A DNA stretch of 53,039 bases from the NCBI GenBank assembly GCA_022511265.1, contig JAFLRX010000014.1, positions 10,493 through 63,531 of the forward strand. The letters run 5' to 3'. Shown in pieces: positions 1 to 53,039 of the stretch. The position numbers and the translations under genes are program-made. The stretch comes from Eubacterium sp. GTDB taxonomy: Bacteria; Bacillota; Clostridia; Oscillospirales; Ruminococcaceae. The notes beneath the pieces are model-generated. The model saw nothing but the letters and a program-made list of their open reading frames with translations. It ran no database searches and was not told the DNA's origin. The first letter of the stretch is position 1. Every line of letters begins with the position of its first letter.

Positions 1-217
1 TCGTATCGGGAGCGTCGGTCTCGGGCACGGTCGTATCGGGAGCGTCGGTCTCGGGTACGGTCGTATCGGGAGCGTCTGTCTCAGGTACAGTAGTATCGGG
101 AGCGTCGGTCTCGGGTACAGTAGTATCGGGAGTGGACGACGACTCAGGTGTGGATGAAGACTCAGGAGTGGAGGATGATTCCGGTGTGGAGGACGACTCA
201 GGTGTGGATGATGTCTC
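1..217 (-). repeat. Tandem repeats encoding the adhesin stalk
   Basis: Two in-frame tandem arrays sit at the left edge. Positions 1-120 hold four near-identical 30-bp units (10 residues, DTTVPETDAP), continuing out of the window. Positions 131-217 hold about five 18-bp units (6 residues, ESSSTP) with synonymous differences. Both are multiples of three, so copy-number change alters stalk length and keeps the frame. They are coding repeats with no spacers, so not CRISPR. Confidence 0.9.
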
Positions 218-3200
218 GGGCGTCTTTTCCTCTTCCTTGTTTTCAACTACAGGAACCTGATCTGCATAGCTGTCATCGCCGTACAGCTTATAGCCTACCT
301 TGCCCTTTTCTATCCAGAATACATATACCTTGGTATCCTTTACGTATCCATCGGCTGCGCCGGTCTCTACAACATAGTAGGTCTTGCCGTTTTCAAGTCC
401 GTAGGTCTCTACGTCAAATCTTACGACCGCTCTGATGTTAGGCGCGGTACCTTCAAGCACTACCTTAACGTCTGCGCCTATCTTATCCTTAGGACCGTCT
501 TCGGCGCTGTAGTCTGCGTACAGACCAAATGTCGTCTGTGCCGCAAGCTCTGCAAGACGTGTCGGGTCGGTCACAGCCTCGCCGTCGGCATAATATACCT
601 TATCCAGCATTATGTCAACAGGATTCTTCTTATTGATTACATTGATGTCGGTCTTCAGATAATCAGCGGGGTTATCGCTGTAGGTTCTGAGATACTTAGC
701 AACGCCGTTTTCATCAATATAGATGTATACAGTCTCGTTGCTCTTGGTATAGCCGTCAGCCGATGAGGTCTCCTTCAGGCTGTAGAAGCTGTTGCACTTG
801 AGGCCGTCGGTCTCGTCAAAGCGTACGTATAACTTGCCGTTCTCGTAGATAAGTCCGTCGGTAACGGCTACTTCTTCGCCCTCTGCGTCGTACAGCGTGA
901 ATACCGTATCTGCCTTCAGCTTGTTGAGGGCATCGGTGGTCAGCTTGCTGAGGTCGTTGATATCGTCAAAGCTCTTGGTTATCTCGATCTCCAGCTTTTT
1001 ACGCTCGTTATAGTATACCAGTGTTGCGCCCTTATCGTCATAATCGGCAGACGCGGTGGACGGACGCCAATGTACGCCGTTCTTGTCTACGGTTATGATA
1101 TATACTTCGGTACTCTGAGCATAGTCAAAGTCTGCGGCAACAGGTCCCTCATACAGCCTGTATTCGCCCACGCCGAGCGAGAGGAAGGAAACGGTTGCAA
1201 CGCCGTTGACCAATTTGGGTGACTGGTGATCAAGCGGTAAGGTCTCACCGCTCTTAACCAGATAGAATACAGTACCGTTAAATACCGCGCTGTCCAGCGT
1301 GGTTGAATCTATCTGTGCACCCAAGCTGTCCTTGTATACCTTATTAAAGGTAAAGTCATAGAACACGGGCTCGGCAACCTTTTGGTTGATAACGGTTCTT
1401 ACTGCCGCCGAGAAGGCGTCGCTTGCGCCCTTCTTGAATACTATCGTGCCGTCGTCGTTGATGCGTACATCTACAACATCAGCGCTCTGCTGATACTTAA
1501 CCTCTTTATCGTCAGCGTTAGTATAGGACGGAGCAGCGTTCTCCTTGATCTGATAATCGCCCGGCTGGTTGCCGTCGGGTATTGTAAATGTAATTACAAG
1601 GCGGTTATTGGCAAGATTTGCCTCTGCTATGCCCTTAACTATTTCTTTATCGCCCTGATACAGGCTGAAATCAACGCTTGCGATAAGCTCTGCCAGCTCT
1701 TCAGCTGTAAGCGCGCTGAGCTGTGTCTCGGTAAAGGTCTTGAATATCTCGATAGTGCCGTCAACCGTTACTATCTCGGTATTTGTGATAGACGGATTGC
1801 CGGTAAATTTCTCGGCATCAGCGGTCTTATTGTCATATACCTTGTAATAGGTTGCTGTGCCGTGGCGATCAAACTCAACAAGTATCTGAACGTTGTCCGA
1901 GTTCTCATAGCCGGACTTTTGCTCGTCATCCGCAAGCTCGGATATCAGATATTTATGTCCGGGCAACAGACCCTCGATATCCGCGCCGTCGAAGATAACA
2001 ACAGCCTTTCCGTCCTTCCATACGGGAGAAGCGGTAGCCAGCACGGTGCTACCCTCGGTGATAACGAATACGGTGTTCTTCAGCCATTCGTTCAGCGCGT
2101 CTTCATCAATTTCGCCCTGTGCATCAGCAAAATCAGCGGTAAAGTCTTTTCCCGCAAATTCCTTAACAAATTCGATGTAAGGAACATATATCAGCTCGTT
2201 TACGAAAGGCATCTCATTGCCCTGAGCGTTAGGCGCGGTAGGCGTGGTATAGCTTACGCTGCCGTCCTCGGCAATGGTAAAGCTGTAGCCTGCCGCATTT
2301 ACCTTGCTGTCGTAATTTTCGGGAGCCTGGCTCTCTACTATGGTATAGGTCTTGCCCTTTTCAAGAACGATTGTTTCGCCGTTTACGCCGACGGTCACGC
2401 CGCCCTTGAATACAAAGGTTATCTTCTTGCCGTCCACAACGGTGGGAGATATTTCGGCAAGCACGGTATCACCCAGTTTAAGACAGAACTTGGTACCCGC
2501 TGCCAGTCCTGCGATATCGGCATCTGCCGCGTCCTCGTAGGTCTTGGAAATTACCAGCTCTATCAGCGCGTTGTTAAATGCTACGGCAGAGCCGTCAACA
2601 GATTCTTCATCAAGATAATATGCGGTCTCTCCGTCGGCGTTTATCTCGCATCTGTATACCTTGCTGCTGATGCTGTAATTATCGGGTGAGCCGGTCTCCG
2701 CGAGGTAATATACGCCCGGCTCGAGATCTTCAAACAGCACATACGCGCCGTTGTCGTATGAAAGCTCTACATCGTCGGTAAGCTTGTCGCTGAGTGCCGC
2801 GTCTGCAAACAGCGCAAATGTTGTATCGCCGAGCAATGCCTTTATTTGTGCTTCTGTCAGGGCGCCGTCAAAGGTCTTGGTTGCCTTTACCGAGCCGACT
2901 ATCTTCTTATTGTCCACGCCGGTTACGCGTACGTCGGGAGTAACGGTTATTGTACCGTCCGCTGCAACGGATACCTCGATATCCTGTGCAGCCTCATATC
3001 CGGCAGGTGCGGTCTCCTTGATAACGTAATCGGTGCCTGCGGTAAGGCCGGTAAAGGTCACCTTGCCGTCGGCGTCGGGTGTCACGGTCTGTATAGAATT
3101 AGCGGTGTCGCCCTTGATGTACAGATCAAACTTGGTAGCAGCATGCAGTGTGGTAACATTAACGCCGTTGTAGGTCTTGTTGAAGGAAATGTCGTCAACA

Positions 3201-6200
3201 TCTACAACGCTCAGCTCATTTACCACGGTAAGCGAGGTCGAGCCGGGTCCCATCGCGGTTTCGTCAACGTATTCAGAATAATGGGTCACGCCGCTGTTGT
3301 CCACATAGCATACATAAACCGTATCATCCTTGATATAGTCGGAATGAGCGGAATATTCTTTCAGATAATAGGTCTCGCCGTACTCCAGTCCGTCAAACTC
3401 CGCATAGAACGAGCCGCCGGAATATTTTACGGATACAGGCTCGCCTATCATAGTCTCGCATGCGGGATCTTCATACAGCGCGAACTTGGTGGCTGCGCAC
3501 AGCTCTGCTATCTTTTCGGCAGAGGGCGAGGTCAGCCCCTCAAATCTCTTGGTAACTCTTACCGAGCCGAAGGATTCAAGGTAGTTTGTCAGCGTGAACG
3601 CGCCGTTTTCGACAGTGGTCTGCTGACCGTTTTCATCGGTCACAACGATGGTGATGTCACCGTCAGCGGTGATATATACGTCTATCTGACCGTCAAACAC
3701 CACATATCCGTCCGCCGTGCGCGCCTCGGTGATTACATAGTGCGCGTCGGCAGCCGCAGTGCCTTTCTCAAGGTCGTCGAATACCAGCTTGCCCTTGCCG
3801 GTGGTTTCGTCCCAGACAGGGGTTACACGTCTTGTGTTACCGTCGGCGTCCTTGATAACAAATATCGTTTCCGCAAAGAACTCTTCGTCCTGTGCGTATT
3901 CACTCAGGTCAAGCTCTTCCCAATCCTTATAGATAACTACAGGATCGGACTCAGGTATATTGTAGGAGTCTATTTCTACGCGGAAATTACGCGCGCCGTC
4001 GGTGAATATGATATCATCGAATATCGCGGAATAATATGTCTCAAAATACTCTTCGTCAAGGTCTTTCAGGAATACCGCGTAATAATGATTTCTGTCAAGC
4101 GCATAGCCCTCGGGAGCCTCGGTCTCGTATACCTCGATAAGAGTATCGTACGGCAGGTTTGTCTCGTTGAATATACCGTCGATACCTTCCATATTCTGGG
4201 TGGTATATTCTCTTTCTACCCAGCCGTCGCCGGTCTCATATCTTACCATGAACTTGGCGCCGTTGAGACGTTCGCCGTTTTCGTCAAACTTACGGGTTAC
4301 CAGGCTGACAGATACTGAGCCGGAAGAACCGGACTTATAGGAAAGGCCGTCGCCGCTTACCGAGTTGCTTTCTCTCTCAGAGTCCTTCTGCTCTACACCG
4401 TTTATCTCAAGGTGTATCTTATTGGTGAAATAAGGCTTATAGCTGTAGTCATAACGTGACTCGGCCTCTGCCCTTGCCTGCTCTATCGCGTCAGCCGCTT
4501 CTTTAGTCAGCATCGTATAGAAGGTTATACGCAGGTAGGAATTAGCATACGCCTCGGGTATGTTGATAGTGAAGCCGGAATAAGACACCTGCAGATCAAA
4601 GTCCGCGGTCACGTCCTTAGTGGTTTGGGTAGGATTGATATAATCCTTACCGCTTGCGTTGTATTCCAGCTCGTCGTAGAATGTCTTTATCTCTTCAATT
4701 TTGAAGAACGGACGGCTTGCCTCGTTTAACAGCTCGCTGTCGGAGATGACCATTCTCATACCGGTGTCGGTAAGATCATCGACGATGGTCATACCGCCCA
4801 TATCAAGACCGCCCTTGTTGAACTCAACCACCCATTTGAGTGCGTTGGCCTCAGAGCTGTGATTGCTTGCGCCGTCGCTGTTATCCGCACTGTAGCCTAT
4901 CTTCTCGGTATTTTCGTACTTGGAATATACCGCCGCGGATTTCTTTACGTTAAAGTCGTTGCCGTAAATGTTGCCGGTAAATACAGCGTCGTTCTTGAAT
5001 TCTGTCCAGTCATAGTCAGAATCCCCGAGGAATGCCTCGGCAAAATCTTCGTCTATCTTTAATGTCAGCGTAATAACATAGCACTCGCTGATGCTGTCAC
5101 CGAAAGTAAATTCAATAGTATCCTTGTTGTATTTCTGCTTGCTGCCGTTGTAGGACGCGGTACCCTCTATAATTCTCATTGTTATTCCTGCAGCTGCGGG
5201 ATCGGTATAGAATGTACCTATATAATCGCTGTATTCGTTATAGCCGTTGTCGTAAACGGATATGCCGTTTATACCGACAAGCGATGTGCCTATCGGCAGC
5301 TGCTCAAGCAGCAGAGGATCGGTAATGGTATATGCGTTGGGGTTAACTACGATACGGAATCTGAACTCGTTGGTGCCGTCCTCAACAGACATGCTGCTTA
5401 CGTATCCGCCGTTGCCGTATCCGCCGTCGCCGGTTGCCCAGCTGTTGGCCTTGTATACACCCTTATACAGCAGAGAGTTGGACATCTCTGTCTCCGCCTC
5501 AGAGCTAAAGCCGTCGGCGTACGCAATGTTGTTGTACTTTTGGGTGGTCTTCTCATTCCAATCGGGGAACTGCTTGCGTCCCTCGCTGTCTACGGTGTAA
5601 TGCTCATCGCTGTCATAATCCTGAGCCAGCGAATCATAATCATCGAATTTTGTGCGTACCTGGAACTGGATGCTCATTTCCTCGGTGATGTTGAACATCA
5701 GGAAATCAATATGCAGCTGTCCGTCAGCGTCCTCGATGATGTAATAGCCCTCATCGCCAACTTCGGGCTTTTCGGGCATAACGGTACCCTTATAGGACAG
5801 CGCCCTGCCGAGACCGTTTATCCATACGCCCTGACCGTTGTTATTGGTATAGTACCATGCAGGCACAGTCTGACCTTCCTGTATGTAATCGGAGATAACT
5901 ACATGGTCGTATGCCTGCTTGTCATCCTTATTGAACTCAATGTTCCATATAAACTCGCCGTTAGCGGCGTCATAGCCGCTTGAAGTCTTGTATACAGACT
6001 GTACCTTCTTCTCGGTAAGCTCGACCTCGTTGGCTTTTTTATGCACGCCCTTTTTGCCGATATCGCCTAAATCGTGCTCTTTGCCGTCGGGGGTGGTCGC
6101 TTTCATCTCATCGGTTATCAGTTTGGCATCGTTGACAACCTTTGCCTTGCCGTCAGAGTCATACTCTTCGGCTGTGGTCTTGTAGGTGATCGTTATGGTA

Positions 6201-7786
6201 TTTCCGGAGGAAAGCAGGCTGTTAAGGTCAACTATAAAGCCTATCTTGTTGCCCTCTCCGTCGGTAACATAACCTGCGGAATTGCCGTTCAGCAGCGCCT
6301 GAGCCTGCTCGGGGGTAAGAGTGGCGAGATCATAGGAGGATGCGCCGAGATCCGCCATACTGCCGCCGAGTATGCTGAGCGAGCCGTCAATGATATCCTG
6401 GTTGTCAAACCAGTCAACCAGATACGGATTTTCTATATCAAAATCAGTAACGTCTATGGTAACTGTCCATAAAACCTGCATCGGCTTTTCGTTCCAGTCG
6501 TTTACCCAGCCTTGCTTATCTACGATCTGAGTATTTTTTACGCTTTGGCTTGCCGAACCGTTGACACTGTCATTATTATTAGTGTCATCGGGAGTGGGGT
6601 CATAATATGCGGTGTTGTATGCCGATTTGTACTGTATCGTGCCGCCGCTCTGCGAGGTGCTGTCGAGCTGGCTTTTCAGATATTCGTCGGTAAACGCATA
6701 TTCCAGCTTAAAGGTCTCGGAGGTCTTGTCTTTGCCATCGGGGAAATCATAAACGAACTTGCCGTCTTTAATGTATTTCTGTAAATCATCGCCCTTTATT
6801 ACAGTGCCGTCGGACAGTGTAACAGAGTACAGCTCTAACGCCTGAGCGCCGTCAAGATAAAGGTATACGTCATCAGAAAACGCGCCGCCGTCGAGGACAG
6901 CTTCATTATCCGCCTGAACTACCGCGTCAAAGGTCAAGCCGAAAGCGCCGTTTTGCGAGCCGCTCTTGGTGACCTTATAGTCTATCTGCTTTTCAGGTTC
7001 GGGCTTGTGCTGTTCGATAATAACACTGCCGTCCGCCTCACCGTTAGGCATCTTGGATTCCCAACTGGAGTCCTCATCGCTGGACGCATTGGACTGCGCG
7101 TGTATCTCAAACCAGAAAGGATCCTGTCCCCAGAACAAGAACTCTTCAAAGAAGTCAACGTCTATCAGATAGCTGTCGTCGTCTTCGGTTATTCTGTAGC
7201 TACCGGTAGCGATATCATGATCATCGGGACCGTCAGTAAAGAGAATGTTACCGTTCTTCAGCTGATCGGGTATGTTGATCTGAGCCTGCTCTTCAGCACG
7301 CTGATTGCCCTCATATACATCTATGTTCTTGTTTATCCTAAAGCTTGCGGAGACGGTAGGAAGCTCCCAGCCGGGATTTTCCGACAATATATTCTTAACA
7401 ATGTCTCTCATATTCTCAAAGTCGCCCGGCTGCAAAGCCAACGCGCTGTTGGGAAAGTCGCGGTCGTACAGCTGCTTAAACCTTGCCTGTACCAAGCCGC
7501 GGAAATCCGACACGGTTAACGGATTACCGTCAGTGTCATTGCCTACGACCGTAGAGTTTATCTTGTCATTGTCAACGGTGACCTTTACACTGAGGTCAAC
7601 CTTGACGTTTTCACCCTCTCCGGGGCTGACATTGACACCTATGTCGGTGACACAGTTTGAGTTAATACCCGTGTACTCTGCCTTTGCCGTGATGCCCAGC
7701 AGTCCGAACAGACTGACATCGCTCGGCAATACGCATTGTACCGCGAGTACAAACGCTGTGAATAGTGCGATAAAACGTTTCTTCAT
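1..7786 (-). CDS. Giant multidomain cell-surface adhesin (SpaA/Cna-B repeats), C-terminus outside window
   Basis: An uninterrupted minus-strand frame runs from ATG at 7786 past the left edge, at least 2595 residues. A ribosome site (GGAGG, 10 nt upstream) and a strong promoter fix the start. Residues 1-36 are a signal peptide (MKKR, hydrophobic core, AKA cleavage site). Residues ~37-1150 look like adhesin Ig-like N-domains. From about 1155 to 2500 there are about eleven beta-sandwich units of ~110-130 residues of SpaA/Cna-B type. Most start with a T-K-x-F/Y pattern, carry a middle F-x-L-Y strand, and end at an Asn-containing strand, the Lys/Asn arrangement typical of intramolecular isopeptide bonds. 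A low-complexity stalk (TPESSS then DTTVPETDAP repeats) follows. A sortase signal would be expected beyond the window. Likely role: host or community adhesion, or a pilin-like stalk; ligand unknown. Confidence 0.88.
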   Translation of the reverse strand, partial: MKKRFIALFTAFVLAVQCVLPSDVSLFGLLGITAKAEYTGINSNCVTDIGVNVSPGEGENVKVDLSVKVTVDNDKINSTVVGNDTDGNPLTVSDFRGLVQARFKQLYDRDFPNSALALQPGDFENMRDIVKNILSENPGWELPTVSASFRINKNIDVYEGNQRAEEQAQINIPDQLKNGNILFTDGPDDHDIATGSYRITEDDDSYLIDVDFFEEFLFWGQDPFWFEIHAQSNASSDEDSSWESKMPNGEADGSVIIEQHKPEPEKQIDYKVTKSGSQNGAFGLTFDAVVQADNEAVLDGGAFSDDVYLYLDGAQALELYSVTLSDGTVIKGDDLQKYIKDGKFVYDFPDGKDKTSETFKLEYAFTDEYLKSQLDSTSQSGGTIQYKSAYNTAYYDPTPDDTNNNDSVNGSASQSVKNTQIVDKQGWVNDWNEKPMQVLWTVTIDVTDFDIENPYLVDWFDNQDIIDGSLSILGGSMADLGASSYDLATLTPEQAQALLNGNSAGYVTDGEGNKIGFIVDLNSLLSSGNTITITYKTTAEEYDSDGKAKVVNDAKLITDEMKATTPDGKEHDLGDIGKKGVHKKANEVELTEKKVQSVYKTSSGYDAANGEFIWNIEFNKDDKQAYDHVVISDYIQEGQTVPAWYYTNNNGQGVWINGLGRALSYKGTVMPEKPEVGDEGYYIIEDADGQLHIDFLMFNITEEMSIQFQVRTKFDDYDSLAQDYDSDEHYTVDSEGRKQFPDWNEKTTQKYNNIAYADGFSSEAETEMSNSLLYKGVYKANSWATGDGGYGNGGYVSSMSVEDGTNEFRFRIVVNPNAYTITDPLLLEQLPIGTSLVGINGISVYDNGYNEYSDYIGTFYTDPAAAGITMRIIEGTASYNGSKQKYNKDTIEFTFGDSISECYVITLTLKIDEDFAEAFLGDSDYDWTEFKNDAVFTGNIYGNDFNVKKSAAVYSKYENTEKIGYSADNSDGASNHSSEANALKWVVEFNKGGLDMGGMTIVDDLTDTGMRMVISDSELLNEASRPFFKIEEIKTFYDELEYNASGKDYINPTQTTKDVTADFDLQVSYSGFTINIPEAYANSYLRITFYTMLTKEAADAIEQARAEAESRYDYSYKPYFTNKIHLEINGVEQKDSERESNSVSGDGLSYKSGSSGSVSVSLVTRKFDENGERLNGAKFMVRYETGDGWVEREYTTQNMEGIDGIFNETNLPYDTLIEVYETEAPEGYALDRNHYYAVFLKDLDEEYFETYYSAIFDDIIFTDGARNFRVEIDSYNIPESDPVVIYKDWEELDLSEYAQDEEFFAETIFVIKDADGNTRRVTPVWDETTGKGKLVFDDLEKGTAAADAHYVITEARTADGYVVFDGQIDVYITADGDITIVVTDENGQQTTVENGAFTLTNYLESFGSVRVTKRFEGLTSPSAEKIAELCAATKFALYEDPACETMIGEPVSVKYSGGSFYAEFDGLEYGETYYLKEYSAHSDYIKDDTVYVCYVDNSGVTHYSEYVDETAMGPGSTSLTVVNELSVVDVDDISFNKTYNGVNVTTLHAATKFDLYIKGDTANSIQTVTPDADGKVTFTGLTAGTDYVIKETAPAGYEAAQDIEVSVAADGTITVTPDVRVTGVDNKKIVGSVKATKTFDGALTEAQIKALLGDTTFALFADAALSDKLTDDVELSYDNGAYVLFEDLEPGVYYLAETGSPDNYSISSKVYRCEINADGETAYYLDEESVDGSAVAFNNALIELVISKTYEDAADADIAGLAAGTKFCLKLGDTVLAEISPTVVDGKKITFVFKGGVTVGVNGETIVLEKGKTYTIVESQAPENYDSKVNAAGYSFTIAEDGSVSYTTPTAPNAQGNEMPFVNELIYVPYIEFVKEFAGKDFTADFADAQGEIDEDALNEWLKNTVFVITEGSTVLATASPVWKDGKAVVIFDGADIEGLLPGHKYLISELADDEQKSGYENSDNVQILVEFDRHGTATYYKVYDNKTADAEKFTGNPSITNTEIVTVDGTIEIFKTFTETQLSALTAEELAELIASVDFSLYQGDKEIVKGIAEANLANNRLVITFTIPDGNQPGDYQIKENAAPSYTNADDKEVKYQQSADVVDVRINDDGTIVFKKGASDAFSAAVRTVINQKVAEPVFYDFTFNKVYKDSLGAQIDSTTLDSAVFNGTVFYLVKSGETLPLDHQSPKLVNGVATVSFLSLGVGEYRLYEGPVAADFDYAQSTEVYIITVDKNGVHWRPSTASADYDDKGATLVYYNERKKLEIEITKSFDDINDLSKLTTDALNKLKADTVFTLYDAEGEEVAVTDGLIYENGKLYVRFDETDGLKCNSFYSLKETSSADGYTKSNETVYIYIDENGVAKYLRTYSDNPADYLKTDINVINKKNPVDIMLDKVYYADGEAVTDPTRLAELAAQTTFGLYADYSAEDGPKDKIGADVKVVLEGTAPNIRAVVRFDVETYGLENGKTYYVVETGAADGYVKDTKVYVFWIEKGKVGYKLYGDDSYADQVPVVENKEEEKTPETSSTPESSSTPESSSTPESSSTPESSSTPDTTVPETDAPDTTVPETDAPDTTVPETDAPDTTVPETDAPDT

Positions 7787-7805
7787 AAAACAAATTCCTC
7801 CTGAC

Positions 7806-7854
7806 CAGTGTTTTTATGAATACATATGAGTTATATATGTGAGATAGAACACTG
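7806..7854 (-). promoter_or_regulatory. Hairpin in the 5' leader of the giant adhesin mRNA
   Basis: CAGTGTT at 7806-7812 pairs with AACACTG at 7848-7854, and ACATAT (7822-7827) with ATATGT (7835-7840) inside it. The structure lies between the promoter and the ribosome site, ending ~11 nt before the GGAGG. It could stabilise the long mRNA or gate translation; no T-tract follows, so it is not a terminator. Confidence 0.45.
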
Positions 7855-7874
7855 ATGCTATTCTAGTGTTAAAT

Positions 7875-7903
7875 ATTTTATCATAAGTAAGCAGAAAAGT
7901 CAA
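7875..7903 (-). promoter_or_regulatory. Sigma-A promoter of the giant adhesin
   Basis: On the minus strand, TTGACT (7903-7898) and TAAAAT (7880-7875) are separated by exactly 17 bases. The start codon is ~89 nt downstream of the -10 box, giving a leader of ~80 nt. Confidence 0.75.
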
Positions 7904-8023
7904 TATTATTTCACTTGCAAAGAAAGCAAATTTTGATATTATAATATTTTTTCGGTAATTTGTATAAAAAGAAAAACTAAAAATAGTGCAAAAAGTCATG
8001 TTAATAATTCCCTGCCGAAATAT

Positions 8024-8053
8024 AAAAAGGTCACCTCATGAAGTGACCTTTTG
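8024..8053 (-). terminator. Intrinsic terminator after the MATE gene
   Basis: AAGGTCAC pairs with GTGACCTT around a short loop. On the minus strand it is followed by TTTTTATATTT. It lies 7 bases past the MATE stop codon. Confidence 0.8.
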
Positions 8054-8059
8054 TGGGAG

Positions 8060-9421
8060 TTATTCAGTTGCATACATTGGGGCTGTATATTTTGCGAACG
8101 CCCTTTTCCTTACTATAAAGTATGTTACCATCATCGCCGTGCCTGTTACCACCCATGTCGCGGGGTAAACATTCATCAGCATTTCAAAGGTATTGAAGAT
8201 AGGATATACGGTATACACCCACGCAAAGCGCAGCGCGCAGGTTCCTACTATAGTGATGACCGCCGGCAGCATGGAATATCCCATTCCTCGCATCGCCGCC
8301 GCAGAGACCTCGTATATCACCGGCATGAAGGTGAGCAGCTCGACATGCAGCATCCGTATCATCGCGTAATATATAACCGCCGGGTCGGTGGTAAAGGGCT
8401 GTATCACATATTCTCTCAGCAGCACGAATGTACCCGACATTATCCCGGTGCCTATCAGTCCGAACATCATACCGAGAGCCAGTATCTTTTTGCAGCGGTC
8501 ATGCCGATTCGCGCCAAAGTTCTGCCCGGTGAAGGTGACCACCGTCTGGCTGAACGCATTTGTAATAAAGTAAGTGAAAAACTCAAAATTCACAGCATCT
8601 GCGCTGCCTGCCACGGCGTCCGAGCCAAAGCCATTTATCTGCGTCTGAATACATACGTTTGACAGAGAGAACACCATACCCTGTATACCCGCGGGGACAC
8701 CTATCTTTATAACACGCAGCAGGTGGTTCTTCTTTATGCCCAGTCTGCGCAGGTCAAGCCGTATTAGCTTATCCGCGCGCCGCAGGAAAACAAACATCAT
8801 TGCCGCGCTGACAGCGTTAGATACCAGCGTCGCAATGCCGACGCCCGCGACACTCATCTGAAAAACAATAACCAGCAGCAGATTAAGCCCGATATTCAAT
8901 ACGCCGGACACCATAAGGCAGTACAACGGTTTTTTAGTGTCTCCGACGCTGCGCAGTATTGCCGACCCGAAGTTGTAGAACATGATAAACGGCATACCCG
9001 CAAAGTAGATACGCAGATACAGCACCGCCTGATCTATCACGTTTTCAGGTGTGTCCATCAGCCGCAGCAGCGGCGGCGCGACAAGCTGTCCCAGCGCAAG
9101 TATGGCAAAGCCGCTTATCAGCGCAACCACGATAACGGTATGCACCGCCTCGCGCACCTCTTTTTTTCTGTCCTGTCCTATGTAGTTGGAAATTACAACA
9201 TTTGCGCCTACCGATAATCCTGCAAACAGGTTTATCAGCAGGCTGACCACCGAGCTGTTGCCGCCGACTGCCGCCTGCGCGTCACTCCCGGCGAACTGCC
9301 CTACCACCGCGATATCGGCGGAATTAAAAAGCTGCTGCAATATACTGCTTGCCGCTATCGGCAGCGCGAACAGCAGCATCTTCTTCGGCAGCGGTCCGTG
9401 AAGCATATCAATTTGCTTCAT
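8060..9421 (-). CDS. MATE family multidrug/toxin efflux transporter
   Basis: A ~453-residue polytopic membrane protein. The N-terminus (MLHGPLPKKMLLFALPIAAS, then QQLFNSADIAVVGQFAG) is characteristic of the NorM/DinF-like MATE family, which exports cationic drugs or metabolites using Na+ or H+ gradients. About twelve membrane helices arranged as two six-helix halves are visible, and the length fits the family. The frame opens at 9430, but the ribosome site AAAGAG directly abuts that ATG; the ATG at 9421 lies 9 nt from it and is preferred. Monocistronic with its own promoter and terminator. Substrate cannot be predicted. Confidence 0.9.
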   Translation of the reverse strand: MKQIDMLHGPLPKKMLLFALPIAASSILQQLFNSADIAVVGQFAGSDAQAAVGGNSSVVSLLINLFAGLSVGANVVISNYIGQDRKKEVREAVHTVIVVALISGFAILALGQLVAPPLLRLMDTPENVIDQAVLYLRIYFAGMPFIMFYNFGSAILRSVGDTKKPLYCLMVSGVLNIGLNLLLVIVFQMSVAGVGIATLVSNAVSAAMMFVFLRRADKLIRLDLRRLGIKKNHLLRVIKIGVPAGIQGMVFSLSNVCIQTQINGFGSDAVAGSADAVNFEFFTYFITNAFSQTVVTFTGQNFGANRHDRCKKILALGMMFGLIGTGIMSGTFVLLREYVIQPFTTDPAVIYYAMIRMLHVELLTFMPVIYEVSAAAMRGMGYSMLPAVITIVGTCALRFAWVYTVYPIFNTFEMLMNVYPATWVVTGTAMMVTYFIVRKRAFAKYTAPMYATE

Positions 9422-9455
9422 AAAAGTCATCTCTTTTCGATTTTACTAATGTAAA

Positions 9456-9484
9456 ATTATAACACTTTCCGTCGCTTTCGTCAA
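9456..9484 (-). promoter_or_regulatory. Sigma-A promoter of the MATE gene
   Basis: Minus-strand TTGACG and TATAAT with a 17-base spacer, ~35 bases upstream of the chosen start. Confidence 0.8.
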
Positions 9485-9544
9485 GCGTAAAATAAGCCCT
9501 GCTATTAAATGAATAGCCATATAGAAGGATATACTTAATTTATC

Positions 9545-9700
9545 GGGGAGACCTTTCTGTATAAAGGTCTCCCCGTCCCCCCTTCCAAAGACTTTTATTA
9601 TTTTCTTCCCAAGGGAGCTTTGGCACCCTTGAGAAGAAAATATTAAAAAGTTTTGGGGAGAGAGTTTGAGAGAGACCCTTTTACAAAAGGGTCTCTCTCA
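9545..9700. repeat. 156-bp imperfect palindromic intergenic element with hairpin tips
   Basis: The left tip is a perfect 12-bp hairpin (GGGGAGACCTTT / AAAGGTCTCCCC, 9545-9574). The right tip is a 16-bp hairpin with a 2-nt loop (9667-9700). Between them lies a third hairpin centred at ~9620 (TTTTCTTC..AAGGG / CCCTT..GAAGAAAA). The two halves are also related as inverted copies: each reads, outside to inside, gagacc-hairpin, C/T-rich run, AAAGACTTTT-like, ATTTTCTTC, AAGGG. It lies between two minus-strand genes. Looks like a MITE/REP-type mobile intergenic repeat; it may also end transcription of the DUF1275 gene, whose stop is 5 bases away. Confidence 0.65.
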
Positions 9701-9704
9701 ATAA

Positions 9705-10379
9705 TCAGGCTTCTTCTTTCTTTTTCAGCATAAACAAAATCGCCGCCAGCAGGAACACACCGCAGACAAGGCACGCCTTTTCCTGCAAATATATCACCGC
9801 CGCGCCGCCTGCTATCGCGCCCAGCATAAACGCGCCGATTATCCCGAAGTACAGCAGTGCCGTCCTGCCGGATTGTTTATCCTTGCCGAATATACGGCGG
9901 TATAGATGCTCGCTCGCGCTGCGGAGATTGCCGGTACACATGGTGGTGGCGTACGGGTTGCCCTGCACCTTGCGAAAGCTCTCCACCTGCATTGAGCAGA
10001 CGAAGGATATCGCGCTGACCGCCGCCAAATCCGCCGTCCCCTGCGGAAAAAACGCCACCGCGCAGACAATGATTATCTCCGCTGCGATAGACAGCTGCCG
10101 CCAATGCAGCATATGGTCGTCCCTGCCGCCGAACCGCCTGCGGATAAGCTCCGCCGCGATTATACCCGCCGCATACGCAGCTATCGGGATAAGATAATGC
10201 AACACCCTGCCGAAATCACCCTGCGCCAGATTCAGCGCAAGCAGCACGATATTTCCGGTGGCGGCATTGGCGAACACCCCGCCGCGCGCCAGATAACTGT
10301 AAGCGTCAAGAAACCCGCCGGTCACCGCCAGCAGCACACCGACACGAAACGACTCCGACGCCTGATATTTTTGTAACAA
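9705..10379 (-). CDS. DUF1275 (YoaK-like) membrane protein
   Basis: A 224-residue membrane protein with about six hydrophobic helices. The N-terminal helix pattern (AVTGGFLDAYSYL..GGVFANAATGNIVLLAL) is the signature of the DUF1275/YoaK family, as is the later FVCSMQVESFRKVQGNP segment. Members are widespread bacterial inner-membrane proteins of unknown function, sometimes suspected transporters. Start is TTG at 10379 with AAGGA about 10 nt upstream; no better ATG is nearby. Monocistronic with its own promoter. Confidence 0.85.
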   Translation of the reverse strand: MLQKYQASESFRVGVLLAVTGGFLDAYSYLARGGVFANAATGNIVLLALNLAQGDFGRVLHYLIPIAAYAAGIIAAELIRRRFGGRDDHMLHWRQLSIAAEIIIVCAVAFFPQGTADLAAVSAISFVCSMQVESFRKVQGNPYATTMCTGNLRSASEHLYRRIFGKDKQSGRTALLYFGIIGAFMLGAIAGGAAVIYLQEKACLVCGVFLLAAILFMLKKKEEA

Positions 10380-10420
10380 AAAGCTCAGTCCTTGTTTGTT
10401 TTACTATGTTTTTCTATGAT

Positions 10421-10449
10421 AGTATAGCAAAAATACGAGGAGATGTCAA
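10421..10449 (-). promoter_or_regulatory. Sigma-A promoter of the DUF1275 gene
   Basis: Minus-strand TTGACA and TATACT with a 17-base spacer, 42 bases from the TTG start. Confidence 0.8.
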
Positions 10450-10527
10450 GGAAGGGGGAATAGCTGAAATCCACAAAGACTTTTCTGATAAATCTGTTAC
10501 CTTGCTATGCGCGTATTTTTGTGCTTA

Positions 10528-10570
10528 CTAAAAAGCTAACCTCCGATCTTTCAAATCAGAGGTTAGCTTT
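10528..10570 (-). terminator. Terminator of the glycopolymer operon
   Basis: AAAGCTAACCTC pairs with GAGGTTAGCTTT (16-nt arms with one mismatch). On the minus strand a short T run follows. It lies just after the last gene of the 16-kb operon. Confidence 0.8.
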
Positions 10571-10581
10571 ATATCGCCTTT

Positions 10582-11634
10582 TTACTGAGCTTCTTTCAAT
10601 ATCGTCAAGGTTTCTTGTATCTTATCGGTATCACGCAAGCTCCAGCCGAGGGCTGTGAGCTTTGAATTGTCAAGGACTTGTCTTTTGTTTGGGATAACAT
10701 CTACGACCTCGCTGTCAGACGGATTGTTAAATATCAGCTTTGTACCGCCTGCATTTGCTACCTGCTGCGCGAACTGGCGTATGGTCATTTTTAATTTCTC
10801 ATCAGAGATATTATAGGCTTCGCCTTTTTGTCCGCGGATCAACGCAACGAGTATTCCTGCCGCCGCATCCGATACATAGCAATGAGAACGCTGGATATTT
10901 CCCGGACTGTTTAATAAGATGTCCTCTGAGCCGAGAGCGTTTCTGAAAAACTGAGAAACCGCCCTGCTGTCAGTATCGGTCATAGTCGGTCCGAATATAT
11001 GGCAGGGCCTTACCGTCACCGTATCAATACCGTACTGCGCTTCATAGCATTTGCACAGTGCCTCTGCGGAACGCTTGCCCTCAGGATAACAAATACGCGA
11101 TGACGAAAAGTCCAGCTTGCCCAAATCGTTCTCGGTAAATCCGTTTTCGATATTCTCTGACGAGCCGTAAAATTCGCCGGAGGATATAAACATAAATCTC
11201 TGTACGCCAAATCTGCGGCTGAATTCCAAAAGATTATATGTGCCGATAACATTGGCAAGCAGCGTATCTACCGGATACTTTGAAAAGCTGGCGGGATCGG
11301 CATTGCTTGCCGCGTGGATAATGAAGTCAACCTGCTCGCTTACGGCAAGCTCTTTAGTGACGTCATGTGCCAGTATCACAAAATTCGTGTTATTTATATA
11401 TTCCGAAAAACGCCTGCTTAAACTGTCGGCATTTCTTCCCATAACTATAACGCGGCAATTTAACGAATTTTTGATATTCGCGCACATAAGAGCATCCACA
11501 ATGAAACTGCCTATCATACCTGATGCGCCGGTTATCATTACGGTCTTTTCTTTTAACGCGTCCAACAAGTCATTATAGTCTGTCCAAAAGCTTTGCAGTA
11601 ATGAATTATATGTGTTGCTTTTCAAAAGGGTCAT
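10582..11634 (-). CDS. NAD-dependent epimerase/dehydratase (extended SDR)
   Basis: A 350-residue extended short-chain dehydrogenase. The dinucleotide-binding motif TGASGMIG lies at ~35-42, and the catalytic Tyr-x3-Lys is in CYPEGK after a conserved Ser region (FISSGEFYGSS). Overall it resembles UDP-glucuronate decarboxylase and dTDP-glucose dehydratase-like enzymes. It starts 1 base after the stop of the cytidylyltransferase gene, so the two are translationally linked and probably act on the same alditol- or sugar-nucleotide precursor. Family is clear; substrate is not. Last gene of the operon. Confidence 0.82.
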   Translation of the reverse strand: MTLLKSNTYNSLLQSFWTDYNDLLDALKEKTVMITGASGMIGSFIVDALMCANIKNSLNCRVIVMGRNADSLSRRFSEYINNTNFVILAHDVTKELAVSEQVDFIIHAASNADPASFSKYPVDTLLANVIGTYNLLEFSRRFGVQRFMFISSGEFYGSSENIENGFTENDLGKLDFSSSRICYPEGKRSAEALCKCYEAQYGIDTVTVRPCHIFGPTMTDTDSRAVSQFFRNALGSEDILLNSPGNIQRSHCYVSDAAAGILVALIRGQKGEAYNISDEKLKMTIRQFAQQVANAGGTKLIFNNPSDSEVVDVIPNKRQVLDNSKLTALGWSLRDTDKIQETLTILKEAQ

Positions 11635-11635
11635 T

Positions 11636-12340
11636 TTATTTCTCCTTGTTTCTTAACGAAAGCAAAGCCTTGAAAATAAGCAAATCATCGGGTGTTGTAA
11701 GTTTAATATTGGTCTCTGAGCCGATCGAAAAATAAACCTTTTTCCCAAGCTCGATCATAAGCGTACAGCTTGCTACGGAATTAGTGATCCCCTTTTCAAG
11801 CGCCTCTCTGTGGGCATCGGCGATCAGCTTGATATTAAATGCCTGCGGCGTTTGTGTAAGAGCAAGCTCGTCACGTCTTATCACTTCCTCCGACCATTCT
11901 TTGCCGTCCTTATGCAAAACGGCAGTGTTGCACGGTACTACGGAGATAGCAGAGCCGTACTTTGTGCACTGGATAATACAGTCGGAAATTATCTCAGAGG
12001 ATACCATCGGGCGGATAGCGTCATGTATAAGCAGGATATCATCCGGAGAATAACGGCGTTCCGCCTCCATAACTCCGTTTCTTATAGAATCCTGTCCGTT
12101 TTCTCCTCCTCCTACTATCCATTTCAGTTTAGTTATATGATACTGCTTGGCATATGCCTTCAGCACATTCTGCCACTCGTCAATACATACCACGCCTATT
12201 TCATCAATATCAGGATGGCTTTCAAAAGCCTCCAGCGTATAGATGATAACGGGTTTATCATTTACGTTGATAAACTGTTTCGGTATTTCCTGGCGCATAC
12301 GGTGACCGCTGCCGCCTGCAATTATCATACCTATGTTCAT
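11636..12340 (-). CDS. IspD/TarI-type cytidylyltransferase
   Basis: A 234-residue enzyme with the nucleotide-binding loop AAGG/AGGSGHRMRQEIPKQF at the N-terminus, HDAIRP in the middle (~108) and T-TPDDLL near the C-terminus (~217), all typical of the IspD/TarI family. Such enzymes couple CTP to a phosphorylated alditol: methylerythritol-4-P (IspD) or ribitol-5-P (TarI). Placement in a glycopolymer operon with a TagF-like transferase favours a TarI-like role making CDP-ribitol or a related CDP-alditol. No TarJ-type reductase is next to it; the adjacent SDR may supply or modify the substrate. ATG at 12340 follows AAAGGAAG. Confidence 0.82.
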   Translation of the reverse strand: MNIGMIIAGGSGHRMRQEIPKQFINVNDKPVIIYTLEAFESHPDIDEIGVVCIDEWQNVLKAYAKQYHITKLKWIVGGGENGQDSIRNGVMEAERRYSPDDILLIHDAIRPMVSSEIISDCIIQCTKYGSAISVVPCNTAVLHKDGKEWSEEVIRRDELALTQTPQAFNIKLIADAHREALEKGITNSVASCTLMIELGKKVYFSIGSETNIKLTTPDDLLIFKALLSLRNKEK

Positions 12341-12418
12341 ATGATCTTCCTTTCTGCAATTGGGTGACTTAAAGGCAAAACAGATTAGAATTGCCCTTTT
12401 ATAAAATGACGCTATCCA

Positions 12419-13471
12419 TTACATCGAACAGTCCAAAATTTTGCAGATCTCATCCGCTATCCTGAACATACCTATATCGGTGTAGTGAATATTGTCAATA
12501 CTGAGCGCTATTTGATCCAAATCGGAGAAAAGCTTATCGGGATCAATAAAGAATACACTTTCGTTTTCTTGTTTCAGCCGCTTATAAACTTCTTTTATAT
12601 GGGCGGTAAAGCCATACGCCTTATAAGCCCCGATCAGTATGAACGGCTGATGCGGATAATATTTTCGCAGTCTTGAGCAAAACGGTTCAAACCTGTTTTT
12701 AAACTCATCAAGGCTGGTCGCGTTTCTGCTGTAATCAATAACTACCGCGCCGACGGAGTTCTCGTCTTTTCCTATCGCGTCCGCCATAGAAAGCTCTCCG
12801 CGGCAAGCTCCCGAAAAAGAGTAATTGACAATATTGCAATTGAACTGTCGGGAAACTATATTCGGAAATGCGTTTCCGCTTCTGCTCGCGCTGGCGCCCT
12901 GCGTCATGGAATTTCCATAAAACAGGACTGTTTTTTCATGCTTGTACAAAGGCGCGGCAGACAGGCTGCACCCATTTTCTATACCAATCGCCAATCTTTT
13001 AACACAATTGTAATTCGGAAAATATATTTCTGTAAATTTCCCCTGCACAACATATATTTTTTCAGCAAAAATATTGTTAGGCTCATTAGGTGCGACAACA
13101 GTCTGATGTGTAAGCTGACCGGAAATGCGGTCTCCATAGTATACATCAAACCCGGAAGAACAGTAAAGCAGCATTTTTCCGTGCGCGTATTTACGTTTAA
13201 GCTCTGCTTTGAGTATTATATACGGCGAGTCGGTATAAAACCTCAGCCTAGCCCCGGAGGGCTGGGTATTGCTGTCCGCAAGAAAGTCATCGGTAAGCCG
13301 GTCGTTGTCTTCATCAATGATCGGCTGAAGATCGGCGACCTTTTTTATGATGCCGTCCTCAATTATGGGACAGCCGAATATATATTCTTTAAACGAATTT
13401 ATATCATAGAAAACATATTCGATTTCGTCTGTGATTTTCAGCGGCTGGTCAAATTCTGTTAAAAACTCCAT
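12419..13471 (-). CDS. SGNH/GDSL-fold esterase with N-terminal beta-sandwich
   Basis: A 350-residue protein. Residues ~60-170 form a beta-rich N-terminal domain as in bidomain carbohydrate esterases. The SGNH domain follows: block I YGNSMTQG with Ser188 as nucleophile, Gly/Arg block II (GACRGE), an Asn in block III (SRN), and block V D326-x-x-H329 (DNIHYTD). All catalytic positions are present. Likely a deacylase acting on O-acyl groups of the surface polymer. It lies 27 bases downstream of a paralogue that has lost these residues. No signal peptide is seen, so it may act in the cytoplasm on precursors. Confidence 0.75.
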   Translation of the reverse strand: MEFLTEFDQPLKITDEIEYVFYDINSFKEYIFGCPIIEDGIIKKVADLQPIIDEDNDRLTDDFLADSNTQPSGARLRFYTDSPYIILKAELKRKYAHGKMLLYCSSGFDVYYGDRISGQLTHQTVVAPNEPNNIFAEKIYVVQGKFTEIYFPNYNCVKRLAIGIENGCSLSAAPLYKHEKTVLFYGNSMTQGASASRSGNAFPNIVSRQFNCNIVNYSFSGACRGELSMADAIGKDENSVGAVVIDYSRNATSLDEFKNRFEPFCSRLRKYYPHQPFILIGAYKAYGFTAHIKEVYKRLKQENESVFFIDPDKLFSDLDQIALSIDNIHYTDIGMFRIADEICKILDCSM

Positions 13472-13498
13472 CTGATATTCCCTTTATCCTTACAGGCG

Positions 13499-14461
13499 TT
13501 AATTGATAAACGCATCGGCGATTTTGATTATTCTGTCCGCCAATACCATATTGCCGTAATCGTTGGTAAGGTAGGATGAAAGCGTTGCCATATCCGGCGA
13601 AATGCCGTCTAATACATTGCCGCCGTCAAGATACATAATATTTCTTTCGGGATGTTTCTTAGAAACCTCCCCTACTATTTTACGGCACGCGATGTAGTTG
13701 TCCCGCTTTTTCCCGTAGTAAGGCTGGGATAAAAGTAATATCGGACATGCGCAATAGCTTTGCGCCAATTTTTCCAGATATTGCTCCAGCTTTTCCTCGA
13801 TATATTCGGTTGGGACAGGTATCGAACAGATCTCCGATACTACAAAGCAAGGGTCGGATACCGCTTTTGCGGCTTTGGCAACATATTGTTCCTCAAGATA
13901 TTTGCCGTTATATATTGCGAGATTATAATAATCACGCAAGAATTTCCTTGCAACTATGCTTGAGTACATTCCATGCGAAAAGGTGCAGCCCCTTCCGAAT
14001 GTTGTAGGACCGCCCAAAAACAAAATCGGCTCGCCTAATTTATCAGAGGGTCTTATCTCTGAGTTATCATCTATATATATATATATATATGGGGATGCGC
14101 TTTTCACGGGGCAGTGTATTTCATAATCCAAATAATCGTTTCCGTTTTGTTTATAAAGAATTTGAACATCTTTATTGCGTCCCGAAGCGCACTCCATTTT
14201 AAGCACACTTTGACGGTTTTTTACAATATAAGAAACGCCGTTTACCATCATACTGCCAAAATAGGCTTCTACCTCGGAATAACCGATGCCTAATTTTATG
14301 CCGACGGTTTGTGAATTTGTCGAAAATCTTACTCTCACCCCGGTGCTGTTGGAGTTGCCCCAAAAGTTCTCCACGCCCATTCTGGTAAGCGCGTGTTCGG
14401 GGTTTCCGTCCGGGATGGCACCGAAAATAAATTCACTGTGCTTATTTATATCAATTTCCAT
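13499..14461 (-). CDS. Catalytically degenerate SGNH-like paralogue
   Basis: A 320-residue protein aligning in layout with the next gene: a beta-sandwich (~38-130), then an SGNH-like domain. The nucleophile block reads FLGGPTTFG (149-156), with no Ser at the GDS position. The block III Asn is absent (SEICSIPVP) and block V reads SSYLTNDYG instead of D-x-x-H. It is intact and well spaced in the operon, so it is probably an expressed pseudoenzyme, perhaps a binding or scaffolding partner of the active paralogue. A (TA)n tract encodes YIYIYI just before block I. Start ATG 14461. Confidence 0.65.
   Translation of the reverse strand: MEIDINKHSEFIFGAIPDGNPEHALTRMGVENFWGNSNSTGVRVRFSTNSQTVGIKLGIGYSEVEAYFGSMMVNGVSYIVKNRQSVLKMECASGRNKDVQILYKQNGNDYLDYEIHCPVKSASPYIYIYIDDNSEIRPSDKLGEPILFLGGPTTFGRGCTFSHGMYSSIVARKFLRDYYNLAIYNGKYLEEQYVAKAAKAVSDPCFVVSEICSIPVPTEYIEEKLEQYLEKLAQSYCACPILLLSQPYYGKKRDNYIACRKIVGEVSKKHPERNIMYLDGGNVLDGISPDMATLSSYLTNDYGNMVLADRIIKIADAFIN
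14072..14090. repeat. (TA)n dinucleotide microsatellite inside the SGNH-like gene
   Basis: A 19-base perfect alternating TA run inside the coding frame (residues ~125-130). A one-unit slip would shift the frame and truncate the protein before its C-terminal domain. Confidence 0.9.
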
Positions 14462-14484
14462 CTGAAGCTATCCTTGTTAATATA

Positions 14485-15510
14485 TCAAGAAAGGCGTCCG
14501 CTATACATTTTATCGTAATAATCGCGGTATTCTCCGGAAATTATCTCTCCCCACCAGCTGCGATTATCGAGATACCACTGTATGGTCTTTTGTATGCCGT
14601 CTTTGAATTTTGTTTCGGGGATCCAGCCTAATTCGTTGTAAATTTTAGCGGGGTCGATAGCGTAACGCTGATCATGACCTTTTCTGTCCTCTACATACTT
14701 TATAAGGCTCTCGTCTTTTCCGATAGCTTTGATGATCATTTTGACAATGTCTATATTACGCATCTCATTATGTCCGCCGATATTATAGACCTCGCCTATT
14801 TTTCCGTTATGGATTATCAGGTCGATAGCCTTGCAATGATCCTCGACATAAAGCCAGTCTCTGACATTCTCACCTGTGCCGTAAACGGGCAGCGACTTGT
14901 CCTCAAGTGTGTTGATGACCATAAGCGGGATAAGCTTTTCGGGGAATTGATACGGTCCGTAGTTATTCGAGCATCTTGATATCGAAACAGGGAGATTATA
15001 TGTCCTGTAATAAGCCAGCACCAAAAGATCCGCACCCGCCTTTGAAGACGAATACGGGCTGGAGGTGTGCAGCGGTGTGGTCTCGGTAAAGAACATATCA
15101 GGTCTGTCCAGCGGCAGATCTCCGTACACCTCGTCAGTGGACACCTGATGAAAACGCTTTACTCCGTATTTTCTGCACGCATCCATCAAAATCTGGGTAC
15201 CGATTATATTCGTTTCAAGGAAAATAGAAGGATTTTCTATCGAACGGTCAACGTGGCTCTCCGCGGCAAAATTTATCACCATATCGGGATGCTCTTCGGC
15301 AAATATTTTGTCCACCATATCCTTATCGGTTATAGATATCTTTGCAAAGCGGAAATTGGGGTTGTCCATAACCGACGCAAGAGTAGACAGATTGCCGGCG
15401 TATGTGAGGCTGTCTATACATACGATACGATAATCGGGGTGTTGGTCAAACATATAGAATATGAAATTACTTCCTATAAACCCTGCTCCGCCTGTTACAA
15501 ATACTGTCAT
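14485..15510 (-). CDS. rmlB: dTDP-glucose 4,6-dehydratase
   Basis: A 341-residue extended SDR that converts dTDP-glucose to dTDP-4-keto-6-deoxyglucose. The NAD motif [11 protein letters not shown] begins at residue 6. [10 protein letters not shown], the STDEVYG block, and [12 protein letters not shown] (Tyr/Lys catalytic pair) followed by [18 protein letters not shown] are diagnostic for RmlB. ATG 15510 overlaps the rmlA stop by 4 bases. Neither RmlC nor RmlD is in the operon, so the keto sugar probably feeds the FdtA-like isomerase at 23.5-23.9 kb. Confidence 0.95.
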
Positions 15511-16388
15511 ATGTTTTTATCCTCCAGTAATGAGATTATATATTTGCCGTATTCCGTAGAGATCATTTCATTGCCCAGCTTTTCCAACTGATTGTCGTCA
15601 ATGAAACCTCTTCTCCACGCTATTTCCTCTATACAAGCAATGTAAAAGCCCTGCATTTCCTGAATGTTTTTCACATAATTGCCCGCTTTGAACATTCCTT
15701 TAGGAGAACCTGTATCCAGCCATGCCATACCTCTGCCAAGTACGCTGACCTTTAGCATTTCCTTCTCCAGGTAATAGTTATTGATGGATGTTATCTCTAT
15801 CTCTCCACGGGCGGAAGGCTTGACGTTCGCGGCAACATCAACGACGCTGTTATTGTAAAAATATAATCCGGGCACAGCATAGTTTGATTTAGGCTTTTTG
15901 GGTTTTTCTTCTATTGATACCGCCTTAAAATTATCATCAAACTCGACTACTCCAAACTCATTCGGATGCTTTACACAATACGCGAAAATATTAGCCGAAC
16001 CGTCCTCGACCTTCAGCCGCGCCTCTCTGAGTGTCTGTCCGAAATGCCTTCCGTAAAAGATGTTGTCGCCGAGGATCAGACACACATCGTCATTACCTAT
16101 AAAATCTTTTCCTAAAATAAACGCGTCTGCCAGTCCTCTCGGGGTATCCTGAACAGCATACTGTATCGACACACCCAGCTTCGAGCCGTCACCGAGCAGC
16201 CTTTGAAAATTAGGTGTATCGTAAGGCGTGGAAATTATAAGTATGTCTTTTATATCCGCCAGCAACAAGGTTGATAAGGGATAATATATCAGCGGTTTGT
16301 CATATACAGGGAGCAACTGCTTGCTTACCACCAAGGTGTTGGGATAAAGGCGTGTTCCTTTGCCGCCTGCCAAAATAATTCCTTTCAT
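15507..16388 (-). CDS. rmlA: Glucose-1-phosphate thymidylyltransferase
   Basis: A 293-residue nucleotidyltransferase forming dTDP-glucose from glucose-1-P and dTTP. The N-terminal signature [32 protein letters not shown] and [10 protein letters not shown] are classic RmlA. Length is that of the short RmlA class. First step of the dTDP-6-deoxyhexose route completed by RmlB and the Fdt-like enzymes upstream in the same operon. ATG 16388 has a good ribosome site (AAAGG). Confidence 0.95.
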
Positions 16389-16415
16389 AGCTATGCCCTT
16401 TCTTCAATCGTAGTT

Positions 16416-18977
16416 TCAAGTAAGCTTTTTCTTGATAAGCTCTATAATAAATTCCGAAGTGTGAGGATAATTCACTTGGAGTTCATTACGCGAAAATGCC
16501 GTACGCTGCTCTTTAAGAGGATCGTTTCCGTTTATTACCACATCTTCTATAAAGCTGAGAATATCCTCACGGGAATATGCGTGGTAATAGTTTTCAAGGC
16601 ACTTCTCACCTAACGGTATATATGTGTCTGAAAGCTCTACGCCCTTTTTAAGCATATAACAACACGGTTTCTCTGTGTAAAGATATTCGCCGGTAAATGA
16701 ACCGCAATCGTGTATCATGGCGTCGCTGGCAGCAAACACCTCATGATAGTCACCGGTCGTATCATATATGATATTGTCGCTCTGAAGCATTTCCTCCAGA
16801 TACTCATCTATCTGCTCTTGTGTCCATATTTTATGCGCTATGAGATTAGGGAACAAAAGCGGATGAGGTCTGAAAACAAAGTCTATATCGGGATACATCT
16901 TCGGCAGCTCGATAAACAGCCTGTAATAATCCAGAAAATTAGATATATTCAGCGACTTCCAGCCCCATACGGTGTGATGGGGGCATATCATTATCATTTT
17001 GCGTGTCTTATCGGCTCTGCGTTTCATAAAGAAATCCAGCTTGTCCATTTTAAGACAGCCTGTGACAATACCGTTCTTTCCTTTGATTTTCTGTTTCGAT
17101 TTAAGAAATTCCAAATTACCCGGAGTTTCTATACAAACACGCCACAGAAGATTATAGAAATCGGTCGCGATTACCTCTTCCCAAAATCTCACAACAGCCA
17201 ATCCGTAATTGGCGTACAATGTCAGGACATTCTTGTCAACAAAATATTCTATCTCGTGGAACGGATGAACAAGATGCTTATACGGATTAGCAAAGAAAAT
17301 AACGCTGTATTCATCCTTCAGCTCGAGATATTCGTCGTTCTTTTCGTCATATCCGCCTACAACTCTACCGGGGTATTCGGCGGAAAGATTGTCATACGCC
17401 TCATAATATGTGTCTAGCAGATACTGATAAGTTCTTGACACGTTCGGCGCGATGATGATATACGGATCAAGAATATTGTCCTCAAGCATCTTCTCAAACA
17501 CTGGGCGCTCGGGGAATACGCTGTTGAATACAACAATAAATCCGACTTTGATCTTGCCGTTCTTCTTATACTTCTTGCGGATAGCCCTTTCTTTTCTTTT
17601 ATATCCCCTTTGCACTTTATAAAATCTTGGATATTTGAGGCTATTCGGAATAAGTCCTTTTATCGACTGCTTGAATTTTTCCTTTTTCAGCCGTTTTTCT
17701 TCTCTCTCCTGCGCGTCAAGCTCTTCCTGTGTTACCGTCTTGGGATGAAGAGAATTGTAATAATCGGAATATGAAGCGTTGGGGTCGTTTATGCTTTCTC
17801 TGTATTCCCACAGCTTGTCCAGGACATTGCGCACCGAGGGCTCTTCAATGCACTTTTCTACAGTTAAATCAGAATTCTCGGCTATCTTTCTCAGCCTATC
17901 GACATTTGAGACATAGGAATAGTTTTCATATGCGGTTTTCTCGCACTTTTCAGCTATCTCTCTGCGCAGCCTTTCGTCGGAAAGCTGCTCGATTATATGA
18001 GGAAGCGTATATGATGCGTTGTTCAGCTCGCGCAGCTCTTTTTTATTCCAGCAAAGGATATAATTACGCGCGTCGTGAAAATACACATATTTACGGAGTG
18101 GCAATTTCGGCTCGTCATCTATTGCAGGTATTACGGTAGGCACGCCGCACATTGCGCCCCTTACAGCATTGAGGTTATACCCCACCGCCAAATCAAGATT
18201 TTCGCGGATATAATCCTCGATATGCTCGTCGTCAAGATTGCCCGTATACACATAACGAATGAGCGGAGAATACTTCGGAAAATCCATATTCCACATAACG
18301 CTGCCAAGACCGATAATATGGAAATTTATCTTTACGGGGAATTCCGGCTCTTCGTCCTCTTCTGTTTTTTCGGGATAATACCGCTCGTACAGATCATCGG
18401 ATATTCTCGTAATGCAATCTAACGCGGTGGTGCTTATAGGTCCGATCCAGCCTATATTTATCTCATTCGGGTCAAAATCGTTCTTTTTCTTTACAGTCGA
18501 ATTACAGCTATGCGTGCTTTGCGGTATGATGCGGTCTTCTGTCACATGGACGCCGTAATCCCACACATTCATCTTGCTCTTATTCAAAAAGAACAGTCCG
18601 CCGTTGTCGTCAAAAAGCCGTGTAACGGCTTTAACGTCGGGGTTTATCAGTCTGCCGAGCATACGCTTATAGCAAAGCGAGTCATATACATACAGGCATA
18701 TCCGCGCGTTTTTCAGATCTGCTATATACGGCAGTAAAAACATCAAGTAGTTGGCGGGTACCATAAAGACCGCATCTTCAAACTGCGAAAAATCGCATTC
18801 ATCAATAGCGATAAAACGCAGCGAGGTGCTGTTCTTCTCATACTCGCATCCGGACGCAAAATTGATATAATATGCTTCAATGTCCAAGCCTTCCGGTATA
18901 TTCGCAAGTATCTCCGGGACGATAGCCTGAACACCGCTTATCTGCGAAACAGTTTCAATAAAGTATACTATTTTCAA
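16416..18977 (-). CDS. Bifunctional glycosyltransferase - TagF-like glycerophosphotransferase
   Basis: An 853-residue fusion. Residues ~1-370 form a GT-B-like domain homologous to the two upstream genes (KIVYFIET..ISGVQ start, then YYIN and CDFSQFEDA). A Lys/Arg-rich, helical linker spans ~400-475. Residues ~475-853 match the CDP-glycerol glycerophosphotransferase family: a PHHTVWGW segment, FRPHPLLFP, and HDCGSFTGEYLYTEKPC. TagF-type domains polymerise glycerol-P or ribitol-P from CDP-alditol. The protein probably adds a sugar and alditol-phosphate units to the same polymer at the inner membrane face. Start is TTG at 18977 with GAGG upstream. Confidence 0.8.
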   Translation of the reverse strand: MKIVYFIETVSQISGVQAIVPEILANIPEGLDIEAYYINFASGCEYEKNSTSLRFIAIDECDFSQFEDAVFMVPANYLMFLLPYIADLKNARICLYVYDSLCYKRMLGRLINPDVKAVTRLFDDNGGLFFLNKSKMNVWDYGVHVTEDRIIPQSTHSCNSTVKKKNDFDPNEINIGWIGPISTTALDCITRISDDLYERYYPEKTEEDEEPEFPVKINFHIIGLGSVMWNMDFPKYSPLIRYVYTGNLDDEHIEDYIRENLDLAVGYNLNAVRGAMCGVPTVIPAIDDEPKLPLRKYVYFHDARNYILCWNKKELRELNNASYTLPHIIEQLSDERLRREIAEKCEKTAYENYSYVSNVDRLRKIAENSDLTVEKCIEEPSVRNVLDKLWEYRESINDPNASYSDYYNSLHPKTVTQEELDAQEREEKRLKKEKFKQSIKGLIPNSLKYPRFYKVQRGYKRKERAIRKKYKKNGKIKVGFIVVFNSVFPERPVFEKMLEDNILDPYIIIAPNVSRTYQYLLDTYYEAYDNLSAEYPGRVVGGYDEKNDEYLELKDEYSVIFFANPYKHLVHPFHEIEYFVDKNVLTLYANYGLAVVRFWEEVIATDFYNLLWRVCIETPGNLEFLKSKQKIKGKNGIVTGCLKMDKLDFFMKRRADKTRKMIMICPHHTVWGWKSLNISNFLDYYRLFIELPKMYPDIDFVFRPHPLLFPNLIAHKIWTQEQIDEYLEEMLQSDNIIYDTTGDYHEVFAASDAMIHDCGSFTGEYLYTEKPCCYMLKKGVELSDTYIPLGEKCLENYYHAYSREDILSFIEDVVINGNDPLKEQRTAFSRNELQVNYPHTSEFIIELIKKKLT

Positions 18978-19023
18978 GTACGTTTCCTCATTTCTGCTTT
19001 ATTAAAAAGATTTTAACCTGCAA

Positions 19024-20622
19024 TCAAGATTTCTTATTTCTGTTGAAATAATCATAATATGTTGCATTGGCATTCTCTTCAGCAGAAGCACGGTAATCAT
19101 CCAGCAGCTGCAGCACGCCGGCGATGGACTCGTTTTCCAATATCCGCTCTACCGTCAGCGCGGACTGTTCGGTATATTCGGCGATACGCTTTGCGTTGCC
19201 CTCGTACGAATAGTGAGAGACCGCATATTCATAGCAGCGTGCGGTATCATACTCTCTGGTCTGCGGGTCATTCAGGCGCGCGATGACCTCTTCCATTGTA
19301 TAATCCTGATAGGGGATATTGCGCAGCTCGTTCTTTTTCCAGCAAAGAGTATAGTTGGTCGCGTCGCCGAAATACACATACGTCCTCTTTGCTAACGCGG
19401 GGGTGTCGTCTATGGCGGGGATGAGCGTAGGTATTCCGCACAGGGCGGCTAAAACCGCGTTCATATTATAGCCGAACGCAATATCTATATTAGAGCATAC
19501 GTATTCGTCAAAGTCATTATCCTTGAGGTCTCCGGGAATAATAAATCTTATAAGCGGGCTGTACTTTCTGAAATTGATCTGCCCCATGATCGCGCCGATG
19601 CCCATGATATGAAAATCAAACATATGCACATCGCGCTTGTTGCCTTCCTCATCTTCTCCGTACATCGTATAAAGATCATCACAAATCCGGTTGATGCAGT
19701 CAAGCGCAGTTTTGCTAATAGCACCTACCCAACCTATGTTAATGACTTCAGGCGAAAATTCAGCCTTTTTCTTATCCATGGCGGTACATAAATCAGTGCT
19801 TACGGGGATCACACATTCACCGTACTGATCCAGGCCGTAATCCCAGCCTGTGGCATTGTCTTTATTGACAAACATACAGCTGCCTGTGCTGTTGAGCAGC
19901 TCGGCGATCTCTCTGTACTTCGGTCTTTGCATTTGTCTGAAAAATGAAGTAACGCATCTCGCATCATAAACATAAGGACAAATCTTAGCGCCTTTTAATT
20001 CTGCGATATATGGTAAAAGGAAAAACAGATAGTTTATAGGTACTATAAAAGTCGCATCCTCAAATTCAGAAAAATCACAGCTTTCAAGCGGTACAAATTT
20101 CAGCGTATCTTCTTCACTCTCATCATTGGATGTTTCTTCCTCGGCTTCATCCTCGAGCAGCTCTTCTACTGTTTTATTGTCAGTCTCGGAGGTTTCTTCA
20201 TTTTGGTCTTCCGCATTGTCGTCAAGGTGATCAAACAGAGTATCATTTTCGTTTTCGGTCTCATTATCAGCAAGGTTTTCTTCGTCGTTTTCTTCCTCTG
20301 AAACAGTTTCATCTTCCGCCGAAGCATCGGTTTCTCCCTCGACTGAAATAACATCTTGCTCATCGGATGTGCCGGCATCGTCCTCATCGGTCATATCGGC
20401 AGTATTCTCATCGGATGGTATAGTATCATCCTCGGCAGATACAGGCATCTCCTCGGCGATCTTCTCGGCTTCCATAGCCGCCCTTGCTTCTTCCGATAGG
20501 TTGATATAATATGTTTCGGCATCGCATTCTTCCGGCATCTTTCTCAAAATATCGGGAATAATCGTCTGAACGCCGCTGATTTCCTTTCCCGTCTCTATAA
20601 AATAAACTATCTTTTTTCTCAT
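19024..20622 (-). CDS. Glycosyltransferase paralogue with long acidic insertion
   Basis: A 532-residue member of the same family as its two neighbours (KKIVYFIETGKEISGVQ at the N-terminus; C-terminal GT-B half with GFNYM/GYNMNAV-like and PTLIPAIDD motifs). Unlike them, it carries ~115 extra residues at ~45-173, made almost wholly of Glu, Asp, Ser, Thr and Asn, inserted exactly between the YYIN strand and the CDFSEFEDA strand. The insertion must loop out as a disordered acidic arm. ATG 20622 overlaps the preceding stop by 4 bases (ATGA). Sugar specificity unknown. Confidence 0.72.
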   Translation of the reverse strand: MRKKIVYFIETGKEISGVQTIIPDILRKMPEECDAETYYINLSEEARAAMEAEKIAEEMPVSAEDDTIPSDENTADMTDEDDAGTSDEQDVISVEGETDASAEDETVSEEENDEENLADNETENENDTLFDHLDDNAEDQNEETSETDNKTVEELLEDEAEEETSNDESEEDTLKFVPLESCDFSEFEDATFIVPINYLFFLLPYIAELKGAKICPYVYDARCVTSFFRQMQRPKYREIAELLNSTGSCMFVNKDNATGWDYGLDQYGECVIPVSTDLCTAMDKKKAEFSPEVINIGWVGAISKTALDCINRICDDLYTMYGEDEEGNKRDVHMFDFHIMGIGAIMGQINFRKYSPLIRFIIPGDLKDNDFDEYVCSNIDIAFGYNMNAVLAALCGIPTLIPAIDDTPALAKRTYVYFGDATNYTLCWKKNELRNIPYQDYTMEEVIARLNDPQTREYDTARCYEYAVSHYSYEGNAKRIAEYTEQSALTVERILENESIAGVLQLLDDYRASAEENANATYYDYFNRNKKS

Positions 20623-21938
20623 ATCAATTCATCCTTTGCTTTATCATATTTTCTTGTATTTTTTGCTTCCTTAAAAAGATATGAAATCTTTCTAAGACCC
20701 TTTTGACTTCGTATGCGATTAAGCCTTGCAATGAATAAATGATACATTGGAAAATCGCGGTGTTTTCTTATCTTTTTATATAATCCATAAAAACGCAGAG
20801 TGCTTTTTATGGTTTTATTCTTTTTAAGCTCAGACATTGTAAGCTTTGTTCTTTCCACATTTTCGATAAGCAACTCAGCCCCTCGCTTTAACGAGAATGT
20901 TTCTTCGGTGAACTCAGCGCACTTTTTTCCTATTTCCTCTTTTTTGCCGTTGTCATATACATCTGATATAACATCCTTCAGGCGGTGATATTTGTATCCT
21001 AATTCTTTAAGATCGTTAGGATCCCAACCCAAAGAATATCCTTGTATATCATAAATATATACGAACTTATCATCATTGAACGCAGTCGGCGATACTATCG
21101 GTACTATGGTAGGAATACCCAAAACTGCCGCATCTATCGCAGATATTCCCATCGCCATAACTATATCTATATGTTCCTTCATATATTTGTCTCGTTCACT
21201 GCCATACATATATGAAGTGAAAATAAACTGTATTTTAGGACTGTATTTTGCGATTTTAATAAAGCTTCGCGAATTGCCGTCACCGAGTATGTGAAATTCA
21301 ATCTTTTTATCAGTCTGTATATCCATAAGATTGTCGGCAAGGTTTATTATTGAATATATTTTGTCTCTGTCCAGTCGTCCGAGCCATCCAAAGCTTATTG
21401 TATCCTTTTTAACAAAATCATAACTTTCAAGTCTTTGTATGTCTTTACTATGCACCGTAACCGGTAAATAATATCTATTAAAATTCAAATCACATAATTT
21501 GCAAATCGGAAGATAGTTACTGTCATCCATAAAGCAATAAGCGTCTGTCTTAGAAAGCAACTCTAACAAATCCAAATTATTTTGTTTACGATAGTATATC
21601 TGATTTTGCAGCCAACTAAATACATGCGGATGATAAAAATACGCACATATAGTAGCATTCTTTAAATCCTTGATTTTTGCTGAAAGATACAGCGCGTAAT
21701 TTACGGCAATAAAAAAAGTCGCATCCTCAAACTGACTGTAATCACATTCTTCCACATCAAGAAAATGTATTCCGGTATCTTTATACATTTCCTCAACTAT
21801 GTCGTTTTGATAATTTATATAATAAGTTTCATAGTCACTGTAATGCTGTGCAATATATGCCGCGAGATCCAAAAATAATATTTGGCTGCCGCCAATCGGT
21901 TTTTTAGTCTGTAAAAAGAATACTATCTTTTTCATCAA
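20619..21938 (-). CDS. GT-B glycosyltransferase (first of three paralogues)
   Basis: A 439-residue glycosyltransferase starting [17 protein letters not shown] and sharing [11 protein letters not shown] and the C-terminal nucleotide-sugar-binding half ([16 protein letters not shown]) with the next two genes. No signal peptide or membrane helix, so a soluble cytoplasmic enzyme. Its base composition is clearly more AT-rich than its neighbours. It overlaps both flanking genes by 4 bases. Acceptor and donor unknown; likely extends the repeat unit of the surface polymer. Confidence 0.72.
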
Positions 21939-22366
21939 TACACCCCCTTGACGGTGATCCCTGCGGGGACATCCTTGGTTACTATTGCCCCCGCGGCGAT
22001 CATGGCGTTTTCGCCTATTGTGACGCCCGGAAGTATAGTAGCATTCGCGCCTATTGCCGCGCCCTTTTTTACGGTAGTTCTGAGCAGCTCAAAGTTCTTG
22101 TTGCCCGAACGGGGATATTTATCATTGCAAAAGGTAGCGTTGGGTCCGATAAAGACATCGTCCTCCACGGTTATCCCATCCCAAAGCTGCACCCCGCACT
22201 TAACAGTGACGCGGTCGCCCACGACCACGTCATTTTCTATAAAGCAATTGGCGCAAATATTGCAGTTGTCCCCTATTACAGCCCCGCCGAGCACAACGAC
22301 AAATTGCCATATATTCGTGTTTTCTCCTATATTCGCGCTTTGAACATCGGATAAAGCGTGTATCAT
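21935..22366 (-). CDS. Left-handed beta-helix N-acetyltransferase (FdtC-like)
   Basis: A 143-residue hexapeptide-repeat protein ([60 protein letters not shown]), typical of dTDP-amino-sugar N-acetyltransferases of the FdtC/WbbJ type. Together with the aminotransferase and cupin isomerase immediately upstream it would complete dTDP-3-acetamido-3,6-dideoxyhexose. The C-terminus ends early (KGVY) and lacks the usual GNPAK tail. The stop overlaps the next start by 4 bases. Confidence 0.8.
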
Positions 22367-22391
22367 TTCAAAACATCCCTTTTTAACAATT

Positions 22392-23495
22392 TTATACAGT
22401 CCACGAGTTTAACGCGTCGATAATATAATCCGTCTCCTCGTCTGTCATACCGTAATACATAGGCAGGCTGAGCTCGTCAGAGGCTATCTTTTCGGCGATG
22501 GGGAAATCTCCCACGCCGTATCCCAGCTGCTTATACGCGCCCTGAAGGTGTATTGCGGTAGGATAATGCTTGTTGGTGCCTATTCCTTTTTCCGCGAGAT
22601 ACTTTTCCAGTGCGTCCCTGTGTTCGGTCATCACCGCGAATATATGCCATACGTTGTAATGCTCTTCGTCACAAGGCAGAGGAAGTGTTATCAGCGGATT
22701 TTTTATTTCGTTAAGATAACGTGACGCGATCTTGTTGCGATACTCGTTCCACTTATCAAGATGCGGCAGCTTTACGTTCAAAAATGCGGCTTGCAGCTCG
22801 TCAAGGCGCGAGTTGTTTCCCATCAGCTCGTGACGGTATTTTATCTTTGAGCCGTAATTTCTCAGCATACTTACCTTTTCCGCTATATCGGCATCGTTTG
22901 TCGTGACTGCGCCGCCGTCGCCCAACGCTCCGAGATTTTTGCCCGGGTAAAAGCTAAAGCCTGCGGCATCGCCCAGCGAGCCTGTCTTTTTCCCTTTATA
23001 CAATGCTCCGTGCGCCTGCGCGGAATCCTCTATCACTTTAATACCGTGCTTATGGGCTATCTCAACAACGGCGTCCATATCCGCCGTCCTTCCGTAAAGG
23101 TGGACTGCAATTATCGCCTTTGTGCGCGGGGTTATTTTTTCTTCGATGCGTGCCGTGTCGATATTAAAGGCGCGGGCATCCGGCTCGACAAATACAGGCG
23201 TCGCGCCTGTGTACGAAACAGCCAGCGCGGTAGCGATATAGGTATTTGACGGAACTATGACCTCGTCCCCGTCGCCTATGTCAAAAGCGCGGAGGATAAG
23301 ATATAACGCGTCAAGTCCGTTGCCGACACCGATGGCATATTTTGTCCCGCAATAAGCCGCAAAGCTTTCTTCAAACGCTTTCAGCTCATCGCCCATAATA
23401 TAATTGTTTTTTCCCAGTACCGAAGCAAAACCCGCGTTAAGCTCGTTTTTTATTTCATCGTGTGTTTGCTTTAATGAAACGAATGGAATATTCAT
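22392..23495 (-). CDS. DegT/DnrJ/EryC1 sugar aminotransferase (FdtB-like)
   Basis: A 367-residue PLP-dependent aminotransferase of the DegT/AHBA family. The PLP lysine sits in [15 protein letters not shown], with the EDSAQAHGA segment before it and [18 protein letters not shown] after it. With FdtA-like and FdtC-like genes on either side it is best read as the 3-aminotransferase for dTDP-3-keto-6-deoxyhexose. The frame is open from a GTG at 23507, but family members begin at MNIPFVSL, so ATG 23495 is chosen; this start is not certain. Confidence 0.88.
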
Positions 23496-23542
23496 TTTCT
23501 TCCGCACGGTATAAACGCCGTGCCCTCCTTGTATCTTATTAT

Positions 23543-23944
23543 TTACCGCTCGTCAAGCGAGGCCAAGAACTCATCGTAATTTCTGATATAATCATCCTCG
23601 CTGTAAAGCTCGGACGCCGCTACCAGCAGCACCGCGCCCGGCGAAAAATCGCTGATAGTCCTCCATACATCGTGACCAATATACAGGCCCTGCTTTGGGT
23701 TGTCAAGGATGACCTCCCTTTTTTCAACGCCGTCAAACAGCGTGACCTTCATACTGCCGTGTATGCCTATATACACCTGCTGCAGCCTTTTGTGAGAATG
23801 AAAGCCCCTTGTTGTTTTGCTGTCCGCGTCATAGATGTAATACAGACGTTTGATATCAAACGGAATTTCCTTTGTTGTTTCCGCCACAACAAGGCAGCCC
23901 CTTTCATCGTCATGCGACTGAAAATCTATCATTCGTACATCCAT
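23543..23944 (-). CDS. Cupin sugar 3,4-ketoisomerase (FdtA/QdtA-like)
   Basis: A 133-residue cupin of the FdtA/WxcM family: [18 protein letters not shown], then [21 protein letters not shown] with the paired active-site histidines, and a late hydrophobic cupin strand. These enzymes move the keto group of dTDP-4-keto-6-deoxyglucose to C3. FdtA yields the galacto product and QdtA the gluco product; sequence alone does not let me choose. Good ribosome site (GGGGGAGA) before ATG 23944. Confidence 0.88.
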
Positions 23945-23978
23945 TTTATCTCCCCCGTTCGCTCCGGAATTTTATTAT

Positions 23979-24905
23979 TTATTTATCTTTTTTCGCCAAT
24001 CTCTTTAACAATTCGACAGGATGCGCCAAATAATGGGCAAGCTTTACCAACGCTTTTTTTACGGAACTGTCGCCGCATTTTTTCAGGCGCTCGAAATATC
24101 TATACTGATCATAGGCGCTGCGCTTTTCCTTATTAAAACGTTTAAAATCGCGCAGGGCTTTTTCGGGAGACTGCACATAAGGCAACGCCTCGTTGCGGAA
24201 CACCTCATTGACGTCCTTTTCAAAAAGCTCGTTATGCACCGTAGGCGAGCTTATCCCTCCTATGGAATAATCAACGACCGCACGATCGAAAAAGTGAAAC
24301 TTCACACCGTTGCGCAAGAGGCGCAAATTCATCGAATGGTCTTCAATGTACCTGTAGCGTTCATCGAACAAGCCGTACTTTTCGATACATGCCCTTGAAC
24401 GCGCGGTACAGCAGCCGAATATATAATTACATACCGCTATGGAATTGAACAATTGCTCGGGCGTAAAGGTCTTTATCTCTTCTATCTGCTGCTGCGACGG
24501 CTGTTCCCACATATACTCGCCGTTTTGGCAAACCGCCATTTTCGCGGTGGAAACAAGCGCGCCTGTGTCGGTGAAAAATTTCACCCAATCGGCAATGACC
24601 TCGTTATCGCAAAAACGGTCGTCTCCGCCGAGATTGAATATATACTCACCGCAGGAAGCCTTAATAGCGCGATTGACAGTATATACCGTGCCCATATTTT
24701 TTTCATTGACCAATACGGTAAATTTCTTGATAGAAGCAGATTTATTTTTGATCACATAATCGGATATACCCTTCATATCAAATTCAGCCGAGCCGTCATC
24801 GATAATGATGTATTCAATATCCGGATATGATTGATGTATAACAGAATTTATAGATCTTAACAGATCTTTGCTGTTATATGAAAGCGATATAACTGTGGCT
24901 GTCAA
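23979..24905 (-). CDS. Glycosyltransferase family 2
   Basis: A 308-residue GT-A enzyme. The N-terminal VISLSYNSKDLL strand, YIIIDDGS (donor-binding Asp pair at ~32-38) and NLGGDDRF metal-binding DxD-like motif (~95) identify GT2. No membrane helices. It starts at a TTG only 2 bases after the stop of the upstream glycosyltransferase, indicating coupled translation. Substrate unknown; it probably adds a sugar to the same repeat unit. Confidence 0.85.
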   Translation of the reverse strand: MTATVISLSYNSKDLLRSINSVIHQSYPDIEYIIIDDGSAEFDMKGISDYVIKNKSASIKKFTVLVNEKNMGTVYTVNRAIKASCGEYIFNLGGDDRFCDNEVIADWVKFFTDTGALVSTAKMAVCQNGEYMWEQPSQQQIEEIKTFTPEQLFNSIAVCNYIFGCCTARSRACIEKYGLFDERYRYIEDHSMNLRLLRNGVKFHFFDRAVVDYSIGGISSPTVHNELFEKDVNEVFRNEALPYVQSPEKALRDFKRFNKEKRSAYDQYRYFERLKKCGDSSVKKALVKLAHYLAHPVELLKRLAKKDK

Positions 24906-24907
24906 AT

Positions 24908-26485
24908 TTATCTTTTTCTCTCCTGAAATTTATTATGCGGATCTCTTGTTGTGACATAAGCGCAGTTGCGCTCGCCGTCACAGTGAAATGCAGCCCTTGC
25001 CGCCAGATACTGTATCGGCTTATCATAAAAGCAGTCGGTGAAGACGTACCTTTTCGGGATCAAGGCTTGGAGCAGCCCGCGTCTTCCGGGCGGAGCGTAG
25101 AAGTGATCGCGTAGCGGTTTTACCCCGTATTTTTGCTCGATCTCATCATAAGTCATATATTTATAATTAAGCTTGCATATCTCGTTATGATTTTCCTGCG
25201 CATTTATGCCGTTAAGATATTCGACCCCTTTCAAATAATCGGAATAACCCTTTTTTATTGCTTCCGCCATTTGATACTGCTGTCGCTTGTTCTTGGCTTT
25301 GATGCGGGTCTTCACAAATTTTCGCGCTTGCTTTTCGCTGAATTCGTTGCAGTGCAGCTTGCATAACAACAGATAGTTTCGGGTGCTGTAATATTCGCAG
25401 TAAGAGTTGTATTTGTCCTCAAACTTTTTATGCCAGACCCCGACGCCGTTCAAGGTGATTATTTTCAATTTGCACCTAAGCGCGTATTCCACATCATCGT
25501 ACTTCAAAAAGAACGGTAATGGGAAATTCCCCTCATAAATATATTTAGACGGCATACACATAAACCACCAACCGCCATAATTTATATCTTTATCCTGCTC
25601 GTTTTCAATCAAATTTTCAGTCTCGGATAGGTCAAGAAAATGTCCGAAACCGATTTGTTCTCCGCTTTGGCTGAAATGCCCGCCGGCTTCAAACTGGACC
25701 GTAGGCTTATCCAGATACAGCATCGTGCCGCTTATACTAATCGTTTCATCCCGTACCAGCCTCAGAAACCCAAACAGCTTTTGGAATGACACATATTCAA
25801 AGCTGACGTCATCATCCATCAGAATAACGTGAGTAAAATCGCCTTGCGCCGCATATTCCATCCCGCGCTTAAAGCCGCCGCTGCCGCCCGTGTTATCGTT
25901 GGGTAACAGCGTTATACGGGTGTTATCAAAATCTTTCAGCGTTCTGCCGTTATCTACTACGATTATCTGTCCGTTGGCATTATCAGCGTTCATACTCTCG
26001 GCAAGAAACACCGCGTTTTTGATCGCGTACTCCTCACGTTGGTAAGTGCAGATAACTATCGCGGGGTTAATTTCCCTCGTATCGGCACTATCGGCATATG
26101 CCGATATATTGTTTATCGTCAATCTCTCCGACAGAACTGTAATTCTTAAATACAAATATAAAGCGCTATCCGGCACATCTGACATATGCACAATAGGCGA
26201 GCCTGTCCCGCTCGCTAACACTTCTTCATTCCCGCCGTCATAGGTCACCGCTTCTGCCAGATATTCGCCGTCGGCGGATATCTCAAATGTTATTGATGAA
26301 AGGTTACAGTACTTCTTAAACTTCCTTACAGGAACAAGATTGAAATATGTGTCAAATGAGACCTTTGCGCCTGAAGCTTTGGCATACAAAATCCCGTCAT
26401 CGGCAGTAAACCCCTCAGTGCGAAAATACAATTTTTCCGCCCCTGCTCGGGCATTCAGTGCGAAATCAAAAAGCTTTGTGCTCAC
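24908..26485 (-). CDS. GlfT2-like galactofuranosyltransferase
   Basis: A 525-residue protein. Residues ~1-145 form a beta-sandwich like the N-terminal domain of mycobacterial GlfT2. Residues ~150-350 are a GT2 catalytic domain: AIVICTYQRE, IIVVDNGR, NTGGSGGFKRGM and the DxD-type motif ILMDDDVSF. A C-terminal region includes the W-H-K (VWHKKF) motif conserved in polymerising galactofuranosyltransferases. It probably transfers galactofuranose; no UDP-galactopyranose mutase is seen in this window. GTG at 26485 is chosen because it overlaps the stop of a leader ORF (GTGA) and has a nearby GGTGAG. First large gene of the operon. Confidence 0.82.
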   Translation of the reverse strand: MSTKLFDFALNARAGAEKLYFRTEGFTADDGILYAKASGAKVSFDTYFNLVPVRKFKKYCNLSSITFEISADGEYLAEAVTYDGGNEEVLASGTGSPIVHMSDVPDSALYLYLRITVLSERLTINNISAYADSADTREINPAIVICTYQREEYAIKNAVFLAESMNADNANGQIIVVDNGRTLKDFDNTRITLLPNDNTGGSGGFKRGMEYAAQGDFTHVILMDDDVSFEYVSFQKLFGFLRLVRDETISISGTMLYLDKPTVQFEAGGHFSQSGEQIGFGHFLDLSETENLIENEQDKDINYGGWWFMCMPSKYIYEGNFPLPFFLKYDDVEYALRCKLKIITLNGVGVWHKKFEDKYNSYCEYYSTRNYLLLCKLHCNEFSEKQARKFVKTRIKAKNKRQQYQMAEAIKKGYSDYLKGVEYLNGINAQENHNEICKLNYKYMTYDEIEQKYGVKPLRDHFYAPPGRRGLLQALIPKRYVFTDCFYDKPIQYLAARAAFHCDGERNCAYVTTRDPHNKFQERKR

Positions 26486-26565
26486 CAAATCTCACCCGCA
26501 GTCCGCTCAGTACGGCAAAGCCGTATTTTCGATGCTTTTTCATTACAGATTTTAACAACATCCAT
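26482..26565 (-). CDS. 27-residue leader ORF, translationally coupled to the GlfT2-like gene
   Basis: ATG at 26565 lies 7 nt downstream of a strong ribosome site (AAAGGAG). The ORF encodes 27 residues (MDVVKICNEK...AGEIW) and its TGA overlaps the GTG start of the next gene in a GTGA junction. No better ribosome site exists for the downstream gene. This looks like a leader peptide that sets translation of the first operon gene, or the small remnant of one. No homology recognised. Confidence 0.5.
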   Translation of the reverse strand: MDVVKICNEKASKIRLCRTERTAGEIW

Positions 26566-26701
26566 ACAGCCTCTCCTTTGCCTGTGACCTTGAAATATGC
26601 AAATATGTGAATTTGGCTTGATAACCGCTCTTAACGCTTATTTTTCCGTTAGAAAATTTCGTTTATGCAAAATTTAACGAAAAATATACGCAGCTTAGTT
26701 A

Positions 26702-26730
26702 AGTATAACATTTAACAATTAAAATGTCAA
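26702..26730 (-). promoter_or_regulatory. Promoter of the glycopolymer operon
   Basis: Minus-strand TTGACA and TATACT with a 17-base spacer, a near-consensus sigma-A promoter. It leaves a ~130-nt untranslated leader before the leader ORF. An outward promoter for the methyltransferase lies 44 bases away on the other strand. Confidence 0.85.
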
Positions 26731-26773
26731 TATCTGCGGTGAAAAATAAAGAGGAAATTGTCAGTTCGATTTC

Positions 26774-26802
26774 TTTACTTTCGGTGGATCTTATGCTATA
26801 CT
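26774..26802 (+). promoter_or_regulatory. Promoter of the methyltransferase gene
   Basis: TTTACT and TATACT with a 17-base spacer, 47 bases before the ATG at 26850. Divergent from the glycopolymer promoter. Confidence 0.65.
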
Positions 26803-26849
26803 TATAAAAATCATCAGAAAAAGCTGTGAATAGCAAAGCAGGTGGATGT

Positions 26850-27497
26850 ATGCTGGAAAAAATGGATGTTTTCTTCGAGAATAGACTATCGGATTACGAC
26901 GAACATATGCTGACAACCATTGAAGGCGCGGATGATTTTTATAAATACACCGCCGCGCGGCTGCCTATGGAGAGCGACGCGAGAGTGCTGGACTTGGGCT
27001 GCGGCACGGGGCTGGAGCTGGAGAAATATTTTTTGCTAAACCCCGGCGCTCATATCACCGGCATCGACCTGTCAAAGGGTATGCTGGAAACACTGGCGGC
27101 AAAGTTTCCGGATAAAAAGCTTGATTTGATATGCGAGTCATATTTTGACGCGGATTTGGGTGTCGGGCAGTATGATGCGGCCGTTTCGGTAGAGTCTTTG
27201 CACCATTTTACCTCAAAGCGCAAGCTGTCGCTTTATCAAAAGCTGATACGCGCATTAAAGCCCGGCGGATATTTCGTGCTGACCGATTATTTTGCTGAGT
27301 CGGAAGAGCTGGAAAAGGAATATTTTCGCAATCTCGAAATACTCAAAAAAGAACAGAACATTACTGATAACGGTTTTTATCACTACGATACTCCCCTGAC
27401 GGCGGAGCATGAGGTTGACGTACTGAAAGACGCGGGATTTACAAATGTTTCGGTGATGAAAAGGTGGGGCGCGACATATACGATTATCGCGAAATGA
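26850..27497 (+). CDS. Class I SAM-dependent methyltransferase
   Basis: A 215-residue methyltransferase. The SAM-binding motif I is VLDLGCGTGLEL (~46), motif II is GIDLSKGML (~70), and the later SVESLHHF and LKPGGYFVLTDYF strands complete the Rossmann-like fold of the Methyltransf_11/25 group. A GTG opens the frame at 26826, but ATG 26850 follows AGGTGG at a normal distance and is preferred. Substrate unknown. Divergent from the polysaccharide operon; a link to it is possible but not shown. Confidence 0.85.
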   Translation: MLEKMDVFFENRLSDYDEHMLTTIEGADDFYKYTAARLPMESDARVLDLGCGTGLELEKYFLLNPGAHITGIDLSKGMLETLAAKFPDKKLDLICESYFDADLGVGQYDAAVSVESLHHFTSKRKLSLYQKLIRALKPGGYFVLTDYFAESEELEKEYFRNLEILKKEQNITDNGFYHYDTPLTAEHEVDVLKDAGFTNVSVMKRWGATYTIIAK

Positions 27498-27604
27498 TGA
27501 TTTCATTGCGCGGCTGAAAGTTGTTTAGTTGCATTTATCTCTTGTAAAGCAAAATATATCAGAAAACGTATATTAGATTTTTTATTCAAATTTACATAAT
27601 AAGG

Positions 27605-27633
27605 TTGAAATTTGAAAAAAAATATGGTATAAT
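27605..27633 (+). promoter_or_regulatory. Promoter of the FIST-GGDEF gene
   Basis: TTGAAA and TATAAT with a 17-base spacer, 69 bases before the start codon. Confidence 0.75.
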
Positions 27634-27701
27634 AGTTTAAATTATCGTTTTGCAGATAGGATCTGAACACAAAATTACTCAGGATATGTAAAGGAGTAAC
27701 T

Positions 27702-29447
27702 ATGAAACAGTATCAGTTTGTAGTCACCGAGGAAAAGGCTTTCCTCAAAGAGCTGGAAGAATTCAGGCAGCAGTGGGACACTGTGCCTAAAATGGCTTTT
27801 CAGATCTTATCGGATATTCTGGAAGAAGACGCAATAATGAATGCCGGACACGTTATAGAACAGGTATTTCCCGATGTTCCGTGGTTCGGCTGTTCTACAG
27901 GCGGCAGTTTGGTAGATTGCCAGCTGGTACCGGGCATATCCGTTGTGGCGATAGTTTTTGAAAAAGAGTCTTCTCAGTTCATGGTATTCCAGTATGACAC
28001 ACATGAAAAGTCAATGGGATGGATAACACAGAAGATCACCGACGAAACGGAAAAAAATCCGTGGGTCAAGGCTATCGAGCTGTACTACACCTTCCCCGAA
28101 GAGTCAACCTCAAGATTTTGCGAGGGTGTGCAGGATATTGCCCCGCATATACATATATTCGGCGGCGTTGCGGGCAATGACGACTCAACCAGCAGTACGT
28201 CTTACGTTTTCTCAAAGGCGGGCGGTTATTCCGACCATGCTATCCTTGCCGTATTTTACGGCGGTGACGATTTTTATGTAGATTCCATAAAAATAACTGG
28301 CTGGAAGCCGCTCGGCAAAAAGTTCAGCGTCACCAAATCAGACGGCAGCGTGCTGCAAGAACTGGACGGCATACCCGCATACGATATATACAACAAATAC
28401 CTTAACATTGAAAATGATGAAAACTTTTTCTATAACACGCTTGAGTTTCCGCTGCTATATGAGCTTAACGGGGTAACCATACTGCGTACCCCTATGGCAA
28501 GCAATCCCGATCATTCCATTTCGGTATCAGCGGATATTGAGGTCGGCTCGACTGTCAGGATGACCTACGGCGACCCTCAGACGATTATAGAAAGCGTTGC
28601 CGAAGACAGCCAGAAGGTCGGAAAATTCCGCCCGGATGTGCTACACTTCTTTTCCTGCGTGGCACGTCGGTCATTCTGGTCCTCCGGCGAGCCTACTTAC
28701 GAGCTGAAGCCGTTTAAAGAGATAGCTTCGTCTTCCGGATTTTTTACGCTGGGTGAATTTTTGCGTGGTGACGGCTGTCTTAGCCTGCATAACGTGACTT
28801 TAGTCGTTGCGGCAATGCGTGAAGGGGCGGCAGAGCAAAACGAAATGCAGGATGTTTCTGAGGATAACCCCGCATCGTCTAAAAGAACGCTGGTGTCCCG
28901 TCTGGCGACATTCATCAGCGCGACCTCCGTGGAGCTGGAAGAGATAAACAACAAGCTGGCGATTGCCGCTATCACCGACGGTCTGACAGGACTGTACAAC
29001 CGTTCTGAGACACAAAGACGCATAGAGCGTAATCTTGAAAAGGTTGATACTACTCCCCTGTCTCTCGTCATGCTGGATATCGACAACTTCAAGCTTGTCA
29101 ATGATGAATACGGACATCAAGAGGGCGACAGGGTACTTACCGCGTTGGCGGGCATCCTGCTGAAAGAGCAAAAGCGCATCTCCGGCAAGATATCCGCGGG
29201 CAGATGGGGCGGCGAGGAATTTATGCTGGTGCTGGCAAATACCGATATTTCCACCGCTACACTTATCGCTGACCTTATCCGCCAGTGCTTTGAAAACACC
29301 AACTTTTCCACTATCCCCTCTCAGACTATCAGCGTAGGCGTTACTCAGGCAACGGTAAAGGATACCTTCGATACGCTTTGTACCAGGGTGGATACGGCTC
29401 TCTATAAGGCAAAGAAAACCGGAAAGAATAAAGTTATTGTAATATAA
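27702..29447 (+). CDS. FIST-domain diguanylate cyclase
   Basis: A 581-residue signalling protein. Residues ~1-210 are a FIST N domain (VPWFGCSTGGSL..), ~220-370 a FIST C domain, ~395-425 a coiled-coil-like helix, and ~425-581 a GGDEF domain (DGLTGLYNR entry motif, DIDNFKLVND, active site GGEEF). GGDEF domains make cyclic di-GMP from GTP; FIST domains are proposed sensors of small ligands such as amino acids. There are no membrane helices, so sensing is cytoplasmic. No RxxD inhibitory site precedes GGEEF (the region reads ISAGRW), so product inhibition is not expected. ATG 27702 has AAAGGAG upstream. Confidence 0.9.
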   Translation: MKQYQFVVTEEKAFLKELEEFRQQWDTVPKMAFQILSDILEEDAIMNAGHVIEQVFPDVPWFGCSTGGSLVDCQLVPGISVVAIVFEKESSQFMVFQYDTHEKSMGWITQKITDETEKNPWVKAIELYYTFPEESTSRFCEGVQDIAPHIHIFGGVAGNDDSTSSTSYVFSKAGGYSDHAILAVFYGGDDFYVDSIKITGWKPLGKKFSVTKSDGSVLQELDGIPAYDIYNKYLNIENDENFFYNTLEFPLLYELNGVTILRTPMASNPDHSISVSADIEVGSTVRMTYGDPQTIIESVAEDSQKVGKFRPDVLHFFSCVARRSFWSSGEPTYELKPFKEIASSSGFFTLGEFLRGDGCLSLHNVTLVVAAMREGAAEQNEMQDVSEDNPASSKRTLVSRLATFISATSVELEEINNKLAIAAITDGLTGLYNRSETQRRIERNLEKVDTTPLSLVMLDIDNFKLVNDEYGHQEGDRVLTALAGILLKEQKRISGKISAGRWGGEEFMLVLANTDISTATLIADLIRQCFENTNFSTIPSQTISVGVTQATVKDTFDTLCTRVDTALYKAKKTGKNKVIVI

Positions 29448-29453
29448 AAAACG

Positions 29454-29485
29454 GCACTCAGGCTAAACGGTCTGAGTGCTTTTTT
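29454..29485 (+). terminator. Intrinsic terminator of the FIST-GGDEF gene
   Basis: GCACTCAG pairs with CTGAGTGC, followed by six T residues, 7 bases after the stop. Confidence 0.9.
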
Positions 29486-29510
29486 GTAAAATCACATACG
29501 CATTTTCCTA

Positions 29511-29539
29511 TTGAAAAATAAGTGAATATGCTGTATAAT
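29511..29539 (+). promoter_or_regulatory. Promoter of the small gene / phosphatase pair
   Basis: TTGAAA and TATAAT with a 17-base spacer, 36 bases before the ATG at 29575. Confidence 0.75.
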
Positions 29540-29574
29540 ATTATCAGAAACACACCGAAACGGAGGATTATGCT

Positions 29575-29787
29575 ATGGCAAATGAACAGGATTATGTTTT
29601 GGAATATGAGCCGATAGACCTGATACGCGATAAGTTCTCGCAGGAATGCTCGATAGAGACAGTCCGCCGTCTGCTGACAGTGCATTTTGACTTGACCGAA
29701 GAGCAGGCGCAGAAAGAGATAGATGATTATTTTAGGATAGTGGACTGGATGGATGAGCAGCGGAGGAACGGCGAGAGCTGTTTTTGA
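29575..29787 (+). CDS. Small acidic hypothetical protein
   Basis: A 70-residue protein, acidic and predicted all-helical, with no signal peptide or membrane helix. I do not recognise a family. It has its own promoter, a GGAGG ribosome site, and lies 18 bases before a tyrosine phosphatase with which it is surely cotranscribed. It could be a regulator or partner of that enzyme. Confidence 0.7.
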   Translation: MANEQDYVLEYEPIDLIRDKFSQECSIETVRRLLTVHFDLTEEQAQKEIDDYFRIVDWMDEQRRNGESCF

Positions 29788-29805
29788 AATACAAAGGAGT
29801 ATAAA

Positions 29806-30264
29806 TTGACAAAAATAATGTTCGTCTGCCACGGCAACATCTGCCGCTCGCCGATGGCGGAATTTATAATGAAAAAGCTGGTTAAAGAGCGCGGGGTCGA
29901 GGATATGTTCGCGATAGCGTCCTGCGCCACCAGTACAGAGGAAATATACGGCGGTCACGGCAACCCCGTCTACCCTCCCGCAAAGGAACAATTAAAGCTG
30001 CACGGCATCTCCTGTGAGGGAAAACGCGCAGTGCAGCTTGTAAAAAGCGATTATGATAAATACGACCTGTTTATCGGCATGGACGGAATGAATATCCGCA
30101 ATATGCACCGCATACTCGGCGGCGACCCCGACAGCAAGATACATAAGCTGAAGGACTATACCGTCGGCGGAGACGTCTCCGACCCGTGGTACAGCGGGGA
30201 TTTCGAGACGGCGTTCAACGAGATATACGCAGGATGCGAGGCGCTGCTGAATACCCTGCTGTAG
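29806..30264 (+). CDS. Low-molecular-weight protein tyrosine phosphatase
   Basis: A 152-residue enzyme with the P-loop VCHGNICRSPMAE (catalytic Cys and Arg, CX5R) at ~8-16 and the acid-loop DPWY at ~127, both diagnostic of the LMW-PTP family. It hydrolyses phosphotyrosine; in Firmicutes such enzymes often oppose tyrosine kinases controlling capsule synthesis. No kinase is nearby. Start is TTG at 29806, 6 nt after AAAGGAG. Its stop lies 1 base from the stop of the convergent mannosidase gene. Confidence 0.92.
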   Translation: MTKIMFVCHGNICRSPMAEFIMKKLVKERGVEDMFAIASCATSTEEIYGGHGNPVYPPAKEQLKLHGISCEGKRAVQLVKSDYDKYDLFIGMDGMNIRNMHRILGGDPDSKIHKLKDYTVGGDVSDPWYSGDFETAFNEIYAGCEALLNTLL

Positions 30265-30265
30265 T

Positions 30266-32764
30266 TCACTCCATCCGTGAAAGTCCCATCGCCTCGTAGT
30301 AAGACATTACCGTCAGTGCTTTTTCAAATTCTTCGGCAGTGATATTCTGCGGCAGCTCTGACTTATCGACATACACCGTCACCGTGTCGGCGTGTATGTC
30401 AAACCAGTTGTCAGAGAACACGCAGTCAAAGCCGTTTGTCTCAAGATATACGTCTTTGGCATAGGATGATGCCGTCACGGATATTTCGAGCCTGTCACCC
30501 GCGTCACGCACCTCTGTCTTTAGCTTAGGGTCGATAAAGCGGAAAGCCTTTGGCTGTACCGCAACAGATATACCCGCGCTTATCGTGGTTTCCTTTTCAA
30601 TAAGGGAAAACTCCACATAGGCGCAGTTTTTTATTTCCGGGGGGATTTTGGTGTCGGTACAGGAAAGCTCCAGCACATCTTCCGCGTGCAGCGGTTGTAC
30701 GGTGATTTCCTTTTCGCCGTATGCGATTATCTCGCCGGTGTTAAGGCGGGTATTCCATACCACCTTTGCGGAAAACGGCTGCTGACGCTCGCTGGATACG
30801 TTCAGCACAATATTGCCGCCTTGGTTTGTCTCGGCGGTAATAAGAACGGGGGCGTAGAATTTCGCCGCGTGATAGTGCAGTGCCTTCAGCCGTCCGTAGC
30901 AGTCTATCGACGACCAGGATATAACGGGGTTGGAATCATTCACCTGCCAATACAGGCAGCCCATGCAGGTGCCGCGTGCGCGTCGCATATGCTCGGCGTT
31001 TATCCTCACAGCATCCGCCTGAACAATCTGTGTCGCGTACACCAGCGACGGAAAGCTGTAGGGATAATGCACCATCTGCGCAAGGTAATACATTATTTTT
31101 TCGGTGCCTGCCTCGCACTTTTGGTGCGCCTCCATAACGGGACAGCAAAGGTTAAGGTCGCGCGGCTCGGCAAAGCTGTCCACGGTTTTCATACAGGGGA
31201 CGGATTCAAAGCCAAACTCCGAGCAAAAGCGGTAGTGATAATTATAATAATCGGTAAAGGGCTTTAGTCCGTGCCACACCGACCAATAGTGGCTGTCGCC
31301 GCGTATCTCGTCGCTGCTGCCGTCAAATCCGCCGCCCGACGACGGCGAGGACGGCCAGTAAAAGGTCACGGGGTCATATTTTTCCAGCTCGGTGGGGATA
31401 ACGTCCTCAAACAGCACAAGATAATCGTCTTTGTATTGCTGCTGATCCTCTCGTATTCCCCAATACTGCCACATTGATTCTATCTCGTTGTTGCCGCACC
31501 ACATGGCAAGGCTGGGGTGATTGCGCAGCCGCTTTACATTGTCGGCTACCTCCGCGCAGACGGTATCAATAAACGCGTCGTCCGCCTTATATACCGAGCA
31601 GGCGAACATAAAGTCCTGCCATACAAGCAGACCCAGCCTGTCGCACTCGTCATAGAAATAATTCTCGGGATAATATCCGCCGCCCCATACTCTTATCATG
31701 TTGTAGTTTGCCTTACAGCACATCTCCAGCAGGCGTTTGGTCTTTTCATAAGAGCAATGCGGGATTATCTGATCCTCGGGGATATAATTTGCGCCCATGG
31801 CGAATAGTTTTATGCCGTTTACCGTAAAGGCAAATTCTTCTCCGTCCTCTTCCCCGCCCAAGTCGTCACGGCTGACGGTCACGGTACGCAGCCCTATGTT
31901 GGTTTCATAAGTATCGCAAAGGGTTTCGCCGCTGTACAGTCCTACCGTCAGTTTATAGAGCGGCTGTTTTCCGTAGCCGCGGGGATACCACAGCTCGGCG
32001 TCGGTTATTTCAACGGGTATTGTAAGTGAGGTTTTGCCGTTTAAGGCTGTATCGGCAGTTATCGTCTCGCCGTTCGGCGCTGCGACAGTCAGCTTTACCG
32101 TCAGGTCATCGGCATTGATATGGGCAACATCAATATCCGTTTCAATGCCGACAATGCCGTCGGCGGTACGGTCGTGGTTCTGCATTACATATACTCCGTC
32201 CAGCAGTCCGCCGTTTACGCCTATCAGCTCTACATCTCTCCATATTCCCATATCGGGCAGCATCGGACCCCAGTCCCAGCCGTACATATAATGCGCCTTG
32301 CGGATATGGGGATAGCCCTCCATAGTGGACGCAACGCCCCACAGCGGTGCGGTTTTGTTCTTGTCTGCGATGTACTTTATCGGAGAGAAAATTTTCACCG
32401 TCAGCAGGTTGTCGGTCGGCTTTAATATATCGCTTACGTCAAAAACATACTCACGGTGCATGTTGTCGGTGCTGCCGAGAGCAACGCCGTTCAGCGTTAT
32501 TTCGGATATTGTGTCTATACCGTAAAATTTCAACAGCTGTTTTTTTGCCGCAAGCATCTCCGCGTCTGCGTCAAACCCGCGTGAAAACACACAGTCGGTG
32601 TCGCTGATATAGGTTGACTTGTACTCGTTGTCGCGGTAGTACGGGTCGTCGATAAGCTTTTCGCTCAGCAGCGCGGCATACAACGAGCCGGGCACTGCCG
32701 CATTAATATCGTATTTGTTGTCGGCAGTAACAAGCCGCCATGTTCCGTTAAGTGTTTGTTTCAT
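30266..32764 (-). CDS. Beta-mannosidase, glycoside hydrolase family 2
   Basis: An 832-residue GH2 enzyme of the multi-domain mannosidase type. The N-terminal jelly-roll is at ~1-170 (LNGTWRL start), Ig-like domains follow, then a TIM barrel with RVWGGGYYPENYFYDECD, the acid/base Glu in WCGNNEIE (~420) and the nucleophile Glu in SEFGFESVP (~515). C-terminal Ig-like domains complete it. No signal peptide, so it acts on imported manno-oligosaccharides, releasing terminal beta-mannose. Start ATG 32764 follows GGAGGGG. Confidence 0.92.
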   Translation of the reverse strand: MKQTLNGTWRLVTADNKYDINAAVPGSLYAALLSEKLIDDPYYRDNEYKSTYISDTDCVFSRGFDADAEMLAAKKQLLKFYGIDTISEITLNGVALGSTDNMHREYVFDVSDILKPTDNLLTVKIFSPIKYIADKNKTAPLWGVASTMEGYPHIRKAHYMYGWDWGPMLPDMGIWRDVELIGVNGGLLDGVYVMQNHDRTADGIVGIETDIDVAHINADDLTVKLTVAAPNGETITADTALNGKTSLTIPVEITDAELWYPRGYGKQPLYKLTVGLYSGETLCDTYETNIGLRTVTVSRDDLGGEEDGEEFAFTVNGIKLFAMGANYIPEDQIIPHCSYEKTKRLLEMCCKANYNMIRVWGGGYYPENYFYDECDRLGLLVWQDFMFACSVYKADDAFIDTVCAEVADNVKRLRNHPSLAMWCGNNEIESMWQYWGIREDQQQYKDDYLVLFEDVIPTELEKYDPVTFYWPSSPSSGGGFDGSSDEIRGDSHYWSVWHGLKPFTDYYNYHYRFCSEFGFESVPCMKTVDSFAEPRDLNLCCPVMEAHQKCEAGTEKIMYYLAQMVHYPYSFPSLVYATQIVQADAVRINAEHMRRARGTCMGCLYWQVNDSNPVISWSSIDCYGRLKALHYHAAKFYAPVLITAETNQGGNIVLNVSSERQQPFSAKVVWNTRLNTGEIIAYGEKEITVQPLHAEDVLELSCTDTKIPPEIKNCAYVEFSLIEKETTISAGISVAVQPKAFRFIDPKLKTEVRDAGDRLEISVTASSYAKDVYLETNGFDCVFSDNWFDIHADTVTVYVDKSELPQNITAEEFEKALTVMSYYEAMGLSRME

Positions 32765-32796
32765 ATTCCCCTCCGAAAGAGTTTGGTGTTATGTTA

Positions 32797-32825
32797 ATTA
32801 TATAGGTTTTTTCGGTAAAATTCAA
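32797..32825 (-). promoter_or_regulatory. Promoter of the beta-mannosidase gene
   Basis: Minus-strand TTGAAT and TATAAT with a 17-base spacer, 33 bases before the start codon. Confidence 0.75.
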
Positions 32826-32835
32826 TAGATAAAAT

Positions 32836-32863
32836 AAAAAAGAGCGGATGTCCGCTCTTTTTT
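32836..32863 (-). terminator. Terminator of the radical SAM - MarR - PPOX operon
   Basis: GAGCGGA pairs with TCCGCTC across a 2-base loop, flanked by A and T runs on both sides, so it can act on either strand. It lies just past the PPOX stop. Confidence 0.85.
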
Positions 32864-32869
32864 ACTTGT

Positions 32870-33262
32870 TTACAGTTTTATGGTTTTCGGCGCGGCGGTA
32901 AAGGATGAGAATGTCGCCGTAGCGTCCTCAAAATACAGCACCTCGGTGTTGTCGTCGCCCGGTGAATACATAGCCTTCAAGGACGGGTAGTTGTCCAGCA
33001 TATGCGCCTTCGGCTCTCGCCTGTCGTCGCGTATCAGTTTTCCGCATACGCGCAGCCACTGCTCGCCGTCAAACGCGCACAGTTCAGCTTTTGGGTTTTG
33101 CTGCAGCTGCTTTGACACATCCTTTATCTTGCCGGTCTGTATATACAGCCTGCCCTCGAAAATATCGACCGTGCCGAACGGGCGCACCCTCGGCTGATCT
33201 CCCTCCACGGTAGCCAGATAATAAGTACCGCACTTCTTTAAAAAATCAAAAACCTCCTGCAT
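32870..33262 (-). CDS. Pyridoxamine 5'-phosphate oxidase-like flavin-binding protein
   Basis: A 130-residue split-barrel protein (YYLATVEGDQPRVRPFGTVDIFEGRLYIQTG, then KAELCAFDGEQWLRVCGKL), typical of the PPOX-like family that binds FMN or F420. Many members are reductases of unknown substrate. Last gene of an operon with an OhrR-type repressor, suggesting induction by organic peroxides or related electrophiles. AGGAGG precedes ATG 33262. Confidence 0.85.
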   Translation of the reverse strand: MQEVFDFLKKCGTYYLATVEGDQPRVRPFGTVDIFEGRLYIQTGKIKDVSKQLQQNPKAELCAFDGEQWLRVCGKLIRDDRREPKAHMLDNYPSLKAMYSPGDDNTEVLYFEDATATFSSFTAAPKTIKL

Positions 33263-33293
33263 TGCAGTTACCTCCTTGTTTTTTATATAGCAT

Positions 33294-33734
33294 TTATGCT
33301 TTTTTCGTGTTATTCAGCAGCTTGTACAGCAGACGGTACAGCTCTGCCGCTTCGTCCGGCTCAAGGTTAGAGCATTGCGCCATCTTGCCCGGCACCTCCG
33401 CCGCGCGCTCTTTCAGCCGCTCGCCCTGCTCGGTTATCGTGACAATGAGATTTCTCTCGTCCTCGGCAGAGCGTCTGCGGCTAAGCAGCCCCTTACTCTC
33501 CATCTTCTTTAACAGCGGGGTCAGCGTGCCGGAGTCAAGATACAGGCACTCGCCCAGTTCTTTTACCGTCAGCGACTTTTTCTCCCACAATACCATCATC
33601 GCGATATACTGCGTATAGGTGAGGTCAAGCTTGTCCAAAAACGGCGTATACTGCTTGATTATCTCCCGCGAGCATGCATACAGCGGAAAGCATATCTGAT
33701 TGCTTATCTTGAGCATTTCATATTTTTCTTCCAT
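33294..33734 (-). CDS. OhrR-type MarR family peroxide-sensing repressor
   Basis: A 146-residue winged-helix protein. Cys15 in the NQICFPLYA motif, Tyr29 and Tyr40 occupy the positions that in Bacillus OhrR form the peroxide-sensing Cys and its hydrogen-bonding tyrosines. The DNA-binding part (LYLDSGTLTPLLKKMESKGLL, RSAEDERNLIV) is also OhrR-like. No second sensing cysteine is placed as in the 2-Cys class, so a 1-Cys mechanism is likely. It lies 8 bases after the radical SAM gene, and a close match to the OhrR box overlaps the operon promoter, so autoregulation is likely. Confidence 0.88.
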   Translation of the reverse strand: MEEKYEMLKISNQICFPLYACSREIIKQYTPFLDKLDLTYTQYIAMMVLWEKKSLTVKELGECLYLDSGTLTPLLKKMESKGLLSRRRSAEDERNLIVTITEQGERLKERAAEVPGKMAQCSNLEPDEAAELYRLLYKLLNNTKKA

Positions 33735-33742
33735 ATTTCCCC

Positions 33743-34834
33743 CTATTTGCCGTTCAGCAGGGCCTCTACCTCCTGCCGTCTTGTATACAGCACACAGCCG
33801 CCGTCATGCTCGCCCGACATTATCCCCTGCTCGCGCAAGTTCCTGAACAATGCCGACTGCATAACCTCTTTCAGCGTATGCTCTCGCACGTTGATATCCG
33901 AGTAGGGCGAGAACGGGCACGGCTCTGCGCCGCCCTGCGAGTTGATGTGGAAAAACCCTCTGCCCGCCGCAAGACAGCCACCGGACTCTTTTTCGTCACC
34001 CGGAAATGAGATATACAGCATATCGCTGTCGCTTTCCCGCAGCCCGTCTATCCGTGCGGACAGTTTTTCGCGCGTTTGCTCATCAGGTGCAAGGTAACTC
34101 ATACTCTCATCCGTCGGAACAAACTCCACATACAGCAGCAGCTTACAGCCGTCGGCTTTCAAGCCGGATATAAATTCATCCGAGATGACCTCGTCAAGGT
34201 TTTCCTTTGTGACGGTGACCGACGCGCCGAACAGTATGCGGCGGTCTTTCAGCAGGCGCATTATGCCGTTTACCTGCTCGTACACACCCTTGCCGCGGCG
34301 GGCGTCGGTGACCTCTTGCCCGCCCTCGATACTGAGTATCGGGACAAGGTTGCGGTTGTCGTCAAACAACTCGATATTTTGCTCCAGCATGGTGCCGTTT
34401 GTAAATATCGGGAAAATTATCTCAGGAAATCCCGCCGCCCTTTCCAGCACGTCGGTGCGCACCAGCGGTTCGCCGCCCACAAGCAGCACAAAGCCTATCC
34501 CCAGCCCGCGCGCCTGTTCAAATACGTTGCCCCACTCGTCGGCGGACAGCTGCTCCACCGGCTCGCAGTCTGCGCAGCTGCCAAGCTTTCTCGCATAGCA
34601 GCCCGCACAGTGCAGATTACAGACCGAGGTTATACTTGCTATCAGGAAAACAGGTATATGCTCGCCATGGCTTTCTGCCTCGGCACGCAGCCGTTCTGCC
34701 TTTTTCGCGGCACGGGAATACTGCGTCAGAAAACGGCTCTCCTTCAGGCTGAACGATGACACCGTCAATAGTCCCTTTACCACGTTCTCCGCACCGACCG
34801 AAAGGTATTTTTCCAAATCAAATTTATCTGTCAA
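33743..34834 (-). CDS. Radical SAM protein
   Basis: A 363-residue radical SAM enzyme. The iron-sulfur motif CNLHCAGC (CX3CX2C; Cys ~72, 76, 79) precedes GGEPLVR and later TIM-barrel strands. Further cysteines (GSCADC, GGCLAAG, EPCPF, GGCVLY) suggest an auxiliary cluster in a SPASM-like C-terminal region. The reaction is unknown; no peptide precursor is seen beside it. TTG at 34834 is chosen because GGAGGG lies 6 nt upstream; the earlier in-frame TTG at 34855 has no ribosome site. First gene of the OhrR-controlled operon. Confidence 0.82.
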   Translation of the reverse strand: MTDKFDLEKYLSVGAENVVKGLLTVSSFSLKESRFLTQYSRAAKKAERLRAEAESHGEHIPVFLIASITSVCNLHCAGCYARKLGSCADCEPVEQLSADEWGNVFEQARGLGIGFVLLVGGEPLVRTDVLERAAGFPEIIFPIFTNGTMLEQNIELFDDNRNLVPILSIEGGQEVTDARRGKGVYEQVNGIMRLLKDRRILFGASVTVTKENLDEVISDEFISGLKADGCKLLLYVEFVPTDESMSYLAPDEQTREKLSARIDGLRESDSDMLYISFPGDEKESGGCLAAGRGFFHINSQGGAEPCPFSPYSDINVREHTLKEVMQSALFRNLREQGIMSGEHDGGCVLYTRRQEVEALLNGK

Positions 34835-34860
34835 GGTACGCCCTCCAAAAATCAATTGAA

Positions 34861-34898
34861 TACAATTAAATTATAGTCAATTTTTACTGCAAAGTCAA
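34861..34898 (-). promoter_or_regulatory. Promoter overlapped by an OhrR-like operator
   Basis: Minus-strand TTGACT (34898-34893) and TATAAT (34875-34870) are separated by 17 bases. The 15-mer TACAATTAAATTATA at 34861-34875 covers the -10 box and differs at one position from the Bacillus OhrR half-site palindrome TACAATT-A-AATTGTA. A bound OhrR would block this promoter. Confidence 0.65.
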
Positions 34899-34939
34899 TA
34901 CTTTTTTTGTGAAAAATTGAAATTTCTCCCCCTACCCTA

Positions 34940-34968
34940 TTGACAAAAAATTAATATTCGGTTAAAGT
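34940..34968 (+). promoter_or_regulatory. Likely promoter of the ABC exporter operon
   Basis: TTGACA and TAAAGT with a 17-base spacer. It leaves a ~135-nt structured leader before the first gene. The -10 match is weak. Confidence 0.5.
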
Positions 34969-35000
34969 TATAGTAGTACTATATAAGAAATAAAAAGCGC

Positions 35001-35073
35001 ACAACGCCGTGTTATCCGACGTGCGGAAAATGCTATGCTGTATAGCATAACCGCGTGTCTTTTTTTACGCGGT
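35001..35073 (+). promoter_or_regulatory. Structured leader of the ABC exporter mRNA
   Basis: Three hairpins follow one another: CGCAC/GTGCG (to ~35025), ATGCTAT/ATAGCAT (35030-35048), and ACCGCGT/ACGCGGT with a T-rich loop (35050-35073). They end 20 bases before the ribosome site. I do not recognise a known riboswitch; attenuation or translational control is possible. Confidence 0.4.
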
Positions 35074-35108
35074 AAGCTGTGCAGATAGAACAGAAAGGAG
35101 AAATACAT

Positions 35109-36863
35109 ATGTTTAGAGAGCTTGCGAAAAGCATACGGGAATATAAGGCCTCGTCAATAGTCACCCCGATACTTGTATCCTTTGAAGTGGTTTTAGAGTG
35201 TGTTATCCCGTTTGTTATCGCGATTTTGGTAAACGAGGTCAAGGCGGGCTGCGATATGAGCGTGCTGCTGGGCTATGGGCTGATATTGGTGGTGATGGCG
35301 GTTCTGTCGCTGATATTCGGCACCGTTGCGGGCAACACCTGCGCCACAGCGTCCTGCGGACTGGCGAAAAATCTGCGTAAGGATATGTTTGAAAGCATAC
35401 AGAAATATTCATTTGAAAACATTGACAAGTTCCTTACCTCGTCTTTGGTAACAAGAATGACCACCGACGTCACAAATGTACAGATGGCGTATATGATGAT
35501 AATACGCACCGCCATCCGCGCGCCGCTGATGCTGATATTCGCGTTTGTCATGGCGTTTGTCATGGGCGGAAAGATGGCGTGGATATTCCTTGTCGTGCTG
35601 CCGCTGCTGGGCGTGGGGCTGCTGCTGGTAATAAGAAAGGTACATCCCCTGTTCCGCAAGGTGTTCAAAAAATACGATAACCTTAACGCGTCAATTCAAG
35701 AGAACGTAAAGGGCATCCGCGTGGTAAAGTCCTTTGTAAGAGAGGATTACGAGCAGGATAAATTCAACACCGCGGCGGAAGAGGTATGCCGCGACTTTAC
35801 CAAGGCAGAGCGCATACTCGCGCTGAACAACCCGCTTATGCAGTTTTGCATTTACGCGGTAATGGTATTCGTGCTGTCCTTCGGCTCGTACACCATAATC
35901 ACCAGCCACGGGCTGGAGCTGGACATCGGACAGTTTTCTTCACTGCTGACCTACAGCTTTATGATGCTGAGCAGCCTGATGATGTTCTCAATGGTGCTGG
36001 TCATGATAACCATGGCGGGCGAGTCCGGCAAGAGAATAGTTGAGATATTGCAGGAAAAAAGCACCCTCGACAACCCCGAAAACCCGATATATGAGGTAAA
36101 GGACGGCTCGGTAACATTCGAGAACGTAAGCTTTAAGTATTCCGCGACGGCGGAAAAAATGGCGCTGAAGGACATAAATCTTGAGATAAAGTCCGGCGAG
36201 ACGATAGGAATTATCGGCGGTACAGGCTCGTCTAAGTCCTCGCTGATACAGCTTATCTCACGTCTGTATGACGCGACGGAGGGTACTGTAAAGGTCGGCG
36301 GAATTGATGTAAAACAATACGACATCGAGACACTTAGAAATCAGGTATCGGTGGTATTGCAGAAGAACATACTGTTCTCCGGCACGATAAAGGAAAACCT
36401 GCGCTGGGGCGACAAAAACGCCACCGACGAGGAGATAAAGCAGGCGTGCGAAATGGCATGCGCGGATGAGTTTATATCCACCTTCCCCGACGGATATGAT
36501 ACATATATCGAGCAGGGCGGCGCGAACGTCTCCGGCGGACAGAAACAGAGACTGTGTATCGCGCGTGCGCTGCTGAAAAAGCCTAAGATACTTATTTTAG
36601 ACGACTCCACCAGCGCGGTAGACACCAAGACCGATGCCAAGATACGCAAGGCGATGAAGGAATACATACCCGAGACAACCAAGTTCATCATTGCGCAGCG
36701 TACCGCCTCGGTAGAGGACGCAGACCGCATAATCGTTATGGAGGGCGGCATGATAAACGCCGTCGGCACACATGACGAGCTGATGGCAGGCAACGAAATA
36801 TACCGCGAGATCTATATTTCGCAGAACAAGGCGGATAAGGAAGGCGGTGAGGATAATGAGTAA
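35109..36863 (+). CDS. ABC exporter half-transporter with degenerate ATPase site
   Basis: A 584-residue type IV ABC exporter: six helices at ~10-310, then a nucleotide-binding domain with Walker A GGTGSSKSS (~370), signature VSGGQKQR, and Walker B ILILDDSTSAVD. The catalytic Glu after Walker B is Asp, and the H-loop His is Gln (IIAQRTASV). These are the features of the non-catalytic subunit in heterodimeric exporters such as TM287/TM288 or LmrCD. ATG 35109 follows AAAGGAG; the in-frame GTG at 35079 lacks one. It overlaps the partner gene by 8 bases. Probably exports drugs, lipids or peptides. Confidence 0.9.
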   Translation: MFRELAKSIREYKASSIVTPILVSFEVVLECVIPFVIAILVNEVKAGCDMSVLLGYGLILVVMAVLSLIFGTVAGNTCATASCGLAKNLRKDMFESIQKYSFENIDKFLTSSLVTRMTTDVTNVQMAYMMIIRTAIRAPLMLIFAFVMAFVMGGKMAWIFLVVLPLLGVGLLLVIRKVHPLFRKVFKKYDNLNASIQENVKGIRVVKSFVREDYEQDKFNTAAEEVCRDFTKAERILALNNPLMQFCIYAVMVFVLSFGSYTIITSHGLELDIGQFSSLLTYSFMMLSSLMMFSMVLVMITMAGESGKRIVEILQEKSTLDNPENPIYEVKDGSVTFENVSFKYSATAEKMALKDINLEIKSGETIGIIGGTGSSKSSLIQLISRLYDATEGTVKVGGIDVKQYDIETLRNQVSVVLQKNILFSGTIKENLRWGDKNATDEEIKQACEMACADEFISTFPDGYDTYIEQGGANVSGGQKQRLCIARALLKKPKILILDDSTSAVDTKTDAKIRKAMKEYIPETTKFIIAQRTASVEDADRIIVMEGGMINAVGTHDELMAGNEIYREIYISQNKADKEGGEDNE

Positions 36864-38760
36864 TAAACCCGCGGGCAGACCCAAGGCGAAAAAAGGCACT
36901 ATCAAGCGTGTGCTGAAAACCATGCGGGAATTTTACCCGTTTATGTTCCCGTTCGCGATATTCTGCATTGTCTTCAACGCGATAATCAGCTCGGTGCCGT
37001 CGATATTTATGCAGAACATAATCGCGCTTATCGAGCAGAACATCGAGACCGGCGACTGGGAGGGCGTAAGCGCGCAGATATTCAGCTTTATCTTCATTCT
37101 GATATTCTTCTATGTAGTCTCGCTGGCGGCGGGCACGCTGTTTAACCAGCTGATGGCGATAATCACACAGGGCACGCTGAAAAAGCTGCGCCAAAAGATG
37201 TTCGGCGGTATGCAAAAGCTGCCGATAAAGTACTTTGACACCAACAACCACGGCGATATAATGAGCCACTACACCAACGACATAGACACGCTGCGCCAGA
37301 TGATATCTCAAAGCTTTCCGCAGCTGCTTATCTCGGCTATCAGCGTGGCGACCGTATTCTGTATAATGGTGTACTACTGTCTGTGGCTGACGCTGGTGGT
37401 GCTGGTCGGCGTGGCCGTCATGCTTGTCTTCACCAAAAAGCTGGGCGGCGGCTCGGCAAAGCACTTTTTCCGTCAGCAGCAGGCGCTGGGTAAGGAAGAA
37501 GGCTTTATCGAAGAGATAATGAACGGTCAGAAGGTAGTAAAGGTGTTCTGCCACGAGGCGGAAAGCATAGCGGATTTTGACCGTCTCAATGACGCGCTGT
37601 ATACCGAATCACGCCAGGCGAACAGATACGCCAACGCACTCGGCCCGGTGCTGAACAACATCGGCAATGTGCTGTACGCGATAGTCGCTATCGTGGGCGG
37701 CGTACTGCTGCTGGCGAATGTGCCGAATGTCAGCGTCTCCGGCATGGCAATAGGCATCAGCATTGTTGTACCTTTCCTTAATATGACAAGGCAGTTTGCC
37801 GGCAACATCAGTCAGGTGTCATTCCAGGTGAACTCTGTGGTAATGGGTCTTGCGGGCGCAGAGCGTATCTTTGACCTTATGGACCAGCAGCCCGAATCGG
37901 ACGAGGGATATGTAACACTGGTAAACGCCACCGAAAAGGACGGCGAGCTGACCGAGTGCGAGGAATGGACCGGCACATGGGCATGGAAGCACCCGCACAA
38001 GGACGGCACAACTACTTATGTCAAGCTGAACGGCGACGTGCGGCTGTACGATGTGGATTTTGCCTACGTTGAGGGCAAGCCGGTGCTGCATAACGTCTCA
38101 CTGTACGCAAAGCCGGGACAAAAGGCGGCGTTCGTCGGTGCGACCGGCGCGGGCAAGACCACCATAACCAACCTGCTCAACCGCTTTTACGACATCGCCG
38201 ACGGCAAGATACGCTATGACGGCATCAACATAAACAAGATAAAGAAAGACGACCTGCGCCGTGCGCTGGGTATCGTGCTTCAGGATGTCAATCTGTTTAC
38301 CGGTACGGTAATGGAAAATATCCGTTACGGCAACCTGTACGCGACGGATGAAGAATGCATCGCAGCCGCGCGGCTGGCGGGTGCGGACGACTTTATCACC
38401 CGTCTGCCGGAGGGATACCAGACCATGCTGTCCGGCAACGGTGCAAACCTGTCGCAGGGTCAGCGTCAGCTGCTGTCCATCGCGCGTGCCGCGGTGGCTG
38501 ACCCGCCGGTAATGATATTGGACGAGGCGACCTCGTCAATAGACACAAGGACCGAGGCGATAGTACAGGCGGGCATGGACGCGCTGATGTACGGCAGGAC
38601 GGTATTCGTTATCGCGCACAGGCTATCCACCGTCAAGAACTCGGATGTTATCATTGTGCTTGACCACGGACGTATAATCGAGCGCGGCAACCATGACGAG
38701 CTTATCGCGCAGCAGGGTCAATATTACCAGCTGTACACAGGTGCGTTTGAATTAGAGTAA
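36856..38760 (+). CDS. ABC exporter half-transporter, catalytic partner
   Basis: A 634-residue ABC exporter with six helices and a canonical nucleotide-binding domain: Walker A GATGAGKTT, signature LSQGQRQ, Walker B VMILDEATSSID and H-loop VIAHRLSTV. An insertion of ~35 residues with Trp-rich EEWTGTWAWKHPHKDG lies between membrane and ATPase domains. It pairs with the preceding subunit, which has the degenerate site. ATG 36856 is preferred over GTG 36847. Confidence 0.92.
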   Translation: MSNKPAGRPKAKKGTIKRVLKTMREFYPFMFPFAIFCIVFNAIISSVPSIFMQNIIALIEQNIETGDWEGVSAQIFSFIFILIFFYVVSLAAGTLFNQLMAIITQGTLKKLRQKMFGGMQKLPIKYFDTNNHGDIMSHYTNDIDTLRQMISQSFPQLLISAISVATVFCIMVYYCLWLTLVVLVGVAVMLVFTKKLGGGSAKHFFRQQQALGKEEGFIEEIMNGQKVVKVFCHEAESIADFDRLNDALYTESRQANRYANALGPVLNNIGNVLYAIVAIVGGVLLLANVPNVSVSGMAIGISIVVPFLNMTRQFAGNISQVSFQVNSVVMGLAGAERIFDLMDQQPESDEGYVTLVNATEKDGELTECEEWTGTWAWKHPHKDGTTTYVKLNGDVRLYDVDFAYVEGKPVLHNVSLYAKPGQKAAFVGATGAGKTTITNLLNRFYDIADGKIRYDGININKIKKDDLRRALGIVLQDVNLFTGTVMENIRYGNLYATDEECIAAARLAGADDFITRLPEGYQTMLSGNGANLSQGQRQLLSIARAAVADPPVMILDEATSSIDTRTEAIVQAGMDALMYGRTVFVIAHRLSTVKNSDVIIVLDHGRIIERGNHDELIAQQGQYYQLYTGAFELE

Positions 38761-38768
38761 TAACCTAT

Positions 38769-38799
38769 AACTCTGCCATCAAAAGTGGCAGAGTTTTTA
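38769..38799 (+). terminator. Terminator of the ABC exporter operon
   Basis: AACTCTGCCA pairs with TGGCAGAGTT, followed by a T run, 8 bases after the stop. Confidence 0.9.
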
Positions 38800-38812
38800 T
38801 TTGCTTTTACAA

Positions 38813-38842
38813 TTGACAAGCACAATGAAAATATGCTATAAT
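38813..38842 (+). promoter_or_regulatory. Promoter of the amino-acid ABC importer
   Basis: TTGACA and TATAAT with an 18-base spacer; the start codon is 76 bases further on. Confidence 0.85.
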
Positions 38843-38845
38843 CAA

Positions 38846-38881
38846 TTAGCTTGTTAATACTATACTTTATTAGCTTGCTAA
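38846..38881 (+). promoter_or_regulatory. Tandem operator-like palindromes
   Basis: TTAGCTTGTTAA (38846-38857) and TTAGCTTGCTAA (38870-38881) are two copies of the same 12-bp palindrome, centres 24 bases apart, just downstream of the -10 box. Position fits repression of transcription start or early elongation. The regulator is not identifiable here. Confidence 0.55.
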
Positions 38882-38917
38882 AGTGAGAAAAGTAAAAAGA
38901 CTAAAAGGAGAAAACTT

Positions 38918-39700
38918 ATGAAGAAATTAGCAATGATACTTGCTGCGGTTATGGCTGCGCTGAGCTTTACCGCATGCTCCGGCAGTGCTTCTGATTCTGA
39001 TACAGAGTATGTAAAGAACAAAGGAACACTGATAGTCGGCATGACCGACTTTGCGCCGATGGACTACAGGGACGGCAACGAATGGGTAGGCTTTGACGCG
39101 GATATGGCAAAAGCATTTGCCGCTGACCTCGGCGTAGAGGTAGAGTTTATCGAGATAACCTGGGGCAACAAGCACATGGAGCTGGACAACAAGTCTATCG
39201 ACATTGTATGGAACGGTATGACCCTCACTGACGATGTAAAAGAGCTTATGGCCACCAGCGAGCCCTACTGCAAGAACGCGCAGGTAGTAGTTACCAAGGC
39301 TGACGTTGCAGGCAATTACAAGTCGGTTGACGACATCAAGTCGCTTTCCTTTGCGGTAGAGGACGGTTCCGCAGGCGCAGAGGCACTGGACGAGATAGAT
39401 GTTACATACACCGCCGTTGACACGCAGGCAAAGGCACTGATGGAGGTTGCCTCCGGCAGCGTGGACGCGTGCGTTATCGACCTGCTGATGGCAGGCGCGA
39501 TGATAGGTGAAGGCACCAGCTATGACAATCTGAATATGACCGAGGTAAGCCTTTCCGATGAGGTATACGGCGTAGGCTTCCGTAAGGACAGCGACCTTGT
39601 TGATACCTTCAACACTTTCTGGGCTAAGGCGTACAGTGACGGCACGGTAATGACCACCGCCGAAAAGTACGGCATAGCTAAGAATATGATCGCTAAGTAA
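38918..39700 (+). CDS. Amino-acid ABC transporter substrate-binding lipoprotein
   Basis: A 260-residue family 3 solute-binding protein. The N-terminus has a lipoprotein signal with lipobox SFTAC (Cys20), so it is tethered outside the membrane. The motif GTLIVGMTDFAPMDYRDGNEWVGFDADMAKAFA is typical of polar amino-acid binders, as is the SVDDIKSLSFAVEDGSAG segment. Exact ligand unknown. First gene of a three-gene operon. Confidence 0.92.
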   Translation: MKKLAMILAAVMAALSFTACSGSASDSDTEYVKNKGTLIVGMTDFAPMDYRDGNEWVGFDADMAKAFAADLGVEVEFIEITWGNKHMELDNKSIDIVWNGMTLTDDVKELMATSEPYCKNAQVVVTKADVAGNYKSVDDIKSLSFAVEDGSAGAEALDEIDVTYTAVDTQAKALMEVASGSVDACVIDLLMAGAMIGEGTSYDNLNMTEVSLSDEVYGVGFRKDSDLVDTFNTFWAKAYSDGTVMTTAEKYGIAKNMIAK

Positions 39701-39720
39701 TAAGTTGATATTTTGACCGT

Positions 39721-39749
39721 ACAAGGCAGAGGCGTCGCCCCTGCCTTGT
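39721..39749 (+). promoter_or_regulatory. Intercistronic hairpin between binding protein and permease genes
   Basis: ACAAGGCAG pairs with CTGCCTTGT and GGCG with GCC inside it. No T tract follows. In transporter operons such hairpins protect the upstream mRNA end and favour excess binding protein. Confidence 0.55.
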
Positions 39750-39772
39750 GTCGGTTTTGAACGGAGATAAAA

Positions 39773-40414
39773 ATGTCATTTTGGGAAGTAAACTTGACCC
39801 TTTTAGAGGGTCTGATAACTACGGCGGAGCTGTTCTTTCTGACGCTGCTTTTCGCCCTGCCGCTGGGACTTATCATATGTCTGGGCTCGATGAGCAAGAT
39901 AAGCCCTATCCGCTGGGTGGTAAAGACAATCGTATGGATAGTGCGCGGCTCGCCGCTGATGTTACAGATACTTATCGTATACTACGGACCCGGGCTGATG
40001 TTTAACTGGCCGCTGCTGCCGAGATTTACTGCGGCGCTGGTCACCTTTGTGATAAACTACGCCTGCTATTTTTCCGAGATATACCGCGGCGGCATACAGT
40101 CGATACCCAAAGGCCAGTACGAGGCGGGACAGGTTCTGGGCATGACCCGCCCGCAGGTATTCTTCAAGGTAATACTGTTGCAGCTGGTAAAACGTGTCGT
40201 ACCCCCGATGGGCAACGAGCTTATCACGCTGGTAAAGGACACCGCGCTGGTGCGTGTAATTGCCGTATACGAGATAATATGGATGGGCGAGTCTTTTATC
40301 AAAAAGGGTATGATATGGCCGCTGTTTTACACCGCGGTGTTCTATCTCGCGCTTAACGGCATACTGACGCTGGTGCTGGGGCGCATCGAGAAAAAGCTGG
40401 ACTATTTCCATTGA
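39773..40414 (+). CDS. Amino-acid ABC transporter permease
   Basis: A 213-residue HisM-type permease with about five helices. The TTAELFFLTLLFALPLG start and the EAA loop (YEAGQVLGMTRPQVFFKVILLQ) that contacts the ATPase are clear. It probably works as a homodimer, as only one permease gene is present. Confidence 0.93.
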   Translation: MSFWEVNLTLLEGLITTAELFFLTLLFALPLGLIICLGSMSKISPIRWVVKTIVWIVRGSPLMLQILIVYYGPGLMFNWPLLPRFTAALVTFVINYACYFSEIYRGGIQSIPKGQYEAGQVLGMTRPQVFFKVILLQLVKRVVPPMGNELITLVKDTALVRVIAVYEIIWMGESFIKKGMIWPLFYTAVFYLALNGILTLVLGRIEKKLDYFH

Positions 40415-40429
40415 TAGGAGGGAAAAATT

Positions 40430-41212
40430 ATGCCGTTCTTAGAAGTACATAACATCCACAAAAGCTTTGGGAAAAACGAGATACTTAAAGGTATAGATTT
40501 TTCTCTTGACGAGGGAAAGGTGCTGGCGATAATCGGCTCCTCCGGCAGCGGTAAGACAACGCTGCTGCGGTGCATCACCCATCTCGAGCAAGCCGAAAAG
40601 GGCTTGATAACGGTGGACGGGAAAACGGCGTTTGACGCAGAGGACACCATCACCCTTACCAAAGCCGAAAAACGCGCGCGCCAGCTTAATTTCGGGCTGG
40701 TGTTTCAGTCCTTTAACCTCTTCCCGCAGTATAATGTGCTGGAAAACGTCACACTGGCTATGAAGCTACAGGCAAAAGAGCTGCCGCAGTTCAAGGAGAA
40801 CAAGACGGATATACTGGATAAGATAGACAAAGAGGCACGACGGATAATCGCCGACGTCGGTCTGTCGGAAAAGCTGAACAACTACCCCTGCGAGCTGTCC
40901 GGCGGACAGCAGCAGCGTGTGGCCATTGCCCGCGCGCTGGCGATGAGACCGAGGATATTATGCTTTGACGAGCCGACCTCCGCCCTTGACCCCGAGCTGA
41001 CAAACGAGGTGCTGGCTGTCATCAAGGGACTGACCGAGTTAAACATTACCATGATCATAGTGACCCACGAAATGCGCTTTGCGCAGGAGGTGTCCGATAA
41101 GATCATCTTTATGGACGGCGGCGTTATCTGTGCCGAGGGCAGCCCCGAGCAGATATTCGCGCAGTCAGATAACGCGAGACTTAACGACTTTTTGGGAAGC
41201 TTTCAGAACTAA
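40430..41212 (+). CDS. Amino-acid ABC transporter ATPase
   Basis: A 260-residue GlnQ-type ATPase: Walker A GSSGSGKTT (~36), LVFQSFNLFPQYNVLENV, signature LSGGQQQRVAIARAL, Walker B CFDEPTSALDPEL, H-loop VTHEM. It powers the importer encoded by the two preceding genes. A 20-residue insertion (LKAKELPQFKENKTDIL region) precedes the signature. Good ribosome site (GGAGGG). Confidence 0.95.
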   Translation: MPFLEVHNIHKSFGKNEILKGIDFSLDEGKVLAIIGSSGSGKTTLLRCITHLEQAEKGLITVDGKTAFDAEDTITLTKAEKRARQLNFGLVFQSFNLFPQYNVLENVTLAMKLQAKELPQFKENKTDILDKIDKEARRIIADVGLSEKLNNYPCELSGGQQQRVAIARALAMRPRILCFDEPTSALDPELTNEVLAVIKGLTELNITMIIVTHEMRFAQEVSDKIIFMDGGVICAEGSPEQIFAQSDNARLNDFLGSFQN

Positions 41213-41247
41213 AAAAAAAGAGCTGTTGCAATGCAACAGCTTTTTTT
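41213..41247 (+). terminator. Bidirectional terminator
   Basis: AGCTGTTGC pairs with GCAACAGCT, with A runs before and T runs after. It serves the importer operon on plus and the small-gene operon on minus, whose stop is at 41250. Confidence 0.9.
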
Positions 41248-41249
41248 AG

Positions 41250-41600
41250 TCAAAGCGAATAGCCGCTGTTTATATCAAACGGCATAATAAGCAGCCGGAC
41301 GATATCCTTATAATAATTTCTGAACATCCAGCCGTTTGCTTTCCCGCAGTTTTCTATTGTGTTAAACTCCCAGTACGCATAATACTTAACGCACTTGACT
41401 ATCTTGGTAAGCTCTCTCGGCGGGTCGCCGTTGTCGATATCCACTCCGTCAAAGGTGTAAAATCGCCGGAAATATCTTATTCCGACACATCCCTCCTGCC
41501 TTGCCTGCTCCTCCTTAAAGGTCTCGACCAACGCCTCAAAATCCGCGGTTTTCTCAGGCTTCACCTGAAATAACAGCATCTCGGTAAAAGTATTGTTCAT
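41250..41600 (-). CDS. Putative ABM-fold small protein
   Basis: A 116-residue protein beginning MNNTFTEMLLFQVKPEKTADFEALVE, which resembles antibiotic-biosynthesis-monooxygenase-like dimeric ferredoxin-fold proteins. The C-terminal half (YYAYWEFNTIENCGKANG) also fits. Enzyme activity is not certain; many are of unknown role. The frame opens at 41654, but ATG 41600 follows GGAGAG and leaves a 16-base gap to the upstream gene. Second gene of a two-gene operon. Confidence 0.65.
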   Translation of the reverse strand: MNNTFTEMLLFQVKPEKTADFEALVETFKEEQARQEGCVGIRYFRRFYTFDGVDIDNGDPPRELTKIVKCVKYYAYWEFNTIENCGKANGWMFRNYYKDIVRLLIMPFDINSGYSL

Positions 41601-41616
41601 AGCTCTCTCCTGATTG

Positions 41617-41814
41617 TCAGAGCAGCTCAAGTGCCCGCTTGTACAACGGGTCAAGCCCGCACCCGCAGCTGCCGCATTCCTCGTCTGCCTGTTTTATTGC
41701 CGCTGTCAAAGCGGCTTTATCCGCACTTCCGTCAAGCCACTGCTGTGCAGGGACGGATATCAAGTCCCACCCGGACTCTGCGAATTTTTCCATTATTGCT
41801 TTTAATTCTTCCAT
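41617..41814 (-). CDS. Small hypothetical protein with C-terminal CGSCGCG motif
   Basis: A 65-residue protein, helical, ending with a cysteine cluster (ECGSCGCGLDPLYKRALELL) that could bind a metal or form disulfides. Family not recognised. ATG 41814 lies after AAGGAG and is chosen over the in-frame start at 41889. Confidence 0.6.
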   Translation of the reverse strand: MEELKAIMEKFAESGWDLISVPAQQWLDGSADKAALTAAIKQADEECGSCGCGLDPLYKRALELL

Positions 41815-41864
41815 TATGCTTTCTCCTTGATAGCACGGTATGTTGTTTTGTATAATTTTAGCAT

Positions 41865-41896
41865 AATAAATATGACAGCTGTATGTCATATTTATT
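41865..41896 (-). promoter_or_regulatory. Perfect 13-bp inverted repeat upstream of the small-gene operon
   Basis: AATAAATATGACA (41865-41877) and its exact reverse complement (41884-41896) flank a 6-base spacer. A minus-strand promoter (ATGACA, 18 bases, TATGCT) would overlap it, so it may be an operator; it could also form a hairpin. Confidence 0.5.
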
Positions 41897-41936
41897 TGGA
41901 TTGAAAGAATTTTTCGCTTGCGAATTTACGGGCCGC

Positions 41937-42287
41937 CTATTTTTCCTCAATCTCCGCATAAATCCGCTTGTCTGTTTCGACGTGCACCAACTTACCTTTA
42001 TCGTCAACGATAAGATACTGTAAATAGTATTCTTTCACTATGCTGTGACAACACCCCAGTGAGCGCCTAACATTGCGCTGCACGGTAGATTTGTGCCTGC
42101 CAAGTGCGGTCAGCCCTTCCTCCAGCGTATTGTATGTCTCACAGTCGTCTATCGGCTCGGCACAAGTCGACCTGTATCGTGTGCAGCCCGGCACTATCTC
42201 CGCATCGGGTCGCAGCAAGCATGGCTCAGTGACATATATACGATAAACAACATAATAATCAAAACCGCCGAAATTTAATATTTCCAT
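41937..42287 (-). CDS. Hypothetical protein, cysteine-containing
   Basis: A 116-residue soluble protein with no recognised family. Visible features: a beta-rich N-terminal half (FDYYVVYRIYVTEP), paired cysteines (RSTC, DDC, GCCHS) and a basic helix (GRHKSTVQRNVRRS). ATG 42287 has GAGG ~10 nt upstream. Monocistronic with its own promoter. Confidence 0.6.
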   Translation of the reverse strand: MEILNFGGFDYYVVYRIYVTEPCLLRPDAEIVPGCTRYRSTCAEPIDDCETYNTLEEGLTALGRHKSTVQRNVRRSLGCCHSIVKEYYLQYLIVDDKGKLVHVETDKRIYAEIEEK

Positions 42288-42320
42288 ATTACTGTAACCT
42301 CGCCACGCTTTGTTACGTTT

Positions 42321-42350
42321 ATTATAACAAAATTCACGAGCGCCTGTCAT
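42321..42350 (-). promoter_or_regulatory. Promoter of the 116-residue hypothetical gene
   Basis: Minus-strand ATGACA and TATAAT with an 18-base spacer, 33 bases before the start. Confidence 0.7.
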
Positions 42351-42570
42351 TGACATTTATTTACAAAAAATTTCATAAAACTTTGTTTATTAATTTTGTA
42401 ACAAAACGAGAAAACCATAATTATAATAGTACAGTAATATTTCCTATTGTAATCGGTATCAAAAGCTATTTTTTTCAGCTTAAAAACAACATATCTTATT
42501 ATACACAAGTAACACTTAGAGCAAAAAAACAGTGTTTTTTTGCTTGCTTTTTGAAAAATTTTATAAAAAA

Positions 42571-42606
42571 CGAACCTATTTCCGACAAGGATAAGGTTCG
42601 GTTTTT
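42571..42606 (+). terminator. Orphan terminator-like hairpin
   Basis: CGAACCT pairs with AGGTTCG and is followed by GTTTTTATC; a run of A precedes it. No gene ends here on either strand. Confidence 0.55.
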
Positions 42607-42758
42607 ATCGTGGCGGATGTTTAGTGAGTAGTATAACCCCCATAACCCATTATTAAAATCGTCCGCGCAGCGGACATATCACTGCTTCACTATAACTTAT
42701 TACTTTCCAAAAAACAACTGTTGACTTTTTAGTGAAAAGTGAAGAAGTAATAAATAAA

Positions 42759-42788
42759 ATCGACAATCCTCTGTTGAGAATTGTCGAT
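42759..42788 (-). terminator. Terminator of the P-loop gene
   Basis: ATCGACAAT pairs with ATTGTCGAT; on the minus strand TTTTATTTATT follows. It lies ~130 bases past the P-loop gene stop. Confidence 0.7.
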
Positions 42789-42917
42789 CTTTGAAATGGG
42801 GCACGAAATATATCTCTCAGGATATGAGCTCGAACCCTCGTATAAAGTTGCATACATCACAAACGCGGCTGTGAAAAGATGCGTACTCTTTTATCGGAAA
42901 AAAAGATAAAAACATCT

Positions 42918-43562
42918 TTATGCAAGATTGAAATGTTTCTCGATCTTCTCCAATGTTTTTTCTATAGTATCATCTTCTCTGCGCTCAATGCAGTAAAAGC
43001 CGCTGTCATAATACGATCGTCTCACTTCCGCCGAATTAAAATGCAATGCCTCCACAACATTTTTGAACAGTTTATCGCCATCCGGAAACGACAGAATAAA
43101 TTGATAAACTTCTTGTTTGTCCTCTCGATCGAAGTAGTGTTTTCTTGTCATTTCTTCCGGCGCAAACAGCAAAATGACACGGGAATGGTCCGAAATTTTG
43201 CGAAGCACATCCGGCGATATTCCGACATCCGCAATTACCTTTTGATTTTGCGAGAGCTTGATCAAATCCATAATTGCAAATTCAGATTGTTCCGTCAAGT
43301 CATCACTCATCCATTGACTGTATTGCTTTGGGGATCGTGCGAAAAATTCGTGCAAATCGCTTCGGTCAATACACATGGCCGGTTGAAATTCGCGATTTGC
43401 AATGGCGGCGTACTCATCGTAATGATCGCCCTGACGATAGCGCGCGAAACCGTATTTCTTCTCAATCAGCTTAGCCATCGTGGTCTTTCCGCCATATGCG
43501 CCGCCGCTGAGGAAGTAAACGTTTTTCAGTTGTTCTTTAAGAATATTATCCGATATGTTCAT
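42918..43562 (-). CDS. P-loop NTPase, kinase-like
   Basis: A 214-residue protein with Walker A SGGAYGGKTT at ~19-28 and an Asp-containing strand (KVIADVG, ~110) as in small-molecule kinases of the AAA_18/shikimate-kinase-like fold. Later R-rich helices could form a lid. It may phosphorylate a nucleoside, sugar or antibiotic; no substrate can be assigned. Stands alone between the AT-rich stretch and tRNA-Leu. Confidence 0.7.
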   Translation of the reverse strand: MNISDNILKEQLKNVYFLSGGAYGGKTTMAKLIEKKYGFARYRQGDHYDEYAAIANREFQPAMCIDRSDLHEFFARSPKQYSQWMSDDLTEQSEFAIMDLIKLSQNQKVIADVGISPDVLRKISDHSRVILLFAPEEMTRKHYFDREDKQEVYQFILSFPDGDKLFKNVVEALHFNSAEVRRSYYDSGFYCIERREDDTIEKTLEKIEKHFNLA

Positions 43563-43595
43563 ATGTGCAGTCTCCTTTTACATGAAAATGTTGAT

Positions 43596-43635
43596 ACAGG
43601 GACAACACAGAACAAATCCTGTTCAGTCTGTCCCT
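43596..43635. repeat. Nested hairpin upstream of the P-loop gene
   Basis: AGGGACA pairs with TGTCCCT, with GAACA/TGTTC inside. It lies in the leader of the minus-strand P-loop gene. Function unknown; no consensus promoter was found around it. Confidence 0.4.
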
Positions 43636-43721
43636 ACGAAATGTCTCCCTGTTTGCGGATTCTGTTTGTTCCGATCATGATGAAATCAATCAACGTACAT
43701 AATTCTCCTTCCGTTATAAAT

Positions 43722-43750
43722 AAAACCTCTTATCAAAAGATAAGAGGTTT
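43722..43750 (-). terminator. Terminator of tRNA-Leu
   Basis: AAAACCTCTTATC and GATAAGAGGTTTT form a perfect 13-bp stem with a 4-base loop directly after the encoded CCA, followed on the minus strand by ATTTAT. Confidence 0.9.
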
Positions 43751-43837
43751 TGGTGCAGGTAAAGGGACTTGAACCCATACCCCCTTGCGAGGACTAGCAC
43801 CTGAAGCTAGCGCGTCTGCCAATTCCGCCATACCTGC
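43751..43837 (-). tRNA. tRNA-Leu (CAG anticodon)
   Basis: An 87-nt tRNA with acceptor arms GCAGGTA/TACCTGC, the class II D-region GGCGGAATTGGCAGACGCG, anticodon stem CTAGC/GCTAG around loop TTCAGGT (anticodon CAG, reads CUG), a long variable arm (TCCTCGCAAGGGGG) and T-loop GGTTCAAGTCC. CCA is encoded. Own promoter and terminator. Confidence 0.97.
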
Positions 43838-43869
43838 ATATTTATGCTGTTGTTTCACAGCACTTTAAG

Positions 43870-43898
43870 ATTATAACACATTCTCACAAAAAAATCAA
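43870..43898 (-). promoter_or_regulatory. Promoter of tRNA-Leu
   Basis: Minus-strand TTGATT and TATAAT with a 17-base spacer, 33 bases upstream of the mature 5' end. Confidence 0.85.
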
Positions 43899-43942
43899 CC
43901 CCTTTTTGCAAAAAATTTTTCTTTATTTATTTTTCTCATCTA

Positions 43943-43971
43943 TTGAAAGCCGATGAAATTTATGTTAATAT
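43943..43971 (+). promoter_or_regulatory. Promoter of the FGGY kinase gene
   Basis: TTGAAA and TAATAT with a 17-base spacer, 38 bases before the start. Confidence 0.6.
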
Positions 43972-44008
43972 AAATATATATACTTTTTTCATATGAAAGG
44001 GGATCTTT

Positions 44009-45598
44009 ATGGGTATCGAAGGGAAAATAAAACGCGGTGAGACCGCGCTCGGGATAGAATTCGGCTCGACGCGTATCAAGGCGGTGCTGGTCACCGACGA
44101 CGGCAAGCCGGCAGGCAGCGGCTCGTACACATGGGAAAACCGCTATATCAACGGCATCTGGACATATACGCTGGAGGATATACAAAACGGACTTCAGGCT
44201 GCGTACAGCGACCTTATCAAAAACCTCCGTATGAAATACAGCATTATCCCCAAAACCTACGGCTCGATAGGCATCAGCGCAATGATGCACGGCTATATGG
44301 CGTTTGACAGTGAGGACAGGCTGCTGGTGCCGTTTCGCACATGGCGCAACACCATCACCGAAAAGGCGGCGGACGAGCTGACCGCGCTGTTGCAGTACCC
44401 TATCCCCCAGCGATGGAACATAGCGCATCTTTACCACTCGATACTGAACAACGAGCAGCACCTCGACAAACTGTCATACATCACCACGCTGGCGGGTTAT
44501 GTGCATTTTATGCTGACCTCGCAGCACGTTATCGGCATTGGCGACGCTTCGGGTATGTTCCCGATAGACATTGCGACCCGTGATTATAACAAGGAAATGA
44601 TATCCGCCTTTGACGCGGCGGCGAAAGAACACGGCTTTGACAAGCCGCTGGAGGGTCTGCTGCCGCAGGTGCTGTGCGCCGGGGAGCACGCGGGACAGCT
44701 GACCGAAGAGGGCGCAAGGCTGCTGGATCCGTCCGGGCATCTCGAGGCGGGTATACCGCTCTGTCCGCCGGAAGGCGACGCAGGCACGGGCATGACCGCC
44801 ACCAACAGCGTACGTCCCCGCACAGGCAACGTGTCCGCGGGTACGTCGGTGTTTGCCATGGTGGTGCTGGACAAAGAACTGGAAAAGCTGCATAAAGAGA
44901 TAGACCTTGTCACCACCCCGTCCGGCGACCTGACCGCGATGGTGCATTGCAACAACTGCACCTCCGAGCTGAACGCGTGGGTCGGCATATTCAGAGAACT
45001 GGTTGACAGGCTGGGATATGAGGTAGACACAGGCGATTTGTATAAAGAATTGTTTGAGATATCGCTGATAGGCGACGCGGACTGCGGCGGGCTGACCGCC
45101 TGCAATTATCTGTCCGGCGAGCATATTACCGGCTTTGACGAGGGCAGACCGATGTTTGTACGCACGCCTGACAGTAGCTTTACGCTAGCTAACTTTATGC
45201 GGGCGCAGCTGTTCTCTTCTCTCGCCACGCTGAAAATAGGACTGGATATACTGCTGAAAGAGGAAAAGGTCGGCGTTGACCGTATCACCGGGCACGGCGG
45301 ATTTTTCAAGACGGAAAACGTCGGACAGCGTATTCTTGCCGCAGCCGCAAACGCACCTGTCTCAGTTATGAAGACCGCCGTAGAGGGCGGCGCGTGGGGC
45401 ATTGCGCTGCTTGCCGCGTATATGACGCAAAAAAAAGACGGCGAAAGCCTTGCCGACTGGCTGGACGGGCATGTGTTCTGCGATGCGGAGAGCAGTATGG
45501 TCTCCCCCGTCAAAGAGGACAGAGACGGCTTTGACAGCTTTATGGAGCGGTATAAGAAAACTCTCAATGTTGAGAGAACAGCGGTAGACTCGCTGTAA
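44009..45598 (+). CDS. FGGY-family carbohydrate kinase
   Basis: A 529-residue sugar kinase. The N-terminal ATP-binding fold starts ALGIEFGSTRIKAVL (~14-28). ISAMMHGYMAFD (~91), the GDASGMFPID segment and a central GTGMT..VSAGTSVFAM with DxG-type loops match the FGGY family (xylulokinase, ribulokinase and relatives). The C-terminal GHGGFFKTENVGQRILAAAA..GAWGIALLAAY completes the ATP cleft. It phosphorylates a ketose or polyol; the exact sugar cannot be read from sequence and no isomerase is adjacent. Start ATG 44009 with AAAGGGG. Confidence 0.88.
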   Translation: MGIEGKIKRGETALGIEFGSTRIKAVLVTDDGKPAGSGSYTWENRYINGIWTYTLEDIQNGLQAAYSDLIKNLRMKYSIIPKTYGSIGISAMMHGYMAFDSEDRLLVPFRTWRNTITEKAADELTALLQYPIPQRWNIAHLYHSILNNEQHLDKLSYITTLAGYVHFMLTSQHVIGIGDASGMFPIDIATRDYNKEMISAFDAAAKEHGFDKPLEGLLPQVLCAGEHAGQLTEEGARLLDPSGHLEAGIPLCPPEGDAGTGMTATNSVRPRTGNVSAGTSVFAMVVLDKELEKLHKEIDLVTTPSGDLTAMVHCNNCTSELNAWVGIFRELVDRLGYEVDTGDLYKELFEISLIGDADCGGLTACNYLSGEHITGFDEGRPMFVRTPDSSFTLANFMRAQLFSSLATLKIGLDILLKEEKVGVDRITGHGGFFKTENVGQRILAAAANAPVSVMKTAVEGGAWGIALLAAYMTQKKDGESLADWLDGHVFCDAESSMVSPVKEDRDGFDSFMERYKKTLNVERTAVDSL

Positions 45599-45607
45599 AA
45601 ATTTCTC

Positions 45608-45636
45608 TTGCATTTTTATGATAAGTATGTTAAAAT
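45608..45636 (+). promoter_or_regulatory. Promoter of the corrinoid-uptake operon
   Basis: TTGCAT and TAAAAT with a 17-base spacer. Transcription would start ~45643, about 15 nt before the riboswitch-like fold. Confidence 0.65.
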
Positions 45637-45657
45637 ATAGATAATTTAATATGCTGT

Positions 45658-45813
45658 AAGTACGGTTTGAAAGGTTTGTTAGCTGAGTAGGTAATTGTAT
45701 ATCCGGTTCGAGTCCGGAACAACTGTCATTACTGTATTTGAGCGGGAAAGGTGCGGTATGCCGTCAGCGCGGCATAGCTTTTTCCGCGCATAAGTCAGAA
45801 TACTTCCGTATTT
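45658..45813 (+). promoter_or_regulatory. Cobalamin riboswitch-like aptamer
   Basis: P1 is AAGTACGG (45658-45665) with CCGTATTT (45806-45813), 8 pairs including one G-U. Inside come a CCGG..CCGG hairpin followed by AACTGT, a TTACTG B12-box-like element, then GCGGGAAAGGTGCGG, a hairpin ATGCCG/CGGCAT, and the 3' element AAGTCAGAATAC before P1. Order and sequence follow the cobalamin family (RF00174), but the canonical GCCACTG box is altered, so it may be a divergent subtype. It precedes an operon of transcobalamin-like and ECF genes, which fits. Confidence 0.75.
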
Positions 45814-45835
45814 TCCGGTACAGCTTGGGACATGC

Positions 45836-45866
45836 AGGTGCGGCCATTTTGGTGCGCACCTTTTTT
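45836..45866 (+). terminator. Riboswitch-controlled intrinsic terminator
   Basis: AGGTGCG (45836-45842) pairs with CGCACCT (45855-45861), followed by TTTTT. The 5' arm repeats exactly an 8-mer of the aptamer (AGGTGCGG, 45749-45756). It lies 59 bases before the first gene of the operon, so it can shut the operon off before translation starts. Confidence 0.8.
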
Positions 45867-45924
45867 GTTGTAGCGGGAAAACAGGCATATAAATTAACAA
45901 ATTTATTTGAGAGGAAGTATCAAC

Positions 45925-48381
45925 ATGAGCGAAAGAAGTATCGCACGAAAGCCGCTGGCAGTAATAACAGCGGCGGCACTGGCACTGAGCATCATGCCGA
46001 AGCTTGACTATGCTTTGGCGGCAGAGGAGCTCGGCAGCGTAAGGGTCATTGTCAGAAATGACACCTTCGTTGGGGAAACCTACGACGAGTACGAGGAAGA
46101 GTACGTCACCCCCGCATGGTCGGGTGTACTGCTGGATGAATGGGTAGAGCTGTCCGCGGACAGCAGTATGCTGTCGGCTGTATTGCAGGCACTGGAGGAA
46201 AACGGCATCTCCCAGACAGGCGGCGAATACGGCTATATAAGCGAGATAGGCGGGCTTGCCGCAGAGGACTGCGGTTGGCTGAGCGGCTGGATGGGTACGC
46301 TGAATGACTGGTTTACCGATGATCTGTTTAACGCATACACCGTTGAAAACGGCGGGCTGACCGACGGCGACGAGATATGCCTGATGTACACCCTTGACTT
46401 AGGTCAGGATATAGGCTATGACTGGACAGGCAGCACCGACACCTCGCTGAAAAGCATAGGTATAGAGGACGGTACGCTTTCCCCTGCTTTTTCAGCGGAT
46501 ACGAAAAGCTACACGCTTACGCTGACGGAAGGCATAGATGAAATATATATCCGTCCCGAGGCACTCAACAAGAACTTTAAGGTTGAGGTCAAGGTTGACG
46601 GTAAGAGCGTAAAACGCTCGCGCCCTGTCGGGTTAAAGGACAGCAGTATAATTACGGTAACCGTTGACGGAGAGAATACTTATACTGTCACGGTATCATT
46701 GCCCAAAGCCGACACTCTCGGCAGCGTAAGGGTGATAGTCAGAAACGACACCTTTACCGAGAAAGACGGCAGCCCCGCGTGGACAGGCGTACTGCTGGAC
46801 GAATGGACCGAGCTGTCCGCTGACAGCAACGCGCTGTCGGTGCTGCTGAAAGCACTGGAGGAAAACGGAATATCCCAGACAGGCGGCGAATACGGCTATA
46901 TAACCGAGATAGGCGGGCTTTCCGCAGGAGATTGCGGCTATATGAGCGGCTGGATGGGCACACTGAACGACTGGTTCACCGATGAGACCTTCACCGCCTA
47001 TACCGTTGCCAACGGCAAGCTGTCGGACGGTGACGAGATATGCATGATGTATTCGCTTGACTGGGGACTGGATATCGGCAGTGACTGGTCGGGCACCGAC
47101 ACCTCACTGAAAAGCATAGGCATAGATGAGGGTACGCTCTCCCCTGCTTTTTCAGCGGATATGAAAAGCTATACGCTTACGCTGGATGAAGGCATAGATG
47201 AAATATATATCCGTCCCGAGGCGGTAAACAAGAACTTTAGGGTCGAGGTCAAGGTTGACGGTAAGAGCGTAAAGCGCTCGCGCCCGGTGTCGGTAAATGA
47301 CGGCAGCGTGATTGTTATAACGGTGGACGGCACCAACACATACACCGTCACGGTTAACGGCACTCCGTCTGACGAGCCGCCTACGGATGACAGTCCCGCG
47401 AATGAAGAACCAACAGGCAGCAAAACCCCGTGGCAGGATATTTACAAGACAACCGCCGAAACTCTCTCGGATATTGATATAACCGCATTGTCTGAGGCGG
47501 GCGGCGACTGGATAATAGTCGGGCTTGTCCGTGCGGGGCTGCTCTCCGATACGGCTGGGGATAAATATATAGCTGATGTTACCGAGACGGTAAAGCTTAT
47601 CGGCTCGGACACTGTCAGCCGCAAGGCGACCGACAACGCAAGGGTGGCTATCGCGCTGGCTGCTGTCGGCGCAGACCCCGCCGACATTGCGGGCTATGAC
47701 CTGTTAAAGCCGCTGACCGATATCGACTTTGTCACCCGTCAGGGCATAAACGGCGCGATATACGCGCTTATCGCGCTGGACGCGGCGGATTATGAGGCCG
47801 ACGCATGCGACGCGCTTATCGCATATATACTGGACGCACAGGTAAACGGCGGCTGGGCTTTGGTCGGGGAAACGCCCGACCCAGACGTAACCGCAATGGC
47901 ATTGCAGGCGCTTGCTCCGTATTACGATGACGAAAAGGTAAAAGCGGCTGTTGATGAGGGCGTACAGATACTGCAAGGCTGCGCCTATAAAACCACCGAG
48001 AGCGTTGCCCAGGCGATAATCGCGCTGACCGCGCTGGATATCGACCCTGCGAAGCTTATTGATGTGCTTGCGGCGGCATTTGAGGGCAAGGGCTTTGTCC
48101 ATGTCCCTGACGGGGAATATAATCAGATGGCGACCGAGCAGGCGTTCCTCGCGCTGGTGGCATACAGCAGATATCTTGACGGACAGCCGTCGCTGTATGA
48201 TATCGAGATACAGCGTGCTGACGACGCAGTACCGGGAAACAGCAGCGGAAATGCCGATGACCCCGAAGCAGATGCGAATAAGCCGAGTGAAAACCCCGCC
48301 ACCGGCGGCGCGCTTGACTGCACGGCGGCAGTTATTGCGGCGGCTTGCGCGGCAATAGCAATTACAAGAAAAAAGAAGTAA
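45925..48381 (+). CDS. Wall-anchored transcobalamin-like corrinoid-binding protein (2x DUF4430 + alpha/alpha barrel)
   Basis: An 818-residue surface protein. A signal peptide is at ~1-32. Residues ~36-165 are a DUF4430 domain (the beta-domain fold of transcobalamin and intrinsic factor), ~172-262 a cadherin-like beta-sandwich; residues ~265-479 repeat this pair after a 687-bp duplication. Residues ~500-760 form an alpha/alpha barrel of prenyltransferase/squalene-cyclase-like repeats (NARVAIALAAVGADP, DPDVTAMALQALAPYYDD), the fold of the alpha-domain of intrinsic factor. The C-terminus NPATGG, helix, RKKK is a sortase-type signal, so it sits in the cell wall. Likely captures cobalamin or another corrinoid. 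ATG 45925 follows GAGAGGAAG. Confidence 0.78.
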   Translation: MSERSIARKPLAVITAAALALSIMPKLDYALAAEELGSVRVIVRNDTFVGETYDEYEEEYVTPAWSGVLLDEWVELSADSSMLSAVLQALEENGISQTGGEYGYISEIGGLAAEDCGWLSGWMGTLNDWFTDDLFNAYTVENGGLTDGDEICLMYTLDLGQDIGYDWTGSTDTSLKSIGIEDGTLSPAFSADTKSYTLTLTEGIDEIYIRPEALNKNFKVEVKVDGKSVKRSRPVGLKDSSIITVTVDGENTYTVTVSLPKADTLGSVRVIVRNDTFTEKDGSPAWTGVLLDEWTELSADSNALSVLLKALEENGISQTGGEYGYITEIGGLSAGDCGYMSGWMGTLNDWFTDETFTAYTVANGKLSDGDEICMMYSLDWGLDIGSDWSGTDTSLKSIGIDEGTLSPAFSADMKSYTLTLDEGIDEIYIRPEAVNKNFRVEVKVDGKSVKRSRPVSVNDGSVIVITVDGTNTYTVTVNGTPSDEPPTDDSPANEEPTGSKTPWQDIYKTTAETLSDIDITALSEAGGDWIIVGLVRAGLLSDTAGDKYIADVTETVKLIGSDTVSRKATDNARVAIALAAVGADPADIAGYDLLKPLTDIDFVTRQGINGAIYALIALDAADYEADACDALIAYILDAQVNGGWALVGETPDPDVTAMALQALAPYYDDEKVKAAVDEGVQILQGCAYKTTESVAQAIIALTALDIDPAKLIDVLAAAFEGKGFVHVPDGEYNQMATEQAFLALVAYSRYLDGQPSLYDIEIQRADDAVPGNSSGNADDPEADANKPSENPATGGALDCTAAVIAAACAAIAITRKKK
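46030..47370 (+). repeat. 687-bp tandem duplication within the corrinoid-binding gene
   Basis: CTCGGCAGCGTAAGGG begins both copies, at 46030 and 46717. The two copies match closely through DUF4430 and the cadherin-like sandwich, including long identical stretches such as those encoding GIDEIYIRPEA. The close match indicates a recent duplication or ongoing gene conversion. Confidence 0.85.
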
Positions 48382-48404
48382 CAAAAATTTCGGGCGGTGT
48401 GTTT

Positions 48405-49271
48405 ATGGAGTTTATAAAAAAATACAAGTACATAGCTTTGGCGGCGGTTGCCGCTGCCGCGCTGATAGTGCTGATAATAATTCTCGGTACGGGCGGCGAG
48501 GACAGCGGTGAAAATGTTTCGGGCGGCGTGTCCTCAGAAGTATCGGACGTAGCGTCAGACAGCCTTAGCGAAAGTGTACCCGCAAGCACACCCGCACCCG
48601 AAAGCAAGCCGGAAAGCTCTATTGAAAGCACCGGCGAAAGTTCCACCGAAAATCCTGCTGATAGCTCCAATGAAAATCCCGAAAGCACTGAACACGTTGA
48701 CGTAACCGCCCCGGCTACGCAGGCTACCGCAACCGAAACCACCTCCCCGCCGCAAACAACACCCGCCCCGTCGGTTACCGAAAGCACGGCGGAAACCACA
48801 AAAGCACCCGTCACATCCACTACACCAAAGCCTGTAACAACAGTAACAACGTCTACCCCGCAAAAGGAATACAACAGCCTATGCACCTTAACGATAGACT
48901 GCCGTACCCTGCTGGACAACATGGACAGGCTGGACAAAAACAAGCATTCTCTTGTTCCGTCCGACGGGATGATATTCAGCTCGGCGGTGGGCTTTGACAA
49001 CGGGGAGAACGCGTTCGAGATACTTCGGCGGGTCTGCAATGAAAACGGCATTCATCTGGAGGCGTCCTATACCCCAGCGTTCGGCAGCTCGTATATCGAG
49101 GGGATAAACAACCTTTACGAGTTTGACTGCGGCAGTACGTCAGGCTGGATATATAAAGTAAACGGCGAGACCTACGGAACAGGCGCGTCCTCATACAAGC
49201 CGAAAAACGGCGATAAAATAGAGTTTGTCTACACCTGTGAGTTAGGCTTTGACGTAGGCGCAGGTATATAA
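48405..49271 (+). CDS. Membrane-tethered DUF4430 protein
   Basis: A 288-residue protein: an N-terminal membrane anchor (YIALAAVAAAALIVLIIILG, ~8-27), a Ser/Thr/Pro/Glu-rich extracellular stalk (~30-165), and one DUF4430 domain (~170-288; TSGWIYKVNGETYGTGASSYKPKNGDKIEFVY near the end). It resembles the beta-domain of transcobalamin alone. It may take corrinoid from the wall protein and pass it to the ECF transporter. The in-frame start at 48345 overlaps the upstream gene; ATG 48405 has GGCGGTG upstream and begins directly with the anchor. Confidence 0.78.
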   Translation: MEFIKKYKYIALAAVAAAALIVLIIILGTGGEDSGENVSGGVSSEVSDVASDSLSESVPASTPAPESKPESSIESTGESSTENPADSSNENPESTEHVDVTAPATQATATETTSPPQTTPAPSVTESTAETTKAPVTSTTPKPVTTVTTSTPQKEYNSLCTLTIDCRTLLDNMDRLDKNKHSLVPSDGMIFSSAVGFDNGENAFEILRRVCNENGIHLEASYTPAFGSSYIEGINNLYEFDCGSTSGWIYKVNGETYGTGASSYKPKNGDKIEFVYTCELGFDVGAGI

Positions 49272-49298
49272 ATCTTAATTAAGAAAGGCGGTGTCAGT

Positions 49299-50180
49299 AT
49301 GCGCGGCATAAAAAAATATCACCCGCTGGCGGGCACGGCGTTTTTCCTTGCGGTGATGCTGATAACCGCCTTTATACAAAGTCCGTATTTTGTCGCGGTG
49401 TCGCTGATTTTCTCGGTGCTTACCGCCTTAAATGTCAGCGGGAAGAAAGTGATCAAGCTGCTGCTGATAACCTTACCGTTTTTTATCATCTCCTGCGGTA
49501 TCAATCTGCTGTTCAACAACGCGGGGGTGACGGTGCTGTTCTATCTACCGACAGGCAACGCCGCAACTTTGGAGACGCTGATATACAGCGTCAACGCGGG
49601 CGGTATGCTCATCTCGCTGGTGATGTGGTTTGCCTGTGTTACCGAAATAATGACCTCGGACAAGATAGTGTATCTGTTCGGCAGTATCGCGCCGCGGCTG
49701 GGGCTGCTCATCTCGATGATACTGCGGTTTGTGCCGCTGCTGGTACGACGAATAAAGGAGACGGCGCAGGCACAGAAATTTGTCGGCTGCGACATATACG
49801 GCGAAAGTGTATTACAGCGGGTGAAAAACGCCCTGCGGGTGCTGTCTGTAGCTATCGCCGCCTCGGCAGAGGGCGCTGCGCAGACCGCTGCCTCGATGAA
49901 AGGGCGCGGCTATGGGCTGAAAGGCGTGCGCCGCACATCATATACCGTATACGGCTTTGCCGCCAAAGAGGCGGCGGCAGTCGCCGTTGTGCTTGCCGCG
50001 TCCGCATTGATAATCGCGGGGGCGTGCGCGGGCTGGACGGAATATCATTTCTACCCCGACTTTGCGACGAGGGCGGACGGTTTTACACTGATAACACTTA
50101 TCGCGTGGGCGGTGCTGTGCGCGCTGCCGCTGGTGATAAACATATACGAAAGCGGGGTGAGACGGCTTGACACTATATGA
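49299..50180 (+). CDS. ECF transporter T component (EcfT)
   Basis: A 293-residue membrane protein with about six helices. The cytoplasmic coupling helices carry MILRFVPLLVRRIKETAQAQ and AAQTAASMKGRGYG (Ala-Arg-Gly-type motifs), typical of the CbiQ/EcfT family that links the ATPases to the S component. It overlaps the next gene by 14 bases, so the two are made together. Substrate is set by the S module next door. Confidence 0.88.
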   Translation: MRGIKKYHPLAGTAFFLAVMLITAFIQSPYFVAVSLIFSVLTALNVSGKKVIKLLLITLPFFIISCGINLLFNNAGVTVLFYLPTGNAATLETLIYSVNAGGMLISLVMWFACVTEIMTSDKIVYLFGSIAPRLGLLISMILRFVPLLVRRIKETAQAQKFVGCDIYGESVLQRVKNALRVLSVAIAASAEGAAQTAASMKGRGYGLKGVRRTSYTVYGFAAKEAAAVAVVLAASALIIAGACAGWTEYHFYPDFATRADGFTLITLIAWAVLCALPLVINIYESGVRRLDTI

Positions 50181-52722
50181 GCTAAGCGGCTTTTCCTACA
50201 CCTATTACAACCGCGCATCGCCCGCGGTAAGCGATATTGGGCTTGCCGTTGACGAGGGCGAATTTGTGCTGATATGCGGAAAGTCAGGCTGCGGCAAATC
50301 CACCCTGCTGTCCTGCATGAAAAATCTGCAAAGCAGAGGCACGCAGAACGGTAACATACGCTTTTGCGGCGCTGACCTGCGTGAATATCCCCGCACCGCG
50401 CAGGAGATAGGCTATGCGGCGCAGCTGCCTGACGAGCAGACAGTAACCGACACCGTATGGCACGAGCTGGCCTTCGGCGCGGAGAATATCGGGATGAAGC
50501 AATCCGAGATACGCGCGCGCATTGCGGAGGTGTCGCTGTTTTTCGGTATAGAAAAGCTGCTGTACCGCAAGACCGACGAGTTGTCAGGCGGGCAAAAGCA
50601 GATAATCAATCTCGCGTCATTGCTTGTCCTGCGCCCGCGTGTACTTATATTAGACGAGCCGCTGTCGCAGCTGGACCCTATAGCGGCGGAAGAGCTGACC
50701 GGACTGCTGGGACGGATAAACCGAGAGCTTGGCATAGCGGTGGTGATTGCCGAGCACAGGCTGTCCCGCCTTATGGAATTAGCCGATAAAATGATAGTAA
50801 TGGACGGCGGAAAAATAATCGCCGAGGACAAGCCACAGAATATCCCCGCTGTCCTCGACAGGCTGAAGCACCCTATGCTGTACGCCCTGCCCTGCCAGAC
50901 GCGGGCGGCTGCCGCCGCAAAGGCAGACGAATACCCGCTGTCGGTAAAGGATGGCAAGGCATGGTACAGGCTATATGCCGCCGACCATACACTGGTTTTG
51001 CCGCCCGACAGTGCGCCACCGAAGCACGCCGAAAAGCTGTGCAGTATAAAGGACATATATTTCAGCTATGGCAAGAACGATGTGCTGCGCGGGCTGTCAT
51101 TGGATATATACAGGGGCGAACTGCTGGCGGTCAGCGGCGGCAATGCGGCGGGCAAGTCCACCCTGCTGTCACTGGTCTGCGGCAGCCTGAAGCCCGCAAG
51201 CGGCAGTATACGCTTTGACGGCAAGCCGCGTTTCGGCTTTTTGCCGCAAAACCCCGCGCTGCTGTTCTCGGCGGAAACGGTACGGGAAGAGCTGGAAAGC
51301 ACTTTTGCGCCGAAAGAACGGATAGAAAGCGCGATACGGCTCTGCCGTCTCGGCGGGCTGCTTGACAGCCACCCGCTGGACTTGTCCGGGGGCGAACGGC
51401 AGCGTGCCGCACTGGCAAAGCTGTTCGCTGTAGGCTGTGACCTTTTACTGCTTGACGAGCCGACCAAGGGACTGGACGCGGAATATAAATCTACCCTGTC
51501 GGATATATTGGTAAAGTTTTGCCAAAACGGCGGCACCGCCGTGCTGGTAAGCCATGACAATGACTTTTGCGCGGAAAACGCAAACCGCTGCGCGGTGCTG
51601 TTCGGCGGGCAGATAACCTGCTGCGCCGAACCGAGGGAGTTTTACACCGAGAACATATTTTACACCACCGACGCGGCAAAGGTATCGCAGGACGTCGCCG
51701 ACGGGATATTTACCGCGCGCCGGCTGATAGAGTCGGTGGGCGGCAAGGAAGAGACACCCACCGAGGATATACCCGATGATTTCTTCTATAACAATATTGA
51801 TATAAAGCCGAAACAGCAACCGCCGAAAAAGCCGCTGTTCCGCAAAACATGCACGGTGCTGGGTGCGGTGACCGCGCTGGCGGTGATGGTATTCAACAGC
51901 GGGATATTCCCCTTTGCTATACCGAGCGAGCCGTTTTTCCTGCCGTATCTGCCGCTGATAGTGCCGGTGGTGCTGCTTATCGTCGGTATCGCGCCGAAAA
52001 ACGATATTATCAGCCCGCACGTGCCGCATAAAAAGCGCCGCCCTGCCGAGCTGATAACGCTGCTTGCTACCGCGGCGGCGGTGACCGTCACGGTGATGCT
52101 CACCCTGCCGCTGGGCGGCGGGCGGCTGTATCTGCTGGTCGCACTGCTTATCTTGGTAGAGTGCTTTATCCCGTTCATAATCTTTCTTGAAAACAAAAAG
52201 CCCGCCGCCAAGGATATCGCCGCCATGGCGGTGATGTGCGCGGCGGCAGTCGCGGGGCGAGAGCTGTTTTTCATGCTGCCGCAGTTCAAGCCGACAGCGG
52301 CGATAGTCATTATCGCCGCGGCGGTCTTCGGCGCACAGCCGGGCTTTATCATCGGGACGGCGACAATGCTGGTGTCAAATATGCTGTTCGGTCAAGGGAC
52401 ATGGACGGTGTGGCAGATGCTGGCAATGGGGCTGACCGCGTTTTTCGCGGGGCTGCTGTTTTCACGGCGCAGATCAAAAACGGCGATGTGTATTTACGGC
52501 TTTGCCGCTACATTGATAATCTACGGCGGGATAATGAACATAACCGGATTTCTGACGATGCAGTCGGAATTTACCGCAGACGCGCTGCTGGCATATCTTG
52601 CGGCGGGGCTGCCGTTTGATATTATCCACGCGACCGCCACCGCGGTGTTTATACTGCTGTTGTCAGGGGAGCTGGTAAAAAGGCTGGACAGGGTGACGGC
52701 AAAATATGGGCTGTTTGCATGA
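50167..52722 (+). CDS. ECF transporter A-A'-S fusion
   Basis: An 851-residue fusion. ATPase 1 (~1-235) has Walker A GKSGCGKST, signature LSGGQKQ, Walker B VLILDEPLSQLD and AEHRL. ATPase 2 (~290-495) has GGNAAGKST, LSGGERQR, LLLLDEPTKGLD and SHDND. Residues ~555-851 are membrane: several extra helices, then an S-component-like part (VAGRELFFMLPQFKPTAAIVI, NMLFGQGTWTVWQML, FFAGLL) like ECF S components. In ECF transporters, the ATPases drive the T unit and the S unit binds the vitamin. Here A, A' and S are one chain, leaving only T separate. Start is TTG at 50167 after GGGGTGAG. Substrate inferred as cobalamin from the operon. Confidence 0.85.
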   Translation: MTLYELSGFSYTYYNRASPAVSDIGLAVDEGEFVLICGKSGCGKSTLLSCMKNLQSRGTQNGNIRFCGADLREYPRTAQEIGYAAQLPDEQTVTDTVWHELAFGAENIGMKQSEIRARIAEVSLFFGIEKLLYRKTDELSGGQKQIINLASLLVLRPRVLILDEPLSQLDPIAAEELTGLLGRINRELGIAVVIAEHRLSRLMELADKMIVMDGGKIIAEDKPQNIPAVLDRLKHPMLYALPCQTRAAAAAKADEYPLSVKDGKAWYRLYAADHTLVLPPDSAPPKHAEKLCSIKDIYFSYGKNDVLRGLSLDIYRGELLAVSGGNAAGKSTLLSLVCGSLKPASGSIRFDGKPRFGFLPQNPALLFSAETVREELESTFAPKERIESAIRLCRLGGLLDSHPLDLSGGERQRAALAKLFAVGCDLLLLDEPTKGLDAEYKSTLSDILVKFCQNGGTAVLVSHDNDFCAENANRCAVLFGGQITCCAEPREFYTENIFYTTDAAKVSQDVADGIFTARRLIESVGGKEETPTEDIPDDFFYNNIDIKPKQQPPKKPLFRKTCTVLGAVTALAVMVFNSGIFPFAIPSEPFFLPYLPLIVPVVLLIVGIAPKNDIISPHVPHKKRRPAELITLLATAAAVTVTVMLTLPLGGGRLYLLVALLILVECFIPFIIFLENKKPAAKDIAAMAVMCAAAVAGRELFFMLPQFKPTAAIVIIAAAVFGAQPGFIIGTATMLVSNMLFGQGTWTVWQMLAMGLTAFFAGLLFSRRRSKTAMCIYGFAATLIIYGGIMNITGFLTMQSEFTADALLAYLAAGLPFDIIHATATAVFILLLSGELVKRLDRVTAKYGLFA

Positions 52723-52737
52723 ATAATAAAAAATATC

Positions 52738-52768
52738 AATCCCGAAAGCGGTTATTGCTTTCGGGATT
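52738..52768 (+). terminator. Terminator of the corrinoid-uptake operon
   Basis: AATCCCGAAAGC pairs with GCTTTCGGGATT (12 bp, 7-base loop). The T tract after it is weak (GGTTTATGTTT). Confidence 0.75.
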
Positions 52769-53039
52769 GGTTTATGTTTGGTTGGGTAAATTGAAATTTG
52801 CAGCGTGACGCTGCACCCATTTGCGCCTTTATGTAATTTGCGAATGTGGAAAGCTTTGCTTGACGGTGCTCCGTAACTTTGCTAATATAAATCAGAATTT
52901 GCCCTAACGCCGGGCGGCGATCTCGTTTCGTAATTTGTTCGTGTGGTTAGTTTGTGGATCAGTAGCACACTATCGCATAAATCAGAATTTGTCATTCTAT
53001 GTAGCACTTAGTTCGTTTGCTATTTTCATATTAGCAATT
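52769..53039. other. Noncoding stretch at the right edge with short repeats
   Basis: No gene or clear promoter was found. A 15-mer, ATAAATCAGAATTTG, occurs twice (52887-52901 and 52977-52991), and variants such as TAATTTGCGAATG and CGTAATTTGTTCGTG recur between. It may be the start of an intergenic repeat field that continues outside the window. Confidence 0.5.

Follow-up and report, generated by a model that had tools for sequence, protein, structure and literature searches.

Do a leader and four genes in the genome of a Gram-positive (Bacillota-type) bacterium form a scavenging set for corrinoids (the vitamin B12 family), and how might a captured corrinoid be passed from the cell surface to an importer? 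Scavenging of B12 at the surface is not a new idea, its core being already contained in the work of Burroughs, Balaji, Iyer and Aravind from 2007 (PMC1796856). These authors described an SLBB-clade domain fused to an alpha/alpha toroid in secreted or wall-anchored Gram-positive proteins, accompanied in the operon by a second paralogous extracellular protein and adjoined by CbiO- and CbiQ-like genes, in hosts that usually lack key enzymes of B12 synthesis. The proteins of this transcobalamin-like clade were proposed to act as B12 scavengers and to be the source of the animal carriers (PMC1796856). Since DUF4430 is located at the C-terminus of transcobalamins (PMC4350170), the clade is here equated with DUF4430 (PF14478). 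No bench test of the 2007 prediction was found in the literature open to search.

Operon organization

The window, i.e. the entire stretch of 53,039 nucleotides analysed, harbours a genuine operon at 45644–52722, as determined from open reading frames and domain searches (Table 1). The intergenic distances are 23 and 27 bases, and the last two of the four genes overlap by 14 bases; the TTG start of the last gene was taken from a mechanical listing of open reading frames. Pfam, NCBIfam, hydropathy and position confirmed the genes for a surface protein, a tethered protein, EcfT and an A-A'-S fusion, which had been proposed in the initial annotation together with a role in corrinoid capture and import. 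Gene set, folds, families, leader homology and genomic context were computed in this analysis. The operon very probably represents a corrinoid scavenging set, a reading supported by the CbrT-type S-component, homologous leaders, the barrel, BtuH-type domains in sister proteins and the MetH of the host, and for which a mechanism leading from capture to import is proposed below.

Table 1 Features of the operon (positions refer to the window)
Feature	Position	Strand	Basis or details
Cobalamin-riboswitch-type leader (putative), divergent	45644..45825	+	conserved core 45657-45814; enlarged P6 hairpin about 45739-45790
Intrinsic terminator	45836..45867	+	11-bp stem with one bulge (hairpin 45836-45861), then T run
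Wall-anchored surface protein, 818 aa	45925..48381	+	DUF4430 - Cadherin-like - DUF4430 - Cadherin-like - alpha/alpha barrel - NPATG anchor
First DUF4430 domain	46024..46422 (approximate limits)	+	Pfam (2 stretches), internal repeat
Second DUF4430 domain	46717..47094	+	best Pfam stretch aa 301-364; hhalign
Second Cadherin-like beta-sandwich	47119..47358	+	PF12733, aa 399-478
Alpha/alpha barrel (toroid), modelled stretch	47392..48249	+	AlphaFold, profile search
Sortase-type anchor	48292..48378	+	NPATG + hydrophobic stretch + KKK; sequence motif, hydropathy
Membrane-tethered DUF4430 protein, 288 aa	48405..49271	+	PF14478 E 1.7e-16; TM aa 10-28
EcfT-type transmembrane coupling protein, 293 aa	49299..50180	+	weak CbiQ match, position, hydropathy
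EcfA-EcfA'-EcfS fusion, 851 aa	50167..52722	+	ABC_tran x2 + PF07155; ECF_ATPase_1 E 4.8e-81
CbrT-like S-component inside fusion	52225..52710	+	phmmer vs PDB; family profile

ECF transporter and substrate

The fusion protein combines two ABC ATPase domains with an S-component assigned by Pfam to PF07155 (ECF-ribofla_trS, E 2.9e-9). Up to E 10, the sole phmmer match of this S domain in the PDB is CbrT (6fnp_A, E 3.2e-8), and a profile of 36 S domains matches CbrT at E 9.3e-22 versus 3.1e-4 for the next structure, about 17 orders of magnitude apart. As judged from sequence, the S-component is CbrT-type, nearer to CbrT than to other S-components of known structure. The 293-aa protein has no match in Pfam and scores 18.1 bits against NCBIfam CbiQ (cutoff 111.8; E 0.0018); it is assigned as EcfT on account of its conserved position in relatives and its several hydrophobic stretches. 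With T recognized by this weak CbiQ match, position and hydropathy, the make-up of an ECF transporter (two ATPases, S and T) is complete and the annotated EcfT and A-A'-S fusion are borne out. CbrT is a demonstrated importer of cobalamin and cobinamide, and in L. delbrueckii it uses an ECF module common to other S-components (PMC5997447). The window shares with ECF-CbrT (6fnp) a homologous S-component and the type of T, A and A' module (PMC5997447), but fuses A, A' and S in one chain with the T gene adjoining, and its operon also includes surface proteins and a leader.

That a corrinoid precursor or variant (cobinamide, pseudocobalamin, other cobamides) is imported instead of cobalamin itself appears rather unlikely, even though CbrT binds and transports cobinamide besides cobalamin (PMC5997447) and neither the riboswitch type nor the S-component family can distinguish these substrates. 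CobS was not detected in the host genome, which would leave the host without the known route for completing a precursor. The genome possesses a MetH-type gene, no MetE domain was detected in it, and the requirement of MetH for a complete cobamide likewise argues against a precursor.

Surface proteins and their relatives

In the 818-aa protein, the two DUF4430 domains expected from the initial annotation were found by Pfam HMM search (PF14478, two stretches, E 3.2e-13, 50.3 bits; the cutoff of 23.8 bits is exceeded by both DUF4430 proteins of the operon), and the second of them matches a profile of second-protein-type DUF4430 domains in hhalign (probability 98.3, E 1.3e-14). The alpha/alpha barrel predicted for residues 500-760 is present: Pfam gave nothing for this region up to E 1, but alpha/alpha toroid enzymes were recovered with a profile built from 41 barrels (best E 1e-19), and AlphaFold returned a helical barrel with a mean pLDDT of 92.3 and a pTM of 0.90. 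The fold is common to cyclases and epimerases, which outscore transcobalamin and intrinsic factor. Anchoring to the wall agrees with the C-terminal motif and with three sortase matches (PF04203) on one contig of the genome, two of them above cutoff; the anchors of orthologues read NPNTG (L080, L082), NPDTG (L081), NPGTG (L084) and NPPTG (L086). As to an N-terminal secretion signal, the hydrophobic stretch at the N-terminus of the window protein lies under the hydropathy threshold used and those of five orthologues over it. The protein additionally contains two Cadherin-like stretches (PF12733, E 3.1e-15; Pfam), domains absent from the initial annotation. The 288-aa protein was identified as membrane-tethered, with an N-terminal TM stretch, a Ser/Thr-rich stalk and DUF4430 (60.9 bits).

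The pair of folds had been equated exactly with that of the animal carriers. Both folds are indeed present; the equation does not hold for the layout, since the tethered DUF4430 is separate from the barrel and the DUF4430 domains precede the barrel in the 818-aa protein. In 21 relatives, a single open frame encodes both barrel and DUF4430, arranged as in transcobalamin. In a Foldseek search with the model of one such fused relative, the 14 top-ranking entries all belonged to transcobalamin, intrinsic factor or haptocorrin, and 5no0, a transcobalamin beta domain on its own, came 49th (TMt 0.70); no match to the DUF4430 profile or the whole 818-aa protein was obtained in the PDB up to E 1. The window shares with these animal carriers an alpha/alpha barrel and a DUF4430-type domain, but it has the tethered DUF4430 and the barrel on separate proteins, Cadherin-like spacers and bacterial surface anchoring, and no significant sequence match to them was seen in the Pfam and PDB searches.

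A BtuH-type B12-binding domain was identified in orthologues of the surface protein (L031, L082, L084, L122, L123, L166), with matches to 7biz (E 3.1e-7 and 4.7e-9), i.e. BtuH2 with bound B12 (PMC8941943), and to 8blw (E 6e-13 and 3.1e-13), i.e. BtuB1G1, the BtuG1 of which has a BtuH-type extension (PMC10404256). The Bacteroides lipoproteins BtuG and BtuH resemble the present system in surface capture of B12 before the transporter, in loci with B12 riboswitches (PMC8941943, PMC10404256) and in the BtuH-type domains of some orthologues; in contrast, such a domain was searched for and not found in the 818-aa protein of the window, and neither an outer membrane nor BtuB is involved.

Could the wall protein be an adhesin or a store that hands nothing over, the ECF transporter alone mattering for corrinoid uptake? 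Many adhesins carry spacer domains of the Cadherin-like or a similar kind, to our knowledge the usual description of an ECF transporter includes no extracytoplasmic binding protein, and 12 of 68 S-component loci of relatives have no DUF4430 nearby. This explanation is nonetheless considered unlikely in view of the barrel-DUF4430 fusions in transcobalamin order, the fold matches to B12 carriers, the BtuH-type domains, and the frequent co-location of surface proteins with the transporter (barrel, DUF4430, T, A and S jointly in 18 of 29 neighbourhoods).

Leader and terminator

A cobalamin-riboswitch-like leader had been annotated. Direct comparison did not sustain it: Rfam yielded no match at the gathering cutoff and none up to E 10 in 45560-45960, the leader stays below the RF00174 membership cutoff of 31.5 bits, and RF00174 has no match at E <= 0.001 anywhere in the genome. 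Taken alone, this outcome would speak against a riboswitch under the refuting condition set in the initial annotation. The cobalamin-type assignment is retained because orthologous operons have homologous leaders that do pass RF00174. Two such leaders from the same genus (40.4 and 46.7 bits) align in nhmmer to 45657-45814 (E 6.1e-12 and 4.7e-9), and covariance model R1, built from 14 RF00174-passing leaders excluding that of the window, matches 45644-45825 with 75.3 bits over model positions 1-189. Helices P1, P4 and P6, drawn by hand from the RF00174 alignment and the tested alignment itself, are paired in 96.1% of cells in 6 leaders versus 28.9-47.1% after a slide of 1-3 columns; most pairs are invariant, a single pair shows changes at both of its positions, and an equally good result came from 74 of 500 shuffles. 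The nhmmer and covariance-model matches support a divergent, putative cobalamin-type leader with an enlarged hairpin, which is followed by a terminator. Its core is homologous to RF00174 and AdoCbl-II (RF01689) riboswitches, models passed by leaders of relatives (RF01689 barely, with L046 at 36.8 and L097 at 36.9 bits against a cutoff of 36.5), but it differs in the missing Rfam match, the enlarged P6 and the altered P3.

The annotated terminator was recovered as a hairpin with a T run (-17.6 kcal/mol and z -2.4, a stability reached by 5 of 200 shuffled sequences), to which hairpins with differing stem letters correspond in relatives L080, L081 and L082. A consensus terminator scanner did not list 45836-45867, probably because of the bulge in the stem.

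Decay of the riboswitch, with loss of corrinoid sensing and constitutive expression of the operon, is improbable. Consistent with decay, the leaders of the window and of the three closest relatives (L080-L082) all fail Rfam, P3 pairing is, as read by eye from the alignment, not visibly maintained between the two leader groups, and one P6 pair is mismatched in 4 of 6 leaders. However, the core is nearly letter-identical in L080-L082, the ATPase fusions of which share 66-70% identity with that of the window, the P1, P4 and CTG/CAG pairs are intact, the window departing only in its outermost P1 pair, and a terminator follows the leader in all four.

The 29 neighbourhoods fetched amount to 0.61% of the DNA in 28 genomes carrying the surface protein and contain 11 of the 27 RF00174 matches (E <= 0.001) in these genomes (binomial p about 5e-18); all 11 lie upstream of the operon on the same strand. 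No consistent tie of homologous operons to a non-corrinoid pathway was seen in the annotated part of the neighbouring genes. Import of a non-corrinoid vitamin (riboflavin or folate) with an accidental riboswitch link, for which the PF07155 assignment and matches of a folT-family model to 29 of 36 S domains (E <= 0.001; window 25.2 bits, cutoff 60) could be cited, is highly improbable given the lead of CbrT in both PDB comparisons and the enrichment of cobalamin riboswitches at these operons.

Proposed mechanism

From the corrinoid scavenging reading we infer corrinoid binding, clamp formation between proteins, the order of hand-over and the sign of regulation. Under corrinoid scarcity, the cobalamin-type leader would permit transcription, and corrinoid bound to it would let the terminator halt transcription. 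Sortase would fix the 818-aa protein to the cell wall, where its DUF4430 domains and barrel may hold the corrinoid; the stalked 288-aa protein would supply a DUF4430 that closes with a barrel over the ligand, like the beta domain of transcobalamin. From wall and membrane, the corrinoid would next be taken over by the CbrT-like S-component, be imported through the A-A'-S/T transporter at the expense of ATP and feed MetH. We know of no ECF transporter with a demonstrated extracytoplasmic hand-over partner. The Isd haem relay of Staphylococcus, in which haem proceeds from wall-anchored proteins via the membrane to an importer, serves as working analogy, but its proteins and ligand are unrelated to those of the window.

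Implications

The links to a riboswitch, CbrT and BtuH are additions to the 2007 idea: the word "riboswitch" is absent from the main text of that paper, and the CbrT identity of the S-component and the BtuH-type domain do not appear in those of its sections drawn upon here (PMC1796856). Two features of the window go beyond the clade as described in these sections, namely its tandem DUF4430/Cadherin-like units and its A-A'-S fusion. The chances appear evenly balanced that this is an ECF transporter with an extracytoplasmic relay of its own (wall carrier and stalked DUF4430 forming a transcobalamin-like clamp in trans, from which the corrinoid reaches the CbrT-type S-component), that BtuH-type modules are common to Bacillota and Bacteroides, and that the barrel-DUF4430 pair is the bacterial source of the animal B12 carriers. 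With its cobalamin-type leader, CbrT-type transporter and candidate binding proteins, the operon renders the 2007 prediction testable at one well-defined locus, and it bears on the origin of animal intrinsic factor and transcobalamin.

Organization of the operon

Four genes, all on the plus strand, occupy positions 45925-52722 downstream of a leader and a terminator (see table). Intergenic gaps of 23 and 27 bases and an overlap of 14 bases between the final two genes (with the listed TTG start) make a single transcript likely. The contig ends 317 bases 3' of the operon. The wall-anchored protein with two DUF4430 domains and an alpha/alpha barrel, proposed by the initial annotation, was recovered with the respective domains, the barrel and an NPATG anchor. 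The membrane-tethered DUF4430 protein, the EcfT and the A-A'-S fusion proposed to follow it were likewise found, the EcfT being assigned by position, hydropathy and a weak CbiQ match. Foldseek with the window barrel alone gave no match at E <= 0.001, and a DUF4430 sequence profile had no match among solved structures up to E 1.

Elsewhere in the window, the minus strand encodes an open-ended protein of 2595 aa with SpaA prealbumin-like stretches (2-7786) as well as two large proteins of 853 aa (16416-18977) and 532 aa (19024-20622) without Pfam match at 1e-5. A GGDEF domain fused to FIST sensor domains is encoded at 27702-29447 (+).

Features of the operon (window positions) and of loci in relatives (locus positions)
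Feature	Location	Strand	Description
First protein, 818 aa	45925-48381	+	DUF4430, Cadherin-like, DUF4430, Cadherin-like, alpha/alpha barrel, NPATG anchor (followed by hydrophobic stretch, KKK tail)
Second protein, 288 aa	48405-49271	+	single N-terminal transmembrane stretch, Ser/Thr-rich stalk, one DUF4430 domain
Third protein	49299-50180	+	EcfT-type
Fourth protein	50167-52722	+	two ECF ATPases and S-component in one chain
BtuH-type domain	L031 ORF 6438-10796, aa 636-880		in surface protein adjoining CbrT-type ECF operon
BtuH-type domain	L082 ORF 6368-10876, aa 641-885		in surface protein adjoining CbrT-type ECF operon
BtuH-type domain	L084 ORF 6217-10605, aa 636-880		in surface protein adjoining CbrT-type ECF operon
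BtuH-type domain	L122, L123, L166		in surface proteins adjoining CbrT-type ECF operons
GPW(T/P)RALEAAG frame	L031 ~6144-6402; L056 9883-10188; L084; L086		in L084 and L086 located after the riboswitch and before the first surface gene
Further surface protein	L091 7618-8562		ahead of barrel-DUF4430 fusion; ends in SPDTG and KKRK
Further surface protein	L056 9096-9995		ahead of barrel-DUF4430 fusion; ends in hydrophobic stretch and KKRKK

Leader and terminator

The cobalamin-riboswitch-like nature of the leader, also claimed initially, was supported through homology: an Rfam search of the leader returned no match and RF00174 was detected nowhere in the host genome, but homology links the leader to others that do pass RF00174. 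In G132, a genome of the same genus, an Rfam cobalamin riboswitch (40.4 bits) lies upstream of the orthologous operon, and its core can be aligned with that of the window leader (nhmmer E 6.1e-12); the window leader also matches the leader of neighbourhood L086 (46.7 bits in Rfam; nhmmer E 4.7e-9). R1, a covariance model built from 14 Rfam-passing leaders solely of this operon type, with the window excluded and two training sequences (L031 and L084) having identical cores, scored the window leader at 75.3 bits and those of its three closest relatives (L080-L082) at 61.6 to 62.5. The Rfam search of the latter likewise yielded no match. All four of these leaders have an enlarged hairpin at a place where L031 and L086 possess a short stem, and this enlargement probably lowers the Rfam score. 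While P1, P4 and the base of P6 are kept in the leaders, nearly all pairs are invariant and covariation does not exceed that of shuffles (74 of 500 as good); the riboswitch assignment therefore relies on homology and not on covariation. P3 has no visible conservation between the two groups of leaders.

The terminator predicted after the leader was borne out by a hairpin at 45836-45861 and a run of T behind it. The hairpin has a z of -2.4, its fold was equalled by 5 of 200 shuffles, and counterparts with differing stem letters are present in three relatives. Judged from sequence, this arrangement would fit an off-switch. A consensus scan had proposed another terminator (45757-45776), which was rejected as part of the enlarged P6 of the aptamer, distinct from the one at 45836-45861.

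Substrate and host metabolism

When compared with the PDB, the window S domain matched solely CbrT, the S-component of ECF-CbrT (E 3.2e-8; searched up to E 10), while a profile built from 36 S domains, that of the window and those of 35 among 40 relatives (several shortened by hand at the N-terminus), matched CbrT at E 9.3e-22, followed by matches at 3.1e-4 and 3.4e-3. Because CbrT by far outscores the other S-component matches, riboflavin and folate were rejected as substrates. CbrT has been described as an importer of cobalamin and cobinamide (PMC5997447).

B12-binding domains were found in a single gene of the host genome, encoding a MetH-type protein of 788 aa and located near a methylenetetrahydrofolate reductase gene. 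Its TIGR02082 score (490 bits, E 1.3e-146) remains below the model cutoff of 1010.85, since the match covers the first three quarters of the model only. Neither the MetE domain PF01717 nor CobS was detected in the host genome, which suggests that this bacterium probably has to import corrinoid for its methionine synthesis. The proposed corrinoid capture and import operon is confirmed as an observation, and its corrinoid reading is supported by several lines, among them leader homology, the CbrT match, context and, as a third link, BtuH-type domains in some relatives.

Occurrence of the operon across genomes

Among 148 genomes of the family, including that of the window, 28 contained sequence similar to the first protein (E <= 1e-10); all 29 neighbourhoods in the other 27 genomes were fetched and searched for Rfam B12 riboswitches. 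Barrel, DUF4430, EcfT, EcfA and EcfS occur together in 18 of them. Some of the remaining 11 are cut by contig ends, and four (L035, L039, L054 and L055) have room yet lack genes. In L051, on a short contig, and L054, an S-component directly follows a barrel-DUF4430 fusion, and neither T nor A was found nearby. RF00174 exceeded its cutoff in 11 of the 29 neighbourhoods and RF01689 in one further (36.8 vs 36.5 bits), in every case upstream of operon genes and on the same strand. Across ~65 Mb of the 28 genomes 27 RF00174 matches (E <= 0.001) were counted, 11 of them within the 0.40 Mb fetched (binomial p ~5e-18, with genome sizes rounded and the genome-wide count made with stricter filters).

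Within the same genus, the ATPase fusion was present at E <= 1e-100 in 24 of 71 genomes, those of the window and G132 included. From these 24, 20 new loci were fetched (G175 and G179 left out) and all searched with Rfam: 16 contain barrel and DUF4430, three DUF4430 only and one neither, the latter four being cut by contig ends. B12 riboswitches were found in four of the 20 (three RF00174, one RF01689).

Named S-component loci numbered at least 591 confirmed, of which the best 80 were analyzed; some may repeat genomes of the other sets (e.g. L100 and L068, whose contigs are equally long). These 80 stem mostly from Clostridia, but also from Paenibacillus, Bacillus, Blautia parvula and Lutispora thermophila, and contain DUF4430 in 59 and the barrel in 53 cases. 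An R1 match (E up to 0.1) lies upstream of the S gene on the same strand in 23 of them and only elsewhere in four; counted over whole genomes, RF00174 matched in 34 of 40 and 30 of 40 of the named records. Neither DUF4430 nor barrel was found in 12 of the 68 loci with at least 2.5 kb upstream, and four of these 12 had an R1 match; some genomes therefore combine transporter and riboswitch at loci that lack the surface proteins.

Alignments comprised 20 of 21 fused barrel-DUF4430 frames (all but L052, which is truncated by a contig end), the window barrel with 40 matches spanning over 180 residues of the profile, and 43 of 50 relatives' DUF4430 matches plus the window; excluded from the last were matches to the type found N-terminally in the first protein, shorter ones and two contig-end pieces.

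BtuH-type domains and further surface proteins

In L082, L031 and L084, the proteins orthologous to the first one have an additional domain between DUF4430 and barrel. It matched BtuH2 (7biz; E 3.1e-7 for L082, 4.7e-9 for L031), which was crystallised with B12 (PMC8941943), and the final ~220 residues of BtuG1 of BtuB1G1 (8blw; E 6e-13 and 3.1e-13, respectively), a protein reported to possess a BtuH-like C-terminal extension (PMC10404256). With one query, the BtuH-type domain was found in six of 129 neighbourhoods (29 + 20 + 80); the same query found none in L180 and L181. The domain was looked for in the first protein of the window and is absent there, and the long L035 protein gave no match up to E 1. 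The location of BtuH-type domains next to CbrT-type ECF operons hints that Bacteroidota and Bacillota have exchanged modules for B12 capture.

Several relatives have, as read by eye, a short frame encoding the motif GPW(T/P)RALEAAG between riboswitch and first surface gene; the 57 bases at that place in the window are too few for it. The further surface proteins of L091 and L056 had no Pfam match above cutoff, that of L091 containing a GGSYGYYVNN motif which is DUF4430-like by eye. Such a protein could possibly form a wall tier in systems with fused barrel-DUF4430 also.

Relation to earlier work

Burroughs et al. 2007 (PMC1796856) defined the domain clade from transcobalamin and reported its fusion to toroids, anchoring to the wall, a paralogue as second surface protein and CbiO/CbiQ neighbours. 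Key B12 synthesis enzymes were described as usually missing, B12 scavenging was proposed, and the animal carriers were suggested to have been obtained from low-GC Gram-positives; the term riboswitch is absent from the main text of that article. In a literature search that reached few subscription journals and no bioRxiv preprints, no paper announcing a test of these bacterial proteins was found. The window operon is a further case of the kind predicted in 2007, to which regulation, transporter identity and BtuH-type modules are added. A relay from wall to membrane to ECF transporter is plausible. Four S-component loci (L118, L139, L141 and L172) combine an upstream riboswitch-model match with no DUF4430 nearby and form a natural comparison group for the contribution of the surface proteins.
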